A DNA stretch of 64,000 nt. Origin: Dillenia suffruticosa (taxonomy: Eukaryota; Streptophyta; Magnoliopsida; Dilleniales; Dilleniaceae). Of the stretch, positions 1 through 64,000 are shown piece after piece; positions within the stretch are counted from its first letter, which is position 1; every line of letters starts with the position of its first letter. The notes under the pieces were generated by a model. It was not told where the DNA came from. It made no database searches and was given only the letters and a program-made list of their open reading frames with translations. Both the position numbers and the translations under genes were made by a program. The stretch spans positions 9,001,774 to 9,065,773 of the forward strand of contig JAVTVX010000030.1 of assembly GCA_033439265.1 (NCBI GenBank), in the 5' to 3' direction.

Positions 1-1300
1 CTTATATAATTCATCATACACCTTACTCTTTAATTCATGAATAATCTTTTTTATCTTTTTTTGCACTTTTATATTTTTCATATGTATCGCTATTTCAATT
101 ACTTTTAAGGTCCCTATAACACTCTCATTTGGTTCGAATAGCAGTTGTATTTTCTTGTTCCACCACCACGACTCCTTGCCTATTGCGCCTAGAATCTCCC
201 TACCGATACTCTTAATATTATTAGACATCTCTTTCCATATTGTTGCTGAATCATCATTAGCAAATGAAATTGCTTCTTGAATTAATGTCTCTAAAAGTCA
301 TCACCTTTTCTTTTTTCAAATTCCACCACTTGACTCTTGATTCCACAAATGGATGATACTTCTTTTGCCTTTTAGGTACACGTACATATAAAACTAAAAG
401 TTTATACTGAATTACTACACTCTCCTCTGGTATAATCTTATAATTTTTACAAGCCATTCTATCACCCCTCCTAGTGAGGAAGAAATCTATTTGGCTAGCA
501 TTTGATCCACTTCTATAAGTGACTATGTGCGACTCTTTTTTCTCAAAAATGATGTTTACGAGTACCAAATCGAATGTTGTGATAAACTCTAAAATGGTAC
601 CTCCCGCCTCATTCCTACTACCAAAGTCAAGGTTTCCATGTAGGGCTACGATTCACTCATTATTCTCTCCTCATGTCCATTTAAGTCTCCTCCAATAAAT
701 AATTTCTCTCCACCGGTATGGTTTGCACAAACTCATCCAAATCCTCCCAAAATTACTTTTTATTAATTGCATCTATATCAATTTGAGGCACATATTAATT
801 ACGTTTTCTCCGTTTACTAACTTGACAAACATAATTCTTTCTCTCTTTCTTCTTATCTCTACTACATTCTCTTGTAAGTTCTTATATATAATTATTTTTA
901 TCTCATTTTTAGTTCTATCCCTACCTATATACCAAAATTTATGACCATAAGTCTCTACTATTTTAGTCTTCTCCCCCACCCACTTAGTTTATTGGAGACA
1001 CATGATATTAATTTTCGTCTATTTATTATTTCTCATATCTCTCCTAACTTGTCGATTAAGGATTTTATGTTCCAACTGGCTTGACGAATCCTATCTTCAT
1101 GGACTAACTTATTTACTTACACCCTAGGGTCCCTTGCTAACTTGTCACTACACCCGGGATCCGATGTAGCGCGTCGCTGAGGGAAAAATGCCCCAAAAGT
1201 TTTCCTATATTTGTCTTACATTGTGTCATTTTGACAGAAGATTTTACGCTGACTATCAACCTACTACAAACTACTCCTTTACCCGGGCTTGGGACCGGCT
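1..1300 (-). mobile_element. RTE-type LINE, 5' endonuclease part, decayed
   Basis: Read on the minus strand, this stretch encodes pieces of a plant RTE-like (Craft-type) non-LTR retrotransposon. Near 1000-1090 is the start of an AP-endonuclease-like domain (a degraded WNI motif, then a QETKW-like piece). Near 690-720 is a GGDLNGH motif. From 568 down to 257 comes the conserved stretch with HIVTYRSGSNASQIDFFLTRR and later WWNLK. Near 140-190 is an ESWWWN motif. Frames shift between these blocks, so the copy is dead. The reverse transcriptase would lie beyond the left edge. Domain order and motifs are seen directly; the family name rests on known RTE-type plant LINEs. Confidence 0.75.
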
Positions 1301-1480
1301 GTGGTGAAGTTCTTCAAATAATAATATATAAAACAAATTAGAAAATATAATAATACTAAAAATAGTAAATTTTAAATTACAATAAGAGTTTGAAATATTT
1401 TCAGATTTAATAACTTTAAATTCATAATAGTATATTTTATATTAATAATAATTAAAATACTACTAATAGGAGTAGTAGAA

Positions 1481-1481
<1 letters not shown>

Positions 1482-1525
<44 letters not shown>
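1482..1525. repeat. (TAA)n microsatellite
   Basis: An uninterrupted run of TAA/AAT triplets about 44 bp long lies in a very AT-rich stretch. Open frames across it are low-complexity artefacts. Confidence 0.95.
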
Positions 1526-1527
<2 letters not shown>

Positions 1528-1599
1528 AATGATAGTAATAATAATATTAATATTAATATTAATTATTATATTAATAATAGGCTGATAGATAATAATAAG

Positions 1600-2300
1600 A
1601 ATAATAATATTAATAGGGTAGAGGGAGAGAAGGATATCGCCAAGGATATCATCGGAGGGGAAGAGAGGGAGAGAAGGTGACAAAGTGAGAGGCAGTTACG
1701 GAGATATCGTCGGGGTCAGCAATGGGAGAGAGAGAGATGGGGGGAGAGAGGAGAGAGAATGAACCGGAGCAGATCGAGAGCGATAGAACTGAGATCAGAA
1801 ACAAATCTGGGTTTTCCGACGTCGGGAGACAGATCTGAGCCGTCCATGGTCGGAAGTGACGTTGGGAGACAGTTCTGGGTTTTCCAATGAGAGAGAGATA
1901 GATCTGGGTTTTTCCGGTTAGACTGGGGCTTCTGAAGACAGATCTGAGCCAGAGGCTACGGTCGGAGGACAGATCTGAGTCGTCTAAGGGTCAAAGAGAG
2001 AGAGAGAGAGAGATCACGAGAGAGAGGAAGAGAGAGATCACAGGAGATAAAGAGGGAGATAGATAGAGAGAGATCACAAGAGAGAGCACAGGAGGGTAGG
2101 TTTTCGAAGGGGAAGAGAATGCGAGGGAGCAAGAAAGGGGGAGAGAGAGAGAAAGGGAGAGGGGGAGAGGGAGAGAGGGAGGGGAAGAGACAATTTACCT
2201 GATCGAGCAGCGTAAGAGAGCTGCTCGAATGATTGGGCGTTAGATTTGGGTGGAGGAAGTAGTCAGAGAGAGAGAGAGAGAGAGTGCTCAGTTCTCATAC
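1600..2300. repeat. GA-rich region with recurring GACAGATCTGAG motif
   Basis: A purine-rich stretch made of GAGAGA tracts. The phrase GACAGATCTGAGCC or a close variant (GACAGATCTGAGTC, GACAGTTCTGGG) recurs near 1829, 1869, 1935 and 1970, often next to TCGG, CGTC or TTTTCC. No convincing coding frame is seen. It may be a decayed tandem repeat or the leader of an unidentified gene or element. Confidence 0.6.
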
Positions 2301-2304
2301 ACGA

Positions 2305-2388
2305 TGGGAAGAGACTACTATGACAACAACAACAAACTAAACCTTAATCCCAATACTTAGGGTCAGCCATTTGGGAAGAGACTACTAT
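2305..2388 (-). mobile_element. 50-bp RTE LINE 3'-end insertion with 17-bp target duplication
   Basis: The 17-mer TGGGAAGAGACTACTAT occurs at 2305-2321 and again at 2372-2388. Between the copies, 2322-2371 reads on the minus strand as a GGCTGACCC...GGGATTAAGG block followed by TTGTTGTTG. That is the typical 3' terminus of plant RTE-type LINEs. This is an extremely 5'-truncated insertion with a perfect target-site duplication. Confidence 0.85.
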
Positions 2389-3991
2389 TTTTGCAAATTA
2401 GTTTATCTAATTTTCTAGTAAGAAAATAATCTAGCTAGATCTTACTCCACTTTCAAGCATTAAAACTAGTATTGATGTAAGACAGCCTAGGAAGAAAACT
2501 GTCTACAAGGGATCCACGGTGGAATTGGGATTGAAATTTGGGGTTTAAGTATAGGTGTAGGGAATTAGAGTTTGCCATAGGAAATCAGTGATTAATTTGA
2601 AAGGGAAAAAGAAAAATAGAAATAGATGAGAAGAAAGGGAATAGGTTTGTTAGCATCACACTAGTCGATCCTTAGCCATTACACCTAAAGCAAGAAAGCA
2701 TCAACTCAAAACATAAATTCAAAATCTTATTTTTCATTCTCATAATAAAATTACAATTTTTTAAATAGAGAATTATCCTTAAAAAAATAAAAATTATTAC
2801 TAAGAAAAAAATTTAGAAACTTCAAAATGGTCCGAATAATAACCCTACAAATACTAAATAGAAATAACTTACTAACTAACTAAATTCAAAATAAAATATA
2901 AACTAATTTAAGTAATAAACTTTTAAAACTTAAATTTTTTGCAGCTTTCTAAAAAAAATAGAGATTTTTAAAAAAAAAAAACCCTAAAATAAAATTCTAC
3001 AACTCTCTAAAATAAAAAAATAAAAAAAAAAGGACTCATAGTTAGGTTCCAACTGAGCCTCTTATCATCCCAAACTAAAACTTGAATATTAGATCCACTC
3101 TTAGTAGGCTTTCTGACAAGCTTTAAAGGTTGCTGAACATTTTCCATCAAGTATCTAATCTTATTCTCTTGGACTAATTTCTTTATCCAAGCACGTCCCT
3201 AATGTAGGAATCCTTGCATATTTGGAACCATACGTAGGCTGCAATTCAGAGCCTTCGCTTTGATCTATACCTCGAGGCTCATTTAGTGCATCACATGAGG
3301 ACAATATCCTAACTTTCATGATTTTTTTTTTTCGGTTTTATATTCATGATCGTTTTATAAGATTTTATGCTACCTCCTTACCTAACAACAAAACTTTCTT
3401 CCTTAATTCAGGCTTAGGACCTAATCAAACATAAAATACCAGGTATACACAGACAGAGTTATATTCTCTAATTAGAATATTGGAAAATTCAAGAGATTAT
3501 TCCCATATAATCTGAGAAGTTTTCTGTTAAGAATTTCTTCATATTTAGGTTTCTTTGCCTGCATATAGTAATAAAGTTCAATCAAGTAAAACACCTAATG
3601 CACTGTGAACATCCCGCCACATGCATCCTATTTTTAATATTTTGTGTTTCAATAATCAATATACCATTTATCCAACAGATATACAAGAAGCCCACAGGAG
3701 CCAAGTATTAAGGTTAAAACTACAAGAGGAGCGAAAAATGAGGATCTTAACAAACCTGAAAGACCATATCTAAAAGCCCAAATTGTTTAAGCCAAAGGTA
3801 CACACATTTGCGGTTACATCTAAGTCTTAAACATAATATCACAATAAGCTTTCCTAGTTTTGTACAATAATATAGTTTTATAAAGCCCAAATTGTCTAAG
3901 ATCCTCATTTTCTATAAGGCGATATCATTGTACCTGTTGTGATTAACCAAGATCAGAGAACAAAAAGCAGAAGGTATCCTACAGGATGTAC
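2389..3991. other. No gene seen; start of kinase intron 3 and AT-rich DNA
   Basis: The stretch is AT-rich with long A runs around 2950-3030. If the kinase gene continues leftward this is its third intron. I searched the minus strand for the next kinase exon (GYGIAAQAL-like) and did not find it. A short open stretch on the minus strand near 3050-3230 looks coding-like but I do not recognise it. Confidence 0.5.
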
Positions 3992-6900
3992 CTTCCCCAG
4001 TCACCAAGGATAGGTCCTGCACCAGCAGCCCTAGCTTCTCTTCCATCTTCTGTAAACCCATAAGCTATTGTCCCTGTACCCGCAATTAATACACAACCAT
4101 GAAGCTTACCCAATGTCCCACTGGCCAGAGCAGCCACAGCATCATTCTGAACATACAGTCTCACATGGCTTGGAAATATGTCCCTAGAAAAAGCAAGAAA
4201 GTTATTTGATCACACACCTAAATAGTATACGCAAAGCGGAGCAACAAAAATATTCAAGGGCATCCCAAAACAAAATAAATTAGGCTTGAACGGTGCCAAA
4301 TGTATTATCATTGCCAACTCTTCTCCTGTCAGATTTCACTACTGCAAAGAACTTGATGAATGACTAAATGGCGCTTGGATGAATTGAAGCTAGGAAAATA
4401 GTGAAGACTTGCAAGTTCCAGAAGGAGGTTGATGAATCAACGGAAGCTAGCAACATGATGAGGATATTGAGTCTATCCTAGGGGCAGAACATAATACACG
4501 AAAGCAAAATTTCCCTTCTAATGTGGGGTTACCACCGCCACACATGCAAATGATTCATTTCACATGCAAAAGTATCGGGAAGAGAGAGAGAGAGAAAATT
4601 CCTAGGTTGCTAGAGCCTCATTCCATCTTAAAGACTCTGGGAAACTGCTTTGCAAGATTTGCATGTTGAACCTTCCAAAAAGGGGATTGCAATGTTTTAA
4701 AGGCAGGTGCCGGTGCCCTGAAGGTAGGAGTGGATGACAAGTCCTCAAGTTACATAACATCATTCTACATCAAATCATTGTTTTATAAAGGAGCTTGCAT
4801 TCAAAAGTATGGGGAAGCATTATTGCTCTCCAAAAGTATTATCCATTTATCTTTTTTTATAGAAAAAGAAAGTTATATTAGACAAAGGAAAAAAATATAC
4901 AAAACTTCCAAGGATAAAAATTCCTTAGGAATGACAATACAAATACAACAACAACAACCATCATCCAACTTCTGTAAACTCTCCTAAACTATACTGCTTA
5001 TAAATTTCAGAGTGTGAGTCCACAAACAAGTAAATTAATAATAATAGAAAAAAAATTCTTACCCTATAGAAAAGATAAGTCAATTGTCTAAATGGACCAA
5101 TAGATAGTCAGAAATGCACACCGCCAAAGCAAATAAGCATTGCTTTTCCCTCTGAAACCTCTAAAACTCGTGCAAAACAAATTCGGAAGGCTGCTACCAC
5201 AAACCTAGGCATTATCACACACTGCAAATAAACAGTTCCTCTTCTCCGGTGCAGCAGAACAATCTAAAAATAAGTGATCTTTGCTTTTAAAGTTGTTATA
5301 GCACAAAATGCATACATCTAGGGGAGATAGTGCTAGAAGATCCCTTCTTTTGGAGAAAATCATTAGTGTTAATCATGTTAAGCACTAACTAACTTTGGCA
5401 GAAACTTTTGCCTTCAAAAACGAGGGTGCTGAGGATGACTAATAAGATGATGAAATAAATATTTGCAAGTAAAAGCACCCAAGGTATCAAGATTCCAAAT
5501 GATAAAGTGTGAAACATTATGGGAAGTTTCATTTCCTTGAAAGAAGGAAATTAAGGAAGAAAACTCTATAGTTCTCCATCATTAGGATTTTATAAAAAAT
5601 AAAAATTCTAAGTGATGGAATGACCCACCCATATATAAAAATCTTTGATAAGAGTAGAATAAAGTCTAGACGACATATAAAAACAAGGGGAAAAATGGAT
5701 AAATGCGAGTCCCCAACCCATGAATCCTCCCAAAAGCAGACACAAGTAATTTCTAACTTGAGTGCCAAAAGCTTCTATAGACAAAAATTACAGTTCCTCA
5801 AGCTTTTGTCCCAAAAGAGGCCTGAAGAAGAGATTCAACAAACTTAAAATAAGGCATTTTTTGAGTACCAGTAAGCAGTTGGCTGGGTTGCTTGATGTAG
5901 CCTAGACTTAATCCAACTCTTGGAAGAGTTCCATAACCAATAAGAGTCCTATAAAATGGACAAACCAGCTCACAAAGTGGCAAGCAACTTACCAAAGGAA
6001 GTTGGCAAGAAGTGAGAAATTTTGCCAAGACAATAACCGGAAGTAACAAAGACTACTGAAAGTAACAAAAGAGTAATTTATGCTATCACAAGTAAACATT
6101 AGAGCACCTGTCACAAGTAAACATTAGAACACCTGGAGTTGATAAAGGCAATTTGTAAATGGAACAGAAGTTTTAAGCACATAATCAATATTATCTTCAA
6201 AAATAATCAATTATAATTCTGCAACATTCTAATATAAAGAAAGTAAAACTTTTATTTGATTTATGGTACTTAAAAAAAAATCAATACAAATTATTTGTTC
6301 CAAAAGAGAACTTCAAAGGCTATCTCTTTAGATATTTCTATTGTGTGTTATAATAATCCTGAAAATAGAGATCACATATTATTGCATTGTGATATGGAAT
6401 AACCTCTTTACTAGGTGTGATAACAAGTTGGTTTGTCTCAAGAGCTCCCTTAGTTGTGTCTCATAAAATTTATAGTTTTTGCAGAGTAAAATGATGCCCA
6501 TTCACTTAGGCAATATGCTTTTATGGCTATTCCATTTGTAATTTTTAGGGGAGCGTAATGTTTGAATTTATCAATGGTTCTTCTTTACTTTGGGATAAGA
6601 TTTTGTTTTATATTTCTATTCATGTTCATGCCTTACGGTTTATAAAAGATTATAATCTACAAGAGTTGAAGAGAGATTGAAGAACAGTTCCACAGTCTTT
6701 GAATCACTTCTTTTTTTTCACCAATTTCTGAAAACTTCTCATCCTTGAAGATTTTGTATGTTTTTTGTTACACCTAATACATTTCCCCAAAAAAGAAAAA
6801 AAAAACAACCTCGATTTTCTGCTAAGCCTATGCACTCCCTAACATGAAGAAGGAAATCCATTGAACATGATGATAAGCTTTCTTCATATCCAATTTGCCA

Positions 6901-9233
6901 AAACAGTGCCATCTCTTATCTTCTCGTCAACACTTAATTGGCAATTGGGTCGCATTTTGGATTCACCTCCCTAGCACAAAGGCATGGAACTTTCCCACTA
7001 CACTCCCTTTAACCTCCTTTAACTTTCTTACTTAAGCTTTCAACTTAAGCTTATACACACATTATTAACGAAATAGATCCAAAATCTCTCAAGTTTGGGT
7101 ATCATTTTTTTTTCAATAAAAATGGACTAGGAAAGAACTATTCAAACCCTACAAACTCATTTGAGGCATAAAACTTGACAAAGAAGTCCGTTATCTCTTT
7201 TCTAACCACCTCTAATTTTCATTAATGGAATTGAGAATCCCTCTAACTTGAGGTGTCTTATCTCACAATACTTTAAAATTGCTACCACTTCCACCTCAAA
7301 AAAGGTGCCTCTGGCCAACTAGCTTTCTCCTCCCTTGTAGTACATAAATAACTGGTAGCATTGATGAACTCTCTTCCTTGTACAACTTGGCATAAAATAT
7401 ACAAATGGCCTCCTCCAGGCTCCATTCCATTTCCCTTAAAAAAAAAACCTCAGATCAACTTCAACATTGGAGAGAGAGTTTGATTTAGAATGGATGTTTA
7501 CTATTTTGTTTTACAAGAACTTCGTGTTTCTACCAGTTTTCTTAAGCCGGAGAAATCTAGATTTCTCCTTCCAAAAGGTCTCTTCCTTGACCAAGACTTG
7601 CAAAACTAAATTTTTTTTAAGTGCCGCTGGTCTCTCTAAACCGTGTCCGCAAACTATTGCTCAACTTCAAGTCATCTAACCAATTTATATCAGCCAAAAT
7701 TCACCCCTTAGCCACCAAATCTCTGAACCTCTCCTTGTTCCAGGCCTTTTAAGTGATATTTCAAACTTTAACTTGGTTACAAGAATGTAGCTAGCACAAC
7801 CAAGCACCTCCTATTCCCTCCACCATTCTTCAATCAAGTCCTTGGACCCTCTTTCCTGGAGCCACATATTCTCAAGACAGAATGGAGTTAGACCTCTTTT
7901 CATACGCCTATCTCTAAGAAGAGTGGATGATGATTTAAAGTCAGTTGAGGAAGCCATTTTTGATCTTGTGATACGAAAATCTATTCAACCTAGATAAAAA
8001 GGAAATTTTCTTTTAAATTCAAACAAAGTGTACCAACCTCCACATCTTGACATATCCATTAACTTATGTGTGCTCAAAAAGTCCTAGGACTCTGGCTGAA
8101 TTCTCATCCTTTGTCCCCGACTTCCTTTCATCAGCATAAACCATTAAGTTGAATTCACCACCAATAACCATGCATCATCCACCTCACTTTAACCTTTCCA
8201 TCTCATGGCACAAGGATCTTCCCTCATCTCCTTCCCCAGGCCCATAAATTCCAACCAAAATCCACATAAACTATCCCTCTTATTCTCCACTCAGCAACAC
8301 ATCAAATGGGCACCAAGTAAGCCCACTTTTAACATTAAGAATATTCTCTTTATATAAAAGGCAAAAACCCCGACACTAGCCTTTCATACAAATAGAAACA
8401 TAGCAGTTAAAAGCAAAAGCACATAAAAGCAACAGGCCCTCCTGCAGCTGAAGCGTAAAGCGCAGGCTTTTTCATATAAAATGCAATTAAGATATAAAAT
8501 CAAAATATATTTGAATATACAATAATAGCACATGAAATATGTTATGATACTAGAATATCCATTAGAGCCAAACACTTTCATATTTACTGATTTTAATTTT
8601 TTTTCCTTTTAACTATTCAAACACTTTTAGATTACAGAAAGAGGCATACAGAGGAGCAACATCTGAAGAAAAAAAGAGAGAGAGAGAGAAGAAAAAAGAA
8701 AAAACAGAGGAGCAACATCAAGATGAGAGGGCAGATTACAGATTACAGAAAAAAGGGAAGGGAAAACAAATACCCAGAATAGAGAAATCATTGAAAGTTT
8801 CCAGATTAAAAAAACCCAGTTGGAGATTCCTATGTTTTCATGTAATATATATGCTATGAATACAAAAGGACTTAATTGATAGTGAGACAAATTTGGGCCC
8901 CTTCTTTTGTTAGAATAAGTTGTGCTTCTGTGAGTCTGTGAGTGTGGGTGAGTAATATTTTAGGAAAAAAAACTGGTGCCAAAATGAGAGGGGTAAGGAA
9001 GAGGTGGATGGGGCTTGATTAAGGATTGCAAGATGGAGATCACAGAAGGTTGGTTCTCATCATTCAAGGGTGGAGATTGGGAGGGGAAAATACATACGCT
9101 TGCAATTACCTGAAAACAATAATCACATGTCGAAGAGCAGAGATAAAAGAAAAGGGTTTCATGTGGTTCTTTGAAATGGCAGTCAAATAATCAAACATCA
9201 TCTGATACCAAAGTTTCTCTCCCCAAATTGAAC

Positions 9234-9270
<37 letters not shown>

Positions 9271-12200
9271 TTTCTAGACCAAATAACAAGAAAATGTGTT
9301 TCATGAAGTTCTTGAAATAGGCAGATAAATTAACTTAAATAACTTTAAACCAAATGTTACCTAATGAAGATAGATAAAAGTAAAAGTTTTGTCAAAATGC
9401 CAGTAAGTTGATGCCATTAGAAGGGATCAATAGAATGAATATTCTAATATTCTGCTTAAAAAGTGGATCTCAAAGCCCTTGCATAATATCCTGACATCAT
9501 TTAGCAACTGGTGATCAGAAAAATGCACAGAAAGGAGTAGAGGAGCAACTGAACGGAAATTTAAAAAAAAAAACACCAAAAATGGAGACAAAAAAGAACA
9601 GAAAGAAGCAGAGAAGCAACTGAACAGAAAGAGAAAAAATAAAAGAAAAAAAAGAAACAAGTAGAGGACGGAGAAGAAAGATGGAGTAGAAGAAGAAAAA
9701 CGGAGAACATAACAGAGAAAGAAGAAGAAGAAGAAGAAGAAGAAGGAGAGAGAGAGAAACGTACCTGGTACCGGAGAGAGAGAAACAGAGAAAAATTATA
9801 GTTGAAAGCATTGCTTTATGAGCTTTGCGCTTCAGTGTGCTTCACCTGTGCTTTCTCATTTATGCTGTGCTTCACGTGAAAAAAGCCCAAAAGCTACGTT
9901 TTGCACTTTAAGCGTGCTTCAGCACACTTTTAACTACTATGAATAGAAATGATTCTCCTATGCGTACCACCCCAAATGCTCTGCTTCAAACGGTCTTCCA
10001 ATTATTCAATTTCATAAACAGCGACCATGCCACATCAACTTCACTTCTAAATTAAAGAGAGAGGGAGGAAAAAAAACCAACCTCTCTTATCCCCCCTTAT
10101 TAAGATCATTTAAACCCCTTACGTTCCACGTAAGAGCACATAAAATTGGCATTATGCTATAACCACCCCTTTTCTCTTATTAACACCATATTTCTCCTAG
10201 ACAAGCCATCCTTAACATAAACCATACTCTTCAACTCTCAATCACCACCTACCACCATTTTCCCCTCATTCGTTAATTTCACTCTTCCCGATCTTGGTTA
10301 CCTCCATCTCATCAAGGAGATTGAGCAAACTATTCTCAAACCTATCCACAGAGATTCCAAGCCCCTCACACATCGAATCAACTTTTCATTGTGAAACCCT
10401 TTCCAGTTTCGCTAAACAAAACCAATTAACCAGATCCAAAACTTTATCATCAACTACTATATCTCTACTCTAACAATAGAGGGGCATGAAACTCTCACAA
10501 CAAGAATCTACATATAAAAATGAATTTTCACTTCACCAGTGCCATCCATGGCCTTTTCCAACTCCACCTCTACACCGGCCTTTGCAACCTCCGTTGCCAC
10601 CATAGCATCTTCAACCTTAACCCTTCTCATAGAACACCATCACACACATTCTATACCTGCTCTTTATTAGAACTTAGGGCATCAGCTTTAACCGAATCAT
10701 TCACATGGCCCAATCTCCAGGTTCCCTTGACCACTTTGCAAGTCAATGGTGAACTCTCACCAAAGAGTGTAGATCCCCTACCCTTAAGATTAGCAAAAGG
10801 CCCAAGTCTCTTGCAAAGGAGAGATAAAGAAGAGGGAGTGAACTCTTCGAATCATATTTCTAAATATGGCCAAATTATAGCCATGGTCCATTTTCAACAG
10901 GCCTATCAGCATGATTTTTGTTTGCTCCTAACAACTACTAGTTATACACTTTTGTTACCCCCGAATTAACCTTGATTTTAAAGCCAATCTGGTTGGAAAC
11001 CTAATTCTCCACATTTACGGATGACCTGTCCCAGACACCAGCAGATTCAACCATCCTTTCGCACTAAAGCCATTACAGGCATCTATCACACACTTCCTCT
11101 TTTGAATGTCCTCGCCAAAGTAGCACAACCCTGCCATATCAGAAATAATCCCCTCCCGACTCCCTATCGTGATTGGATCTACATTTGCAGTTTGTGTTAA
11201 CTCCATCTGCTAAGAATTTGTGTGAGATTCATCTTGTGGCTTCCCTTGCACCACTTGGGACTGAAACAGTCCCCACACAGCTCCAGTGCCATCAAAAAAC
11301 TGTTCAGAACTGTCCCTCAGGAGACCAGGTGATGATCCCAAAACCTTCTCACCCAAATCATTAATGGCCTTCAACAACTTGGTCCACTATTCCACCTGAA
11401 ACCTTCTCGGAAGACTTCTCCTGTCCCCAAGTGATTAATCTCCATTAGAGACATAAATCTCCCAAATTTGTTTCTTTTCACACAATCATACAAATATTTT
11501 ATCCTTCTAAACCTTGAAACTTACTTTTATTGTGCCAACTTCATTCCATGCAAACTTCATTCCACACTCTAACCATCCAAGGTATCTCTTCAAGCTAAAG
11601 GAAAATGAACCTCCACTTGCCAGGGGCATGCTCTGTGATACGAATGATATTCTCGCCACCTTTACACATCTCCACAGAAAAATCAAAAAATTACCTCTCA
11701 ACAATTATGGGAACTGAGGAAAAATCCTAGAATCTCATTAGAGTACCACAATCAACTCAGCAACAACAATCATTCCTATTGGAGAGCAAGACCCTCAATG
11801 GAAGCACTAGCTACTAACCAACCTTCATTGGTGAAGAAAGAAAGAGCAACGGGCCCAGTCCAACCACAAAGGCCATTACCAGCATCTCCTAAACAGAAAC
11901 AGCACCTCCCAGACACAGTAAACTGGATTTTCACCTTAGAAACACTCAAACCAGCTACCACCAGAGACTGAAGAAAGAAGACCCTCCCAAACCGAGACTA
12001 ACCAAGAACAAAGAGATGTGTTTGGGGTTCATCAGAGAGACAAAGTGGGAAAAGAAAAGAAAAAAGAGAAGAAGACAACTGGCCACCACAAATGACACCG
12101 CAAGCAACAATACTCCACGGTTGCTCTTGAAAAGGTGCCACGATCTGAGCCATCGAGAACCAGAAAACTTAACTTCCAACACACAACCACCACCCAACCA

Positions 12201-15200
12201 CCCCCGGGCATCAGTGACCACCAATCATACCACCTTGGACCCCAAAACCCAGTTTGAACCTTTGGCTTCATCCTCAGCAGGAAGGCAAAGAAAAGATATC
12301 AACTTCCTTGTTCTCTGTCTGTGCAAGTTAGCCTTTTACTATCTTGGGCAATGAAGGTGGTTGAAGCAGTTGAAAGTTTAGCAAAGCATAAAGATTGTGT
12401 GATGATAGCTAACAGGTAGTGATCAAGACAAAGAGGAAGTAATGAGGTTCCCCATCTATAGAAGATTTGGGTCACTAAGGGAATACCATGTGGCCTTAAA
12501 GGATTGGCTGCAAATGCATATGAACTTATGTTCTCACAAAATGTCTGTCAGAATTAGGAGATTGGCTAATACAACAGCCAAATTTCAACTTAAGTGATAC
12601 TCCAGTACCATTGTCTTCAAGTGGGTTGGCTGGGTAGGTGAAAGACTGAAAGATCATTTAATACACATCAGTGCTCATGTTTCCTTTCCAGAGTTGACCA
12701 ATATCAATAACTCTTTGCACGAATGGACATAATAGAGTATTTCAAGAATTAACTTGAATTACATATTATCAGAGTTTTAATACTACATAAATAATAGCCT
12801 GTACTTAAAAAGCTTGGTAATCCAAATTAAAATCAAGGTAAATTTCATAGGGCAAACCTAAGCCAATTCACTATTCTTTCCTGATCGGTTGGATGGTTTA
12901 CACCAGAAACAGCTAGACAGACTGCACGAACAGCCGATCTATCTGAACCTGACTTTAACAAGGCATCTGCCATAACTTGCTCTAGCGTCTCCGTGGCAGC
13001 AATTTCTACATTGTTACAAAACAAAATTAGATAATGAGATAGATATTTCACCTTTCATATTTCTATCAATTTTCAAAACTGGTTAAAAGATGTTGACATA
13101 CTAATTATATCAAATTTTGTCTTGGATAAAATTTCCAAGAGTTAAAATAATCTTCCAAAAAAAAAAAAAAAACAAAAAAGATGGAAAAGAAAAACATTTG
13201 TCAAACAACATAACTGCGATTTTCAATGATATCAGCATAACAGCTGGGGAAAAAGCATTTTCTTGAGAGCTGAAATGACAAAGTTCACGGTCATGTTATA
13301 GAGCTAGTTATGCTAGTCCCATCTCAAGGTCTTGGATGGTGCAGAAGAAACAAATTAGTAGAGCGTTGAGGGATAAAAAGAAAAGTAAAAAGCTCCCTAT
13401 AAAGAGTTTTCAATCAATTTCAGGTTAAACAAACAAGTCATTATGCTGCTGATGCTTAATTTATTATTCACTAGGCTTCTTCATGGAATTGATACTAGCT
13501 TGGTACCTTTTAATGTTTCTCTTTTAGGCTATCAAAGAAAAATGGACTATCATGGAAGAGAACACCCGGTTATGGTCTAAAAGCAATAAACTAAATAAAT
13601 AAATAAATTTACGGGCTTGAGAAGAATATATCAAAAAAAAAATATTTGCCATGTAAAGGACCAGAATAACCATTTTGAGCGTGTGTGGCAAGGTAGTGGG
13701 CAGTGAGGCACGGGGTAGCCAAAGTCTACCATATGAAGAAAGAGAAAATCCTAACATCACTTATTTAATTTCTCACCATGTCATACCCCTAATTGCAATT
13801 TATGAAGATTATTTTCAACTTGCGCTATGGATTTGACAACTCAAAGAGAATTTCCAACAAATATACACACCATGGCATTTTAACAAGTTGGTACATTTTT
13901 AATTCATTGAGTAGCCCACAAGTCCTACATCTTTAGAATCATCACCACTACAACATCCACACAATCAAATGCTTCAACAAATTCTATTTTAGAAGCAGCA
14001 AACTAAGTTTGTGATTAACATCCAAAGCAAAGATATTTCTTATTTATGTTCAAAGCCAGAATTGAGCAGAGAAGACGAAGCTGAATAATTCCCAAACAGC
14101 AAGCATCTTTTTGCCAATTACAAGTGATAAAGACCCAGAAAATTATGTTAAAGAGTAATCAAACCCAACAGTATGACTTCTTTCTTCAGTTATTAATCTT
14201 TCTCTGCACTTTGATGAAGGCCCCACACGCAAATTTAAAAGAAAAGAAAAGAGGAAAAAAATAAAAAATAAAAAATAAAAACAACAGCAGCAACAACAAC
14301 AATTTACAACATTAGCTATTAGTCTAGAATACAATGTTCTAAAATATCTCAAATCTTTAAAGTAACAACTACCAGTATTAGATATTAAAATTTAATAGCA
14401 AAAACCCCATACATGAGATAGAAAATTACATGAGATTGAAGAGATTTGAAATAGACTATGCCCATAATAATTGAAGAAAGATAATTTTAGCAAAATTTCA
14501 CAAATCTTTAAAGTAGCAACTACCATATCACACATTAAATTTTAAGAGCTAAAACCCCACAATGACCTAACATTAAGTTTTGCATACATAATTGTATAAT
14601 ATGTATTTAGAGTACAACCTTTTCATAACATTACAAAATTAGCAAATAAACAATTTATATTACAATGATTTCCTCTCAAACAAGAGACTTTTATAAATAT
14701 CTTAAACTGTATATAAAAATGTCTTCAGCATGTCGAAGAAATGCTCATGGAGTTTCTGAGAATGGTCTTGAGTCTAAAAGAATAATAAAAGTTTAGACAC
14801 GGGCGTTTCAAAAGTCCTTACGACTGTCCTACAATTGCTATGTCCGAACCAGTGTCAGACATGGACATTGCTTCCACTTTGAAGTGTTTGTGGTCATAAC
14901 ATGTATAAAACCAAATTTATTTAGGTCTATACTAAGACCCACTCAATAAAATAATTAGAACTAATCCAACCAAAATCATTAAAGTTGGTCAGCTTGATTT
15001 TTGAGGTTGCCCGCTGCATTAACTCATGAACTACCTAGAAACAACCCAACAGAATTGCTCACTCCAAGTAGCCAATTTAAGGGTGATTAATGAAAAGGGA
15101 GTTGCAGGCATTTAATATTTTGTACTAGCAAAAGAATTGTGCATGCTGCACAAGAGAGTAAAATATATAAAGGTAACTAAAACCTAATACGTTCTATTAG

Positions 15201-16525
15201 AAATTAAAATACCACAATTTGAGTTTATTAAAAATACAATATGGAATAGTCTTGAAGTAAAAATTTTCTAAAGAAATCATTAAAAATTGTTAATGCCATA
15301 AGCACCCAAATCTCAAAGAAAAAACACAAGCAATGAACCCCCCCCCCCCCCGCCTTCTAAATTTATGATTGGGATACTTTATAATCAGACAATTGTGTTT
15401 TAACTTACAACATAAGTTATTCTTTTAAAATTTATTGCATAACAGCCAATTAGTCCAAAAGTTTAAACCAACGATTAAAATGTTTTATTATTATCATATA
15501 ACTTAATATTTGTTCATTAAACTATGTAGCATGGTTACATTATTGATAATTCGATGGTAAGAGTTTTCTTTATGACCTCCCCGTCCAGCCACCCACCCCT
15601 ACATTTTGTGTTATGTAAAAAGAATTATGTTCTTTCGCGCCAAACGTTCCCATAGTATTACCTCAATTGTACCTTAAAATAGTGTGGTATTTCTTTCATG
15701 TAATATAATAGCAAAGACTATTGAATGTCGACCAATAAAAAATAGAGGAACAAGCTTAGTTTGATCAACTGATGGAAAAATGGAAATCCTTCGGTTAAAT
15801 TACATCAAATTGAAACGATCATAATTCCTGATCCCATTGATGGATTAAAATTCAGCCAACATGATTCCGCTGAAACAGGGGAATGTAGCATGATTGACAA
15901 CCATTACAGGAAAAGACTATCTCTTCATGCCAAGTGCAATGATACTAAATTTCAACCAAAGTTTCACTACAAAACAGTGTTTTCCCCCCACATTAGCCGA
16001 CATCAAAAGATACCAAATGCAATCCTACAGTAGCCCCCCCCCCCCAAGGAATTTGATCAAAAACTATGGTTCCAACCAAAAACCACATTGAGAATCCCAT
16101 CAACATTTAAATCCAGAATTCAACTTATACAACACCTGGTAAGAAATTGACTGAAAGACATATTGACAAACAACCAACAGGCGTCCGACATGGTGAAGCT
16201 CATTGCAAAATGCCATCAACAAACAAACCCACAGTCCAATTACATAACAGAAGCCAAAAATGAGAATTGGGAAAAATTATGGGGGGAGAGAGAGAGAGAG
16301 AGAATTACCGCCAATAGAGTTGTGATTCGAGCAGCCGGCGACGGCGCGAGCAAGAACGGGAAGAGGATCAGGGAGAGGGGCATCGGAAAAGGGGATAAAT
16401 GGCATGCATATGCACACTGTGGACGTTGTTCCGCCGTCCAAACCCAATATAACCTCTGCCCCATCTCTTGTCACAGGCATTTCCTGCTCGAAATCCCAAA
16501 TCTCTCCATTTCTGTATCTCTTCAT
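3992..16525 (-). CDS. N-acetylglucosamine kinase family protein (BadF/BadG/BcrA/BcrD ATPase fold), exons 1-3, partial
   Basis: This is probably a cytosolic GlcNAc kinase that phosphorylates salvaged N-acetylglucosamine with ATP. The coding exons are 16309-16525 (ATG at 16525, protein start MKRYRNGEIWDFE), 12858-13005 and 3992-4183. All junctions are GT-AG (donors GGTAATTC, AGGTTTGC and AGGTACAT) and the phases agree. The joined exons give 185 residues plus 2 nt, about half of the roughly 350 usual for the family. Visible motifs are the phosphate-binding DGGTTST at residues 30-36, NDA with the likely catalytic Asp at 136, AGTG ending at 159, and a final GAGPILGDWG. Plant homologues continue with SGYGIAAQAL, which is not found to the left, so exons 4 onward lie outside the window or are lost. 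Intron 1 is 3.3 kb and intron 2 is 8.7 kb, the latter filled by a LINE with a nested DNA transposon. The family assignment is strong; the exact substrate is inferred. Confidence 0.9.
4851..12350 (-). mobile_element. L1-type LINE in kinase intron 2, decayed and split
   Basis: The minus strand carries scrambled L1-type plant LINE parts in the proper order. ORF1-like sequence lies at about 11.0-12.3 kb. Endonuclease follows at 8.05-8.39 kb, with WILVGIYGPG and VIGGEFNL motifs and a continuation at about 9.95-10.05 kb. A reverse transcriptase stretch is at 6.8-6.95 kb, recognisable from degraded DxEKAYD...DFLL homology. A zinc-binding reverse-transcriptase tail (CILCYNN...DHLFLDC) is near 5.2-5.3 kb. 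The 3' end is probably the A run read on the minus strand near 4851. Many stops and shifts show it is inactive. The 5' limit is approximate and I did not find a target duplication. The element runs in the same orientation as the host gene. Confidence 0.7.
8399..9941. mobile_element. Non-autonomous hAT-like DNA transposon nested in the LINE
   Basis: The element begins CATAGCAGTTAAAAG and ends with the inverse of CATAGTAGTTAAAAG (14 of 15 match). It is flanked by the perfect 8-bp duplication AATAGAAA at 8391-8398 and 9942-9949. An 8-bp duplication is typical of hAT elements. It interrupts the LINE endonuclease region. The subterminal DNA is rich in GTGCTTC, GAAGCAC and AAGCGC motifs. The interior has a 31-nt A run at 9236-9266 and GA repeats near 8675 and 9720-9760. 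No transposase is visible. Confidence 0.85.
13006..16308 (-). other. Kinase intron 1, no gene seen
   Basis: This is intronic DNA without supported coding content. It holds two C homopolymers (about 15340-15351 and 16037-16046) and an A-rich run with AAAAAT repeats at 14250-14280. A diverged local duplication is also present (about 14351-14415 against 14507-14570, sharing AAATCTTTAAAGTA and CAACTACCA). A CT run directly follows the exon 1 donor site on the minus strand. Confidence 0.7.
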
Positions 16526-16529
16526 CTTC

Positions 16530-16563
<34 letters not shown>

Positions 16564-16990
16564 AGAACACGATCACAACAACAGAGACTGTCTGTTTCTC
16601 TCACTCCCACAGACACCCTCTCTCTCGCGCTATTGGAGAAGGGAGGGAGAGAAGGAGGATTGAGACAGCAAGAGGGAAGAAGAGACGGCGGAGAGACGAC
16701 AAATAGAGAGAGGAGAAGGTTTGGATTGTAATGATTTGATGACGTTTTAGTTTGTCAATCCAAATTTTTAATTGAGGAGTTGGGTTTGGGATTCGGACGG
16801 CGAAAGGGCCAAAAGCTAATGACAAATGAGAATTCCAATGACCAGTAAATGAATTTTTCTCAATATCTTTTGCAGTCTCACTTAATTTTTTAAATGTTTA
16901 TATAATATTTGTATGTTTTGAAATCTCTGACTCAAAAACAATTACCAATTGAGAGTTTATTTGCTCTCTCTCTCTCTCTCTCTCTCTCTC
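16526..16990 (-). promoter_or_regulatory. Probable 5' leader and promoter region of the kinase gene
   Basis: Immediately upstream of the kinase ATG on the minus strand is a GA repeat (plus-strand CT at about 16538-16562), common in plant 5' leaders. A second CT run lies at about 16963-16990. I see no convincing TATA box. The transcription start cannot be placed. Confidence 0.4.
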
Positions 16991-17639
16991 ATGATTTGCA
17001 GGCCATTCATAAAATATCTCATAAGAAGGCAAGAATCCCTAATTATACTATTTTTGTTAATTTTGTCATTCTCCTCCAAAATCTCCAAGGAAAATGATAT
17101 GAATTTGATACATGATTGCAAAATTGTCACCCTTCATCCCAAATTTTCATCATTTTTGTTTAAAAATTGTGGTTCAATGTGATTTTACAATTCATAATTT
17201 TGAATTTTGTTTAAAGATTTTAAATTAGAAAATAAGTTTAAATAATCTAATTATGGATTGATTTGATGCAACTAGAACAGTTAAATGCCATGGCATTTAC
17301 ATTGGGTGGCATTTTAGTTGGGTTTTGGACAAATGGCAAATTATTATTTTGGTGTTCTAAAAAGAAAGAAATTTTTTATTTTGTGGTTTTCTAGGACATC
17401 ATGATTACTGTTCCCCTACAAATAACGCGTGTATGTTATCTTATTTTTATATTTTTTAAGAAAAATAAAATATTAAAATATTAAAAAATAAATAAAATAA
17501 TATTATTCTTTAAAAAAATTAAATAAAATGCTAATTTAAAATATTATAAAATAATAAATATGATAAAATAATATTATTAAATAATAAATATAAAATAATT
17601 AAATTAAATTAAATTAAAATATAATATAATATAATATGT

Positions 17640-17987
17640 TAATTAAAAAATGATTAAATATTAGCGACAGATTAGTAACGGAAATTTCCGTCTCTAAAAA
17701 TTCTGTTACGATAGTTTTAGTTTCTGAAATCAACGATAGATTAGCGACAGAAAATTTTCGTCACTAATCCGTCACTGATGGTTTTAGTCTCTAAAATTAG
17801 CGATGGATTCGCAAAGTAAATTTGTCGTTAATAATTTCTGTTACTAATTTGTCGCTGATCTTTTTGTGATATTTACTTTTTTTATTTTGTAGCGTTTGAC
17901 GTTAATCAATCGCTGATTTCTCGTTATTTCCGATTAATATTTTTCCGTCACTAATTTTCATCTCTGATATCATGTTATATTGTAGTG
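17640..17987. mobile_element. Truncated CACTA element, one end only
   Basis: Repeated TTAGCGACAGATTAG / TTCCGTCACTAA type motifs lead to a terminus reading ATGTTATATTGTAGTG, which is CACTACAATATAACAT on the other strand, at 17987. These are the subterminal repeats and terminus of the same CACTA family as the elements at 21.9, 30.4 and 34.4 kb. The matching left terminus is not found in the AT-rich DNA before 17640. Confidence 0.7.
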
Positions 17988-18136
17988 ATAGAAGCATGAA
18001 AATACATCAAATGCCTATGTATAAAGTCATTAACATTTGTAGCAATGTGACATGTAATTCTCGGTACCACAATAAATACATATAATCAAGACTTATGTGC
18101 ACATAAAAGTCATACTCTCAACTATTATTTGGTGGC

Positions 18137-18353
18137 AATTTATCTTTATTTTTTTTGATACTATACTAATCGGTATTTAGAGTTATATTCTGACTAATCT
18201 GGTTCGCGACTTGCAGTAACTCATTTAAGAGGGCTACCCTCCCAACGTAATTTTTTTTATACCCAAACCGCGAGTCGAAATGGGAAACTTGGTTAAGGGG
18301 TTTAACACCATATCCATTAAGCTAACTGTCCATCAATAATAATTTATCTTTAT
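18137..18353 (-). mobile_element. tRNA-derived SINE with 13-bp target duplication
   Basis: The plus-strand 13-mer AATTTATCTTTAT occurs at 18137-18149 and 18341-18353. Between them, read on the minus strand, are an A box TAGCTTAATGG (18314-18324), a B box ATTTCGACTC (18272-18281) 32 bp further on, a central CCAGATTAGTC and a 3' end ATAGTATC followed by an A tail. The layout and ending match the SINE at 33.5 kb, so both belong to one tRNA-related family. Confidence 0.85.
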
Positions 18354-19330
18354 GAACCGTCAATGAGTCGCCTATTAATTCATACTTTCGTTTCCTTGTT
18401 TATCAATCTTAATCTTGCACAATACTTTTGAAGTGTCACAATGTGAGGGAATAAACTAATACAACCGAAACTATCTCATGACTCGATAGTCAAAGCCAAG
18501 ATTATAATTGCAATTGTTGTTTGTGGCTTTATATTACAAACAATTTGGGACATCATTTGTCATTGGTATAGTTAATAAGGATATGCTCAATGTTAACTAT
18601 GACTCTATTAGCATTGTTTTTGCATGGTGTTCGACTAATTGGCCATGTTATTTACACTGTATGCCATCATATTTTAAAACAATTTATTCATATTTCAAAT
18701 ATCATGGATGAGTAACCCTGTATCATTCATTCGGGCCCATGGCTATTAAGGGTATCACGTCTTCCAGGTTTGTTTCAGGTGTTTCGATATTCATTTTTAA
18801 CTCAGGGTTGAACTTTTCATGTGATGACCCACTATTCGAACATCTCACCGCCTAGGATAGAGGATTCACTTAGTGTGTAAGATTGGACATGATTCAATAT
18901 GAAACATAGAGACACTCAAAATAGCAGTTTTTGGATTGGCATGGACGTGTGTGATAATACCGAAAGAATTTAGTGAAAATTTTAAATTTTTTATTTTAAT
19001 AATATTTTTTAGAAAAATTTGACAAAATATCATATGTTTTAGTGACTATTATCAAGCCACAAGCAGCAAATCTAGTCACAAGAAACTATATATTTATTAT
19101 GCATTGTCGGTATTTTAAAAGGACTGTATTCCCACTTCCTGGCACCAACATCAGAATTAAGCAAAAATATAATTATATCAAGTATAAAATAATACCTTTA
19201 ATATGAAAACACATACTAAGTTTGCCCAGCCAGTCGATATGACTCTTAAGATATATGGATTACTTAAACATACATCAAATGTACTTAAACATATATAAGG
19301 AATATATCAAAAGGGACTGATGAAATGCAA
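18354..19330. other. No gene seen
   Basis: AT-rich intergenic DNA with no supported coding frame. TATTCCCACTTCCT at about 19127 also occurs near 26030 and 26085, beyond the other end of the gypsy element. Confidence 0.5.
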
Positions 19331-20010
19331 CTGTTAGGGTTGACCCGATCTTTACGACGTAAATTAGAAATAAATAGGTTCAGGATCAAAACAAATACAA
19401 ATAACCAATCAACGTTAGATTAATGTGACCATCTATTTAGACCACTCAAATAATCTCAAATACGATAAACCAAATCACATAACGACACAATTGGGTTGAG
19501 ACACATATTGGGGATGTTTGTAAATTTAGATCTTCAATCTACTAATAATGTAAATTGACGAGACATGATGTCACAAAAACAAAAGAGTGATAATTTCCTC
19601 ACAAAGAAAACTCAATCAATGTTTAATAAATGAATCTAAACTAAAGTGTCTTTTACTCAGTTGGTATTGGCCTATTTATAGGCTAGAAATTGTCTTTAAC
19701 AACAACTAGAATTGGTCAAATTCTTACCTTTCTTTTTTGTTACAATAACTTAACTAAAGTCAAACAAAATGATATTTTTCATAAACAAAACAAATATTAT
19801 TACCCAACTAAAATGGAAACTAATTAGAAATGGCAAACTAAAATAGAAACTAATCGAAAATAGCAACATAGTTGGTCAAATAAGATGATATCTTTCCTAC
19901 TAAGGGAAGATAAAAATAAATAAACTAACAAAAAGTCAACTAATGAGAATCTGTCATAAATGGATCACAAAATCATTAAAAAAATATATATTTTTTAATA
20001 GATTTTTTGC
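19331..20010 (-). repeat. Probable 3' LTR of the Ty3/gypsy element
   Basis: The stretch begins TGTTAGGG on the plus strand and lies just outside the 3' end of pol. It holds a clear minus-strand TATA box (CTATAAATAGG, 19671-19682), as expected for a promoter inside the LTR. The inner limit is approximate and no second LTR copy is recognised near 26 kb, so the call rests on position and the TATA box. Confidence 0.5.
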
Positions 20011-20149
20011 TTTCTTCCACGTTCTCCTCGGGTTCGGGCATTTTTGGGTCTCTTAAACATTCAATTAAGCTTGAAATATGATTAAGCTCTCATCTGCTTA
20101 TTTTTCACTTGGGCTCTAATTTCTTGTGCAAGTAAATTATTAAATTATG

Positions 20150-21400
20150 CCACATCTCTTCCAATTGAGATAGATCATGCCAGATGATGGGATTGCTCTC
20201 CTTTCCCTCATCATTCCCCCTATTGAATAGGAGTCGTCCTCACTCTTCAAAGTCTTCATCAAAATAAGGAAAAGATCGGCAACATTGAAGGTAGCACTTA
20301 CTCCATATTTGATGTTGTAAGCATTGTCATTGATCCTCTCAAGAACTTGAAAAGATCCATCTCATCTGGGCATGAGCTTAGATTTCCTTTTTATTAGGAA
20401 ATCTTTCTTTCCTGAGATGCAACCAAACCAAATCTCTTGGTTCAAAGATGATCCTTTTTCATCCCTTGTTAGCATGGCTCATATATTGCTAAGTCATTCT
20501 TTTGATGTTCTGTCTTGCTTTCTTATGGATTTTCTTAACAAATTCAGCACGTCTCTTCCATCCATATTGATTTTTTTCTACAAAGGCAAAGGAATCAAGT
20601 CAATAGGTGCAAGAGGATTAAAACCCTTCCCCCTCTTACTAAGACTACAGAATGTTCTTGTGAATTATGGCCAATATCAGGTATGTAAGCAGTGATTTCA
20701 AATCCAGAAGTTAATCGTACTCTGGCAAATGATTAATATTTGGTAGTGGAATGAATAGCCCTATTATAGGCAAACTCGACGTGGGGTAAATAATGCTCCT
20801 AATTTTTCAAAATCTTCTTCATGACTGCCATAGTAGTGTAGAGGGTATCCTATTCACAAACTCAGTTTGGCCATCAGTTTGTAGGTGGCAAGTTATAAAG
20901 AATAAACAACTTAGTTCCTAACTTTCCCTACAAAGTTTTTCAAAAGTAACTTAAAAACTTAGTATTCCAATTGGACATTATAATTCTTAGCATTCCATGA
21001 AGCCTTCACACAACCTCCCTAAAAAACAAAGGAGCAATGTTAGATGCATCATCAACCTTTTGACATGCAATGAAGTGTGTTATTTTAGAAAAATGATCCA
21101 CAATAGCAAAAATACAATCTTAACCTTTCTTAGATTTAGGTAATCCCACAATGAAGTCCATGAAAATGTCTTCCTAAGGAACACTAGGAGTAGAAAGGGG
21201 GTGTACAATCCATGAGTATTTAATTTAGATTTAGTCTTATGACACACAATGCATCTTCCCACAAACCTCTCGATATCTCCACGCATTTTAGGCCAATAAA
21301 AGTGGTCATGCCAGATACTCAAGATTTTAGCAATACCAAAATGCCCCGTTAGGCCTCCCAGAATGCGCTTCTTTTATCAATAGCACACAAATGGAATAGT
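20150..21400 (-). pseudogene. gypsy integrase and pol C-terminus, decayed
   Basis: The N-terminal zinc-binding part is clear at 21322-21200 (HDHFYWPKMRGDIERFV then CxxC). Core and C-terminal pieces follow in shifting frames. These include degraded HPQTDGQTE-like sequence near 20870, an IHSTTNYSPFE-like stretch near 20750, and the end near 20250-20340 resembling QVLERINDNAY...ATFNVADL. Several stops make it non-functional. Confidence 0.75.
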
Positions 21401-21458
21401 TAGGAATGTAAAGTTTGTCGGGACGAAATAAGAATCCTTCATGCAAGCAAAATTTGTC

Positions 21459-21943
21459 TCATCTCTTATCGAACTTGCAATAGTTAAAAACCTTTCTAAA
21501 TTTAGCATCATCTGTATATAGATCCTTGAAGAATTTAAAATCAAGAACCTTAGAGTCTAATACAAAAAGAAGAACAAACCTTCTCAAAAGTGTATCGACA
21601 ACAATATTTTCTTTACCTTTCTTGTGCTTGATTATATGAAACGACTTGATGAACTCGATCCACTTAGCATGCCTTTTGTTCAATTTATTTTGATTTTTAA
21701 TATGTTTGAGAGACTCGTGATCAAAATGTATTACAAACTCTTTGGTCCATAAATAATGTTGCCAAGTTTTTAATACTTTAACTAATGCATACAATTCCTT
21801 ATCGCAGGTAAAATAGTTAAGATTTGGGCCACTTAGCCTCTCGCTAAAATAGACAACTTGTTTACCTTTTGGCATCAGTATACCTCTTATACCAATCCTA
21901 GTTGCATCACATTCAATTTCAAAAGTCTTACCAAAATTGGGAA
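21459..21943 (-). pseudogene. gypsy RNase H domain, cut by a CACTA insertion
   Basis: The frame reads through a typical Ty3/gypsy RNase H. It opens with an ECDA motif and continues with [36 protein letters not shown] and a final VVDTLLRR where most relatives have VADALSRR. The acidic residues ECD, DKE, FDHES and VVD are retained. The frame starts inside the CACTA terminus, so its true N-terminal neighbour, the reverse transcriptase, is now about 1.1 kb away. Confidence 0.85.
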
Positions 21944-23065
21944 CACTACAAGAAAACACGCTATTAGTGATGAAAAAAAATTCGTCGATAATAGCGACGG
22001 ATTTACAACGGATCAATGTCGAACTGAATACCGAGTGATTAGCGATAGAAATTAGCAATGAAAATATTTCCGTTGTTAATCCATTGCTGTAGTAGTTCAC
22101 AGTAAAAAAAAAAAAATTTGTAAAACGTATTAGCAACGGATTACCGACAGAATTTTTAGCGACGAAAAATTTCCGTCATTTATCCGTTAGTGTAGTAGTG
22201 AAGGGTAAAATAAATAAATATAGCTATCAGTGACGGATTAGCAATGGAAAATTAGCGACTCAAATTTTAGAGACGGATTGCTGACGAAAATTTTAACTAC
22301 AGATTACTAACAGATTTTTTAAATCTTTTTAAAATTTTTAAAATTTTTAAAATTTTTAAATTTTTTACTTTTTTTAATTTTTAATTTTTATTTAATAATT
22401 CTTTTTCCTTTTCCTTTTATTTTATTTTTTGAAAAAATAATATTATTTTATTTTTTAAAATTTTGTAATATTTTATTTTAAATTATTATTTATTATTATT
22501 ATTTTATAATAAATATCATTTTATTATTTCCTTTTTTGTAATATTTTATTATCATTATTTTATAATAAAATATCATTTTAAATTATTTTATTATTAAAAA
22601 GAGTGTGATAAAGATAACAAATAAAAAAATAATAAGGTAAGAGAATCTAATGTGGTGTGGTGGTTATGGTGTTTTAAGGTTTTTGTTTGTGCTTAGGGTC
22701 GAAGCTCAACGGACGTGGCCAGAGGAATTTTATGCATAATAAAGCAAGTCAGCACGTGTGCAGGCCGAGCGAGCGGGTGCCACATGGCGGAGCGTGTGGA
22801 GCTGTACCTGAGAGCTCAAAAATCTACGACGGAATTTTTTTCGTCGCTAATTTTTTTTCAATTTTTTTTCAAATTTTTTTTAGCGACAGATTATTTTCCG
22901 TCACTAATTATCAGCGATGGATTTTTTCCATCACTGATATTAGCGATGGAAAAAAAATCCATCGTTTATAATCAGTAAGATCAATATTACCGATGAATTT
23001 AGCAACGAAAAATGAATTTTCAGCGATAGATTTTTCTATTATTAAAAGTCCATTTTCTAGTGGTG
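21944..23065. mobile_element. Small non-autonomous CACTA element 1, with tRNA-like module
   Basis: The left terminus is CACTACAAGAAAACACG and the right terminus, inverted, is CACCACTAGAAAATGG. Both are followed by arrays of TTAGCGACGGA / TTTCCGTCGCTAA type repeats in opposite orientation. It lies in the gypsy pol region: the sequences on either side resume reverse transcriptase-RNase H homology, with an approximate TTC target duplication on the minus strand. The interior is AT-rich from 22320 to 22600, then a tRNA-like module, then a GC-rich block up to about 22830. No transposase is present. Confidence 0.85.
22653..22706 (+). promoter_or_regulatory. tRNA-like A/B box module in CACTA element 1
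   Basis: An A-box-like TGGTGTGGTGG at 22653-22663 is followed after 32 bp by a B-box-like GGGTCGAAGCT at 22696-22706. The B box differs from the GTTCRANNC core at one position. Spacing equals that of a tRNA gene. The same module with the same spacing is present in the other two small CACTA elements. It is not a folding tRNA. Polymerase III activity is inferred, not shown. Confidence 0.55.
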
Positions 23066-23068
23066 AAA

Positions 23069-23950
23069 GTACTAATAACGGAGCATGAGTAAACTTTTCG
23101 TTGATTAATCAAAAGGCTTTTTCTTGAACTTCTCCCCATTTAAATGAAACATTCTTCTTGGTCAACTCGTCTATGGGGCTACCAACGCTCTAAAATCCTT
23201 CATAAACCTTTTATAAAAGCTTACCAATTCGTGGAAGCTCCTTACTTGTCCAATAGTGGTAGGGATCGGCCAATCTTGGATTGCATTGATTTTCTCTTCA
23301 TCCACTTCAATTCCCTCACCACATACAATAAAATCAAGAAAAACAATTTTGTTAGTGTAAAATTACAGTTTTTCAAGTTTTCACACAAATTTTCTTTTCT
23401 TAAGACTTCTGAAAGTAATTTAAGTGTTATGTATATTTATCAAAAGTCTACTATACGTAAGAATGTCATCAAAGTAAACCACAAAAAATTTTCTTATATA
23501 AGTACACAAGACATGGTTCATTAGCTTAATAAATTTACTAGATGCATTAGTTAAACCGAATGACATAATTAACCATTCATAAAGACCATGTTTAGTCTTT
23601 AATATTGTTTTCCATTCATCACATTCCTTTATCCTAATTTGATGATAGCCACTTTTTAAATCGATTTTAGAAAAAATAGTAGAGTCGTTCAATTTATCGA
23701 GCATATCATCTAACTTAGGAATGGAATAACGATATCTTACCATAATGTTATTAATGATATGACAATCGATACACATTCTCCATGTACCTTCCTTTTTGGA
23801 TATGAACAACACTGAAACCGCACAAGGACTAAAGCTCTCCCTGACATAGACCTTATCTATCTACTCTTGCATTTGTCTTTGAATCTCCTTTGCCTTATTC
23901 GAGATTGGTGTGATATGTGGGACGATTCAGTAATGAGACACTAGGTATGA
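23069..23950 (-). pseudogene. gypsy reverse transcriptase, decayed
   Basis: The clearest part (23812-23420) has [47 protein letters not shown] and the catalytic YFDDIL box. These are standard Ty3/gypsy reverse transcriptase motifs in order. Degraded sequence continues on both sides. It ends at the CACTA insertion at 23065. Confidence 0.85.
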
Positions 23951-24890
23951 GGTTGATTTGATGCTCTATTCCTCTAATTGGTGGTAGTCCCGATGGCACT
24001 TCCTCAGGACATACGTCCTCATACTCCTACAAAATAAAATTAATAACACTCGACAAAGTAGGGGTTAGGGCATTAAAGTTCAATATAACCTCTTTGTACA
24101 CAAGTACTAGGAGGTCTTGTTGAGATAATAAAACTTTGTTGGCCTTACTTTTTTTTGTTACTAATAAACTCCCTCTTTTCCTCTCTTTTGCCTCTCAATT
24201 TCTCATTTTCTTTTTCTCTCTCTTGCTCTTTTTTGTCTCTCAATTTCTTATTTTTTCTTTCTCTCTCTTGCACTTTTTTATCTCTCTGTTACTTATTTTT
24301 TTCTCTCACTCTCTATCTTTTGAATTATTTTATTGTCCTCTTTCTCTTTCTCTCTTTTCTTTTCTCTCTTTTCTTTGCTCTCTTGACTTGATTTTCTAAT
24401 ATTTGTTTTGTTGACAAAGAAAGGAAGGTTATAGATTCCGTTCAAAACACAAAAGAGTAACGGTTTAAAAACCCATCAAGTGTGACATGCCTATCATATT
24501 GTCAAGGCCTTCTCAATAGGAGATGACATGCTTTCATCGATACAACATCACACAATACTTCGTCTCTATATCTTCCAATAGAAATAGCAACTTGACTTGC
24601 TTTGTTACCTTCAATTCTCCGCATTCGTTGAAACAGTATAGCTTGTATGGTCAAAGATATTTGAAGATGGATAATCCCAGCTTCTCCACTAGTTTGGTGC
24701 TAGCCACGTTGCTATAGCTTCCTCCATCAATGATCATATTATACACCTTTCCTTGGATTTGGCAGCAAGTATGGAATAGATTTTTTCATTGGTCGTCTTC
24801 TTCTACCATCATCTGGATGTTAAACACTCTCCTAGAAAACAGAAGTTCACCCTCTTCTGTATATTCTCCATCTTAAAATTTTATGGTTGA

Positions 24891-25850
24891 CTACTCCTCC
24901 CCATCAGTTAGGCCTTCATCTGTTTCCCTCTCTCCTTGATTGTTAACGATCATGGTTTGTTTGTTAGGACATTCACCAAAGATGTATCCTCTCTCATGGC
25001 ACTTGAAACATTGTATGTCACGAGTTCTTGAAAAATTAAGTTTGATCAATACTTTTTTAGGATGGGCAGGCCACTTCTCACCCCTTCTTGATTTAGCCTC
25101 CTTGGATCTTGATGTAAAGGGAATGTCCTTCCTTGGATTGTGTATCCATGAGTTTAAAGAACTTGATCTATCATTCTTCCTTTTTCCATGCCTCCTCTTA
25201 AGTTGTTGTTCCACTTTGATGGCTTGATGGACCATTTCAGCTCCACGTAATGGTACATCTCCACAATATCGACTATATTATGATTCAGCCCATGTAAGAA
25301 AACACGCCATTGTTATATCTTGGTCTTGCACCATCTTGGCTCTAACCATGGCAATCTCTATTTACTCTCTTGGATCCCTAAGTGAGGCATTGGAGCTTGT
25401 TGTGAAACTCTTGGTGGAAGTAGGTTTGAATAAATTACTTCTTTATATGTGCCTTTATTTCCCCCATGTGGTGATGAGGTGCTCACTAAACCTATGCCTC
25501 TCTTTTTTGTATCTGATCCCACCAGGCAAAAGTATAATTAATAAATTCAAGAGAGGCAAGATTTACCTTTTTACTCTTAGAGTAATTATGGAAGGAAAAG
25601 ATCTACTCAACTCGTATCTCCCACTCCAAGAACACTTTGATATCATTATTGCCTTGAAATGAGGGGATCTTGATCTTGATACCCCCCAAACCTTCTCCTC
25701 ACCTTGACTCTCGACATCTTCATGGTGGTAGGGTCATGTGATTTGAGCTTGTCCTCGGTCTATCGGCATAGTCTTAGAGCTTGTAGTTTGGCTCTCCATA
25801 TGATCTAACCATTTATGGACTTCTTTTAATTGCTTCCTCTCAGGTTTGAG
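24891..25850 (-). pseudogene. gypsy gag with altered zinc knuckle
   Basis: Around 25.4-25.65 kb the minus strand gives a retrotransposon gag core (IPSFQGNND, FLEWEMRVE, WWDQI) in broken frames. At 25235-24891 a frame carries a basic linker and a zinc knuckle CFKCHERGYIFGEC. The usual CX2CX4HX4C has Tyr in place of His, so zinc binding is probably lost. Confidence 0.7.
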
Positions 25851-26010
25851 TGTTATTTGGGTCTCTTAAACATGCATCCAATTGAGTTTGAATAAGTATG
25901 ATTAAGGCCCCATCTGCTTGTTTCATTTAAACTTTGATTTATTGTGCAAGTAGATTATTAAATTGGGGTACATCCCCTTCCAATTAAGATACCTCATGTC
26001 TGAGCGATAG

Positions 26011-27289
26011 GATTCCCACTTCCTATCAAAAGGGATTGTATTCCCATTTAAACTAACAATTGGGCTACATCCTCATCAACTGTATTCCCACTTCCTATCA
26101 AAAGGGACTATATCAAAAGGAAGTGGTTTATCAAAATGATTGATAAAAGATAAACAAGAAGGGATTTAGTATCTTTAGGTCACTGGTTTCTCACTATTTC
26201 TAATAGCCATCTATTTCCCTGAACACCTCAAATGCTAATATTTTGGTCAACTAACCACTAGTTGAGCAAGTAATTCCAAGGGAATTAGGAAAGAAAGTAA
26301 TGCATAACATGCGTATTACATAAGACAAATATTATGCATATTTCATAATTTTATGAATGACATCTATACAGAAAGTTATTAACTTTGAAGTATTAATAAA
26401 TGAAAAGAATAATAATAAAATACACATTAAAAGGAGACGAATTTAACGATTATGAATTTTTCGATTCACCTCTAACCTAGTCATACAAAAAGCTTGCCAA
26501 ATTTGGAATTTCACCTCACCTTACTCTAAGGGAAATAAATCAAAAAAGTTTTTTGATCTCTGGCCATACTTGGATACCATCTTCTTTGTGATTGGAATGG
26601 TTTTTTCTATGGCTATGCTGGGGAGGGTTTAATTGTGTTCACTCTCCAACATATTACATCATTAGTGGTAACTCTCTGCTAGAAAGAAAGACTATATTCC
26701 AATGGTAGCAGTTGGAGTAACCTTGGCCGATGACGTTCTTATTCAAGCCATACTATTAAAATCATTCTTGAGAGGTATTCGACCACAAACCCCACTATCA
26801 AAGATTTTCACTTTACATTGGTTAAGTTTTAATAGGTTTTATTATTATTGGTATGCTCATTAATAAATCAAGAATGAAGAAATCATATGATGAGACATAC
26901 AAATTCATGTATTGAAGGATATAAAGACATTTAATAAGGCTTATAAAGTCACTAGATTTTAGGTTTAACTTGATCTAAAAGGGATATATGAAAGTACCAT
27001 TAAATCAGAGTTAAATGAACTAAAAGGAAACATAAACCCATTATCAACGTAGATTATCTTGATTAAAAAAGGTATGAAAAAGACTCTCTACAAATCTAGA
27101 TTTCTCAAAAAAGACAATCAAAGAGATTTAAAGATCTAGGGTCATACGGGTGAAAATATCTGGTCAAGCTCTTCTTATGTGCATGAGCACAAATACATGT
27201 TGCACCCAACCTATCATGATGTGTTTTTTTATCACCCTATCAATTGCTAAGTCATAAAAAATCGGGCCTTAACTCCTACTTTAACCTTA
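26011..27289. other. No gene seen
   Basis: AT-rich DNA with no supported frame. A short phrase (TTCCCACTTCCTATCAAAAGGGA) occurs twice near 26030 and 26085. Confidence 0.5.
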
Positions 27290-27840
27290 TGAACATCCTT
27301 TTTGGAAGTGTATATGATTGTATGTGTAATTTACATGGACAATACACAAACGTATTGCCCTTCTCTCCTTTCATATGGTTTCTAGCCTCCCTTTTATCCA
27401 CCTTGTCATCAAAAATTAGGTCCAAACTTCCCATATAATCCTTTTATTACCTCACTTAATACGTAGGTAGAGCATGAGTTACATAGTCCACGCACGAGAG
27501 TGCTCAATGGCTACCCCTCTCATTTTATATACTTTTTAGTCCCCTATTATCCACCCCGCCACAAAAATTCATGTCCAAACTCACCTTCTAACTCATTTAT
27601 TACATCACTTAAAGATACGCATTCCTATAGGTAGTGTGCCCCTCATTATGTTACTTGAAAACTTGAAAACATGCATGCATATAGGTAGTCTACGTAGGTT
27701 ACACATATGAGTCACATGGTCCATGCGTGAGTGTAAACGTGCCACCCCCTCTCTCCTTTCTTTCACCTATTCATCTCTTTTGTATACTCTAGGATACAAA
27801 ATTTCACAACCAAACTCCTATTAAAACATCTCTAGCTTTT
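27290..27840. repeat. Three diverged copies of a repeat unit
   Basis: A unit of about 150-220 bp recurs three times, shown by phrases at about 27385-27435, 27540-27590 and 27765-27815 (TATCCACC..., CA-AAAATT..., TCCAAACT) and by variants of GAGT-ACAT-GTCCA-GC. The copies are strongly diverged. They may be transposon subterminal DNA. Confidence 0.45.
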
Positions 27841-28919
27841 TATGGAATCAAACTCTAACACCAAATTTAAGTATATTTATACTATAACATAGTACACAAC
27901 CTCTATAAAAGAAAAAAATATACATAGTAACCAATATTTACCTTTATTTGACTAAAAATAATTTCTCTATATACTTGTAAACAAACCGTAGATTCCACAA
28001 GTTTCAAGAATAAAACAAAGCAATGGTAAGGATATGTCAATGTGCTCCAAAAATATTCTCGAAGATAGTTCTTGAATACTATTAGAAGTAGATTTTGCCC
28101 AAATATATGGTGGTGATTCCTTTTCATCCTCAAGAGTCTGCATTTATTCATATTAAAGTATTTTTCAATATCTTAAACATATCCATCTAAAAATCTCCGA
28201 TTGCTGAACCAAACACAAATAACACGCTTTTTGGTCTTCACTGGTCCTTACTTAAGGAGTTATGGATTTAGGTTTATTGCCAGTAAAAGATGATAACAAA
28301 TATGATATAAGTTTTTTCTTGTATTGACATTGTCCCTCATTTGATCAAACACGTCTAATATAATACTAATAATATTAGTTTGCATTTTTTTTATAAGCAT
28401 GAGGTTCATGTGGTGATAAACAAGATTATTTCTTTAATATGGTAAATCCCAAAAGACCAATATTTAGTCCACTTATGATTTACTTTGAACTCTGCGATTG
28501 TTCCTTGAGGGTCTTCAATCACTGTTGGGACATTGGCAACATGATCCCTTACCTCCTCGTTCATCGACCTCGATGATGGCTTACTTGTCTCAACCAATCC
28601 TTCATCAAAGTGTTATTTATACACTCTCAAAGGGTGATCTGTAAGCAAAAACTATCCATAATATTTAACATGTGATATTTTTTTATTAGAATATAAGTAA
28701 AAGGTCTTTGACCTCCTCCATACATACTGAACATGCCAAAATCCATGTTCGGTGGTTACGTCATATATTTGTGGACCCTAACCTTTTGCAAAATTTGTAA
28801 TTTCTCTATCAATGGTCATAATGAACTAAGTACAACAAGCGTAAAAAATATGTACAATATCCTCATGCACATGTTGGATAGTGTTGATAGCAAGTTGTAC
28901 AGAGTCAAGTTGATAGGCT

Positions 28920-29330
28920 AACATGAATAATTCTTTCCGGATGGACCAAATGGTGTAAAACCATCTACACAAAGTCCTAATCGGATGTTGTGTGGCTCCA
29001 TCGCAAACTCAAAACAAGTCAAATCAAATGTCTTCCACTAGTTTGTATTTGATGAATAAAACATTACTCCAAATTCTGCAATATAAGTGATATGCCAAGT
29101 CATGTGTTCCATCATAACTCAATATTAGTAAAACCTTTGTAATCTTGGAGTCAATGAGAGATAAAATATCTTGTTGAATGGCGTATACTACTTTTTTCGT
29201 ACCATATTCCTCAACACATCACATAAATTATAGTTTTGTAACCTTATTTTTGAAAAACATCATTAACCTACCTAAAAAATGTCTATACATTGAATAGGAG
29301 TCTATAAGTCTCATACTAAATTATTCAAAC
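28920..29330 (-). pseudogene. TNP2-type CACTA transposase fragment
   Basis: The minus strand reads FEFAMEPHNIRLGLCVDGFTPFG shortly before a stop. This matches the conserved En/Spm TNP2 block (AAEPRNVRLGLCTDGFNPFG), followed by a YSC motif. Upstream is a diverged stretch in another frame. Frameshifts and stops make it non-functional. Confidence 0.65.
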
Positions 29331-30421
29331 CATAGCAATTCACTGCAAAGTGATACCTCTGTTGCAATGCCTCATCCGTGAGTTTTATCATTACGTTAAA
29401 ACCCGTCGTATAGTTGTGTTCCATTTTAATGTTTAACATTTGTACTATCATTGATAACATGATATGATTTTCACAACCTTCTCACAAAATTGATCAGTAA
29501 CTTGTAACACATCCATGAAGTGATCGACAAGATGTGACTCCCAATCATTATTGTTGCCCATATCATTAGAACCTGTCATGGATGCATACTTCTTCTGATT
29601 TGTTAGAGAGAGAGAGAGAATACTAACAAACACCTACAAATTAATAACAAGATAAATATATTAGCAATGGAAATAATCATAATTACAATTACAATTATTA
29701 TAAATATATACACTAACTAAGCAAAGAATGTGCTTTAATATACTTTTACCTTAACAAAACTTGTACCTTCAATGAATTATGATAAAATTTTATTTGATAA
29801 AAAATTTTAAAATATTATTGCACTTTTCATCCTATCAATAAACAATTAACATTTTAAACAAAATAGAGAGAAAATTTCATGGTGCAGGAAAGAATATCAT
29901 GGTGGATGTCTATATAGAGTGTGTAATAGCAATACCTTTTCTATGCAATACAAACTACCATCAAAGATGTCCCTAATATGACAGGATGTATCACTTAAAG
30001 ATCATAAGCAACACACTTAGTGATGCCAAGGTATGACTGTCATAGAAAACATACTAGCATTCAAGCAACAGGGCATTGAAAAAGGCTCTACGATGTCATT
30101 AGAGACACCTTCATCAGGCATTGGATAATGACCTTTCAAACTTAAAGTGACATAGCCATGAAAAAGGGACAAAGTGACACCACTAGCGGTGTCGCTAACT
30201 GACTTTTTGCACTAATGGCAACATGGTACTAAAAAGCATATAGCAACAGCATTTGCATTGCATTTTCTTCGTAGCCGGTGGCGTTGCTATGGTCATAGCT
30301 CTGACCATCACTAATTTTTTGCACTAAGGCACAGTGGAGTATAGCGATGCCTATTGTTCGCGCCAATGGGTGACACAGATTGCAACCGATGTAATGACAT
30401 GGTGTTCTTACATCACTATTG

Positions 30422-31566
30422 CACTACTAGAAAACACGTCATTAACGACAGAAAAATCTATCGTTGAAAGTAAGAAATCCGTCACTAAAGGGTATCAGCA
30501 ACAGATTTTTTCCATTGCTTTCCGTTGTTGAAAGTAAGAAATCCGTCGCTAAAAGGTATCAGCGACGGATTTTTTACGTTATTAAATTTATCGTTAAAAG
30601 TCACATCACTAAATATTAGTGACGGAATACTATTATTAGTGATGGAAAAAAATCTATCGATGATAAAAATAAAAAAAATCAGTCGTTGACGGAATACTAT
30701 TATCAACGATGGATTAGTGACAGAAAAATTATCACTAATATTAATGACGGAAAAAAATCCGTCATTGGTAAAAAAATGAAAAAATAAAAAAAAATCAGCA
30801 ACAAACCCAATCCGTCGCTGATATCCGTCACTAATTTTTAAGTTCTCAAAAGCACCCTGCTCCAAGCGCCTGACCCGCGCACCAACCCGCCCGACCTACT
30901 TGTGTGTTGTTGTTTTAATATGCCTAAAATTCCTCCGACCTGCATCCGGTGAGTATGAACCTGTGAACAAACAAAGTAATAACAACACCACAACCACCAC
31001 ACCACAATGAACTCTTGTCTTATTATTTTTTTTTACTTGTTATCTTTATCTCACTTTTTTTAATAATAGTAAAATTATTTAAAATAATAATTTATTATAA
31101 AATAATAAAATAATAAAATTTTAACTTAAAATAAAATATTACAAAATTTTTAAAAATAAAATAATATTATTTTTCTACAAAATAAAATAAAAAGAAAAGG
31201 AAAAAGAATTATTAAATAAAAAATTAAAAAACAATCCGTTGCTAATCCATCGCTAAAATTTTAATTAGTAATCCATCACCTATAGCTGTATTTATTTATT
31301 TTTAAATTTTTTTTTACCCTTCACCACTATACCGATAGATTAGCGACGAAAAATTTTTGTCGCTAAAAATTTCGTCGATAATCCGTCGCTGATAGATTTA
31401 CAGAATTTTTTTTACTGTTCACTACTATAGCAACGAATTAGTGATGGAAATATTTTCGTCACTAATTGCTCGGTATACAGTCCGACGTTAATTCGTTAAT
31501 ATTACCAATGAAATTTTTTTCTTCGGTAATTTTTTGTTACTGATGGCGTGTTTTCTAGTAGTAGTG
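30422..31566. mobile_element. Small non-autonomous CACTA element 2, with tRNA-like module
   Basis: The left terminus is CACTACTAGAAAACACG and the right terminus, inverted, is CACTACTACTAGAAAACACG, differing by one CTA unit. The 3-bp target duplication TTG is perfect (30419-30421 and 31567-31569). Subterminal arrays of GACGGATTTTTT / AAATTTTCGTCGCTAA repeats lie inside each end. In the minus orientation the interior has the same order as element 1: AT-rich spacer, tRNA-like module, GC-rich block. Confidence 0.9.
30951..31004 (-). promoter_or_regulatory. tRNA-like A/B box module in CACTA element 2
   Basis: On the minus strand the A-box-like TGGTGTGGTGG (30994-31004) is identical to that of element 1. 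The B-box-like GGTTCATACTC (30951-30961) starts after exactly 32 bp. The GTTC core is intact with one later mismatch. Confidence 0.55.
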
Positions 31567-31579
31567 TTGTTATCGTTGA

Positions 31580-31750
31580 TAGCATCGCTTTTTCTGTGAC
31601 CAATGACTTCTCTCACATGGGAGGAAAAGTGTGTGGTGTTTTACATCGCTATTGTCATCACTGATGGCATCGCTTTTTCAGTGACCAATGACTTCTCTCA
31701 CGTAGGAGGAAAAATGAGTTGCTAAATTGGTCTTTGTTGTCAAAAAGTGA
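31580..31750. repeat. Tandem repeat, period about 85 bp
   Basis: GCATCGCTTTTTC, GTGACCAATGACTTCTCTCAC and GGAGGAAAA recur about 85 bp apart in the subterminal part of the larger CACTA remnant. The two copies are nearly identical. Confidence 0.8.
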
Positions 31751-32003
31751 CATCCCTGATGTTGCAATGTGCACTCTACATCACCATCATCACGTTGTTG
31801 AATCATCTTTTTTGTTTTTTGTAGTGCCATTCCATGACAACATAATCTTTTTACTCGAGTAGGTAGTTAAGCAACTTTAGTTTGTCATATGGTCATAACA
31901 TTCATTTCAAAATTCCTCCTTTTATGTCATGTTTTTTATAGAAACTCAAATTTTGACATGCTTAATTACACATATTGCATAAATATTTTATTCCTTTTTA
32001 TGT

Positions 32004-32707
32004 TCAAAATATAATCAATATCACGCATTTGTTGTAGAGGCTAAGTCTTTGAAAAACAGCTTTTACACCCAAAGCCTGCTCTTCAACCGAATCTATCGAA
32101 ATCTCGTTTGAAACTTGATCACTTGCATTTGCATAACATACTACAATTGGAACCATAGCAGCAACACGTGCCCAAAATGGATTAGCATAGGTCCATCTAT
32201 GTGTCATGAGTGAAGCATTTGAAAAATGAACAAGATATCAATAATCTAAATTGTTTATCATAGTCAAAGATGTCTGATGCGGAATGCAGATGGCAAGACT
32301 AGGTTCTTTACTAATTCCTCTAAAGGAACTATCTCCTAAAATAAAAGCATCTTCTAACTAAGATTACAAGCATTTGATTCCACTGATTTTAAGCATATAC
32401 AATGAGTGGAACTATAGTTGTCAACTTAATTCAATCTCCATGTGAGTTGTTGATAATACCAAGTTTGCCTTGTACCAACAAATTCTAAGAAAATTAACTC
32501 TATAGGTGGGGGTTAAAAAATGATTAATAACAAGGATTTTAATTCCTTAGAGATAGGCATATGTGATAGTTCATCTGGAGAAGACAGATCAAGTATATCT
32601 AGAGTACTACTTCTAAGTATTGTTTGTAGATCACGACCATCATGAGCCCTTATTATTGCAGTCAATGCTTGTGCAGCTATTCCAATATTAGAACATAATT
32701 TTTCCAT
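32004..32707 (-). pseudogene. N-acetylglucosamine kinase family, 3' exon fragments (decayed second copy)
   Basis: Two exon-like blocks match the half of the kinase missing from the gene at 4-16.5 kb. At about 32690-32560 is IGIAAQALTAIIRAHDGRDLQT...LDLSSPDELS. At 32190-32030 is WTYANPFWARVAAMVP...VKAVFQRL. Both are in the family's order. An AG acceptor (CACATAG) precedes the second block. At the first block the expected acceptor reads TCTAA and one or two glycine/tyrosine codons are missing, and no GT is seen at the expected donor after SSPDEL. The following exons are absent, replaced by CACTA DNA. The likeliest reading is a decayed tandem duplicate on the same strand. A rearranged 3' half of the intact gene is the alternative. 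Confidence 0.8.
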
Positions 32708-33461
32708 ATTAGGATTTGATATTAGACCTGGCCTGCTTTCTTCTACCTAGGATCTGGAAATCCAAGAAATGGGCCCTTTCTTAACATAGAACAGAACATA
32801 GATTAAGCTAAGAGCTAGTTACATATAAGTAACTTATGATGCAATACCTTTCCCTAAGCATCTGTCTCTATTATTTAAGTACAGATAACAACAATGTTTG
32901 AGTTTCTCTATGCATAAAAAGACTATCAAATGCTCAACAAATGATAAGTTGAATGATCTTATAGAATAAAGTATCCTCTAAACAAATGAGAGGATTGTTT
33001 TCCTCTCGTCTACACCCAATTCTTTTTACATGTGTGTCAACACGTTTTCTATGTATGCAGCAAGACAATATTTTCTCACATCTTATCTGGTGGTGAAGCC
33101 AACCTAGCTAGTTTTCTAAAAGTTAAATTATTTTTTAGATAAAACCAAAATCTTTGTTTTTTTTAGTTAAATCCTGATTTCATAATCCAATGTCATATTT
33201 TTAGTACTTTCTACCAAATAAATCAGTAGTTTGAACAATTTTAAATATCTATTTTATCTTATACATTGCAATTAAAATATTTGTTCTCCACTAATTCAAC
33301 ATTTCCTTAATCTAAATATGTTGCATCCAACAGAAGTGTTATGATAGGGCAAAAAAATCAATTTCAAAATTTGAAAAAGGAATGGGTTAATTTGTTAAGT
33401 GATTCAAAGTTCAAGATAGATAGCAAGAGTGTTTGATACAGAGGTTCCTGCCCTTAACTTG
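32708..33461. other. No gene seen
   Basis: AT-rich DNA upstream of the kinase pseudogene. I looked for relics of kinase exons 1-3 on the minus strand and saw none. Confidence 0.5.
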
Positions 33462-33693
33462 AAACTAATGTGTTCTACCAACGTCTGATGGCTCAGTTGG
33501 TTCGGGGACTGACGCCCCTTAACAATGGTCGTGGTTTTGATCTCCTATGGGAACGAAAAAATCAGCACTGGGAGATCTGCCCCTAAAGTGAGCCCTGCGA
33601 GCGGTCGATCCAGATTAATCAAGGTGAAACTCCGGATATTGGGTTGTTGGTCAAGCCATGGTATCAAAAAAAAAAAAAACTAATATGTTCCTA
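33462..33693 (+). mobile_element. tRNA-derived SINE with target duplication
   Basis: The A box TGGCTCAGTTGG (33489-33500) is followed by a degenerate B box GGTTTTGATCTC (33533-33544), a body containing CCAGATTAATC and CTCCGGATATTGGG, and an end GGTATC plus A tail (33666-33679). Flanks AAACTAATGTGTTCTA (from 33462) and AAACTAATATGTTCCTA (33677-33693) form a slightly diverged target duplication. Confidence 0.85.
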
Positions 33694-34248
33694 GTCTGAT
33701 TCTTGCCGCCGATAAGATTATGTTATGCAACTCAAAATTTAAGTATGCTTATCTATTTATCTCTAAACTGACTCCACTTAATGATGTAAAAGTTTAATTG
33801 CTATTATTATTTATTTATCGCACCCTTTTGTGAATTTTTATAGATATTTTGACTCATTTGAATTGAATAGACTGCCTTTGTTGTTTCTACAATGAGATGC
33901 ATTTCTTAAGGTCACACTAGTAAAGAGCTATTTAAAATAGTACCAAAAATTTCTTTGCCTATCTAGATTATGTAGCTCAGTCACTATAGTAAAATAAAGT
34001 ACATTCCTCTGCAAAAAAGAAAACAAAACGAAAACGTTAATAAATAAGGAAAAGAGAAAAACAAAAGGTTTTTGTATAGAGTTTGAGCCTGTTTCATCTA
34101 TATTTTGGGTTAAAACTATTAGTTTTTTACTTATAAATTCATGAAAAAAAGAAAGAATCTCAAATTTTAAATAATACGTTATTTGGAAATTTTGTTCAAA
34201 AAACTTTTTTTTCATAAGTAGACTAGTTGTCAAAGCAATTTATATAAA

Positions 34249-34480
34249 TTCTAATATTTAATGGAAATACAATAAAGAGCAATTAATAACAAAGTTTGAT
34301 AAATACACTACTAGAACATAAGATATTAGCGACGGAAATATTCGTCGTTGATACTAAGATTCCGTTCTAATATTTAATGGAAATACAATAAAGAGCAATT
34401 AACAATAAAGTTTGATAAATACACTACTAGAATATAAGATATTAGCGACGGAAATATTCGTCGTTGATACTAAGATTCCG
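34249..34480. repeat. 116-bp tandem duplication of flank plus CACTA end
   Basis: Copy 1 (34249-34364) and copy 2 (34365-34480) differ at only a few positions. Each holds about 57 bp of flanking host DNA, the ATA target site and about 59 bp of the CACTA element's left end. Two candidate left termini therefore exist, at 34306 and 34422. Confidence 0.95.
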
Positions 34481-35712
34481 TCGCTAAAAAGTATTAGCGA
34501 TAGATTTTTTTTGTCGCTAAATCCGTCACTGAAAATCACCCCACTAAATATTACCGATAAAATACTATTCGTTGCTAAACTATCAGCAATGAATTAGCGA
34601 CGGATTCTGTTGTTAAAAAATCTATCACTAATCCATCAAGATAATATGTAAAAGTATTAGCGATTGATATTTTCCGTCACTCATTCTTGGCACCTGAGGG
34701 TGCTGTTCACGTTCCCCCATGCACATGTCCTCACGCACGCCCGTGACACCCCGCACCCCTGGCACCAGCTCGCGCGCACCCGCCGATACACTAGCTCCGA
34801 GCACACCTTGCATTTTTTTGCAAAAAATGTCTCTATCTAGGATTGAACTTGTGCACACAATGTGGATTATGAGTTGTCCAACCACTATACCACAATCCAT
34901 TCTATAATATCTTTTTTTTATTTATTATCTAACTCTCACTTTTTTTTAATATTAATCTTACTCTCACTTTTGTTTTAAAAGATTTTATCTTAATCTCACA
35001 TTTTTTTTTTCTTATCTCACTCTCATTTTTTTTTTCCCTTTACCTTGGGGTAATTTTTTTTATTGAATATTTTCATTGAATTTTTCTAACTGTTTAAATT
35101 CGATATTGATTAAATTTGTGCTAAATAAAGAAATAAAATATTTCTTTGATTAATTAAGATAGAATAACAAATTATTTTTTTTATTTACCCATTAATTTGA
35201 ATAATAAAAGAATAGTTAAAAAGAAAAAATAATAATAAAAAGAAAAAGAATTATAAAATAATAAAAGAAAAGAAAAAAATTAAAAAATATAGAAAAAAAT
35301 CCATCGCTAATCGGTTGGTAATCCGATATTAAAATTTTTATCGCTAATCCGTTACTGATTGTACAACTATCAGTGATGGATTAGCAACAGATATTTTTCA
35401 TCGCTAAAATTCCATTGCTGATAACTATATATAATTTATTTTTTTACTTTTCACCACTACACCAACGGATTAGTGACGAATATTTCTATCTCGAAAATTT
35501 CCGTCACTAATCGTTCATTGATAATTTTACAATTTTTTTTAACTTTAGACGACTATAGCGACAGATTAGCGATGGAAATATTTCTGTAGTTAATTTTTAT
35601 CGCTAATCTCTCGATAATTTATCCGACATTAATCCGTCATAATTTATCGCTATTTCGATGGATTTTTTTTATCAGTAATTTTTTATCACTGATACCCTAT
35701 TTTTTGTAGTGA
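34422..35712. mobile_element. Small non-autonomous CACTA element 3, with tRNA-like module
   Basis: The left terminus is CACTACTAGAATATAAG and the right terminus, inverted, is CACTACAAAAAATAGGG. The 3-bp duplication ATA is present at 34419-34421 and 35713-35715. Subterminal arrays of TTAGCGACGGA-type repeats lie at both ends. Internally, read on the minus strand, are an AT-rich spacer, a tRNA-like module and a GC-rich block (34690-34810) as in elements 1 and 2. Open frames over the GC-rich block are probably not genes. Confidence 0.85.
34839..34892 (-). promoter_or_regulatory. tRNA-like A/B box module in CACTA element 3
   Basis: This is the best preserved of the three modules. The A box TGGTATAGTGG (34882-34892) fits TRGYNNARNGG fully. 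The B box AGTTCAATCCT (34839-34849) contains GTTCAATCC, a full match to GTTCRANNC. They are separated by 32 bp. The intervening CTCATAA would suit an anticodon loop, but stems are poor and no intact tRNA fold is claimed. Confidence 0.6.
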
Positions 35713-36229
35713 TAACCGATAAAATAAATATTTTTATCAATAATTTTAAAATCTTCATAAATTAAACATAAATATTTTAAAATATTTCTAAATATTTAAA
35801 GTTTATATACTTTTTTCTTTTTTCTTGACTCTTAAGTAGATAATTGGTTTTGCGATCACATCAGTCAAACTCCTCATTTATAACATTGCTTATTCTATTG
35901 AACTTATGAAGTATCGTTATTACGACAATGAATTTTTTTTAGTCAATGAAAATAGCTTCATATCCTATAAGATATGTCACTTTTTTTTTTTTCAAACTCC
36001 AATTGTTCATTTAATGACATTTCTTTGTTAAAATGTGCATGATTGAATATTTCTTTTGCATCTTGTACTAGGGTGCTTTCTCTAAAATCAAAAAATGATA
36101 TCATTCACCTTTATATGTTGCGAGATATCCTTTTAACTTAGGATAGCCAACATCCACACTACATAATATTTACTTAAGAAAAGATTAAATGTTTCATTGT
36201 TAGTTTATTACAAATATCAAAAAATGCAT

Positions 36230-36900
36230 GCATACATACATATATATATCTTAAGAAACTTTATAGTATAAAAATTATAAGTTGTACCAATAGGAGGATG
36301 AGGGAATACAATTTTCTTTTCTTCAAGCACATTTAAAAGATTACGAGTGTCATCCATAGTCCAAGACCAACTAACAACAATAAAGATAAATAACATGTCA
36401 AACCTACACACATGATATTGTGTCTGATATCCTTTTTTACCAATAAAACAAATTTGATCATTTGCATGAGGAATATGTGATCCATTTAGTAGCACCAATC
36501 TGACCTTGAAAATAAGACCAAAATTTACTGTCAACTTTAACTTTTTTTTGGAACTTCTGTGAATTAGGGATTTGGAGTGTTGGCAATTTTGCTATTAAGA
36601 AAACATAAACCATCCAAAATTTCATCAAACTTTCTACTTACAATCTCTCCTAATTTTCTAAATTTATTTTAGGCACTATGATTTGATTCGCTAAATACAC
36701 AAGTCCAAAGAAGCAAAGTGATAGCTTCGAATGCAGTTATCTTCTTTACATGGATGTAATCGTTATTTGTTCACCAATTTATCTCTAAGCTACAAAACGA
36801 CATAAGGTTCGATTTGTATCCTTCTCGAGAAGTATGTAAATTTTTACATCCATCCCTAAAAATAATTAAATCTTCCATTGTTTCCATAAATATTTCATAT
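36230..36900 (-). pseudogene. PIF/Harbinger transposase relic
   Basis: A minus-strand frame at 36534-36217 has LNGSHIPHAN, GKKGYQTQ, CRFDMLF and a final FPHPPIGTTY. This is the order of Harbinger DDE transposases (usually DGTHI..., RKG..TQN, CDFDM.F, FPHPP). The first catalytic Asp reads Asn. Upstream, about 36560-36690, a second frame gives GEIVSRKFDEIL and FTEVPKK, the usual N-terminal part. Stops between the parts mean it is inactive. Confidence 0.7.
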
Positions 36901-38153
36901 GATATATAATTGCTATATTAGCTCCTTTATGCATATATTTTTATAAAAATCTTACACATTTTATTCCTTTTACAACATGCTATTCATTAGAAGACATATG
37001 AACGACAACATTAAAATAAATATATTAAAATCCAAATATATCCTAAATTTAAAAACTAAATATTGTATCGAATACATGAAATAAAGAGAGCAAACAATAA
37101 CCTAAAATGATAGGGAGACAATTAAATTCATGAAGTAATTAAAATACTTAAGTAATGAAATACTCACTTGAATACATAAAACAAATCCATTTTATTTTCT
37201 TACTAGAATGTTGTAAAGAAATAAAAATAAATAAATAAATCTATGTTCTTTTTTTGTAACCAATTGTAGTACAAAATTGAATTCCTCCACACTCAATCTC
37301 CCCTGATTTTTAAACTTGTTTTTATGATAACACAAACATTTTGAGTTGCATTATACTTTCTACAACCACACATAATTGTTCCAATATTTTTTGCAAGTTT
37401 TCCAGCATTCCCATTTTTTACTTTACTCTTTCCAACTTGTTGTTCTAATTCTTCTGGCATCATTTTCATTTTCCTCTTTTGCTAAGTGTTTATTGCATGG
37501 CTTAATTTTTCACCTCTTTAATCTTCTTTAGCAATAAATTCAACAATATTTTCTAGTGAAGTAGGATTTGCATTTTTGTTGATATCTTCAATCACATGAG
37601 TCCATGCATTTTGGACTGTAACGATTATACTGCTAATTACAAATTCTAATTTCTCAAGATGTTGAAACCCTTGTATCGAAACCTAACATGAGCTTTATTT
37701 TCCTAGACAATCATAGAAAAGAAAATTTTAAAAGATTTTTCATTTGCAAATTATTTAAAACCTGTAAACTAATTTGCTTACCCCTATCCTAACTTCCCAC
37801 CATATGACATCAGTTTCAATGGTTTCGATCTCAAGGTTCAAGCCTAAACTTGTTTCTTTTCCCTTCAATTAATTCCATAAATCTTAGTCACACCTTAAAG
37901 CATCCATTCTATTTTTGAATTGCTTTTGAAACCAATTTTTCTTAGTATGTAGCTTGCTTTTCTTGTGAATTTTTTTTTTTGGGTTAGCTCTTCAAACACT
38001 ACCATATTCCTTGTTTGTATACATGAAGTGACATGGAATGAAGGGCCCGCAAGAATGCTCTAAAGAAACCAAATGTCTTGTATAATGGTTTCACATGGAC
38101 CAAAATAAACAAAGATGGAAACTGTTGGTTGCGACAACACTTTCATTAGTTTA
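36901..38153. other. No gene seen
   Basis: AT-rich DNA that may include remains of the Harbinger element. No further domain is recognised. Confidence 0.5.
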
Positions 38154-38158
38154 CTCTT

Positions 38159-38552
38159 TGTGGAGTATGGGTGCGGATCTGCCCACGTGGGTAGACCCAA
38201 GACCCAAACCTTTTAATTTTGAATTTAAATTTAAAAGGGAGAGAAAATGGGGGTGCTTTTTTAGAGAGTAAGAAAAACGTGAATGAAGCATGGGAATGAA
38301 CAACAATGAAAATGCATTGTGTTTGTGAAATTAGAGAGTAAGAAAAATAATCAAAAATTATGAGAGGGCTTGAAGAGCATTGATCATTCCACCAAATGGT
38401 ATTTGAATTGTGAACCAAGAAGGTGATCCAACTTGCGTGACACTTTTTAGACCTAAAATACTCAATCGTCAAAATATAAGTGATCAATCCATTTAAAATC
38501 CGAGAAATTTTGTATGAGATAAATATGTTTGTTGGTTTTTTTAAAACTTTCA
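38159..38552 (+). repeat. 5' LTR of the copia element
   Basis: The repeat runs from TGTGGAGTATGG to TTAAAACTTTCA and is clearly similar to 45130-45526, sharing for example GCATTGTGTTTGTGAAATTAGA, GAGCATTGATCATTCCACCAAAT and ATAAATATGTTTGTTGGTT. Confidence 0.85.
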
Positions 38553-38553
38553 T

Positions 38554-38566
38554 TGGTATTAGAGCC
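38554..38566 (+). other. Primer binding site of the copia element
   Basis: TGGTATTAGAGCC directly follows the 5' LTR. It matches the initiator-tRNA-Met complementary site TGGTATCAGAGC with one change. Confidence 0.85.
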
Positions 38567-39639
38567 TGTTTGGATTGTTTCCTACTTTTTTTTTTGGTAT
38601 TAAGAACATGAAAAATGCCATTTTAGAAACAACCCAAATGCATGATATTTTTTATGAGTTGTTAACGGTAACTTTTGTTGTGGTTGATGAAATACCCTCA
38701 TAATTTTACAGTGGTATGCATATATCATAAGCATCAATTTGCAAAATATCATGTTCATATGTTTGGTATTTTGAGAGATATTTAAAACCCTAGTTGAAAA
38801 TTGATGCACTCATATCTTTTAGAATAATGCATTTCATGATATGATTTTTATATGGTTAGATTACTCTTGAAAATTGCTTTCCAACTATATAAAAAATGTG
38901 AAAAATGATTAACAAATGAGAAAGAAATAGGCATGTAAAGTTAGGGTCGAATTTCAAAAATTTTCTGAAATTATGAAGAAGATAAATAGTAACCGTGGCT
39001 TATTCCTACTCTCAGCAACCCGCACATGAAGCCCAAATGCTAAACTAGAGATATCCGATTTGAAATCCGAGGCCACCATTGAACTCAGAGACATAAAAAA
39101 TGAGGAATAACCACAACATGGTGACCATGCACAGCAGAGAAGGTGGCACGTGGGCCTCACGCACCACCACTGGCGTGTGAGGAAATAATATTCTTTTTTA
39201 TTTTTGCACGACCCAACAATGATGGTGAGTGGACGTGCATGCCTATTTTGGTTAGAATTTTCATTTTATTTATTTGGATTTTTCTGTGAATTTTAATGTA
39301 TTTTTTGAAGTTGAAAAATATTTTTTATTGATTTTTAAATCAATAAATTGTTGAAAAATTATAGAAAAATCCTCTTTCAGTCCAAAAAAATTTCAAGAAG
39401 TTTTGTATTAATTTAGAATTTTTTTTTTAATTTTGGCGATCCAGGTGTAAATTGTTTACACTCTCTTGATTTTATACTCTTGTATGTATGAAAATTTTAT
39501 TTTTTCAACATAAGATTATTTGAAAATTGAGCATATTATTTGAAATTTTTATTTCTAAATTTCTTGTATAATTTTATGGTTGGTTTTGTGCCTGACCTAT
39601 AATTCCCATTTTTAGAAAAATAGTGATAATTATATGCAT

Positions 39640-42600
39640 TCTTGAAATTCTTCCGTGTCTTTAAGAGAGGGAAAGAAATTTGAAAAGTTCAGAATATTAG
39701 ATAAAATTGGGTCAAATGTTAATTTATGAAATAAACCCATCTCATGCTTTGCCGAATCATTTGGAGATCATGGAAACGAAATGTTTAGAACTTATTCAAC
39801 TAGGCCATGCCTTTTGGAAGGATAGCGTGTACATACTGAGAAATTCCCTACTTGCTTATTGGGTTAACATGGTTGATGAGTTATTTGTCAAGAATGGGAC
39901 ATGATTCTTGACGATATGAGGCTAACAATAATAGAAATATGGGAAGTCAAGAACATAGAGATCAAATGAAGAAAATACTAACCCAAAGTATAAATAGTTC
40001 ACCACATGCTATAAGGAGATTTCTCCTATGGATAGGCTATCAAAGGGAATAGTGCAAATGATATCAAGAATAGATGAATAATACAATTATTATGTTTTTT
40101 TTTGCGTGCTGTGATCGTATGTTAGAACCATGATCATGTACTAGTGAAACTTATAAATTTTTAATATAAAGTTTAAATTGAGAATATGATTGGCCATACT
40201 TTTTGGTTTTCACATGGTCATGTATGCAAAAGAAAACTAGTTTATGTTGAATAAAAATTTTGAATCGGTAGAATTTAAATAATTTTCATTCAAAATTGAA
40301 ATATTATTTAAATATTTTGTGTATTTAAATAAAAATTTTGGATTGATAAAATTAGAGTAATTCTCATTTAGAATTGTAATATTATTTACATATTTTAAGT
40401 ATTTAATTGAGAAGTCTTTTGGTTTGAAGAATTTGAGTAATTTTCACATAAAATCCATTGAATTTTATAACTTTATATTAAATTTGTGATGATGATACAT
40501 TAGAATCATAGATGATGATTGGAAATCTTGTGAACTTTTGATTCTATATCTAATGTTAACTTGTCATGAATGTTACTTGTGAAATACAAAACTGTGTGTA
40601 ACATATGAGCATTAATCCTTGTGTCTACCCTCTTAGAATCTAAATCATAGTATCGATGTCCATTATTGCAGACTTGCATTGATGTGACAAATTGAATGCC
40701 AATAATCTAAGATATGATGTCATCAAATATGGTATGCACTGAAAGAACAAGATGTTTTAGGAGGCATCAACTATGTCATACAAGACCCTAGCGTAGGCAA
40801 TACTACTTAATATAAGAGAGATCAAGATACTTACCAAAAATGGAAAAAGAGAGATTCCACTACTCGAGCGGTCTTGGTAAGCCTTGTGGTTGATGACATG
40901 ATCCTTGAGTGTGAGCGATATCTGACTTCTCATGACATCTGGATGCACCTCAAATAATGTTTGAAGGTCATGTTAAACATGATAAGAGAGTTGAAGTCAA
41001 CTGATCTTGTTCTCTTCAATGAACAAAAGTTCCAGTCTTGATCCGATTTCTTCTTACAAGTAGGAGCACTTGAAAGTCAGTTTGACTCACAATAACAGTG
41101 TGAAGACTTTCTCGAATATTGCTCGCTACATGGAGTCTAAAAATGTGCAGTTTGGTGTTGTAAGATTTATAACTAATGTTTTTGTTGTATGGACCATTTC
41201 CTAGAGAGTCTTGGACTCTAAGTGAGAAAGGAACGGTAACAAAAGCGAGAAAGGAACCGTAACATAAGCAAGAAAGGAAATGTGACCGGAGACTGATCAC
41301 AAAAGAACAACTCCGAATATAAGAATAAACTAAAAAACATTTGTAGATTTTTGTCGAGTGTCTTCTAGTAAGAGATGGATTTATGTGGGGAACAATATGA
41401 AAATTGAGGTTAAAGGAATTGACACTTGTAAATTGGAGTTACAAAATAATTGAATTCTCATTTTGTATAATATTTTTTACGTACCAGAAATTCGATAGAA
41501 TTTAATATCTATTCTTGTTCTTTTGAAATATGGTTATGTTTTGAACTTTCAAAAAAATAGGCTTAGTTTGTTTTTGAACGACATGTATATTAGTTTTGGA
41601 CAACTAGTAAATGGTTTCATGGTGTTGCAATGTGATAGACGAATACTTAACTATATAATTAAACATTGTTATGTTCGCAAATGTTTGCAAAATGATGAGA
41701 AAACCATTTGAAAAAGCCATATAGGTTGAATTTCCATAATTGTTAGTTTATTCGTATATTTGTGATCCAATGAATGTTAAGACTCGATGTTGAGTAGATA
41801 AAATGATAAAGGGTATTTTAGAGTAGATAAATGGCATAAATATCTATCAGATCAATTAAGAATCTATGTAATGAAAGAGAGGGCTAATCTGACATTTGAC
41901 TATTGCTTATACTCCTTAGCAGAATAATGTTATGGTGAGAAAAAAAAGGATATTGTTGAATATGACAAGATCTATAATGGTACAACATAGTTTGTCAATT
42001 TTCTTTTGGAAAGATATCTTATTGACTGCGACTCATATTTTGAACAAAATGTCTTCAAAATCAATACTAACACCATATAACTTTGGAATGGTAGAAAACC
42101 ATGTCTGAGTGACCTCACATCTTGGAGATCGACCGTTTGTATCTAAAATTTTTCTAATAAATTTCAAAAATTAGATCCCCATGGAAGTAAGAGTATTTTT
42201 ATAAAATATTCTGACTAGTCTAAAGGTTAAATATACGTTGGTGAATAAAAAGAGAGTACTGTAATAGAGATTGAATCACGAATGTTATACTTTTGGAGAA
42301 TGAATTTTCTAGCAGTGGTGAAGTGAAGGATATAGAGTTTTTATTTGAATTAGTTAATTCAAATGATGGTTCTATCTATACTGGATCAAAGCAATCACGA
42401 GAAAATGAGTTAGATATTGATGCTAGTAGAAAGGTTTTGAATTCTAGCAATCTAATTGAGTTTACAACTCAGACAAGTCTAGGAAAGCAGTATAGGAATA
42501 TTATTTTGAGAATGAAGGACATGCTTTTATTATTTTCTCAGGTCTAAAAACGTAAATGAGACTTTATCTACTCCTACCAAGGATAAATGGAAAAGATAAT

Positions 42601-43800
42601 AGAAAAAGAATTAAAATCAATGAAATCCAATCATACTTTAGGAATTTGTTGAACTTCTTATAGGATGCAAAATTATTGAAAACAAGTGGGTTCTGAAAAT
42701 AAAACATAATGCATATTGAACTATTGAGAGATATAAGTCTCAACTGATGATAAGAGATTACACTCAGTAAAAGGGTGTTGATAATGAGAAAATATTTTTT
42801 CGATAGTGAGATTTGCCTTCATTCGTCTGTTATTGACAATAGTGACCAATTTAGATTTAAAATTACGTTAAATGGATATGAAAACTTTCTTTATAAATAG
42901 AGAATTTGAGGAAGAATTTTATATGAGACAATCAAAGAGTTTTGTCATTAAAGACCAGGAAAACAGAGTATATAGATTGAATAGATCAATTTATAGTTTT
43001 AAATAGTTTTCAATATATTGGAATTTGAGATTTTATATAGATGTGATCTCTTATGATTTCGTCAAAATAAATGAAAAATCATTGTATCTATATGAATAAA
43101 TCCGATGACAAGTTTATCATTCTATCCCTATATGTCGAGAACATATTATTAATCATGAATGATAAGAAATATATCTTTCAGATCTTGAAATGGTTGTTTT
43201 TCAATTTTAAGATAAAATATATGGGTGAAGTAAATTGAGAATCAAAACCAATAAAAATCATTTCAATAGATTATTGGAATTATTTCAAAAGTTTTATATA
43301 ATAAAAACTCTAGAACGATACGAAATTGAAAATTACAAACCCATTGATACTTTTGTGGTTACAGACGATGGTTTAAGTGATGACATATATACTAAAAACT
43401 CCTAATGAATAGATGAAATGTTCAAAATACCGTATTCTAGTACAGTAGGGAGTTTGAAGTACGTTATGATGTGAAATCGTCCTGATATTTGTTAAGCTGT
43501 GGATTTGGTCAATAAGTATCAAACCAATATAGGGAAATTGATTGGATTGCTTAAAAAAGGATATTGGGATACCTAAAATGAACTGCAAATTATTTTCTTT
43601 ATTGTCAAGAAAAAGATTGATTATGAAAGGAGAAATGGATACTAATTGGAAATGTGATTTAGATAATAGACAATCTATATTTAGTTATATTTCTTATTCA
43701 ATGATAAATCTATCTCATGGAGTAGTAAAAAAAATCTGTGTATTTCTTATTATAATAGAAATAGAATTTATGGTCTGTGTTCCCACAGATTAAGGAAAAT
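39640..43800 (+). pseudogene. copia polyprotein relic
   Basis: An open stretch at 39707-39904 is unassigned. Pre-integrase homology (VGNNMKIEVKGIDT, then YVPEI, then LISI) lies at 41370-41520. Integrase C-terminal pieces (YTP.QNNVMVRKKR, ILNKMSSKS, PYNFGM) are at 41900-42090. Reverse transcriptase pieces follow at 42590-43060. An RNase H start (YSSTVGSLKYVMM) is near 43435. Frameshifts are frequent and the integrase catalytic core is not recognisable. Confidence 0.7.
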
Positions 43801-45102
43801 GTTTGATTGAGTAAAATTTTGTAATATTTGAAAGAATCAACAATCCAGTGAAATCTATGAGTTTGTAACAATAAATTAACTGTTACTTATGCTAAAGACT
43901 CCAAATATAATAGCAAAACCAAACATATAAACACAAATTTCAATTTTATCAAAAGACATGATTGAAAATGGAGAAATAATATTGAATTATATACCCACGC
44001 ATTTGATGGTGGTTGTGCATTTTACAAAACCAATACCTAGAGACATATTTGTAAGATATGTTAGATCTCTTGAATTGCATGGGTCATGACAGCATTTGTG
44101 GATGTGATTGAGATTATAATCATATACGAAGTATATGATGTAATTATCATATTTATTGATATTTGAATTTTATTTTTGTATCCAAAATTCTTATATTTAC
44201 GCTTAAAGGTATGTTAGACAAGTTTTGGAGAAAGACTCTCTCACACGAACAATCGACTTTAATGTCTATATGATATATAGAGATGAAAAAATGTTAATTT
44301 ATGATGGATTAACATGCAAGCCCCCTTAATAGAATACTAAGATGAGATTACCAGTTGAGTATATATATGTGGTAATCGAAATGGATTTTCCATAATCCAT
44401 TGAAATTGTCTAATAGTTAGGTGTGAGTTTTTTCTAATGTTGTGAGATTTTGGAAGACTTGTAAGGAGCAAAACTTAAGTCAAGTGTTGTGTATATTTGA
44501 ATTAAGACCTGTATTATACATTATCTTAGAAAAAAAGATTTATAATTTCAAATGGGAAGAAATAGTATCGTAGTACGTGTTTCATAATACGTGTGTTTTT
44601 GTGACTATATGAGTAATAATATGATACATTTTTCTTCACGTCATTGTGTGAGAGCCAGATGTTCGTATTCAATCTCAATTTTTACCTTTAAAATATTCGT
44701 CTATTTTTTGAAATTTTATTTTAATGCTGCTATTTTATCATGTCACTAACAAATTATTATTAATTCGATATGGCGGTATATACCTAAAAAATAGTTACGA
44801 TAAAGTTAAAAATTAGTAATATGAAAGGATGACTATTTTTTATCGACACATTGCTCTTTATTCACGGGCCAATCAATTATGTCCATGACTTAGTTTTTAC
44901 AGATATAATTATGGATACGTGAATGAATTTGAATCAAGTATACACTTACATTGTTTTAATGCATGAGAAATATGTTGATTGTGTTGAGTAAAAGAGACTT
45001 ATGGTATAGCGAGATACGATATTCTCATCACTACATTGAAAGTGAACTGCTATATATATCCTTAATCAGTGTATAAATCTAAAATTTTTTGTATTCTCAC
45101 AT

Positions 45103-45526
45103 GTAACACATCCACTGCCTGTATAATTTTAAATTTGAATTTAAAAGGGAAAGAAAATGGGAGGTGATTGTTTAGAAAACCAACCTAACTCCCTCTCTCT
45201 CTCTCAACTCCGCTAGTGTATCAACTTCTCTTTTTTTTTCTTAGAAAAACATGAATGAAGCATGGGAATAAACAACAATGAGAATGCATTGTGTTTGTGA
45301 AATTAGAAAGTGAGAAAAAATCAAAAATTATGAGAAAGTTTGAAGAGCATTGATCATTCCACCAAATAGCATTTGGATTGTGAATAAAAAAGTGATCCGA
45401 TTTACATGACACCTTCTAAATCTAGAATGTCCAATCATTAGAAAAAGATAAGTGATTCTAACCCATTTAAGATTTTAGAAATTTTGTATAAGATAAATAT
45501 GTTTGTTGGTTGTTTTAAAACCTTTA
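45103..45526 (+). repeat. 3' LTR of the copia element
   Basis: It matches the 5' LTR from about 45130 onward. The first ~30 bp differ, so the start is uncertain. It carries an extra segment with a CT run near 45195 that the 5' LTR lacks. Divergence between the LTRs indicates an old insertion. Confidence 0.75.
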
Positions 45527-45531
45527 CTCTT

Positions 45532-46680
45532 GATAATCGTTCTTGGCCATTAGTCATTTCAATTACCAATTCTTTTGGTCCCCATAGCAGAAGTCTCCAT
45601 GTAATACTACAAGATCATTTTCACATTTCTGTGAAACTATGATTGTTTGTGCAGAGTCTATTCTTGAAAACTTAGATTTTGCACATATACGCATGTGTTG
45701 AGTAGTGGCCAGCATTGGGTTTTCATATTGACTGGGTTTTATTTGCACCTTTTCCAGTTACTTCGGCTATTTGAAGTCTTTTATTAGGGTGATCTTGCCT
45801 AATCAAGAGGATGGATAACCCATTAATAACAGAGTAGGGGATTCGATGCGTGTTGTTCAAAAATGGTTATTGGGATTTTGATAGGTAGATTCTTTTGATA
45901 AAGATATACAGCTTTAAAATTTTGTCAAATGATATTACTTTTTTCCCCTAACAAATATGTAATTTGCTTCATCAGACGAAAATACATAAACATATCAGTT
46001 TTTGCAAATATAGTTTGTAGGAATGATATTATTAAAAAAAATGAAGTTCAAGTAGCAATTAGATTATTACTCAAAATTAAAAGATAATTTTGTTTTTTTA
46101 TCATTTTTTTATATTTTTTTTGAGGTTTTTGTTATACAAATATACATATTTTACCCGGTTACTTATATTATAGAATAGTTTTGGTTAAGTTATGAACTTT
46201 ACTGTTTAACTTATTTTAAATTACTTATAATATGTATTTGGTGGATTATGATGGGGTGACAGTGGCAGCTTGGATTGCAGAAGAGCGTTGATTTATAAGT
46301 ATTTTGATAATCACTCTACAATGATGTGTTGAACTTGTTTAAATTTAAAAACAAAATTAATAACGCGTTAAGAATTTGGTTGAACTACAAAAAAGGATGA
46401 AATTTTGAAAAGAAAAAAACAATAACAATAAGAAAAAAGATTCGCTACAATTAACAAAAGGGATAAAAAAATTTCATAAAAAAATAAGAACAAACAATTG
46501 AAAGACAAAAAAAAAAAGGAAAAAGGGTAATAAATTTTTAAGAAACATATAGCAAAGGGGAAAATTATCTTCTCAGAACATTCGCTACAATCACAACAAT
46601 CTGCTAGACTTTAATCCCAAAATTTGAAATCTATCATTTGAGAGATAGATATTGTAAAAAAAAAAAAAAAGAGTACAAAA
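45532..46680. other. No gene seen
   Basis: Right flank of the copia insertion. A 61-codon open stretch on the minus strand (45748-45563) has no recognised similarity. The rest is AT-rich. Confidence 0.5.
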
Positions 46681-46689
46681 GTATTGACT

Positions 46690-48260
46690 TAATTTGTGTA
46701 GATTCTCCTATCTATTCATTACTATCCAAAACCATCTTCTCAGTTAGACTCTTAACTATCATATTTGTACAAATAAGTTGAATATAAATTTTCAATTATT
46801 TATCTCTACATTTTACTAAATCTCTTATATTTAAGTTTTCGATCCTCCTCATTGATACATTTTTAGGTTTTCGCTGCATGTATTCAAACTATCTCAGACG
46901 ATACTATTGTATTTTATTTACAATTGAACTAATTTTAACTTATTATGTGTATTTTCATTTCTAATTTTATTTTTTCTACTTTTGTCACACATCCAATTAA
47001 ATATCCTCATTTTTTATACAACTATTTTTTGTTCTTTTTTTTAATGGTTTGACGCTTAGTGTCAGATAATAATGCAGATTTTATTGCGATTCTATAAAAT
47101 TTTCCTTTCAAATATAATGGTATCATGCGATCATAAAGAACTCCAGATGTCTATCTTTATTTCATCAAATCCGTTTGAATTCTTTGATTCACATCCACAT
47201 TTATATTGTAATCATTCTGAATGATAGAATCAAAATATCTAAAATATTCACTTTTTGTATGTATTTCTATTCTAATATAATCGTTTCTTCGTCACATTGA
47301 TGATTATCACTAAATTAAATATTATATATTCAGTTTTTAACATAATCAATCTAAATTCTCTAAATTCCAGTATGACTATCCATAGTTCTAATTTAATAAT
47401 AATACCCTTTTTAATTTTATCAACCAACACTATATTATCAAGGAAAAACATAGACCATGGTATCTTCTCTTGGATATTTTTTATGATTTTATCTATTACT
47501 ATTATAAAAAGGATGAAATTTAATACTGAGTCTTGATAGAATCTAATGTTAATAGAAAAGTTATCGTTCAAACTCTCATAAGTTCTTACATTATTAACAT
47601 CTCTTTCGTACATATCTCTAATAAAATTAATATATTTCAAGAAAATTCATATTTTTATCAGCACCCACCATAATTCATTTTTAGGGACTCTCTCATATGT
47701 TTTTATCTAGTTCAATGAATATCATATGTAGATCTATCTTTAGTACTCTAAATATCTCTATCAAATATCTTAATAAGTGAATTATTTTAATGATCGATCT
47801 TTCTAATATAAATCCAAATTGATTTTGAGATATATTTATCTCAAATTTCAATCTATACTCTATCATGCTTTCCCATAATTTCATGATATGGTTCATAAAT
47901 TTAATTTCTCTATAATTAGAGCAATATTATATGTCTCATTTATTTTTATATAATGGTATAAATGTACTATCTTTCTCAAATTTTGTTAAAAAGATCCATT
48001 AATATTATTATAGCAAATTCATCCAAACATTTTCACACCTTAATGGGAATGCCATTGGGTCCTATACATTTTTTATTTTTCATTTTTTTAAGACTTTTAC
48101 TTTGTAGGGACGAATTTTACATTTAAAATCTCTATAAACCTCTTTTACAGATACCGCAAATATTTCATATGTCTATTATACTTCAAGTTTAAAAAAATTA
48201 TTAAAATAGTCCCTCCAACTTTTTTTATATTCTCAGTTTTTACAAATATACTATTAATTT
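46690..48260 (-). mobile_element. RTE-type LINE, reverse transcriptase part, decayed
   Basis: The minus strand reads an early reverse transcriptase block near 48060 (GPNGIPIKV), then MNHIMKLWESMIEYRL...ENQFGF-like sequence with DLHMIFIEL (47896-47693). A further frame (47640-47272) has YQDSVLNFILFIIVID, IPWSMFFLDNIVLVD and KLELW. These are Craft/RTE reverse transcriptase blocks in order. The catalytic FADD box reads FLDN, so the enzyme is dead. Confidence 0.8.
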
Positions 48261-48850
48261 CATTCTTAATACACCTAACACCTCAATAGAAATAAACTAC
48301 AACTAAAATAAAAAATAGAAAAAATGGGGGAAAAAGCCAGAACAAATAAAAAACTAAAAGATATTTAAGAAAATATTATGTTTACATGCTAAATCAAAAA
48401 ATAATAATAATTTCATGAACATAGAAAAATAAATAGCAATATATCATAAAATACAGAAGAATGAAAACATTTAACAATAAGTGAAAAAATCAGCTATAAT
48501 TAAAAAAAAAAAGAAAAAGAAAAAGAAAAGGGAAAAACGGAGGACAGTTGATTAACAAAGGGAAAAGAAAAGAATTAAGAGAGAAATAGATAATAAAAAT
48601 TAGAAATATAATAAGTATATAGACTTCATTTTAAACTCCAAACACAAAAAGAGGAAACAAAATAAAAATATTTAAAAAACCCTATATTTGTATACTAATT
48701 CAAAACACTAAAAACAATAACTTCAAAAATTTAGGAAAAATAAAATTGTTAATAATATACTTACTAACAAAAGTATTTTGCAAAAAAACTTTAAAAATCT
48801 ACCCAAACAAAAATTAGTCAACACAGCCAATAAAATCAACCCAGAAACTA
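48261..48850. other. No gene seen
   Basis: A-rich DNA on the plus strand with no supported frame or repeat boundary. Confidence 0.5.
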
Positions 48851-51110
48851 AGATGTCGACCCAAAAAGTATAATCATTAAACACAATATACAAGTCGACA
48901 TAATACATGTTGCAAATCTACCCAAACACACTACAATAGCTTGTGGACGACATGAAAGGAGTACAAGTCGACCTCAACACACATAGTTAAGAAAAAACAA
49001 CTTGTCAAGTCAACCCTATATCTAAATAAGTCCACCTACATTCTAAAATAGGTTGACCTGACCAATTATGAAGTCAACATCAACATCCTTGATTTATGGT
49101 CAAGTAACTCAACACACATTTTGACATTAAAGGAAGCAAGATTGACCTACACATTAAATAAGTCAACATGAAAAATATCAAGTCAAAACATTCTCTCATA
49201 ACTATCAAAAATTTTAAAATTGAGTCGACCTAAGAACATTATCATGTTGACCTTAGGCAAGAACACTTCCAATTTCAATGGAGTTAAACTTTTGAACCCT
49301 CATTACATGCACATTTAATTCTAATCAACCAAGCTTAACTTGAAATATTATATCTGATTAAGTGTATGTTTAGTCTAACCACACTTGTGTAGTAAAAGTA
49401 ATCAAATTGATTGGTTAGTAGTCTGAAATAGTAAAAGGAAAAGAAATACATGAAATATAGCAACAGGCAAACTCATTTAATGAATCCAAGGAAGAACATT
49501 AATAGACAACATTCAAATCCAAATCTACCATTTCAACGGCTCTCAACCGTCCTCAAATAAATGCTAAAGAAAGAGGAACATAAAAGGAAAGGAATGAATG
49601 CGCAGGGAATGAACATAGAAAGTCCTAAAATCTAAACGAAATATACTCTATTTTTTCCGATCTTCTATAAATTTCGTTATCTGAGTTTTAAATTTATTAT
49701 TTCTGAAGTCTTAATTTCATCCATTGTAACATTTACTCTTCTCCGGTGCTTAAAGTTAAAAAACTAAAAAGCTTATTTTTGGTTTGGGTTTAGAAAGAGA
49801 AAAAATCTGTAAAAGGTTGGGTAGTGTTTCATGAGAGAGTACTGTAAAGACTTGACTTGCACCTGCAAGCAAGTTTGTTATACTACTTGGATTCCAAATT
49901 GTGAAAATCCAAGTGGAGTTATGAGTGGACGTACATCGAATTTGATGAAACCATTATAAAATTGTGTGTGTACTCTGTTTTTCTTCATTATTCAAATTTT
50001 TCATTTCATAGTAATTTTCTACAAACCAGAAAACTTTAAAACCATCAAAAAATAGCAATACAATCTATTCAAATTGACTCATCATGAATAGAGGATGGAA
50101 AGTCACAAATTTGAAGGTCTAATCAAGTTTGTTGACTCATTATTCAACCTTTTCATTTCATAGTAATTTTCTACAAAGTATAAGTCGACTTGTGCAATAG
50201 ACGCAATAGGAAAGTCACAAATTTGAAGGTCTAATGGTCAAAAAATTAAAAGTCAAAAGTTAGATTAAGTCAACCTACAAAAACTTTAAGTCGACTTAAT
50301 GAATATACAAGTCGACCTGTCACACCAATACTTAAAAAAAATCTATGGAACTTAGGTTGACTAATCTAAGACTTAAAATTTTAATTTTATTCAAGTTGAC
50401 TCATCATGAATAGAAATCGACTTGCATGAGCTAGACTTAGAAATTTTTAAGGTTAAAATCAAGTTGATCGAGGCATTATAAGTAGTCAACCTATATATGC
50501 ACATCACAACAAAAAACACAAAAGCTATTGAGTACAAGTCGACCTAACCATTGTACAAGTTGACATGCACAAAACATAGATTTCACTAGACACTTTTAGT
50601 AGTCAAATACAAGCATATACAAGTCAACTTATATGAGTAATAATATAAAATATGTTTAAATTCAAGTTGACCTGACACATATGCAAGTCGGCCTATCTAA
50701 ACATATACTTCACAAAACACTTGCACTAATCGACCTAAGGTTAAAACAATAATATACATAAATCTTAAAGTAAAAATTGCTACTTAAGTCAAGTAAAGAC
50801 CAAGTTGACCACACAAATTAGCTAATCGACCTGTATATATGCATAACAGGGAAAAACATAAGTACCATTAAACACAAGTCGACCTAAAGCATACATGAGC
50901 AATAAGCTAAAAAAAATACTTGAGCACACTAAAGTCTAAGTTGACCTCAAGTATGCACAAGCCGAGCAGCACAAAGAAAAAAATTAAACAGATTGGAGCA
51001 CAAGTTGACCACACATACATATAAAGTCGACTTCCACTAGCCGATATATTATAAAATTCAAAACTCAGTCGACCTAAAAAAAGAAAAAGTTAACTCAATG
51101 TGAGTAATGG
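48850..51110. repeat. Array of dispersed AAGTCGACCT-type motifs
   Basis: More than thirty copies of AAGTCGACCT or variants (AAGTTGACCT, AAGTCAACCT, AATCGACCTG) are scattered over about 2.2 kb. They are densest at 48.85-49.25 kb and 50.17-51.07 kb. Each cluster precedes an LTR-3'-like stretch (49.5-50.0 and 51.15-51.65 kb), suggesting two LTRs of one copia family in tandem. A local duplication (TTTCATTTCATAGTAATTTT at about 50000 and 50152) lies between them. Confidence 0.75.
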
Positions 51111-51114
51111 TTAG

Positions 51115-52760
51115 TGGTTTAAAAAAACTATTTGAACATTAAATGATACTTGACAACCTTGAACGGCTCTCTTTAAGGCATTTAATAAAGATCAACGGCT
51201 ATTTCATCTCAACCGCCTTAAATACAACACTCCAACTGAAGATTAAATAACTTTTAGAACTTTTGAAACATTATTGAGCTACAACGATCTATGAATATCT
51301 CCGATACTTAATTTATCTTGTATTACTTTTTGATCTTTAACTACTCATCAGAAGTTAAATCTTCATTCATTGTGTTCTTGTTTCACTTTCAAATATTTGT
51401 AAAAAGATCAAAAGAAAGGGTTCTTTTGATATGAGCATTGAGTGTTTGAATGAAATACATGAGTTTTGTTAGCACATGTTGAAAACTAGTGGGAAGGGAT
51501 TGAGAGAAACATTGTAAGATTGGACTAACACCTGTACAAGTTAGTTAATTGTATGAAAAATAATAGATTTGAAATCTAGCTAAAATCTAGGAGTAGACGT
51601 TCATCAGGGAGGATACAACCACTATAAATCACAAGTCCTTGATTTTCTCTATTTCTCTCCCCAATCTTCTCTCAAAAAATAGGAAAACTTAAAAGTATAA
51701 AAAAACAATCTATTCAACCCCTTTAAGTTGTTAGTAACTGTATTTTCAATTGATATCAAAGTAGGTCTTTTAATAAAAGGTTTAACAGTCTCGGAAGTAA
51801 AGATATCAAATGATATTGAGTAGCGATAGTGTTCCATTCGAAACTTATTCAACAAACAAAGATTACAGCTATTGAAAACAAATGATGAGAAATTTCACCA
51901 TAACACAAGATGAGACGGGAGATCATAGAAGAGGGAATCAGGTTCCCAACATAGGAGATTAATGGTGCTAGAGTCTTAGTCAAAATGAAAAACATGACAA
52001 AAAAAAAAAGAAAGCATATCAAATAAATTGTAAAGCGATAAATCTTTTTCATCTTTCTTAGCTTAAATGATTACAATAGAATCTTATCTTGTATAACTAC
52101 CAAAGAATTTTAGGAAGGATTAGAGATTACTTATAAAGGAACAAATCATGTTAGAAAAAATAAGATCACGATGTTTACGAAACCTTTAAGATAAGAGACG
52201 GGGGGGGGGTAGTTAGAGAGATCACTTGGTTCAAAACAATTACAAGTGAGTTTAGATTGTTGGATAAGGGAATTAGTTAGAGGATATGGTAGATAAAATC
52301 CATAGGTACATGTCCAAATGTTGGGAAGAAAAGGTCCTAACCATAGAGGAGTTTAAGAATTTAGAAATTCTGACTATGGATTAGCTAGTAGGATCACTAA
52401 CAACCGATGAGATAAAGATAAACTTGAAAGGAGTGGGAAATGAGGAGAAGGACAAAACAATAGCTCTCAAAGCTCAGAGTGATGAAGACAATTTGAACAA
52501 TGATGATATGAAGATATGACACTCCTCACTGGAAAATTCAAAAGGTTTATGATAAGAAAGAAAAACAAGTGGAGAAGAGAATTTAAGAAACCAAAAAAGA
52601 AAAAAGAAATTAGGTGCTATTAATACAAGAAGAAATTAGGTGCTATGTACTCACCGTTTTAAGTATGGTCATACTAAGAATTGATGCTTCTTTAGGAACC
52701 ACTCATTTGCTAAACAAGTTTGCAGTGGATTCAAAAAAAAAAAAAAAAATTAGTAAGAAC
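51115..52760 (+). mobile_element. Ty1/copia (SIRE-like) LTR end, primer site and gag relic
   Basis: An LTR-like end is followed near 51754 by TTGATATCAAAGTAGG, a decayed form of the TTGGTATCAGAGC primer site. Gag-like sequence then continues to about 52760. In it, 52400-52500 reads PTDEIKINLKG, KDKTIALKA and a DDE-rich stretch typical of copia gag, then a basic part and a degraded zinc knuckle. No pol follows. Confidence 0.55.
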
Positions 52761-52929
52761 TAACAATACTAGATCTAAGAAGATTTGGGTAGTAAAGGCA
52801 AAGACTTAATTGAACTTCTGTGTAGGCTTATCTAAAGGCCAAAACTTTCGGCAACACATAGTTTCTCAAAAAAAATTGATCAGGAGCTCGATGGTAGACA
52901 ATTCTTGACATTCTCAGATTAGTGTTTCC

Positions 52930-53380
52930 TCTGCCAGCTCATTCTTTCAAAATTAAATCGGATGCGGCTTTTAAGGAAGGAGATGTGGGCTTTGGTGTGG
53001 TGTGATCATCGGAAACAAGTTAGATGAAGTGATGTCTGCTGTGGAGCAAAAGGGGTCTCAGTCAACTGTGGACATTGCAGAGATTATAACAGCTCGCTTT
53101 GGTGTCTAGATAACTCTAGAAAGTGGCTTCTCGGATGGGATTCTGGAGCTTTGTAATGTGGAGGTCGTCGCAACTATTAATAGCTCTAATGTTTCATTGT
53201 CTCAAAGAGGGATGTTGGCTCAAGATGTGAGAGCTCTTTGAATTTTTGGTCCTTTTGCTCCGACGAGGGTGGCATTAGAGTTGCTCCTTAAGCTCCTTTT
53301 GTGTGAATTAAGAAATATACACCCGAAATCTCTAGTCTAATGCTTTTGGATCTTAAGTCGACTCTTTAATAGATGTTATT
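52930..53380 (+). pseudogene. RNase H-like (RVT_3 type) relic
   Basis: The plus strand reads HSFKIKSDAAFKEGDVGFGVV, like the start of plant RNase H-like domains (FKINVDASF...GLGVV). Later pieces in other frames resemble the rest of the domain, ending with NEDIYTGNL-like sequence and a LDLKSTL-like tail near 53350. Several stops are present. It is probably LINE-derived or a retrocopy. Confidence 0.6.
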
Positions 53381-53971
53381 TTTTTTTTCTGAATTGGCCA
53401 TGTGCTGCCCATTAGGTTATCAAATAAATATATAACTTACAACTATTTTCAAGATCTGGTAGCTAATAATAGGGCAGACAATTGTCACTGCAGCCTCTAT
53501 ATGTCAATCACTTGATATGTGTCCTCAATGGCTTTGCGAAAGGCGGGCAGTGGAAATGTCAATGATGCCATGGTGGGTGATTACTACTAAATACAAAAGA
53601 AGAAGGATGGGTCATAGTTGTAACTGCAGCGCAACTTTCCCTTCGCTTTTTTCACCTAACAAAATCCAACATCCAAGCCTATTCAACTTACAAAACAATT
53701 TCCATTGAAAACTCAAAACAAACTTCAATCAGACGGGCTTTTTAAATATATAAAATTGCATAAAAAATGTGTTTTCAGCATTTCATACAGGTAAGGGACA
53801 CCCCAAAAACAAATTCCCAAACCATTCTCAGACAGGAACTGAACTGACTTAAACACAAATCTTCCCAATTTGCTTAAAAAACAAAGAAATAATTTTAGGG
53901 GAAAAAAAAACTTTTGAAAAAGAAAAGTGAAAACTTTTGAAAAGGCAAAATCAAGAGCAGGAAAAGCGAAA
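53381..53971. other. Downstream region of the PICC gene
   Basis: This holds the gene's probable 3' untranslated region (minus strand) and AT-rich spacer. No other gene is seen. I could not fix a polyadenylation site. Confidence 0.5.
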
Positions 53972-56900
53972 CTAGTATCTCTTTCCAAGAATAATGCCAA
54001 CGATAATAGACACCAAGGCCACTCCCAAGACAAATTTGAAGGTCATTGCAGGAGATACATCTGTGCCCTGAGTTCGCGTTTCTGGGGGGGATGGAGTCTG
54101 ACCAGATGCTGCTTCCAACTTTTTCTTGTTCTTTCGTCTTACTGTTGTTGGTGTTGAAATGCTTGCTCCTATTTCTCTTGATTTGACTTCCTTTTGATTT
54201 CCACCATCCTGAAAAAGAAGATTAAGTAAGGAGCTGCGATCTAAAACTCAAATTAAGAGAGCACTAAGTTGCTAAGCACCATGATGCCATCTGCCATGTT
54301 CATTAATTTAAATACCACATAGAGTTGAAATAGTTATTATGTCATTTTCATTGTTTTTTGGTATTTTATCATGTGATTGTTTGTTTTTTCAGAAATATAT
54401 AAATTGACCCAGTAGGTCAACCAGCCCAACAATTGAACTAATGATGTAGTGACCAGTCCTTCGTCTAGGTCAGTATAAGGTATGAGTTTAATAACTAGAA
54501 CTCAAATCATGTCACACACAACATCAGTGCCACTTGGTCTCACTCTAAAGGAGTTTACAAATTGTTTCAACCCTCTGCTTACAAAGCCACACTCCTCATC
54601 CTCGCATGCTTGCTCCTGTGAACCCCTGGGACTACTCCCTGACACTAAAACAATCTCCCTATCTACAAAGGATAGAAACTTCACCTCCCAGAAATTTATT
54701 AGTTTCAAAATTCTATACTAATTATTTTAGGATCATCGCAACTAAGATTGGCACAAAAATTCCAGTAAAACACTTCTAATGATATAGAAGTTTCCCAACG
54801 ATTATAAACTCCACTAGCTCACAGCCCAATACACATCTCCAAAACGAAAATGCCCCCCACCCCCCGTTTTTCTTCTTTCCACTAAAATCTAATATGTGAT
54901 TCAAGGATTTGAGTTGTGACAGCCTAACAAAGCAGTAGTTTCCAAGAATTCAACCCAATATTTCCATAGCAAGCAATTTCCCCATTTAGGCTAAGGTTCA
55001 CTCATAGCATACTCTTAAAATTCCCAGATAACAATATAATCCTCCTCCCCCCAAAGGAAAAAAAATAGAGAAAAGTGATAATAATCGTATCTTGTTAATC
55101 CCATGTGTTCTTTTGTGCAGAACAAGTAATATACTTTAAGGTTTGAAGTGCCATTGTTTTTGTTTCCATTTTAGCTTGTCTAGTTGAAGAAAAGCAACAG
55201 CACTTTTAGGGAAAAAGAAATAACCTTCTCTTTCAAATTAGCATCTGCTAGCTGCAATTTCCTCTCTAGATCTTGTAGCTGCTTCTCCAAACATATGACT
55301 TGTTGGCTCTTGGCTTCAATCTCTAGTTTATCTTTAGAGAAAGCTTCTTTCTGGTTGCCAGAAAATAGAAATTGAAACAAAAACAGTTATTTAAAATTTT
55401 TTGTCATTTTCAGAGAGCTAAGTCATTCCCTTGGCCAAAAGCATTTTATATCCATTCTGTGAGAGCATCATTTAACTAGTTAGTTTAACGTTGAATCTAT
55501 AACATATCGACTGGCTAACCTGTTCACTAATGGTGGCTTGAGCAAGACTTAACTCTTTCTGAAGTTGTAGGACTTGTTCACTTAGTGAATCTCTGTCAAG
55601 AAGTTTTTGTGCATGAGCCTCTAGAGATAACGTTAGCTCTGCCTCTCTTACCGCTGCTGCTGAATGAACATTTTCCACCTACAAGCAGTTAAATATTTTC
55701 AATAACTTACGACGAACAAATCCATGATTGAAAAATGCTCATTTTCTTATTCTCAGTGTTAACTTTAAATTGAAGTACCTCTTCCTTTAGACAAGCCTCA
55801 GCTTTAACTAGTTGGTCCTCAAGTTCTTTAAAACGAGTCTGCAGCGCAGCCTTCTCTGCTAATTCAGCCTTAATATTTTCTATATCAGCTTTCAAAGAGT
55901 CTTCATTTGCTTTGTGTTCTTTTAGTTGACCCTCAAGTTGCAGTATCACAGCCTGAAGCTCCTTCTTGGCATCTTGATATGTTTCATTAAGAAGATTTTT
56001 CTCTTCAATAAGAGAAACTACCTGAAGCATGAAATTATTCAATTGCACAATGCAATCCAAAAGAAGGGAAATTGCTTCAAGCTCAATGTATTATGCAACA
56101 CAGATGGTTTCTCCAAGCACGAAGAAAAGAAGAATGAAGTGCAAACCTGGGATTGAAGTTTCTGAGCTTTCTCAAAGCAGGAAGAAAAGAAGAATGAAGT
56201 GCATACCCGGGATTGAAGTTTCTGTCCTTCGAAACTCAGCTGTTGTGTCAGATCGTCTATTGCTTTCTTTGAATGATTAAGCTGTTCAACAGTTCCATCC
56301 TTCTCAAGAAGAGCTTCAGACAGTTTACCTTCTAAATCATTCATTTTGGACTCATATTCCGCCAGCTCCTGTGTCAGTTTCAAGTTTTCTTCAGCCAGTC
56401 CTTCACTCTGTGTCTGAAAATGATCTGCCTTACTTTGTAGTTGTTCAACAATGTTTTCCAAATCCCTTAACTTTAGGAGAGTTTCTTCCAATTCAGCCTT
56501 TCGAACATCAGCAGTTGCAGATGCATCACATGCCTTTGCTTCTAATACAATTATCTTCTCATACAAGTCTTTAGCTTCTGAATCTTTCTGCATGTACTTC
56601 TGCATGGCTTCTTGTAACTGTAACTCCGCATCAATGCTACGAGCTTGTACTATAGAGTGAAGCTCAGAAACTTTAGAATGCTCATCTGTTAAGTCGGCTA
56701 TAGTCTTCATATGTGAAGCAAGTTGTTCAGTAACAATTTCCCTTTCATTAGTTGCAGAGCTCAGCAATTCCTTGAGTTCATTAACCTTGCTATTGAGCTG
56801 TGAGTTTGTCTCAACTAACAGCTCATTTTCGGAGCAAGACTGTGCAACCTTAGTCTCTGCTTCTGATACTTTTGTTTGGAGTTCCCTGTTGGTAGTTTCC

Positions 56901-59818
56901 AAAGTGCCCAACTTCATTAAACTCTGCTCCAATTCTTCCTTTAGAGCTGCAGACACCGTAGCTGCCTCCACTATCTGCACTTCATAACTCTTTACTTTAT
57001 CTTCAAGAGTTAGCAGTTTCTCATACAATGTTTTTGCCTCAATGTCCTTGCTTGTGAAATTCACCATTGCTTCTTGGAGCTTCAGTTCTGAATCTTTGGC
57101 TGAGGTTTCATGCAAAGACTCGAGCTCCAAGTTCCTTGAGGTGGCTTGCTCTAACACTCTTTCTTGTTGCTGCAATTGTTCCTCAGCAGATTTAAGCTTC
57201 TCCATTATCTTGCTCTCCTGGATTCCAGCAGCCATAGGATCTTTTTCAATACTTTCCAGCTTTTCCTGTGTCAAGCTCAGCTCGTTTCGCAGGACTTCCA
57301 ACATATTCTCCGCCTTAGCAAGCTTCATGTTTGAATTGTTTGATGCCTCTTCTAGCCCTTTTTTTTCCTTTGTTAATGTGTTCAATGAATCTGTCAGTTC
57401 CCTATCCTTTTCATTCATGAGTTGCAATGAAGCCTCAAGATTTGATGCTTTTGATAACGATGCTTGAAGCTCTGCTCCCAGTTCTGATACCTTGGCAGAG
57501 TACATGTTTGATTCTTCTTGAGCATGCACGCATTTCTGTTGCAGTGTACTTATCTGCTCTTCAAGTTCTTGAATTCTGAATTTCTCTGTTTCCAGCAGAA
57601 GCTCCAGCTCTTGCTCCCTTTTGTTAAAATCCTCTACTTTAGAATGAGTGATCTTCATTAAATCTTCAAGCTCAAGGGCTCGTTGATAATGCGTATTAGC
57701 ATGTCCCTCATGTTCGGCACACTTGTCATTTAAACTCTTTAACTCTACTTCAAGTTGTGAATGACAAGTAGATGACACCTCCAAAGCTGATTCCAATCTG
57801 GTAATTTTTTCTTCATATAGTTGCATTTGACCATTCATCTTCTTCTTTTCATCCTCAACCTCCTTTAATGCGATGCTAATTTCAGACATTTTCTCCTTGC
57901 ATTCTTTTAATTCTCTTTCAGTATCAGCATATTTTAGCTCAACCAAATTCAGCAGTTGCCCCAGCTCAGCATTCTTTTGTTCTGCCAATATTGAACGTGT
58001 TTCAAGCGCTCGAAGCTGCAATTGAGCTTCTTCTGTTGCAGCAGTTGAAGCTTTGACTAAATCCTCAAGCTCAAGACTTCTTTGTGCAGCGGTTGTAGCC
58101 GCATTCCCAGATTCAAGATGGAGCTCTTCAAGGGATTTCAACTTGTGCTCCAGCTCAGCGTTGTTTGACAAAGCTTGAGACAGGAGAGAATCCGTTTTTC
58201 TGAAGTTCTCATCTGAGAGCTTCAACTTTTGCTCAAGGTCAGCGCATAACTCTTTCATCATTGCTGCATTACTAGTCAGATCGGCCATGGCTGCTTCCAA
58301 AGATCCTCTTTCTTGGGTTATACTGGCCAATTCTTCCTGCACTTTGACAAGCTGTTCTTCTTGGGATTCATAGCCAACTTTAATTTCTTCCTTCTGTTTG
58401 ACTTCCTCCTGTAGCTCCAACTTGATTTCTTCCAACTCAGACACATTCACTCGTAGTTCTTCTTTTGTCGAAGAGAAGAGTCTCTGAAGAGCAGAAATGT
58501 CTTCTTTTAACTGACATTCAGAAGCCTTCTTGAGTTCCAGTTCTTCAGACAATTCCTTTATAAGATCCTCCTTTGAAAAGAGCTTCTGCTCAATCTCCAA
58601 TGCATGGGACTTTGAGAGACGTAACTCTTCCTGGGCAGCAGAGAGCACCACAGTTGTACTCTTGAGGGCTTCTTCAACTTTTTGGTTCTCAGCAATCTTC
58701 TCATATAGATTCTTAAGTTCGTCTTGGAGGGTAGCCATTTGATCTTCCATTTCCTTTGCACTCAATTTGGCCACTTGAAGCATCTTCTCAAATTCAAGGG
58801 CTCTTTGTGTCTCAGATTCAGCATGCTTTCCACTTTCCTGGCAGAGTTGCTCAAATTTCAGTGCTTTGCCTGCTGAAGATTGAAGCTCTTGTTCAAGCTG
58901 CTGCATTTTCTTAAGTGAATCCTGAAGCTCAAGGCTTAAACGGTCAAATGATTCCTTTATATCAGTCAGCTCCTTATCTTTTGCCTTCAGTGCTTGCAAG
59001 GCTTCCTGCAAAGCATTGAGCTGCAGGTTGTACTTCTCCTCCGCTTCAATGATCTGCTGCTGGAGCTTCTTGTGATCTAAATCAAGATATTCAAATTTTC
59101 TTCCTCCTTGCTCCAGCTCTCCTTTTGTAAGCAAGACCTCTTCTTTAAGCCGGGCATTCTCGGATTCAGATTGCTTTAGTGCCTCTGAAATTCTAACCAA
59201 TTCAAGCCCAAGTTCGTGGACCTTCTCCTGACTTTCCAATAATTCTCTGGTTGCAGTTGTAGTTGCAGTAGAATTGCTTGAACTAGGCTCAAGAACTGAT
59301 GGTGTATCACGGGAATGGGAGAGGGACCCTTGCTTCACATCAAATGAATCCTTGTCTACTTTTATGAATTCACCATCTAATGCAGTTTCTTCCGCTTCTT
59401 TCTTTTCCTTTCCGTCTTCAATCATGTCCCCGTTTGTTAACTGCAACAAACGCCAATCAAACATTTAGATAAATTAGAAAGCCACCCGTGGCCAGGTGAT
59501 ATGCAGGACTCCATAGTTGCTGCCTTAGGTGACTCACCACCGTAATTGCCATTGCTGTCGACAATGCTCTGGCTCATGTATGCAATGGGATCATTTCAAT
59601 TTTTACAATAAGTACAGAATTAGGCCGGGAAATACTTAGCTAGCAAATACAATCTTTGCTATTACTAAACAGCTAGGTAGGTGGGAGCAGATTTCATGCT
59701 GTTGCAGAAACAAAAAAAGAAATGATAATTTTACCTTAGAGGGCTTAATGGAATTGGCTGATCCAGTTTCAGCAACACCCTCCATTACTGCACTCGCTGC
59801 AACCTTCTCTTCTTCCAT
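53972..59818 (-). CDS. PICC: PICC-like long coiled-coil, C-terminal tail-anchored protein
   Basis: Coding exons on the minus strand are 59735-59818, 56207-59440, 55779-56021, 55520-55678, 55225-55350 and 53972-54208. Every junction is GT-AG and phase 0, giving 1360 residues, close to Arabidopsis PICC (about 1330). The start MEEEKV is at 59818. An acidic N-terminus with ALDGEFIKVDK precedes an almost continuous coiled coil rich in Leu, Glu, Lys and Gln over about 1200 residues. Family-typical blocks include DENFRKTDSLLSQALSNNAELE. A basic patch RRKNKKK lies near 1306. The last exon ends in FVLGVALVSIIVGIILGKRY, a single membrane segment at about 1341-1357 with almost no residue after it. This predicts a tail anchor in the ER membrane facing the cytosol, as reported for PICC. 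The cellular role in immunity is known only loosely for the family. The exon 2 donor is duplicated, giving a possible 20-residue isoform. Confidence 0.93.
56107..56224 (-). repeat. 60-bp tandem duplication carrying two splice donors
   Basis: About 57 bp at 56107-56164 recur at 56167-56224 with a few changes, period 60 bp. Each copy holds the exon end CTTCAATCCC followed by a donor: CGG|GTATGC at 56207 and CAG|GTTTGC at 56147. The reading frame stays open between them. Confidence 0.95.
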
Positions 59819-60436
59819 CTTCAATCTCTTTTCCCTACGCTTTCAGCTGTGCTGTGCTGTGCTGTACACGAAAAAGAAAAGAAAAAACATAAATTAATAA
59901 ATAAAGTCGGTGGGTTTCATTTCAAATCTTAAATCATTAGTTAGTACAGCAAAGGAAAAGGACTCCCATCACACCAAGTCACTGTTGCTGTCCCGATAGA
60001 TGAGAAAGCTCATTGGCACCACACCTATATTATAGCTTTTCTATCTTTTACTCACACACCTTTGGTAATTTACCTCAGCTTTTTAAGCATCTGGGAGTTT
60101 ATCCATGAACATGGCCCGATGACCCACATTAGCCCTATTCTTGGGCAGGCATGGTTGCGACCAATATTAATTAAGTACACGAGAAAGCAAATACGAATTA
60201 GAGATGTTTGGGCAGGTTTCCGTGGGACTTGAGCATCAGGTCCCCCACCGCACCAGAAACTCCCAGTCCTTCAATTCATATGTCTCATATTTAATCTAAT
60301 AATATTTTTTCTTTTATTATTTACTATTTCAACTTAAATTGACCAAACAAAGTGGTAATTTTTTAACACACTTTTTGAACAACATTTATGAAAGAAAAAA
60401 TAAAATAACCTTGGAAAAGAGTCCACCCCCAACACC

Positions 60437-60466
60437 CTCCCACTCCCACTCCCACTCCCACTCCCA
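60437..60466. repeat. (CCCACT)n repeat
   Basis: Five successive CCCACT-type units lie in a pyrimidine-rich stretch of the 5' UTR intron. Confidence 0.9.
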
Positions 60467-61451
60467 ATTAAAAAAGAAAGAAAACTGGGTACCTGATAAA
60501 GAAAAATGCAATTAGAACAGAGGGGAAATTGTAATAAACGTTTTTACCTAGAATTTATTTTCTTACGTAGGGTTTAAGGGGAAATTGTAATGATATTTTA
60601 GATACAAAAACTAAATTATTTAACTTTATACGGACACCGAGACAGGCGAGAGACCATGATAGTATTTTTGTGGGCGCAGTTAAAAAAAAAAAAAGAAGGA
60701 AAGTAGAAAATTTTGGATAAAATTTATGAAACCCAACCATCTCATAACCGTACATAAGTACTGAGATCAGATCCACCGTGTGATTGTGTCACGCGTGTGA
60801 CCCTCAATCCATTCATTTTTAATATTCAAGAAATAAAAGAAGTTGCTCATTAACTGACGATAAAATCTTATTTATCATTTAAAAATATAAATAATTACTA
60901 TTTTATAATCATTTTTTTTTAACTATTTATAAGGAAAAATATTTAACCAAACATAAGACGCAAGAGGATTTAGTTTGAAAGTAAATTAATAAAAATATAG
61001 GAATGATATAATTAGATAAATTCCTTTAATTAAAAGTAGTCTCAAAAAATAAAAAATAAAAAATATTTATATTTTTAATATTTAATCGGAAGAGGATGCA
61101 GGCCTAATTACCATATACGAATAAGTAATTAAATTATGCTATATAAATAAATAAATAAATAAAACGGAAGTAAATGATAATCATAATTAATAGGACCATC
61201 CATCATCTTAGAATGCATGACCCACAGAATTTTTTGCCTGAAAGCTTTTGAGAGACTTTGCTTTAACCTAAGTCACACGGCACGAAAGAATGGCAAGCTG
61301 GGAGCAGGACCCAGTAAGCTTGGATTAATTAATTTTATTGTAAAAAATGTGATTTCAAAGTGGCCCAGTTTTAGGCCATAAATACCACTATACCATTGGG
61401 TGGCGGAGCCATAAAATTCAAGTATATATAATATTATTATCATAACATGTA

Positions 61452-61452
61452 C

Positions 61453-61496
<44 letters not shown>
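61452..61496. repeat. (ATT)n microsatellite
   Basis: About fifteen uninterrupted ATT triplets inside the proposed 5' UTR intron. The isoleucine-rich open frame over it is an artefact. Confidence 0.95.
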
Positions 61497-62039
61497 GAGA
61501 ATACATATTTTAATAAAAGAAAAATAAATAATGTGTTTAATAATGAGCAGGAGAAGAAGAAGCAAAAGCAAACAAAAAGCGGCGTTTGTCACGGAAGAAA
61601 AACACTAACAAATAAAAATTTTAAATTAACATAAAGAAGAAAATAAAGTGGGAGCTGATTAAAGGTGAATCAAAGCAAAACTACGACTGGATTGGAAACA
61701 GGAACACCCTTTTTTCTTTTCCTTTGATTGATATGATAGTAATTAGTAAAATCACATTCTCAACAACAACAGCAGGCGATGGTTTTGATCTGATATCCAA
61801 ATCGATCGCTGCTTGGATGGGTGGGACTCAGTGAGAGTCTCCACCGGTCAACTCAAAAATCTTCTTTCTTTTGAATCGAATCGATTCGATTCAATCAAAA
61901 CAAGCAACAGATTCGAATCCTTTTGAACCCCAAAACAATTGATTCCCATCCCATCGAAACAACAGATCACTTCTTAGAAATGGAATCACAAAGAAAAGTA
62001 AACAAGTAGAGAGAGAGAGAGAGACAGAGGGACGATACC

Positions 62040-62180
62040 TAACAAAGAAGAAAGAGAGAATTTCGTTTAGCTTTTTGGATCGAAAGGCTTTTGGTTTTTC
62101 TGATAATTCTCTTTCTGTGTTCCACCAATTCAATTAGTTAAATATAGAGAGAGAGAGAGAGAGGGAAGCGATTATGATGA
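62040..62180 (-). other. Probable 5' UTR exon 1 of the PICC gene
   Basis: This lies between the TATA box and the proposed donor. It contains a CT-rich run on the minus strand (GA on plus at about 62148-62162), typical of plant leaders. The start near 62180 is estimated from the TATA position. Confidence 0.5.
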
Positions 62181-62205
62181 AAATTGAGGAAAGAAAGAGA
62201 AAATC

Positions 62206-62216
62206 TTTATATATAA
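62206..62216 (-). promoter_or_regulatory. TATA box of the PICC gene
   Basis: The minus strand reads CTTATATATAAAG, a strong plant TATA element, about 30 bp before a CT-rich leader and about 175 bp before a good splice donor. Confidence 0.65.
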
Positions 62217-64000
62217 GAGAGCGATGGGTTGGCTTTGGCCGGTGGAGTTAGTGGTTTTGTGGGACAATACTAATTGCCTAATAGAGCATAAGATGGAACA
62301 TGAGATGAGAGTGTCCCTTTCGTGGAGGAGAGGACCAATCAACCCACCATATTGTCCATTTGAGAATGCCTGTTGTTTGGACTTTTTTGCCGCTCTTACC
62401 TTTCCTGCCCTTCTTCTCCCCCATTAACTTCTTCTGGCTTTCTAAAAGCCCCTTAATTGTCAAGAAAATATCAACGTACGCTTGACTTTCTATATCTCCC
62501 GAAAGATTTTAGAAAACCAAGTGAACACATGGTTTCAATCCGATTCTTAATTTAAGGTTTTATTACTAAATCTCATTTTTATTCTATTAATATAAATATA
62601 TCTTATAACTTTTAATTTGATTCTTGATTTTGATTTAATTTAATCAATAGCATATCAAAAGATCACATATACAATGCATCATTATAGCACCAAAATTTAT
62701 ATTGATTTGTCATTATACTCTTCTTTTAATTAGAAATTGTTGATAAATATGATCACGTAGGGACATTTTATTAAAAGTTAAAAAATATTTTAAATTTTAT
62801 TTTAGTGATAATGGGTTAACTTTCTTTATCTACATAACTCTCGCTAACTTCCATATATCTTTTCTTTCTCTTCTAACGTGAATTGTGTGAATCAAATTGA
62901 ACGTTTGGATGAACAACAGAGTGTGTTCATTAACAGATAAAAGATAGACATAGAATGAAACTTTTAGTGAAAACCATATTAAGGGATAAAGGAATTTTCA
63001 AGTATGAAAATTTCTTCCGTCATTGGATTTATCAGATTTTAGGTTGAGACGTCATGAATCTATGATGATAGTTCCATTTTGTGATCATCATCCAGACTGA
63101 GAGTTTTGATCTAGAGATTTCACAGTTCACAATATTTTGGATGCTTACACATTAGGGTACCACTCGAAATTTAATCTTTTAATTTTCTGAAAATTACCAT
63201 ATTTCCGTTAGTATCAAATAAATTTAACATTAGTATTAGAGAAAATTAGATTTATTAAAAATTTTTGAAACTTTTTTTGATATAAAATGTGTAGGATATA
63301 AAATTAGGACGCGAATTATAGATGAAATTCATAAATTCGAGAATACCACGAGAATACTCATACCAAAGAATTATGAAAATAATTTTTGTTAAATTTTTTG
63401 AGTATATTTAAGCCATGAAAACCAAACTTTTTGACTGTACAGATCTCAAAATCTTAGATCTGTCGAGTTAGAGGACAAATTAATGCATGCAAATGATCTA
63501 GATGTGTTCTTGATACTTAAATATATTAATTTGAGTGATCAATTGCAACTGTTATTCTCGAAAACTGGGATTTCCAAACCGGCCGCAAAGGGTCGTGACA
63601 ATGGTAGTTGGATTCGCTGAGTTTAGGGCTTATTTCTTCCAAAAATCGAGTTCAATATGAATTAGAAAACTTTAATTTCGAATTACAGTTGAAATCCACA
63701 CCAAAATCAGGCCAAAAATTTGTTTTTCGGCAACCGGGTCATGCTGACCCGATTGCAAAAAATCGGGCGAGGAAGTCCCATCTCAAACCTGTAGGCACGT
63801 GGCAAGCATGCACACTGAGGTGCATGACGCCAATGGGTGTTGGCGCGTAGGTTCACACGCACTAAGGTGCTTGAGGTAGTCCAGGTTAGTTCCAACTCGG
63901 ATCCACATCCCGACCTGTGTCACAACCCGGGATGGGGTCACATGCATGTAGGCGTGTGACCCACACCTTGCGCATCTAGCGTGTGTGCCAGCATGTTGGC
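62217..64000. other. Upstream DNA; no gene seen
   Basis: The stretch is AT-rich to about 63540. From there it becomes markedly richer in GC and CpG (ACCGGGTCATGCTGACCCG, CACGTGGC, GGCGCGTAGG), like LTR or leader DNA of plant retrotransposons. No boundary or coding domain can be shown before the window ends. Confidence 0.45.

Follow-up and report, generated by a model that had tools for sequence, protein, structure and literature searches.

Small non-autonomous CACTA-type elements of one plant genome carry a tRNA-like module with A-box-like and B-box-like motifs. The initial annotation had described three such elements, E1, E2 and E3, in the window (the whole stretch of 64,000 nucleotides that was analysed). 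Our analysis confirms this observation, with stronger support from the genome than from the window itself. With a probability of about 0.68, we read the module as a Pol III promoter that derives from a tRNA or a SINE, was taken up by an ancestral non-autonomous CACTA element and has since spread with it.

Elements and boxes in the window

The three small non-autonomous CACTA-type elements are E1 (21944..23065), with its module on the plus strand, and E2 (30422..31566) and E3 (34422..35711), with theirs on the minus strand. CACTA...TAGTG termini are present directly in E2 and E3, and E1 has CACCA at one end. The ends and flanks of E1 were read: its left end is CACTACAAGAAAACAC and its right end, read inwards, is CACCACTAGAAAATGG. 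At both ends of E1, E2 and E3 there are subterminal repeats of the GCGACGG/CCGTCGC type. E3 had been placed up to 35712; its true end is 35711, and 35712-35714 is the ATA copy of the target site. Three target sites had been claimed. Duplications were found for E2 (TTG) and E3 (ATA), while that of E1 is imperfect, with GAA next to its left end and AAA next to its right end. The left end of E3 is duplicated, with a second copy at 34306 inside a 116-bp tandem duplication.

As first described, the internal order is common to the three elements: a repeat array, an AT-rich spacer, the module, a GC-rich block and a second array (E2 and E3 read on the minus strand). The GC-rich blocks, whose limits are approximate, lie at 22690..22815 in E1 (plus strand, 57% GC), 30850..30930 in E2 (minus strand, 53% GC) and 34690..34815 in E3 (minus strand, 65% GC).

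The A-box-like motif of E1, TGGTGTGGTGG (22653..22663, plus strand), fits the consensus at 10/11 positions. Its B-box-like motif, GGGTCGAAGCT (22696..22706, plus strand), fits at 9/11, and a T4, a weak terminator-like run, lies at 22728..22731 on the same strand. E2 has the same A-box-like motif, TGGTGTGGTGG, at 30994..31004 (minus strand, 10/11), and a B-box-like motif with one base missing, GGTTCATACT, at 30952..30961 (minus strand). In E3, the A box TGGTATAGTGG (34882..34892, minus strand) fits at 11/11. The B-box-like motif AGTTCAATCCT (34839..34849, minus strand) fits at 9/11, and the E3-type consensus GGTTCGATTCC at 11/11. Thus, the claim that both boxes of E3 fit fully stands for the A box and not for the B box. 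A terminator-like T6 run follows 11 nt after the B box of E3 (34822..34827, minus strand). By coordinates, the B box follows 32 nt after the A box in E1, E2 and E3, exactly as reported.

Each element was scanned over its full length and on both strands, and its best-scoring box pair was taken. The scores were 19/22 for E1, 19/22 for E2 and 20/22 for E3, and they were matched by 41/300, 77/300 and 4/300 shuffles, respectively. E1 and E2 alone are within chance, because so many of their shuffles score as well.

Copies of the module in the genome

The module family falls into three related types, E1, E3 and T3; E1 and E2 are both of the E1 type. The 596-Mb plant genome of the window was searched three times, with one query per type. 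At least 44 matches were obtained with the E1 core (77 candidates, 40 scored), at least 44 with the E3 core (332 candidates, 40 scored) and at least 41 with the T3 module (60 candidates, 40 scored). A 30-mer from the head of E3 had 58 matches in the genome at 3 or fewer mismatches, and the reversed control had 0. Across aligned copies the module is homologous, and it lies inside a longer conserved core common to them.

Boxes of a type 2 Pol III promoter are 30-40 bp apart. The spacing of 32 nt was found in 27/29 aligned copies of the E1 type, 38/40 of the E3 type and 18/19 of the T3 type, a non-random sample because copies were chosen by similarity to a query that covered the boxes and, in two of the searches (E3 and T3), also the T run. 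The E1-type counts leave out E3, which is of another type, L026, which is rearranged, and L006, a near-copy of L005. L120 is also outside these counts; its spacing, read by eye, is 31. For T3, 19 of the at least 41 matches were read. Ten other variants were counted apart: 8/10 have the spacing of 32, the other two have 28 and 18, and 5/10 are without a T run at 11 nt.

CACTA ends were read in E1-type loci and E3, with near-variants of CACTA allowed. In 14/32 loci the best end pair had at least 11/16 letters at each end like the reference and equal flanking triplets, that is, a 3-bp target-site duplication; E2 and L023 gave ties, and the ranking behind this count favoured equal triplets and had no control. 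At least one unit of the GCGACGG/CCGTCGC type was present in 14/17 of the 600-bp variant loci, also counted without a control. The genome-wide copies support a CACTA-type family in which the module was ancestral and was multiplied with the element, as the initial annotation proposed.

The consensus boxes of the E3 and T3 types match at 22/22 positions, a score reached by 0/2000 dinucleotide shuffles each. The E1-type consensus scores 20/22, which 40/2000 shuffles reached, and its A box has G at the position of A14 of tRNA genes. The boxes and their spacing therefore pass a genome-wide consensus test clearly in the E3 and T3 types; the E1 type is weaker. Box matches arising by chance in DNA of uneven composition would fit E1 and E2 taken alone. 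As an explanation of the family, however, chance is extremely unlikely, and for the E3 and T3 types it is already contradicted: besides the shuffle result, a T run that was outside the original claim is also present.

Two forms of the capture reading differ in what the module does now. Cut-and-paste transposition does not require a Pol III module, so the module may be a passenger, or it may be useful to the element in another way, such as open chromatin. If it is a pure passenger, the boxes were kept by descent only, without Pol III transcription since the capture. When copies of one type are compared by plain identity, the boxes have decayed as the rest has, the B box scoring no higher than its surroundings, and the tRNA stems are largely lost; both are consistent with a passenger. 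Between types, however, the boxes are better kept than spacer and flanks: 16/22 box positions are identical in all three type consensi, compared with 20/63 around and between them (Fisher p 0.00095), although the columns are few and window pairs 1-7 nt upstream of the boxes score equal or higher. Also against a passenger, once C to T and G to A are set aside, the E3-type B box has the lowest rate of change of all regions (0.021 compared with 0.051-0.100). We give the passenger form nearly an even chance.

The other form, in which the module would be a selected promoter or TFIIIC-binding site that aids the element, such as by making chromatin more open or preventing silencing, seems somewhat unlikely. 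The boxes, and the T run in two types, persist across types that have no full tRNA fold, and for TRIMp3 elements the author of PMC10886601 regards conserved boxes as an indication that they function. However, the E1 type was multiplied despite its damaged A box.

In the E1-type alignment, two sequences resemble splice sites: GTAAGAG ahead of the A box, and TTTTTGTTTGTGCGCAG/G where the B box lies. These would fit a module that is not tRNA-derived, but a leftover of a Pol II gene or intron from an autonomous element. The first exon of En/Spm is GC-rich, and the GC-rich block near one end of the present elements may resemble it. This origin is nevertheless improbable, as the E3 and T3 consensi have no GTAAGAG-like end and have perfect boxes and the T run.

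PF02992 transposase was found in at least 150 places of the genome among 2258 candidates. No module was found in 20 transposase loci of 3.6 kb, and no element combining transposase and module turned up among the loci inspected. One transposase, C5, lies 10.7 kb from a module and was considered as an autonomous partner; it was rejected, as it sits outside the small element there. That element matches E3 almost over its full length, with one end just past the fetched stretch. A sequence model applied to 16 sources (122 kb, including tRNA and transposase loci) found only the three window modules and one in L121.

The T run and the relation to tRNA genes

A terminator-like T run follows the B box, as in a type 2 Pol III promoter. 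Of the same similarity-chosen copies, 29/40 of the E3 type and 19/19 of the T3 type have a run of at least 5 T that begins exactly 11 nt past the B box, a distance like that in tRNA genes. In the E1 type, T4 or T5 is present at 17-24 nt after the B box in 28/29 copies, and the first run of at least 5 T sits a median of 126 nt past T4 (29 loci), at about the start of the second array. A Pol III transcript of the E3 or T3 type would therefore be about 80-90 nt long and reach neither array. This speaks against the proposal that short RNAs are made through the inverted subterminal repeats. Judging from sequence, copies with intact boxes may bind TFIIIC and start an RNA of this length that ends at the T run (E3 and T3 types). 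The folds of the three expected transcripts were no better than those of shuffles, and the consensus RNA structure of 37 E3-type copies was weak (10 pairs, -2.2 kcal/mol).

Rfam tRNA (RF00005), at E up to 10, had no match in window positions 18000-38000 or 34780-34930, in one E1-type copy or in seven T3-type loci. We also counted pairing in the acceptor stem and the T arm. Acceptor-stem positions were 41-52% paired and T-arm positions 55-77%, a remnant, with T3 at 76.7% of cells. In a mixed set of the three types, pairing was 49.5% compared with 52.4% in shuffles. Since the distance from B box to T run differs between types, E3 and T3 were also counted apart: T3 had 62.0% compared with 62.3%, and E3 had 47.0% compared with 45.7%, barely better. 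Thus, no cloverleaf was found by these two stems or by RF00005.

The T3 and E3 consensi align with tRNA genes of the genome at the B-box side, in register or shifted by one position (4/300 and 5/300 shuffles, respectively), while the E1 type does not stand out from shuffles (71/300). The module appears to be a promoter of the tRNA-gene type that keeps the boxes, the spacing and often the stop signal, not the full tRNA fold.

An upstream flank of 46-60 nt is common to 31/31 E1-type and 40/40 E3-type copies. It was also present in 16/17 copies found by a pattern containing almost none of the flank. The flank travels with the module, unlike in a SINE, which moves independently and has a 3' tail and duplications of its own, although the searches may miss weaker relatives. 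No parent tRNA or free SINE was identified in the genome comparisons.

We infer that the module originated from a tRNA or a SINE. In the capture reading, a non-autonomous CACTA ancestor would have acquired a tRNA-derived unit with a type 2 Pol III promoter; the head of a SINE or a tRNA pseudogene is its most likely source. Cut-and-paste transposition would then have multiplied the unit as part of the element, and divergence would have led to at least three types. It is also conceivable, but unlikely, that the lineage kept a working promoter (two types with a terminator) over at least three subfamilies. The promoter would then serve to recruit TFIIIC and Pol III to the element's own DNA, for accessibility or resistance to silencing, and not to supply a transposition intermediate; a short tRNA-headed RNA would be its product or a side product.

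Comparison with known systems

Known mobile elements with Pol III promoters inside, such as SINEs and TRIMp3, are those whose RNA is copied. Cut-and-paste transposition gives no use for an RNA copy, so retention of the promoter between subfamilies could serve to test whether recruitment of TFIIIC and Pol III alone benefits a transposon. Such modules could also pass for tRNA or SINE sequences in annotation.

To our knowledge, a Pol III-type module is no part of the small non-autonomous CACTA elements of plants. These elements, named SNACs in PMC9033089, resemble the present family in their CACTA ends, 3-bp duplication and subterminal repeats. In passages of that paper, SINEs are the only elements for which Pol III promoters are mentioned. 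The tRNA-related plant SINEs that it describes have degenerate boxes of both kinds and lack a cloverleaf, as here. However, SINEs move alone by retroposition and are mostly A-tailed, whereas the present copies share an upstream flank and have CACTA ends in E1-type loci and E3.

On wheat chromosome 6B, tRNA sequences were likewise multiplied by repeats, according to passages of PMC3989483. Those are predicted tRNA genes in Gypsy or unclassified repeats, whereas here there are boxes and a T run and no Rfam-recognisable tRNA.

The TRIMp3 elements Helenus, Ajax and Cassandra are LTR retrotransposons with an internal Pol III promoter derived from tRNA or 5S, for which a SINE insertion was proposed as the origin (PMC10886601). 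They are small and non-autonomous, and their boxes are kept while a functional tRNA mostly is not. In the main text of that paper, the words DNA transposon, CACTA, EnSpm, MITE and Helitron are absent. The present family has CACTA ends and 3-bp duplications instead of LTRs, a primer-binding site, a polypurine tract and 4-5 bp duplications. In TRIMp3 the RNA is the thing copied, whereas the present elements move by cut-and-paste as DNA. The family is best read as a putative DNA-transposon counterpart of the TRIMp3 retrotransposons.

Three elements and their family

Direct reading and pairwise comparison showed that E1, E2 and E3 are homologous small CACTA-type elements. By sequence reading and element comparison, E1 occupies 21944–23065 with its tRNA-like module on the plus strand; in E2 (30422–31566) and E3 (34422–35711) the module lies on the minus strand. 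ARAGORN found no tRNA in the window. To score the promoter-like boxes of the module we used the motifs TRGYNNARNGG (A) and GGTTCRANNCC (B). The best box pair on either strand of the whole element scored 19/22 in E1, 19/22 in E2 and 20/22 in E3, and dinucleotide shuffles reached the same score in 41, 77 and 4 of 300 trials, respectively. Judged on the window alone, the E1 and E2 motifs could be chance matches.

Domain matches to RNase H (PF17917) and reverse transcriptase (PF00078) flank E1 (21462–21941 and 23423–23860, minus strand), which places it inside a broken LTR retrotransposon. E2 seems to be nested within another CACTA-like element (31565–31826), as judged from 85-bp repeats and from TTTTTTGTAGTG, which resembles a terminus, near 31826. 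The left end of E3 falls within a tandem duplication of 116 bp (97%) at 34249–34481, so that two termini stand at 34306 and 34422. The minus strand at 56039–59464 holds an open frame of 1141 residues, coiled-coil-like by eye, that matches no Pfam family at an E-value cutoff of 0.001.

The genome searched comprised 596 Mb in 37 contigs. The E1 core had at least 44 matches (40 scored of 77 candidates) and the E3 core at least 44 (40 scored of 332); these are lower bounds, and some matches are second pieces of one element. A 30-mer pattern from the E3 head gave 58 matches and its reversed control none. Inspection of 17 of the 58 at 600 bp revealed further variants, among them the T3 type, for which a separate search yielded at least 41 matches (60 candidates). 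A common core is visible in the alignments of 32 sequences (30 loci, E2 and E3) and of 40 E3-type sequences (39 loci and E3). The module-bearing family is real, present in many copies and unusual.

Adjacent E1-core matches at C30:12496667–12497015, C5:3404601–3404861 and C16:7969330–7969696 suggest that some elements contain two complete or partial copies of the module. At about 10.53–12.38 Mb, contig C16 carries five near-identical module copies about 430–515 kb apart, with repeated transposase matches in the region, which looks like a large repeated segment. Contig C1 has a tRNA-Ile(UAU) gene array at about 4.32–4.34 Mb (L069–L080), whose units repeat roughly every 820 bp. PF02992 transposase places numbered at least 150 among 2258 candidates. 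None of the 20 transposase loci read contained a module, and a C5 transposase near a module lies outside that module's element.

Boxes, spacing and T runs

The initial annotation had proposed a CACTA family with a built-in module whose boxes lie 32 bp apart. The spacing holds across the genome: it is 32 nt in 27 of 29 E1-type copies (33 and 30 in the others), 38 of 40 E3-type copies (31 in two) and 18 of 19 T3-type copies (31 in one), all non-random samples, since the copies were picked by similarity to queries that contained the boxes (in the E3 and T3 searches also the T run). Among ten other variants it is 32 in eight, 28 in one and 18 in one.

The boxes are also kept in the consensi. The E1-type A box TGGTGTGGTGG and B box GGTTCGAGGCT each score 10/11, and the E3-type A box TGGTATAGTGG and B box GGTTCGATTCC each score 11/11. 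In consensus shuffles, 22/22 was reached by 0 of 2000 for both E3 and T3 types, and 20/22 by 40 of 2000 for the E1 type. Boxes beyond chance are thus upheld for the E3 and T3 consensi, and not for E1 and E2 alone or as clearly for the E1 type. Among single copies, 17 of 40 E3-type sequences have a perfect A box and 4 a perfect B box; for the T3 type (n = 19) the A box is perfect in 15 and the B box in 5, with at least 10/11 in 16.

A run of at least five T starts exactly 11 nt past the B box in 29/40 E3-type copies (5/40 lack a run of at least four T within 40 nt), and T5 or T6 does so in 19/19 T3-type copies. In the ten variants such a run starts at 11 nt in five, at 13 nt in four, and is absent in one. 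The first run in the E1 type (4 or 5 T) lies 17–24 nt past the B box in 28/29. Because 11 nt equals the stretch of tRNA positions 63 to 73, boxes and T run are placed as in a tRNA gene. The stretch 5′ of the module is AT-rich. Excerpts of PMC7279448 give a box distance of 30–40 bp for Pol III type 2 promoters and a TATA-like box at −30/−24 for plant tRNA genes; the AT-rich stretch is compatible with such a box, which proves nothing.

Conservation and tRNA likeness

In a gapless alignment, the three type consensi are identical at 16/22 box positions versus 11/32 in the spacer, 7/20 upstream and 2/11 directly downstream (boxes versus rest, Fisher p 0.00095; pairwise, with an earlier T3 consensus, p 0.0015–0.0023). 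Of 80 shifted placements of the window pair, 8, 10 and 6 equalled or beat the boxes in the three pairwise comparisons. Nearly all lie 1–7 nt upstream of the boxes, and three, in one comparison, lie 35–37 nt upstream, so the conserved islands are the boxes plus a few bases preceding each. Within types, identity of A box, spacer, B box and upstream stretch is 0.88, 0.85, 0.80 and 0.89 (E3) and 0.89, 0.82, 0.80 and 0.84 (E1); in neither is plain B-box identity higher than its surroundings. With C-to-T and G-to-A changes set aside, the E3-type B box has the fewest changes of all regions (0.021 versus 0.051–0.100), so CpG decay accounts for part of its loss.

A tRNA gene was rejected, since none of the stretches tried matched RF00005 at E ≤ 10. 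When the acceptor stem and the T arm were set at tRNA positions, 49.5% of cells paired in a mixed set versus 52.4% in shuffles. The E3 type paired 47.0% versus 45.7% (8/500 shuffles as high), and two slid versions paired equally well; the T3 type paired 62.0% versus 62.3% in shuffles, its unshifted placement ranking highest among the slid versions, with no two-sided changes. The E3-type covariation score exceeded all but 3/500 shuffles, which kin sequences can do without structure, as the tool warns. Pairing is kept best in the T arm (E3 55.0%, T3 76.7%). Against 27 distinct tRNA sequences of a few kinds from the genome, the nearest matches lie on the side of the B box, in register or shifted by one position; shuffles matched as well in 4/300 (T3), 5/300 (E3) and 71/300 (E1). 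Judged by its sequence, the module appears to be no tRNA gene, yet to carry a remnant of one. In the E1-type module, GTAAGAG 5′ of the A box and TTTTTGTTTGTGCGCAG/G at the B box, about 60 nt apart, resemble plant splice sites; GTAAGAG is absent from the E3 and T3 consensi.

Origin, expected RNA and known systems

The upstream flank is the element's own in 40/40 E3-type, 31/31 E1-type and 16/17 further copies, although the E3 query included part of this flank (the 30-mer pattern that found the 17, and the E1 query, only little). The sole exception, L129, is the only copy inspected from the C16 repeated segment. A free SINE was rejected for the copies read, as the upstream flank is common to nearly all. 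CACTA ends were sought in 30 E1-type loci, E2 and E3; the best end pair had identical flanking triplets in 14/32, with ties for E2 and L023, in a control-free ranking that favoured equal triplets.

Most likely, a tRNA-derived promoter, from either a SINE head or a tRNA pseudogene, was captured once by a non-autonomous CACTA ancestor and would then have been amplified with the element. The predicted E3- and T3-type RNA, about 80–90 nt long, would begin a few nt 5′ of the A box, end at the T run and stop short of the subterminal arrays. For the E1 type, a median of 126 nt separates the T4 from the first run of at least five T (29 loci), which puts that run about at the start of the second array. 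Short RNAs through the inverted subterminal repeats had also been proposed; since the T runs precede the second array or lie about at it, Pol III hairpin RNAs from both arrays are unlikely.

Among the titles and abstract openings searched, none describes a DNA transposon, of the CACTA or any other group, that has a Pol III promoter built in, and excerpts of a plant transposable element review name Pol III promoters for SINEs (PMC9033089). The closest known system is the proposed class TRIMp3, which in excerpts of PMC10886601 comprises Helenus, Ajax and Cassandra with an internal Pol III promoter of tRNA or 5S origin; the terms DNA transposon, CACTA, EnSpm, MITE and Helitron are absent from its main text. 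Both systems place a Pol III promoter, putative in the CACTA family, within a mobile element, whereas TRIMp3 members, by the same excerpts, are LTR retrotransposons.
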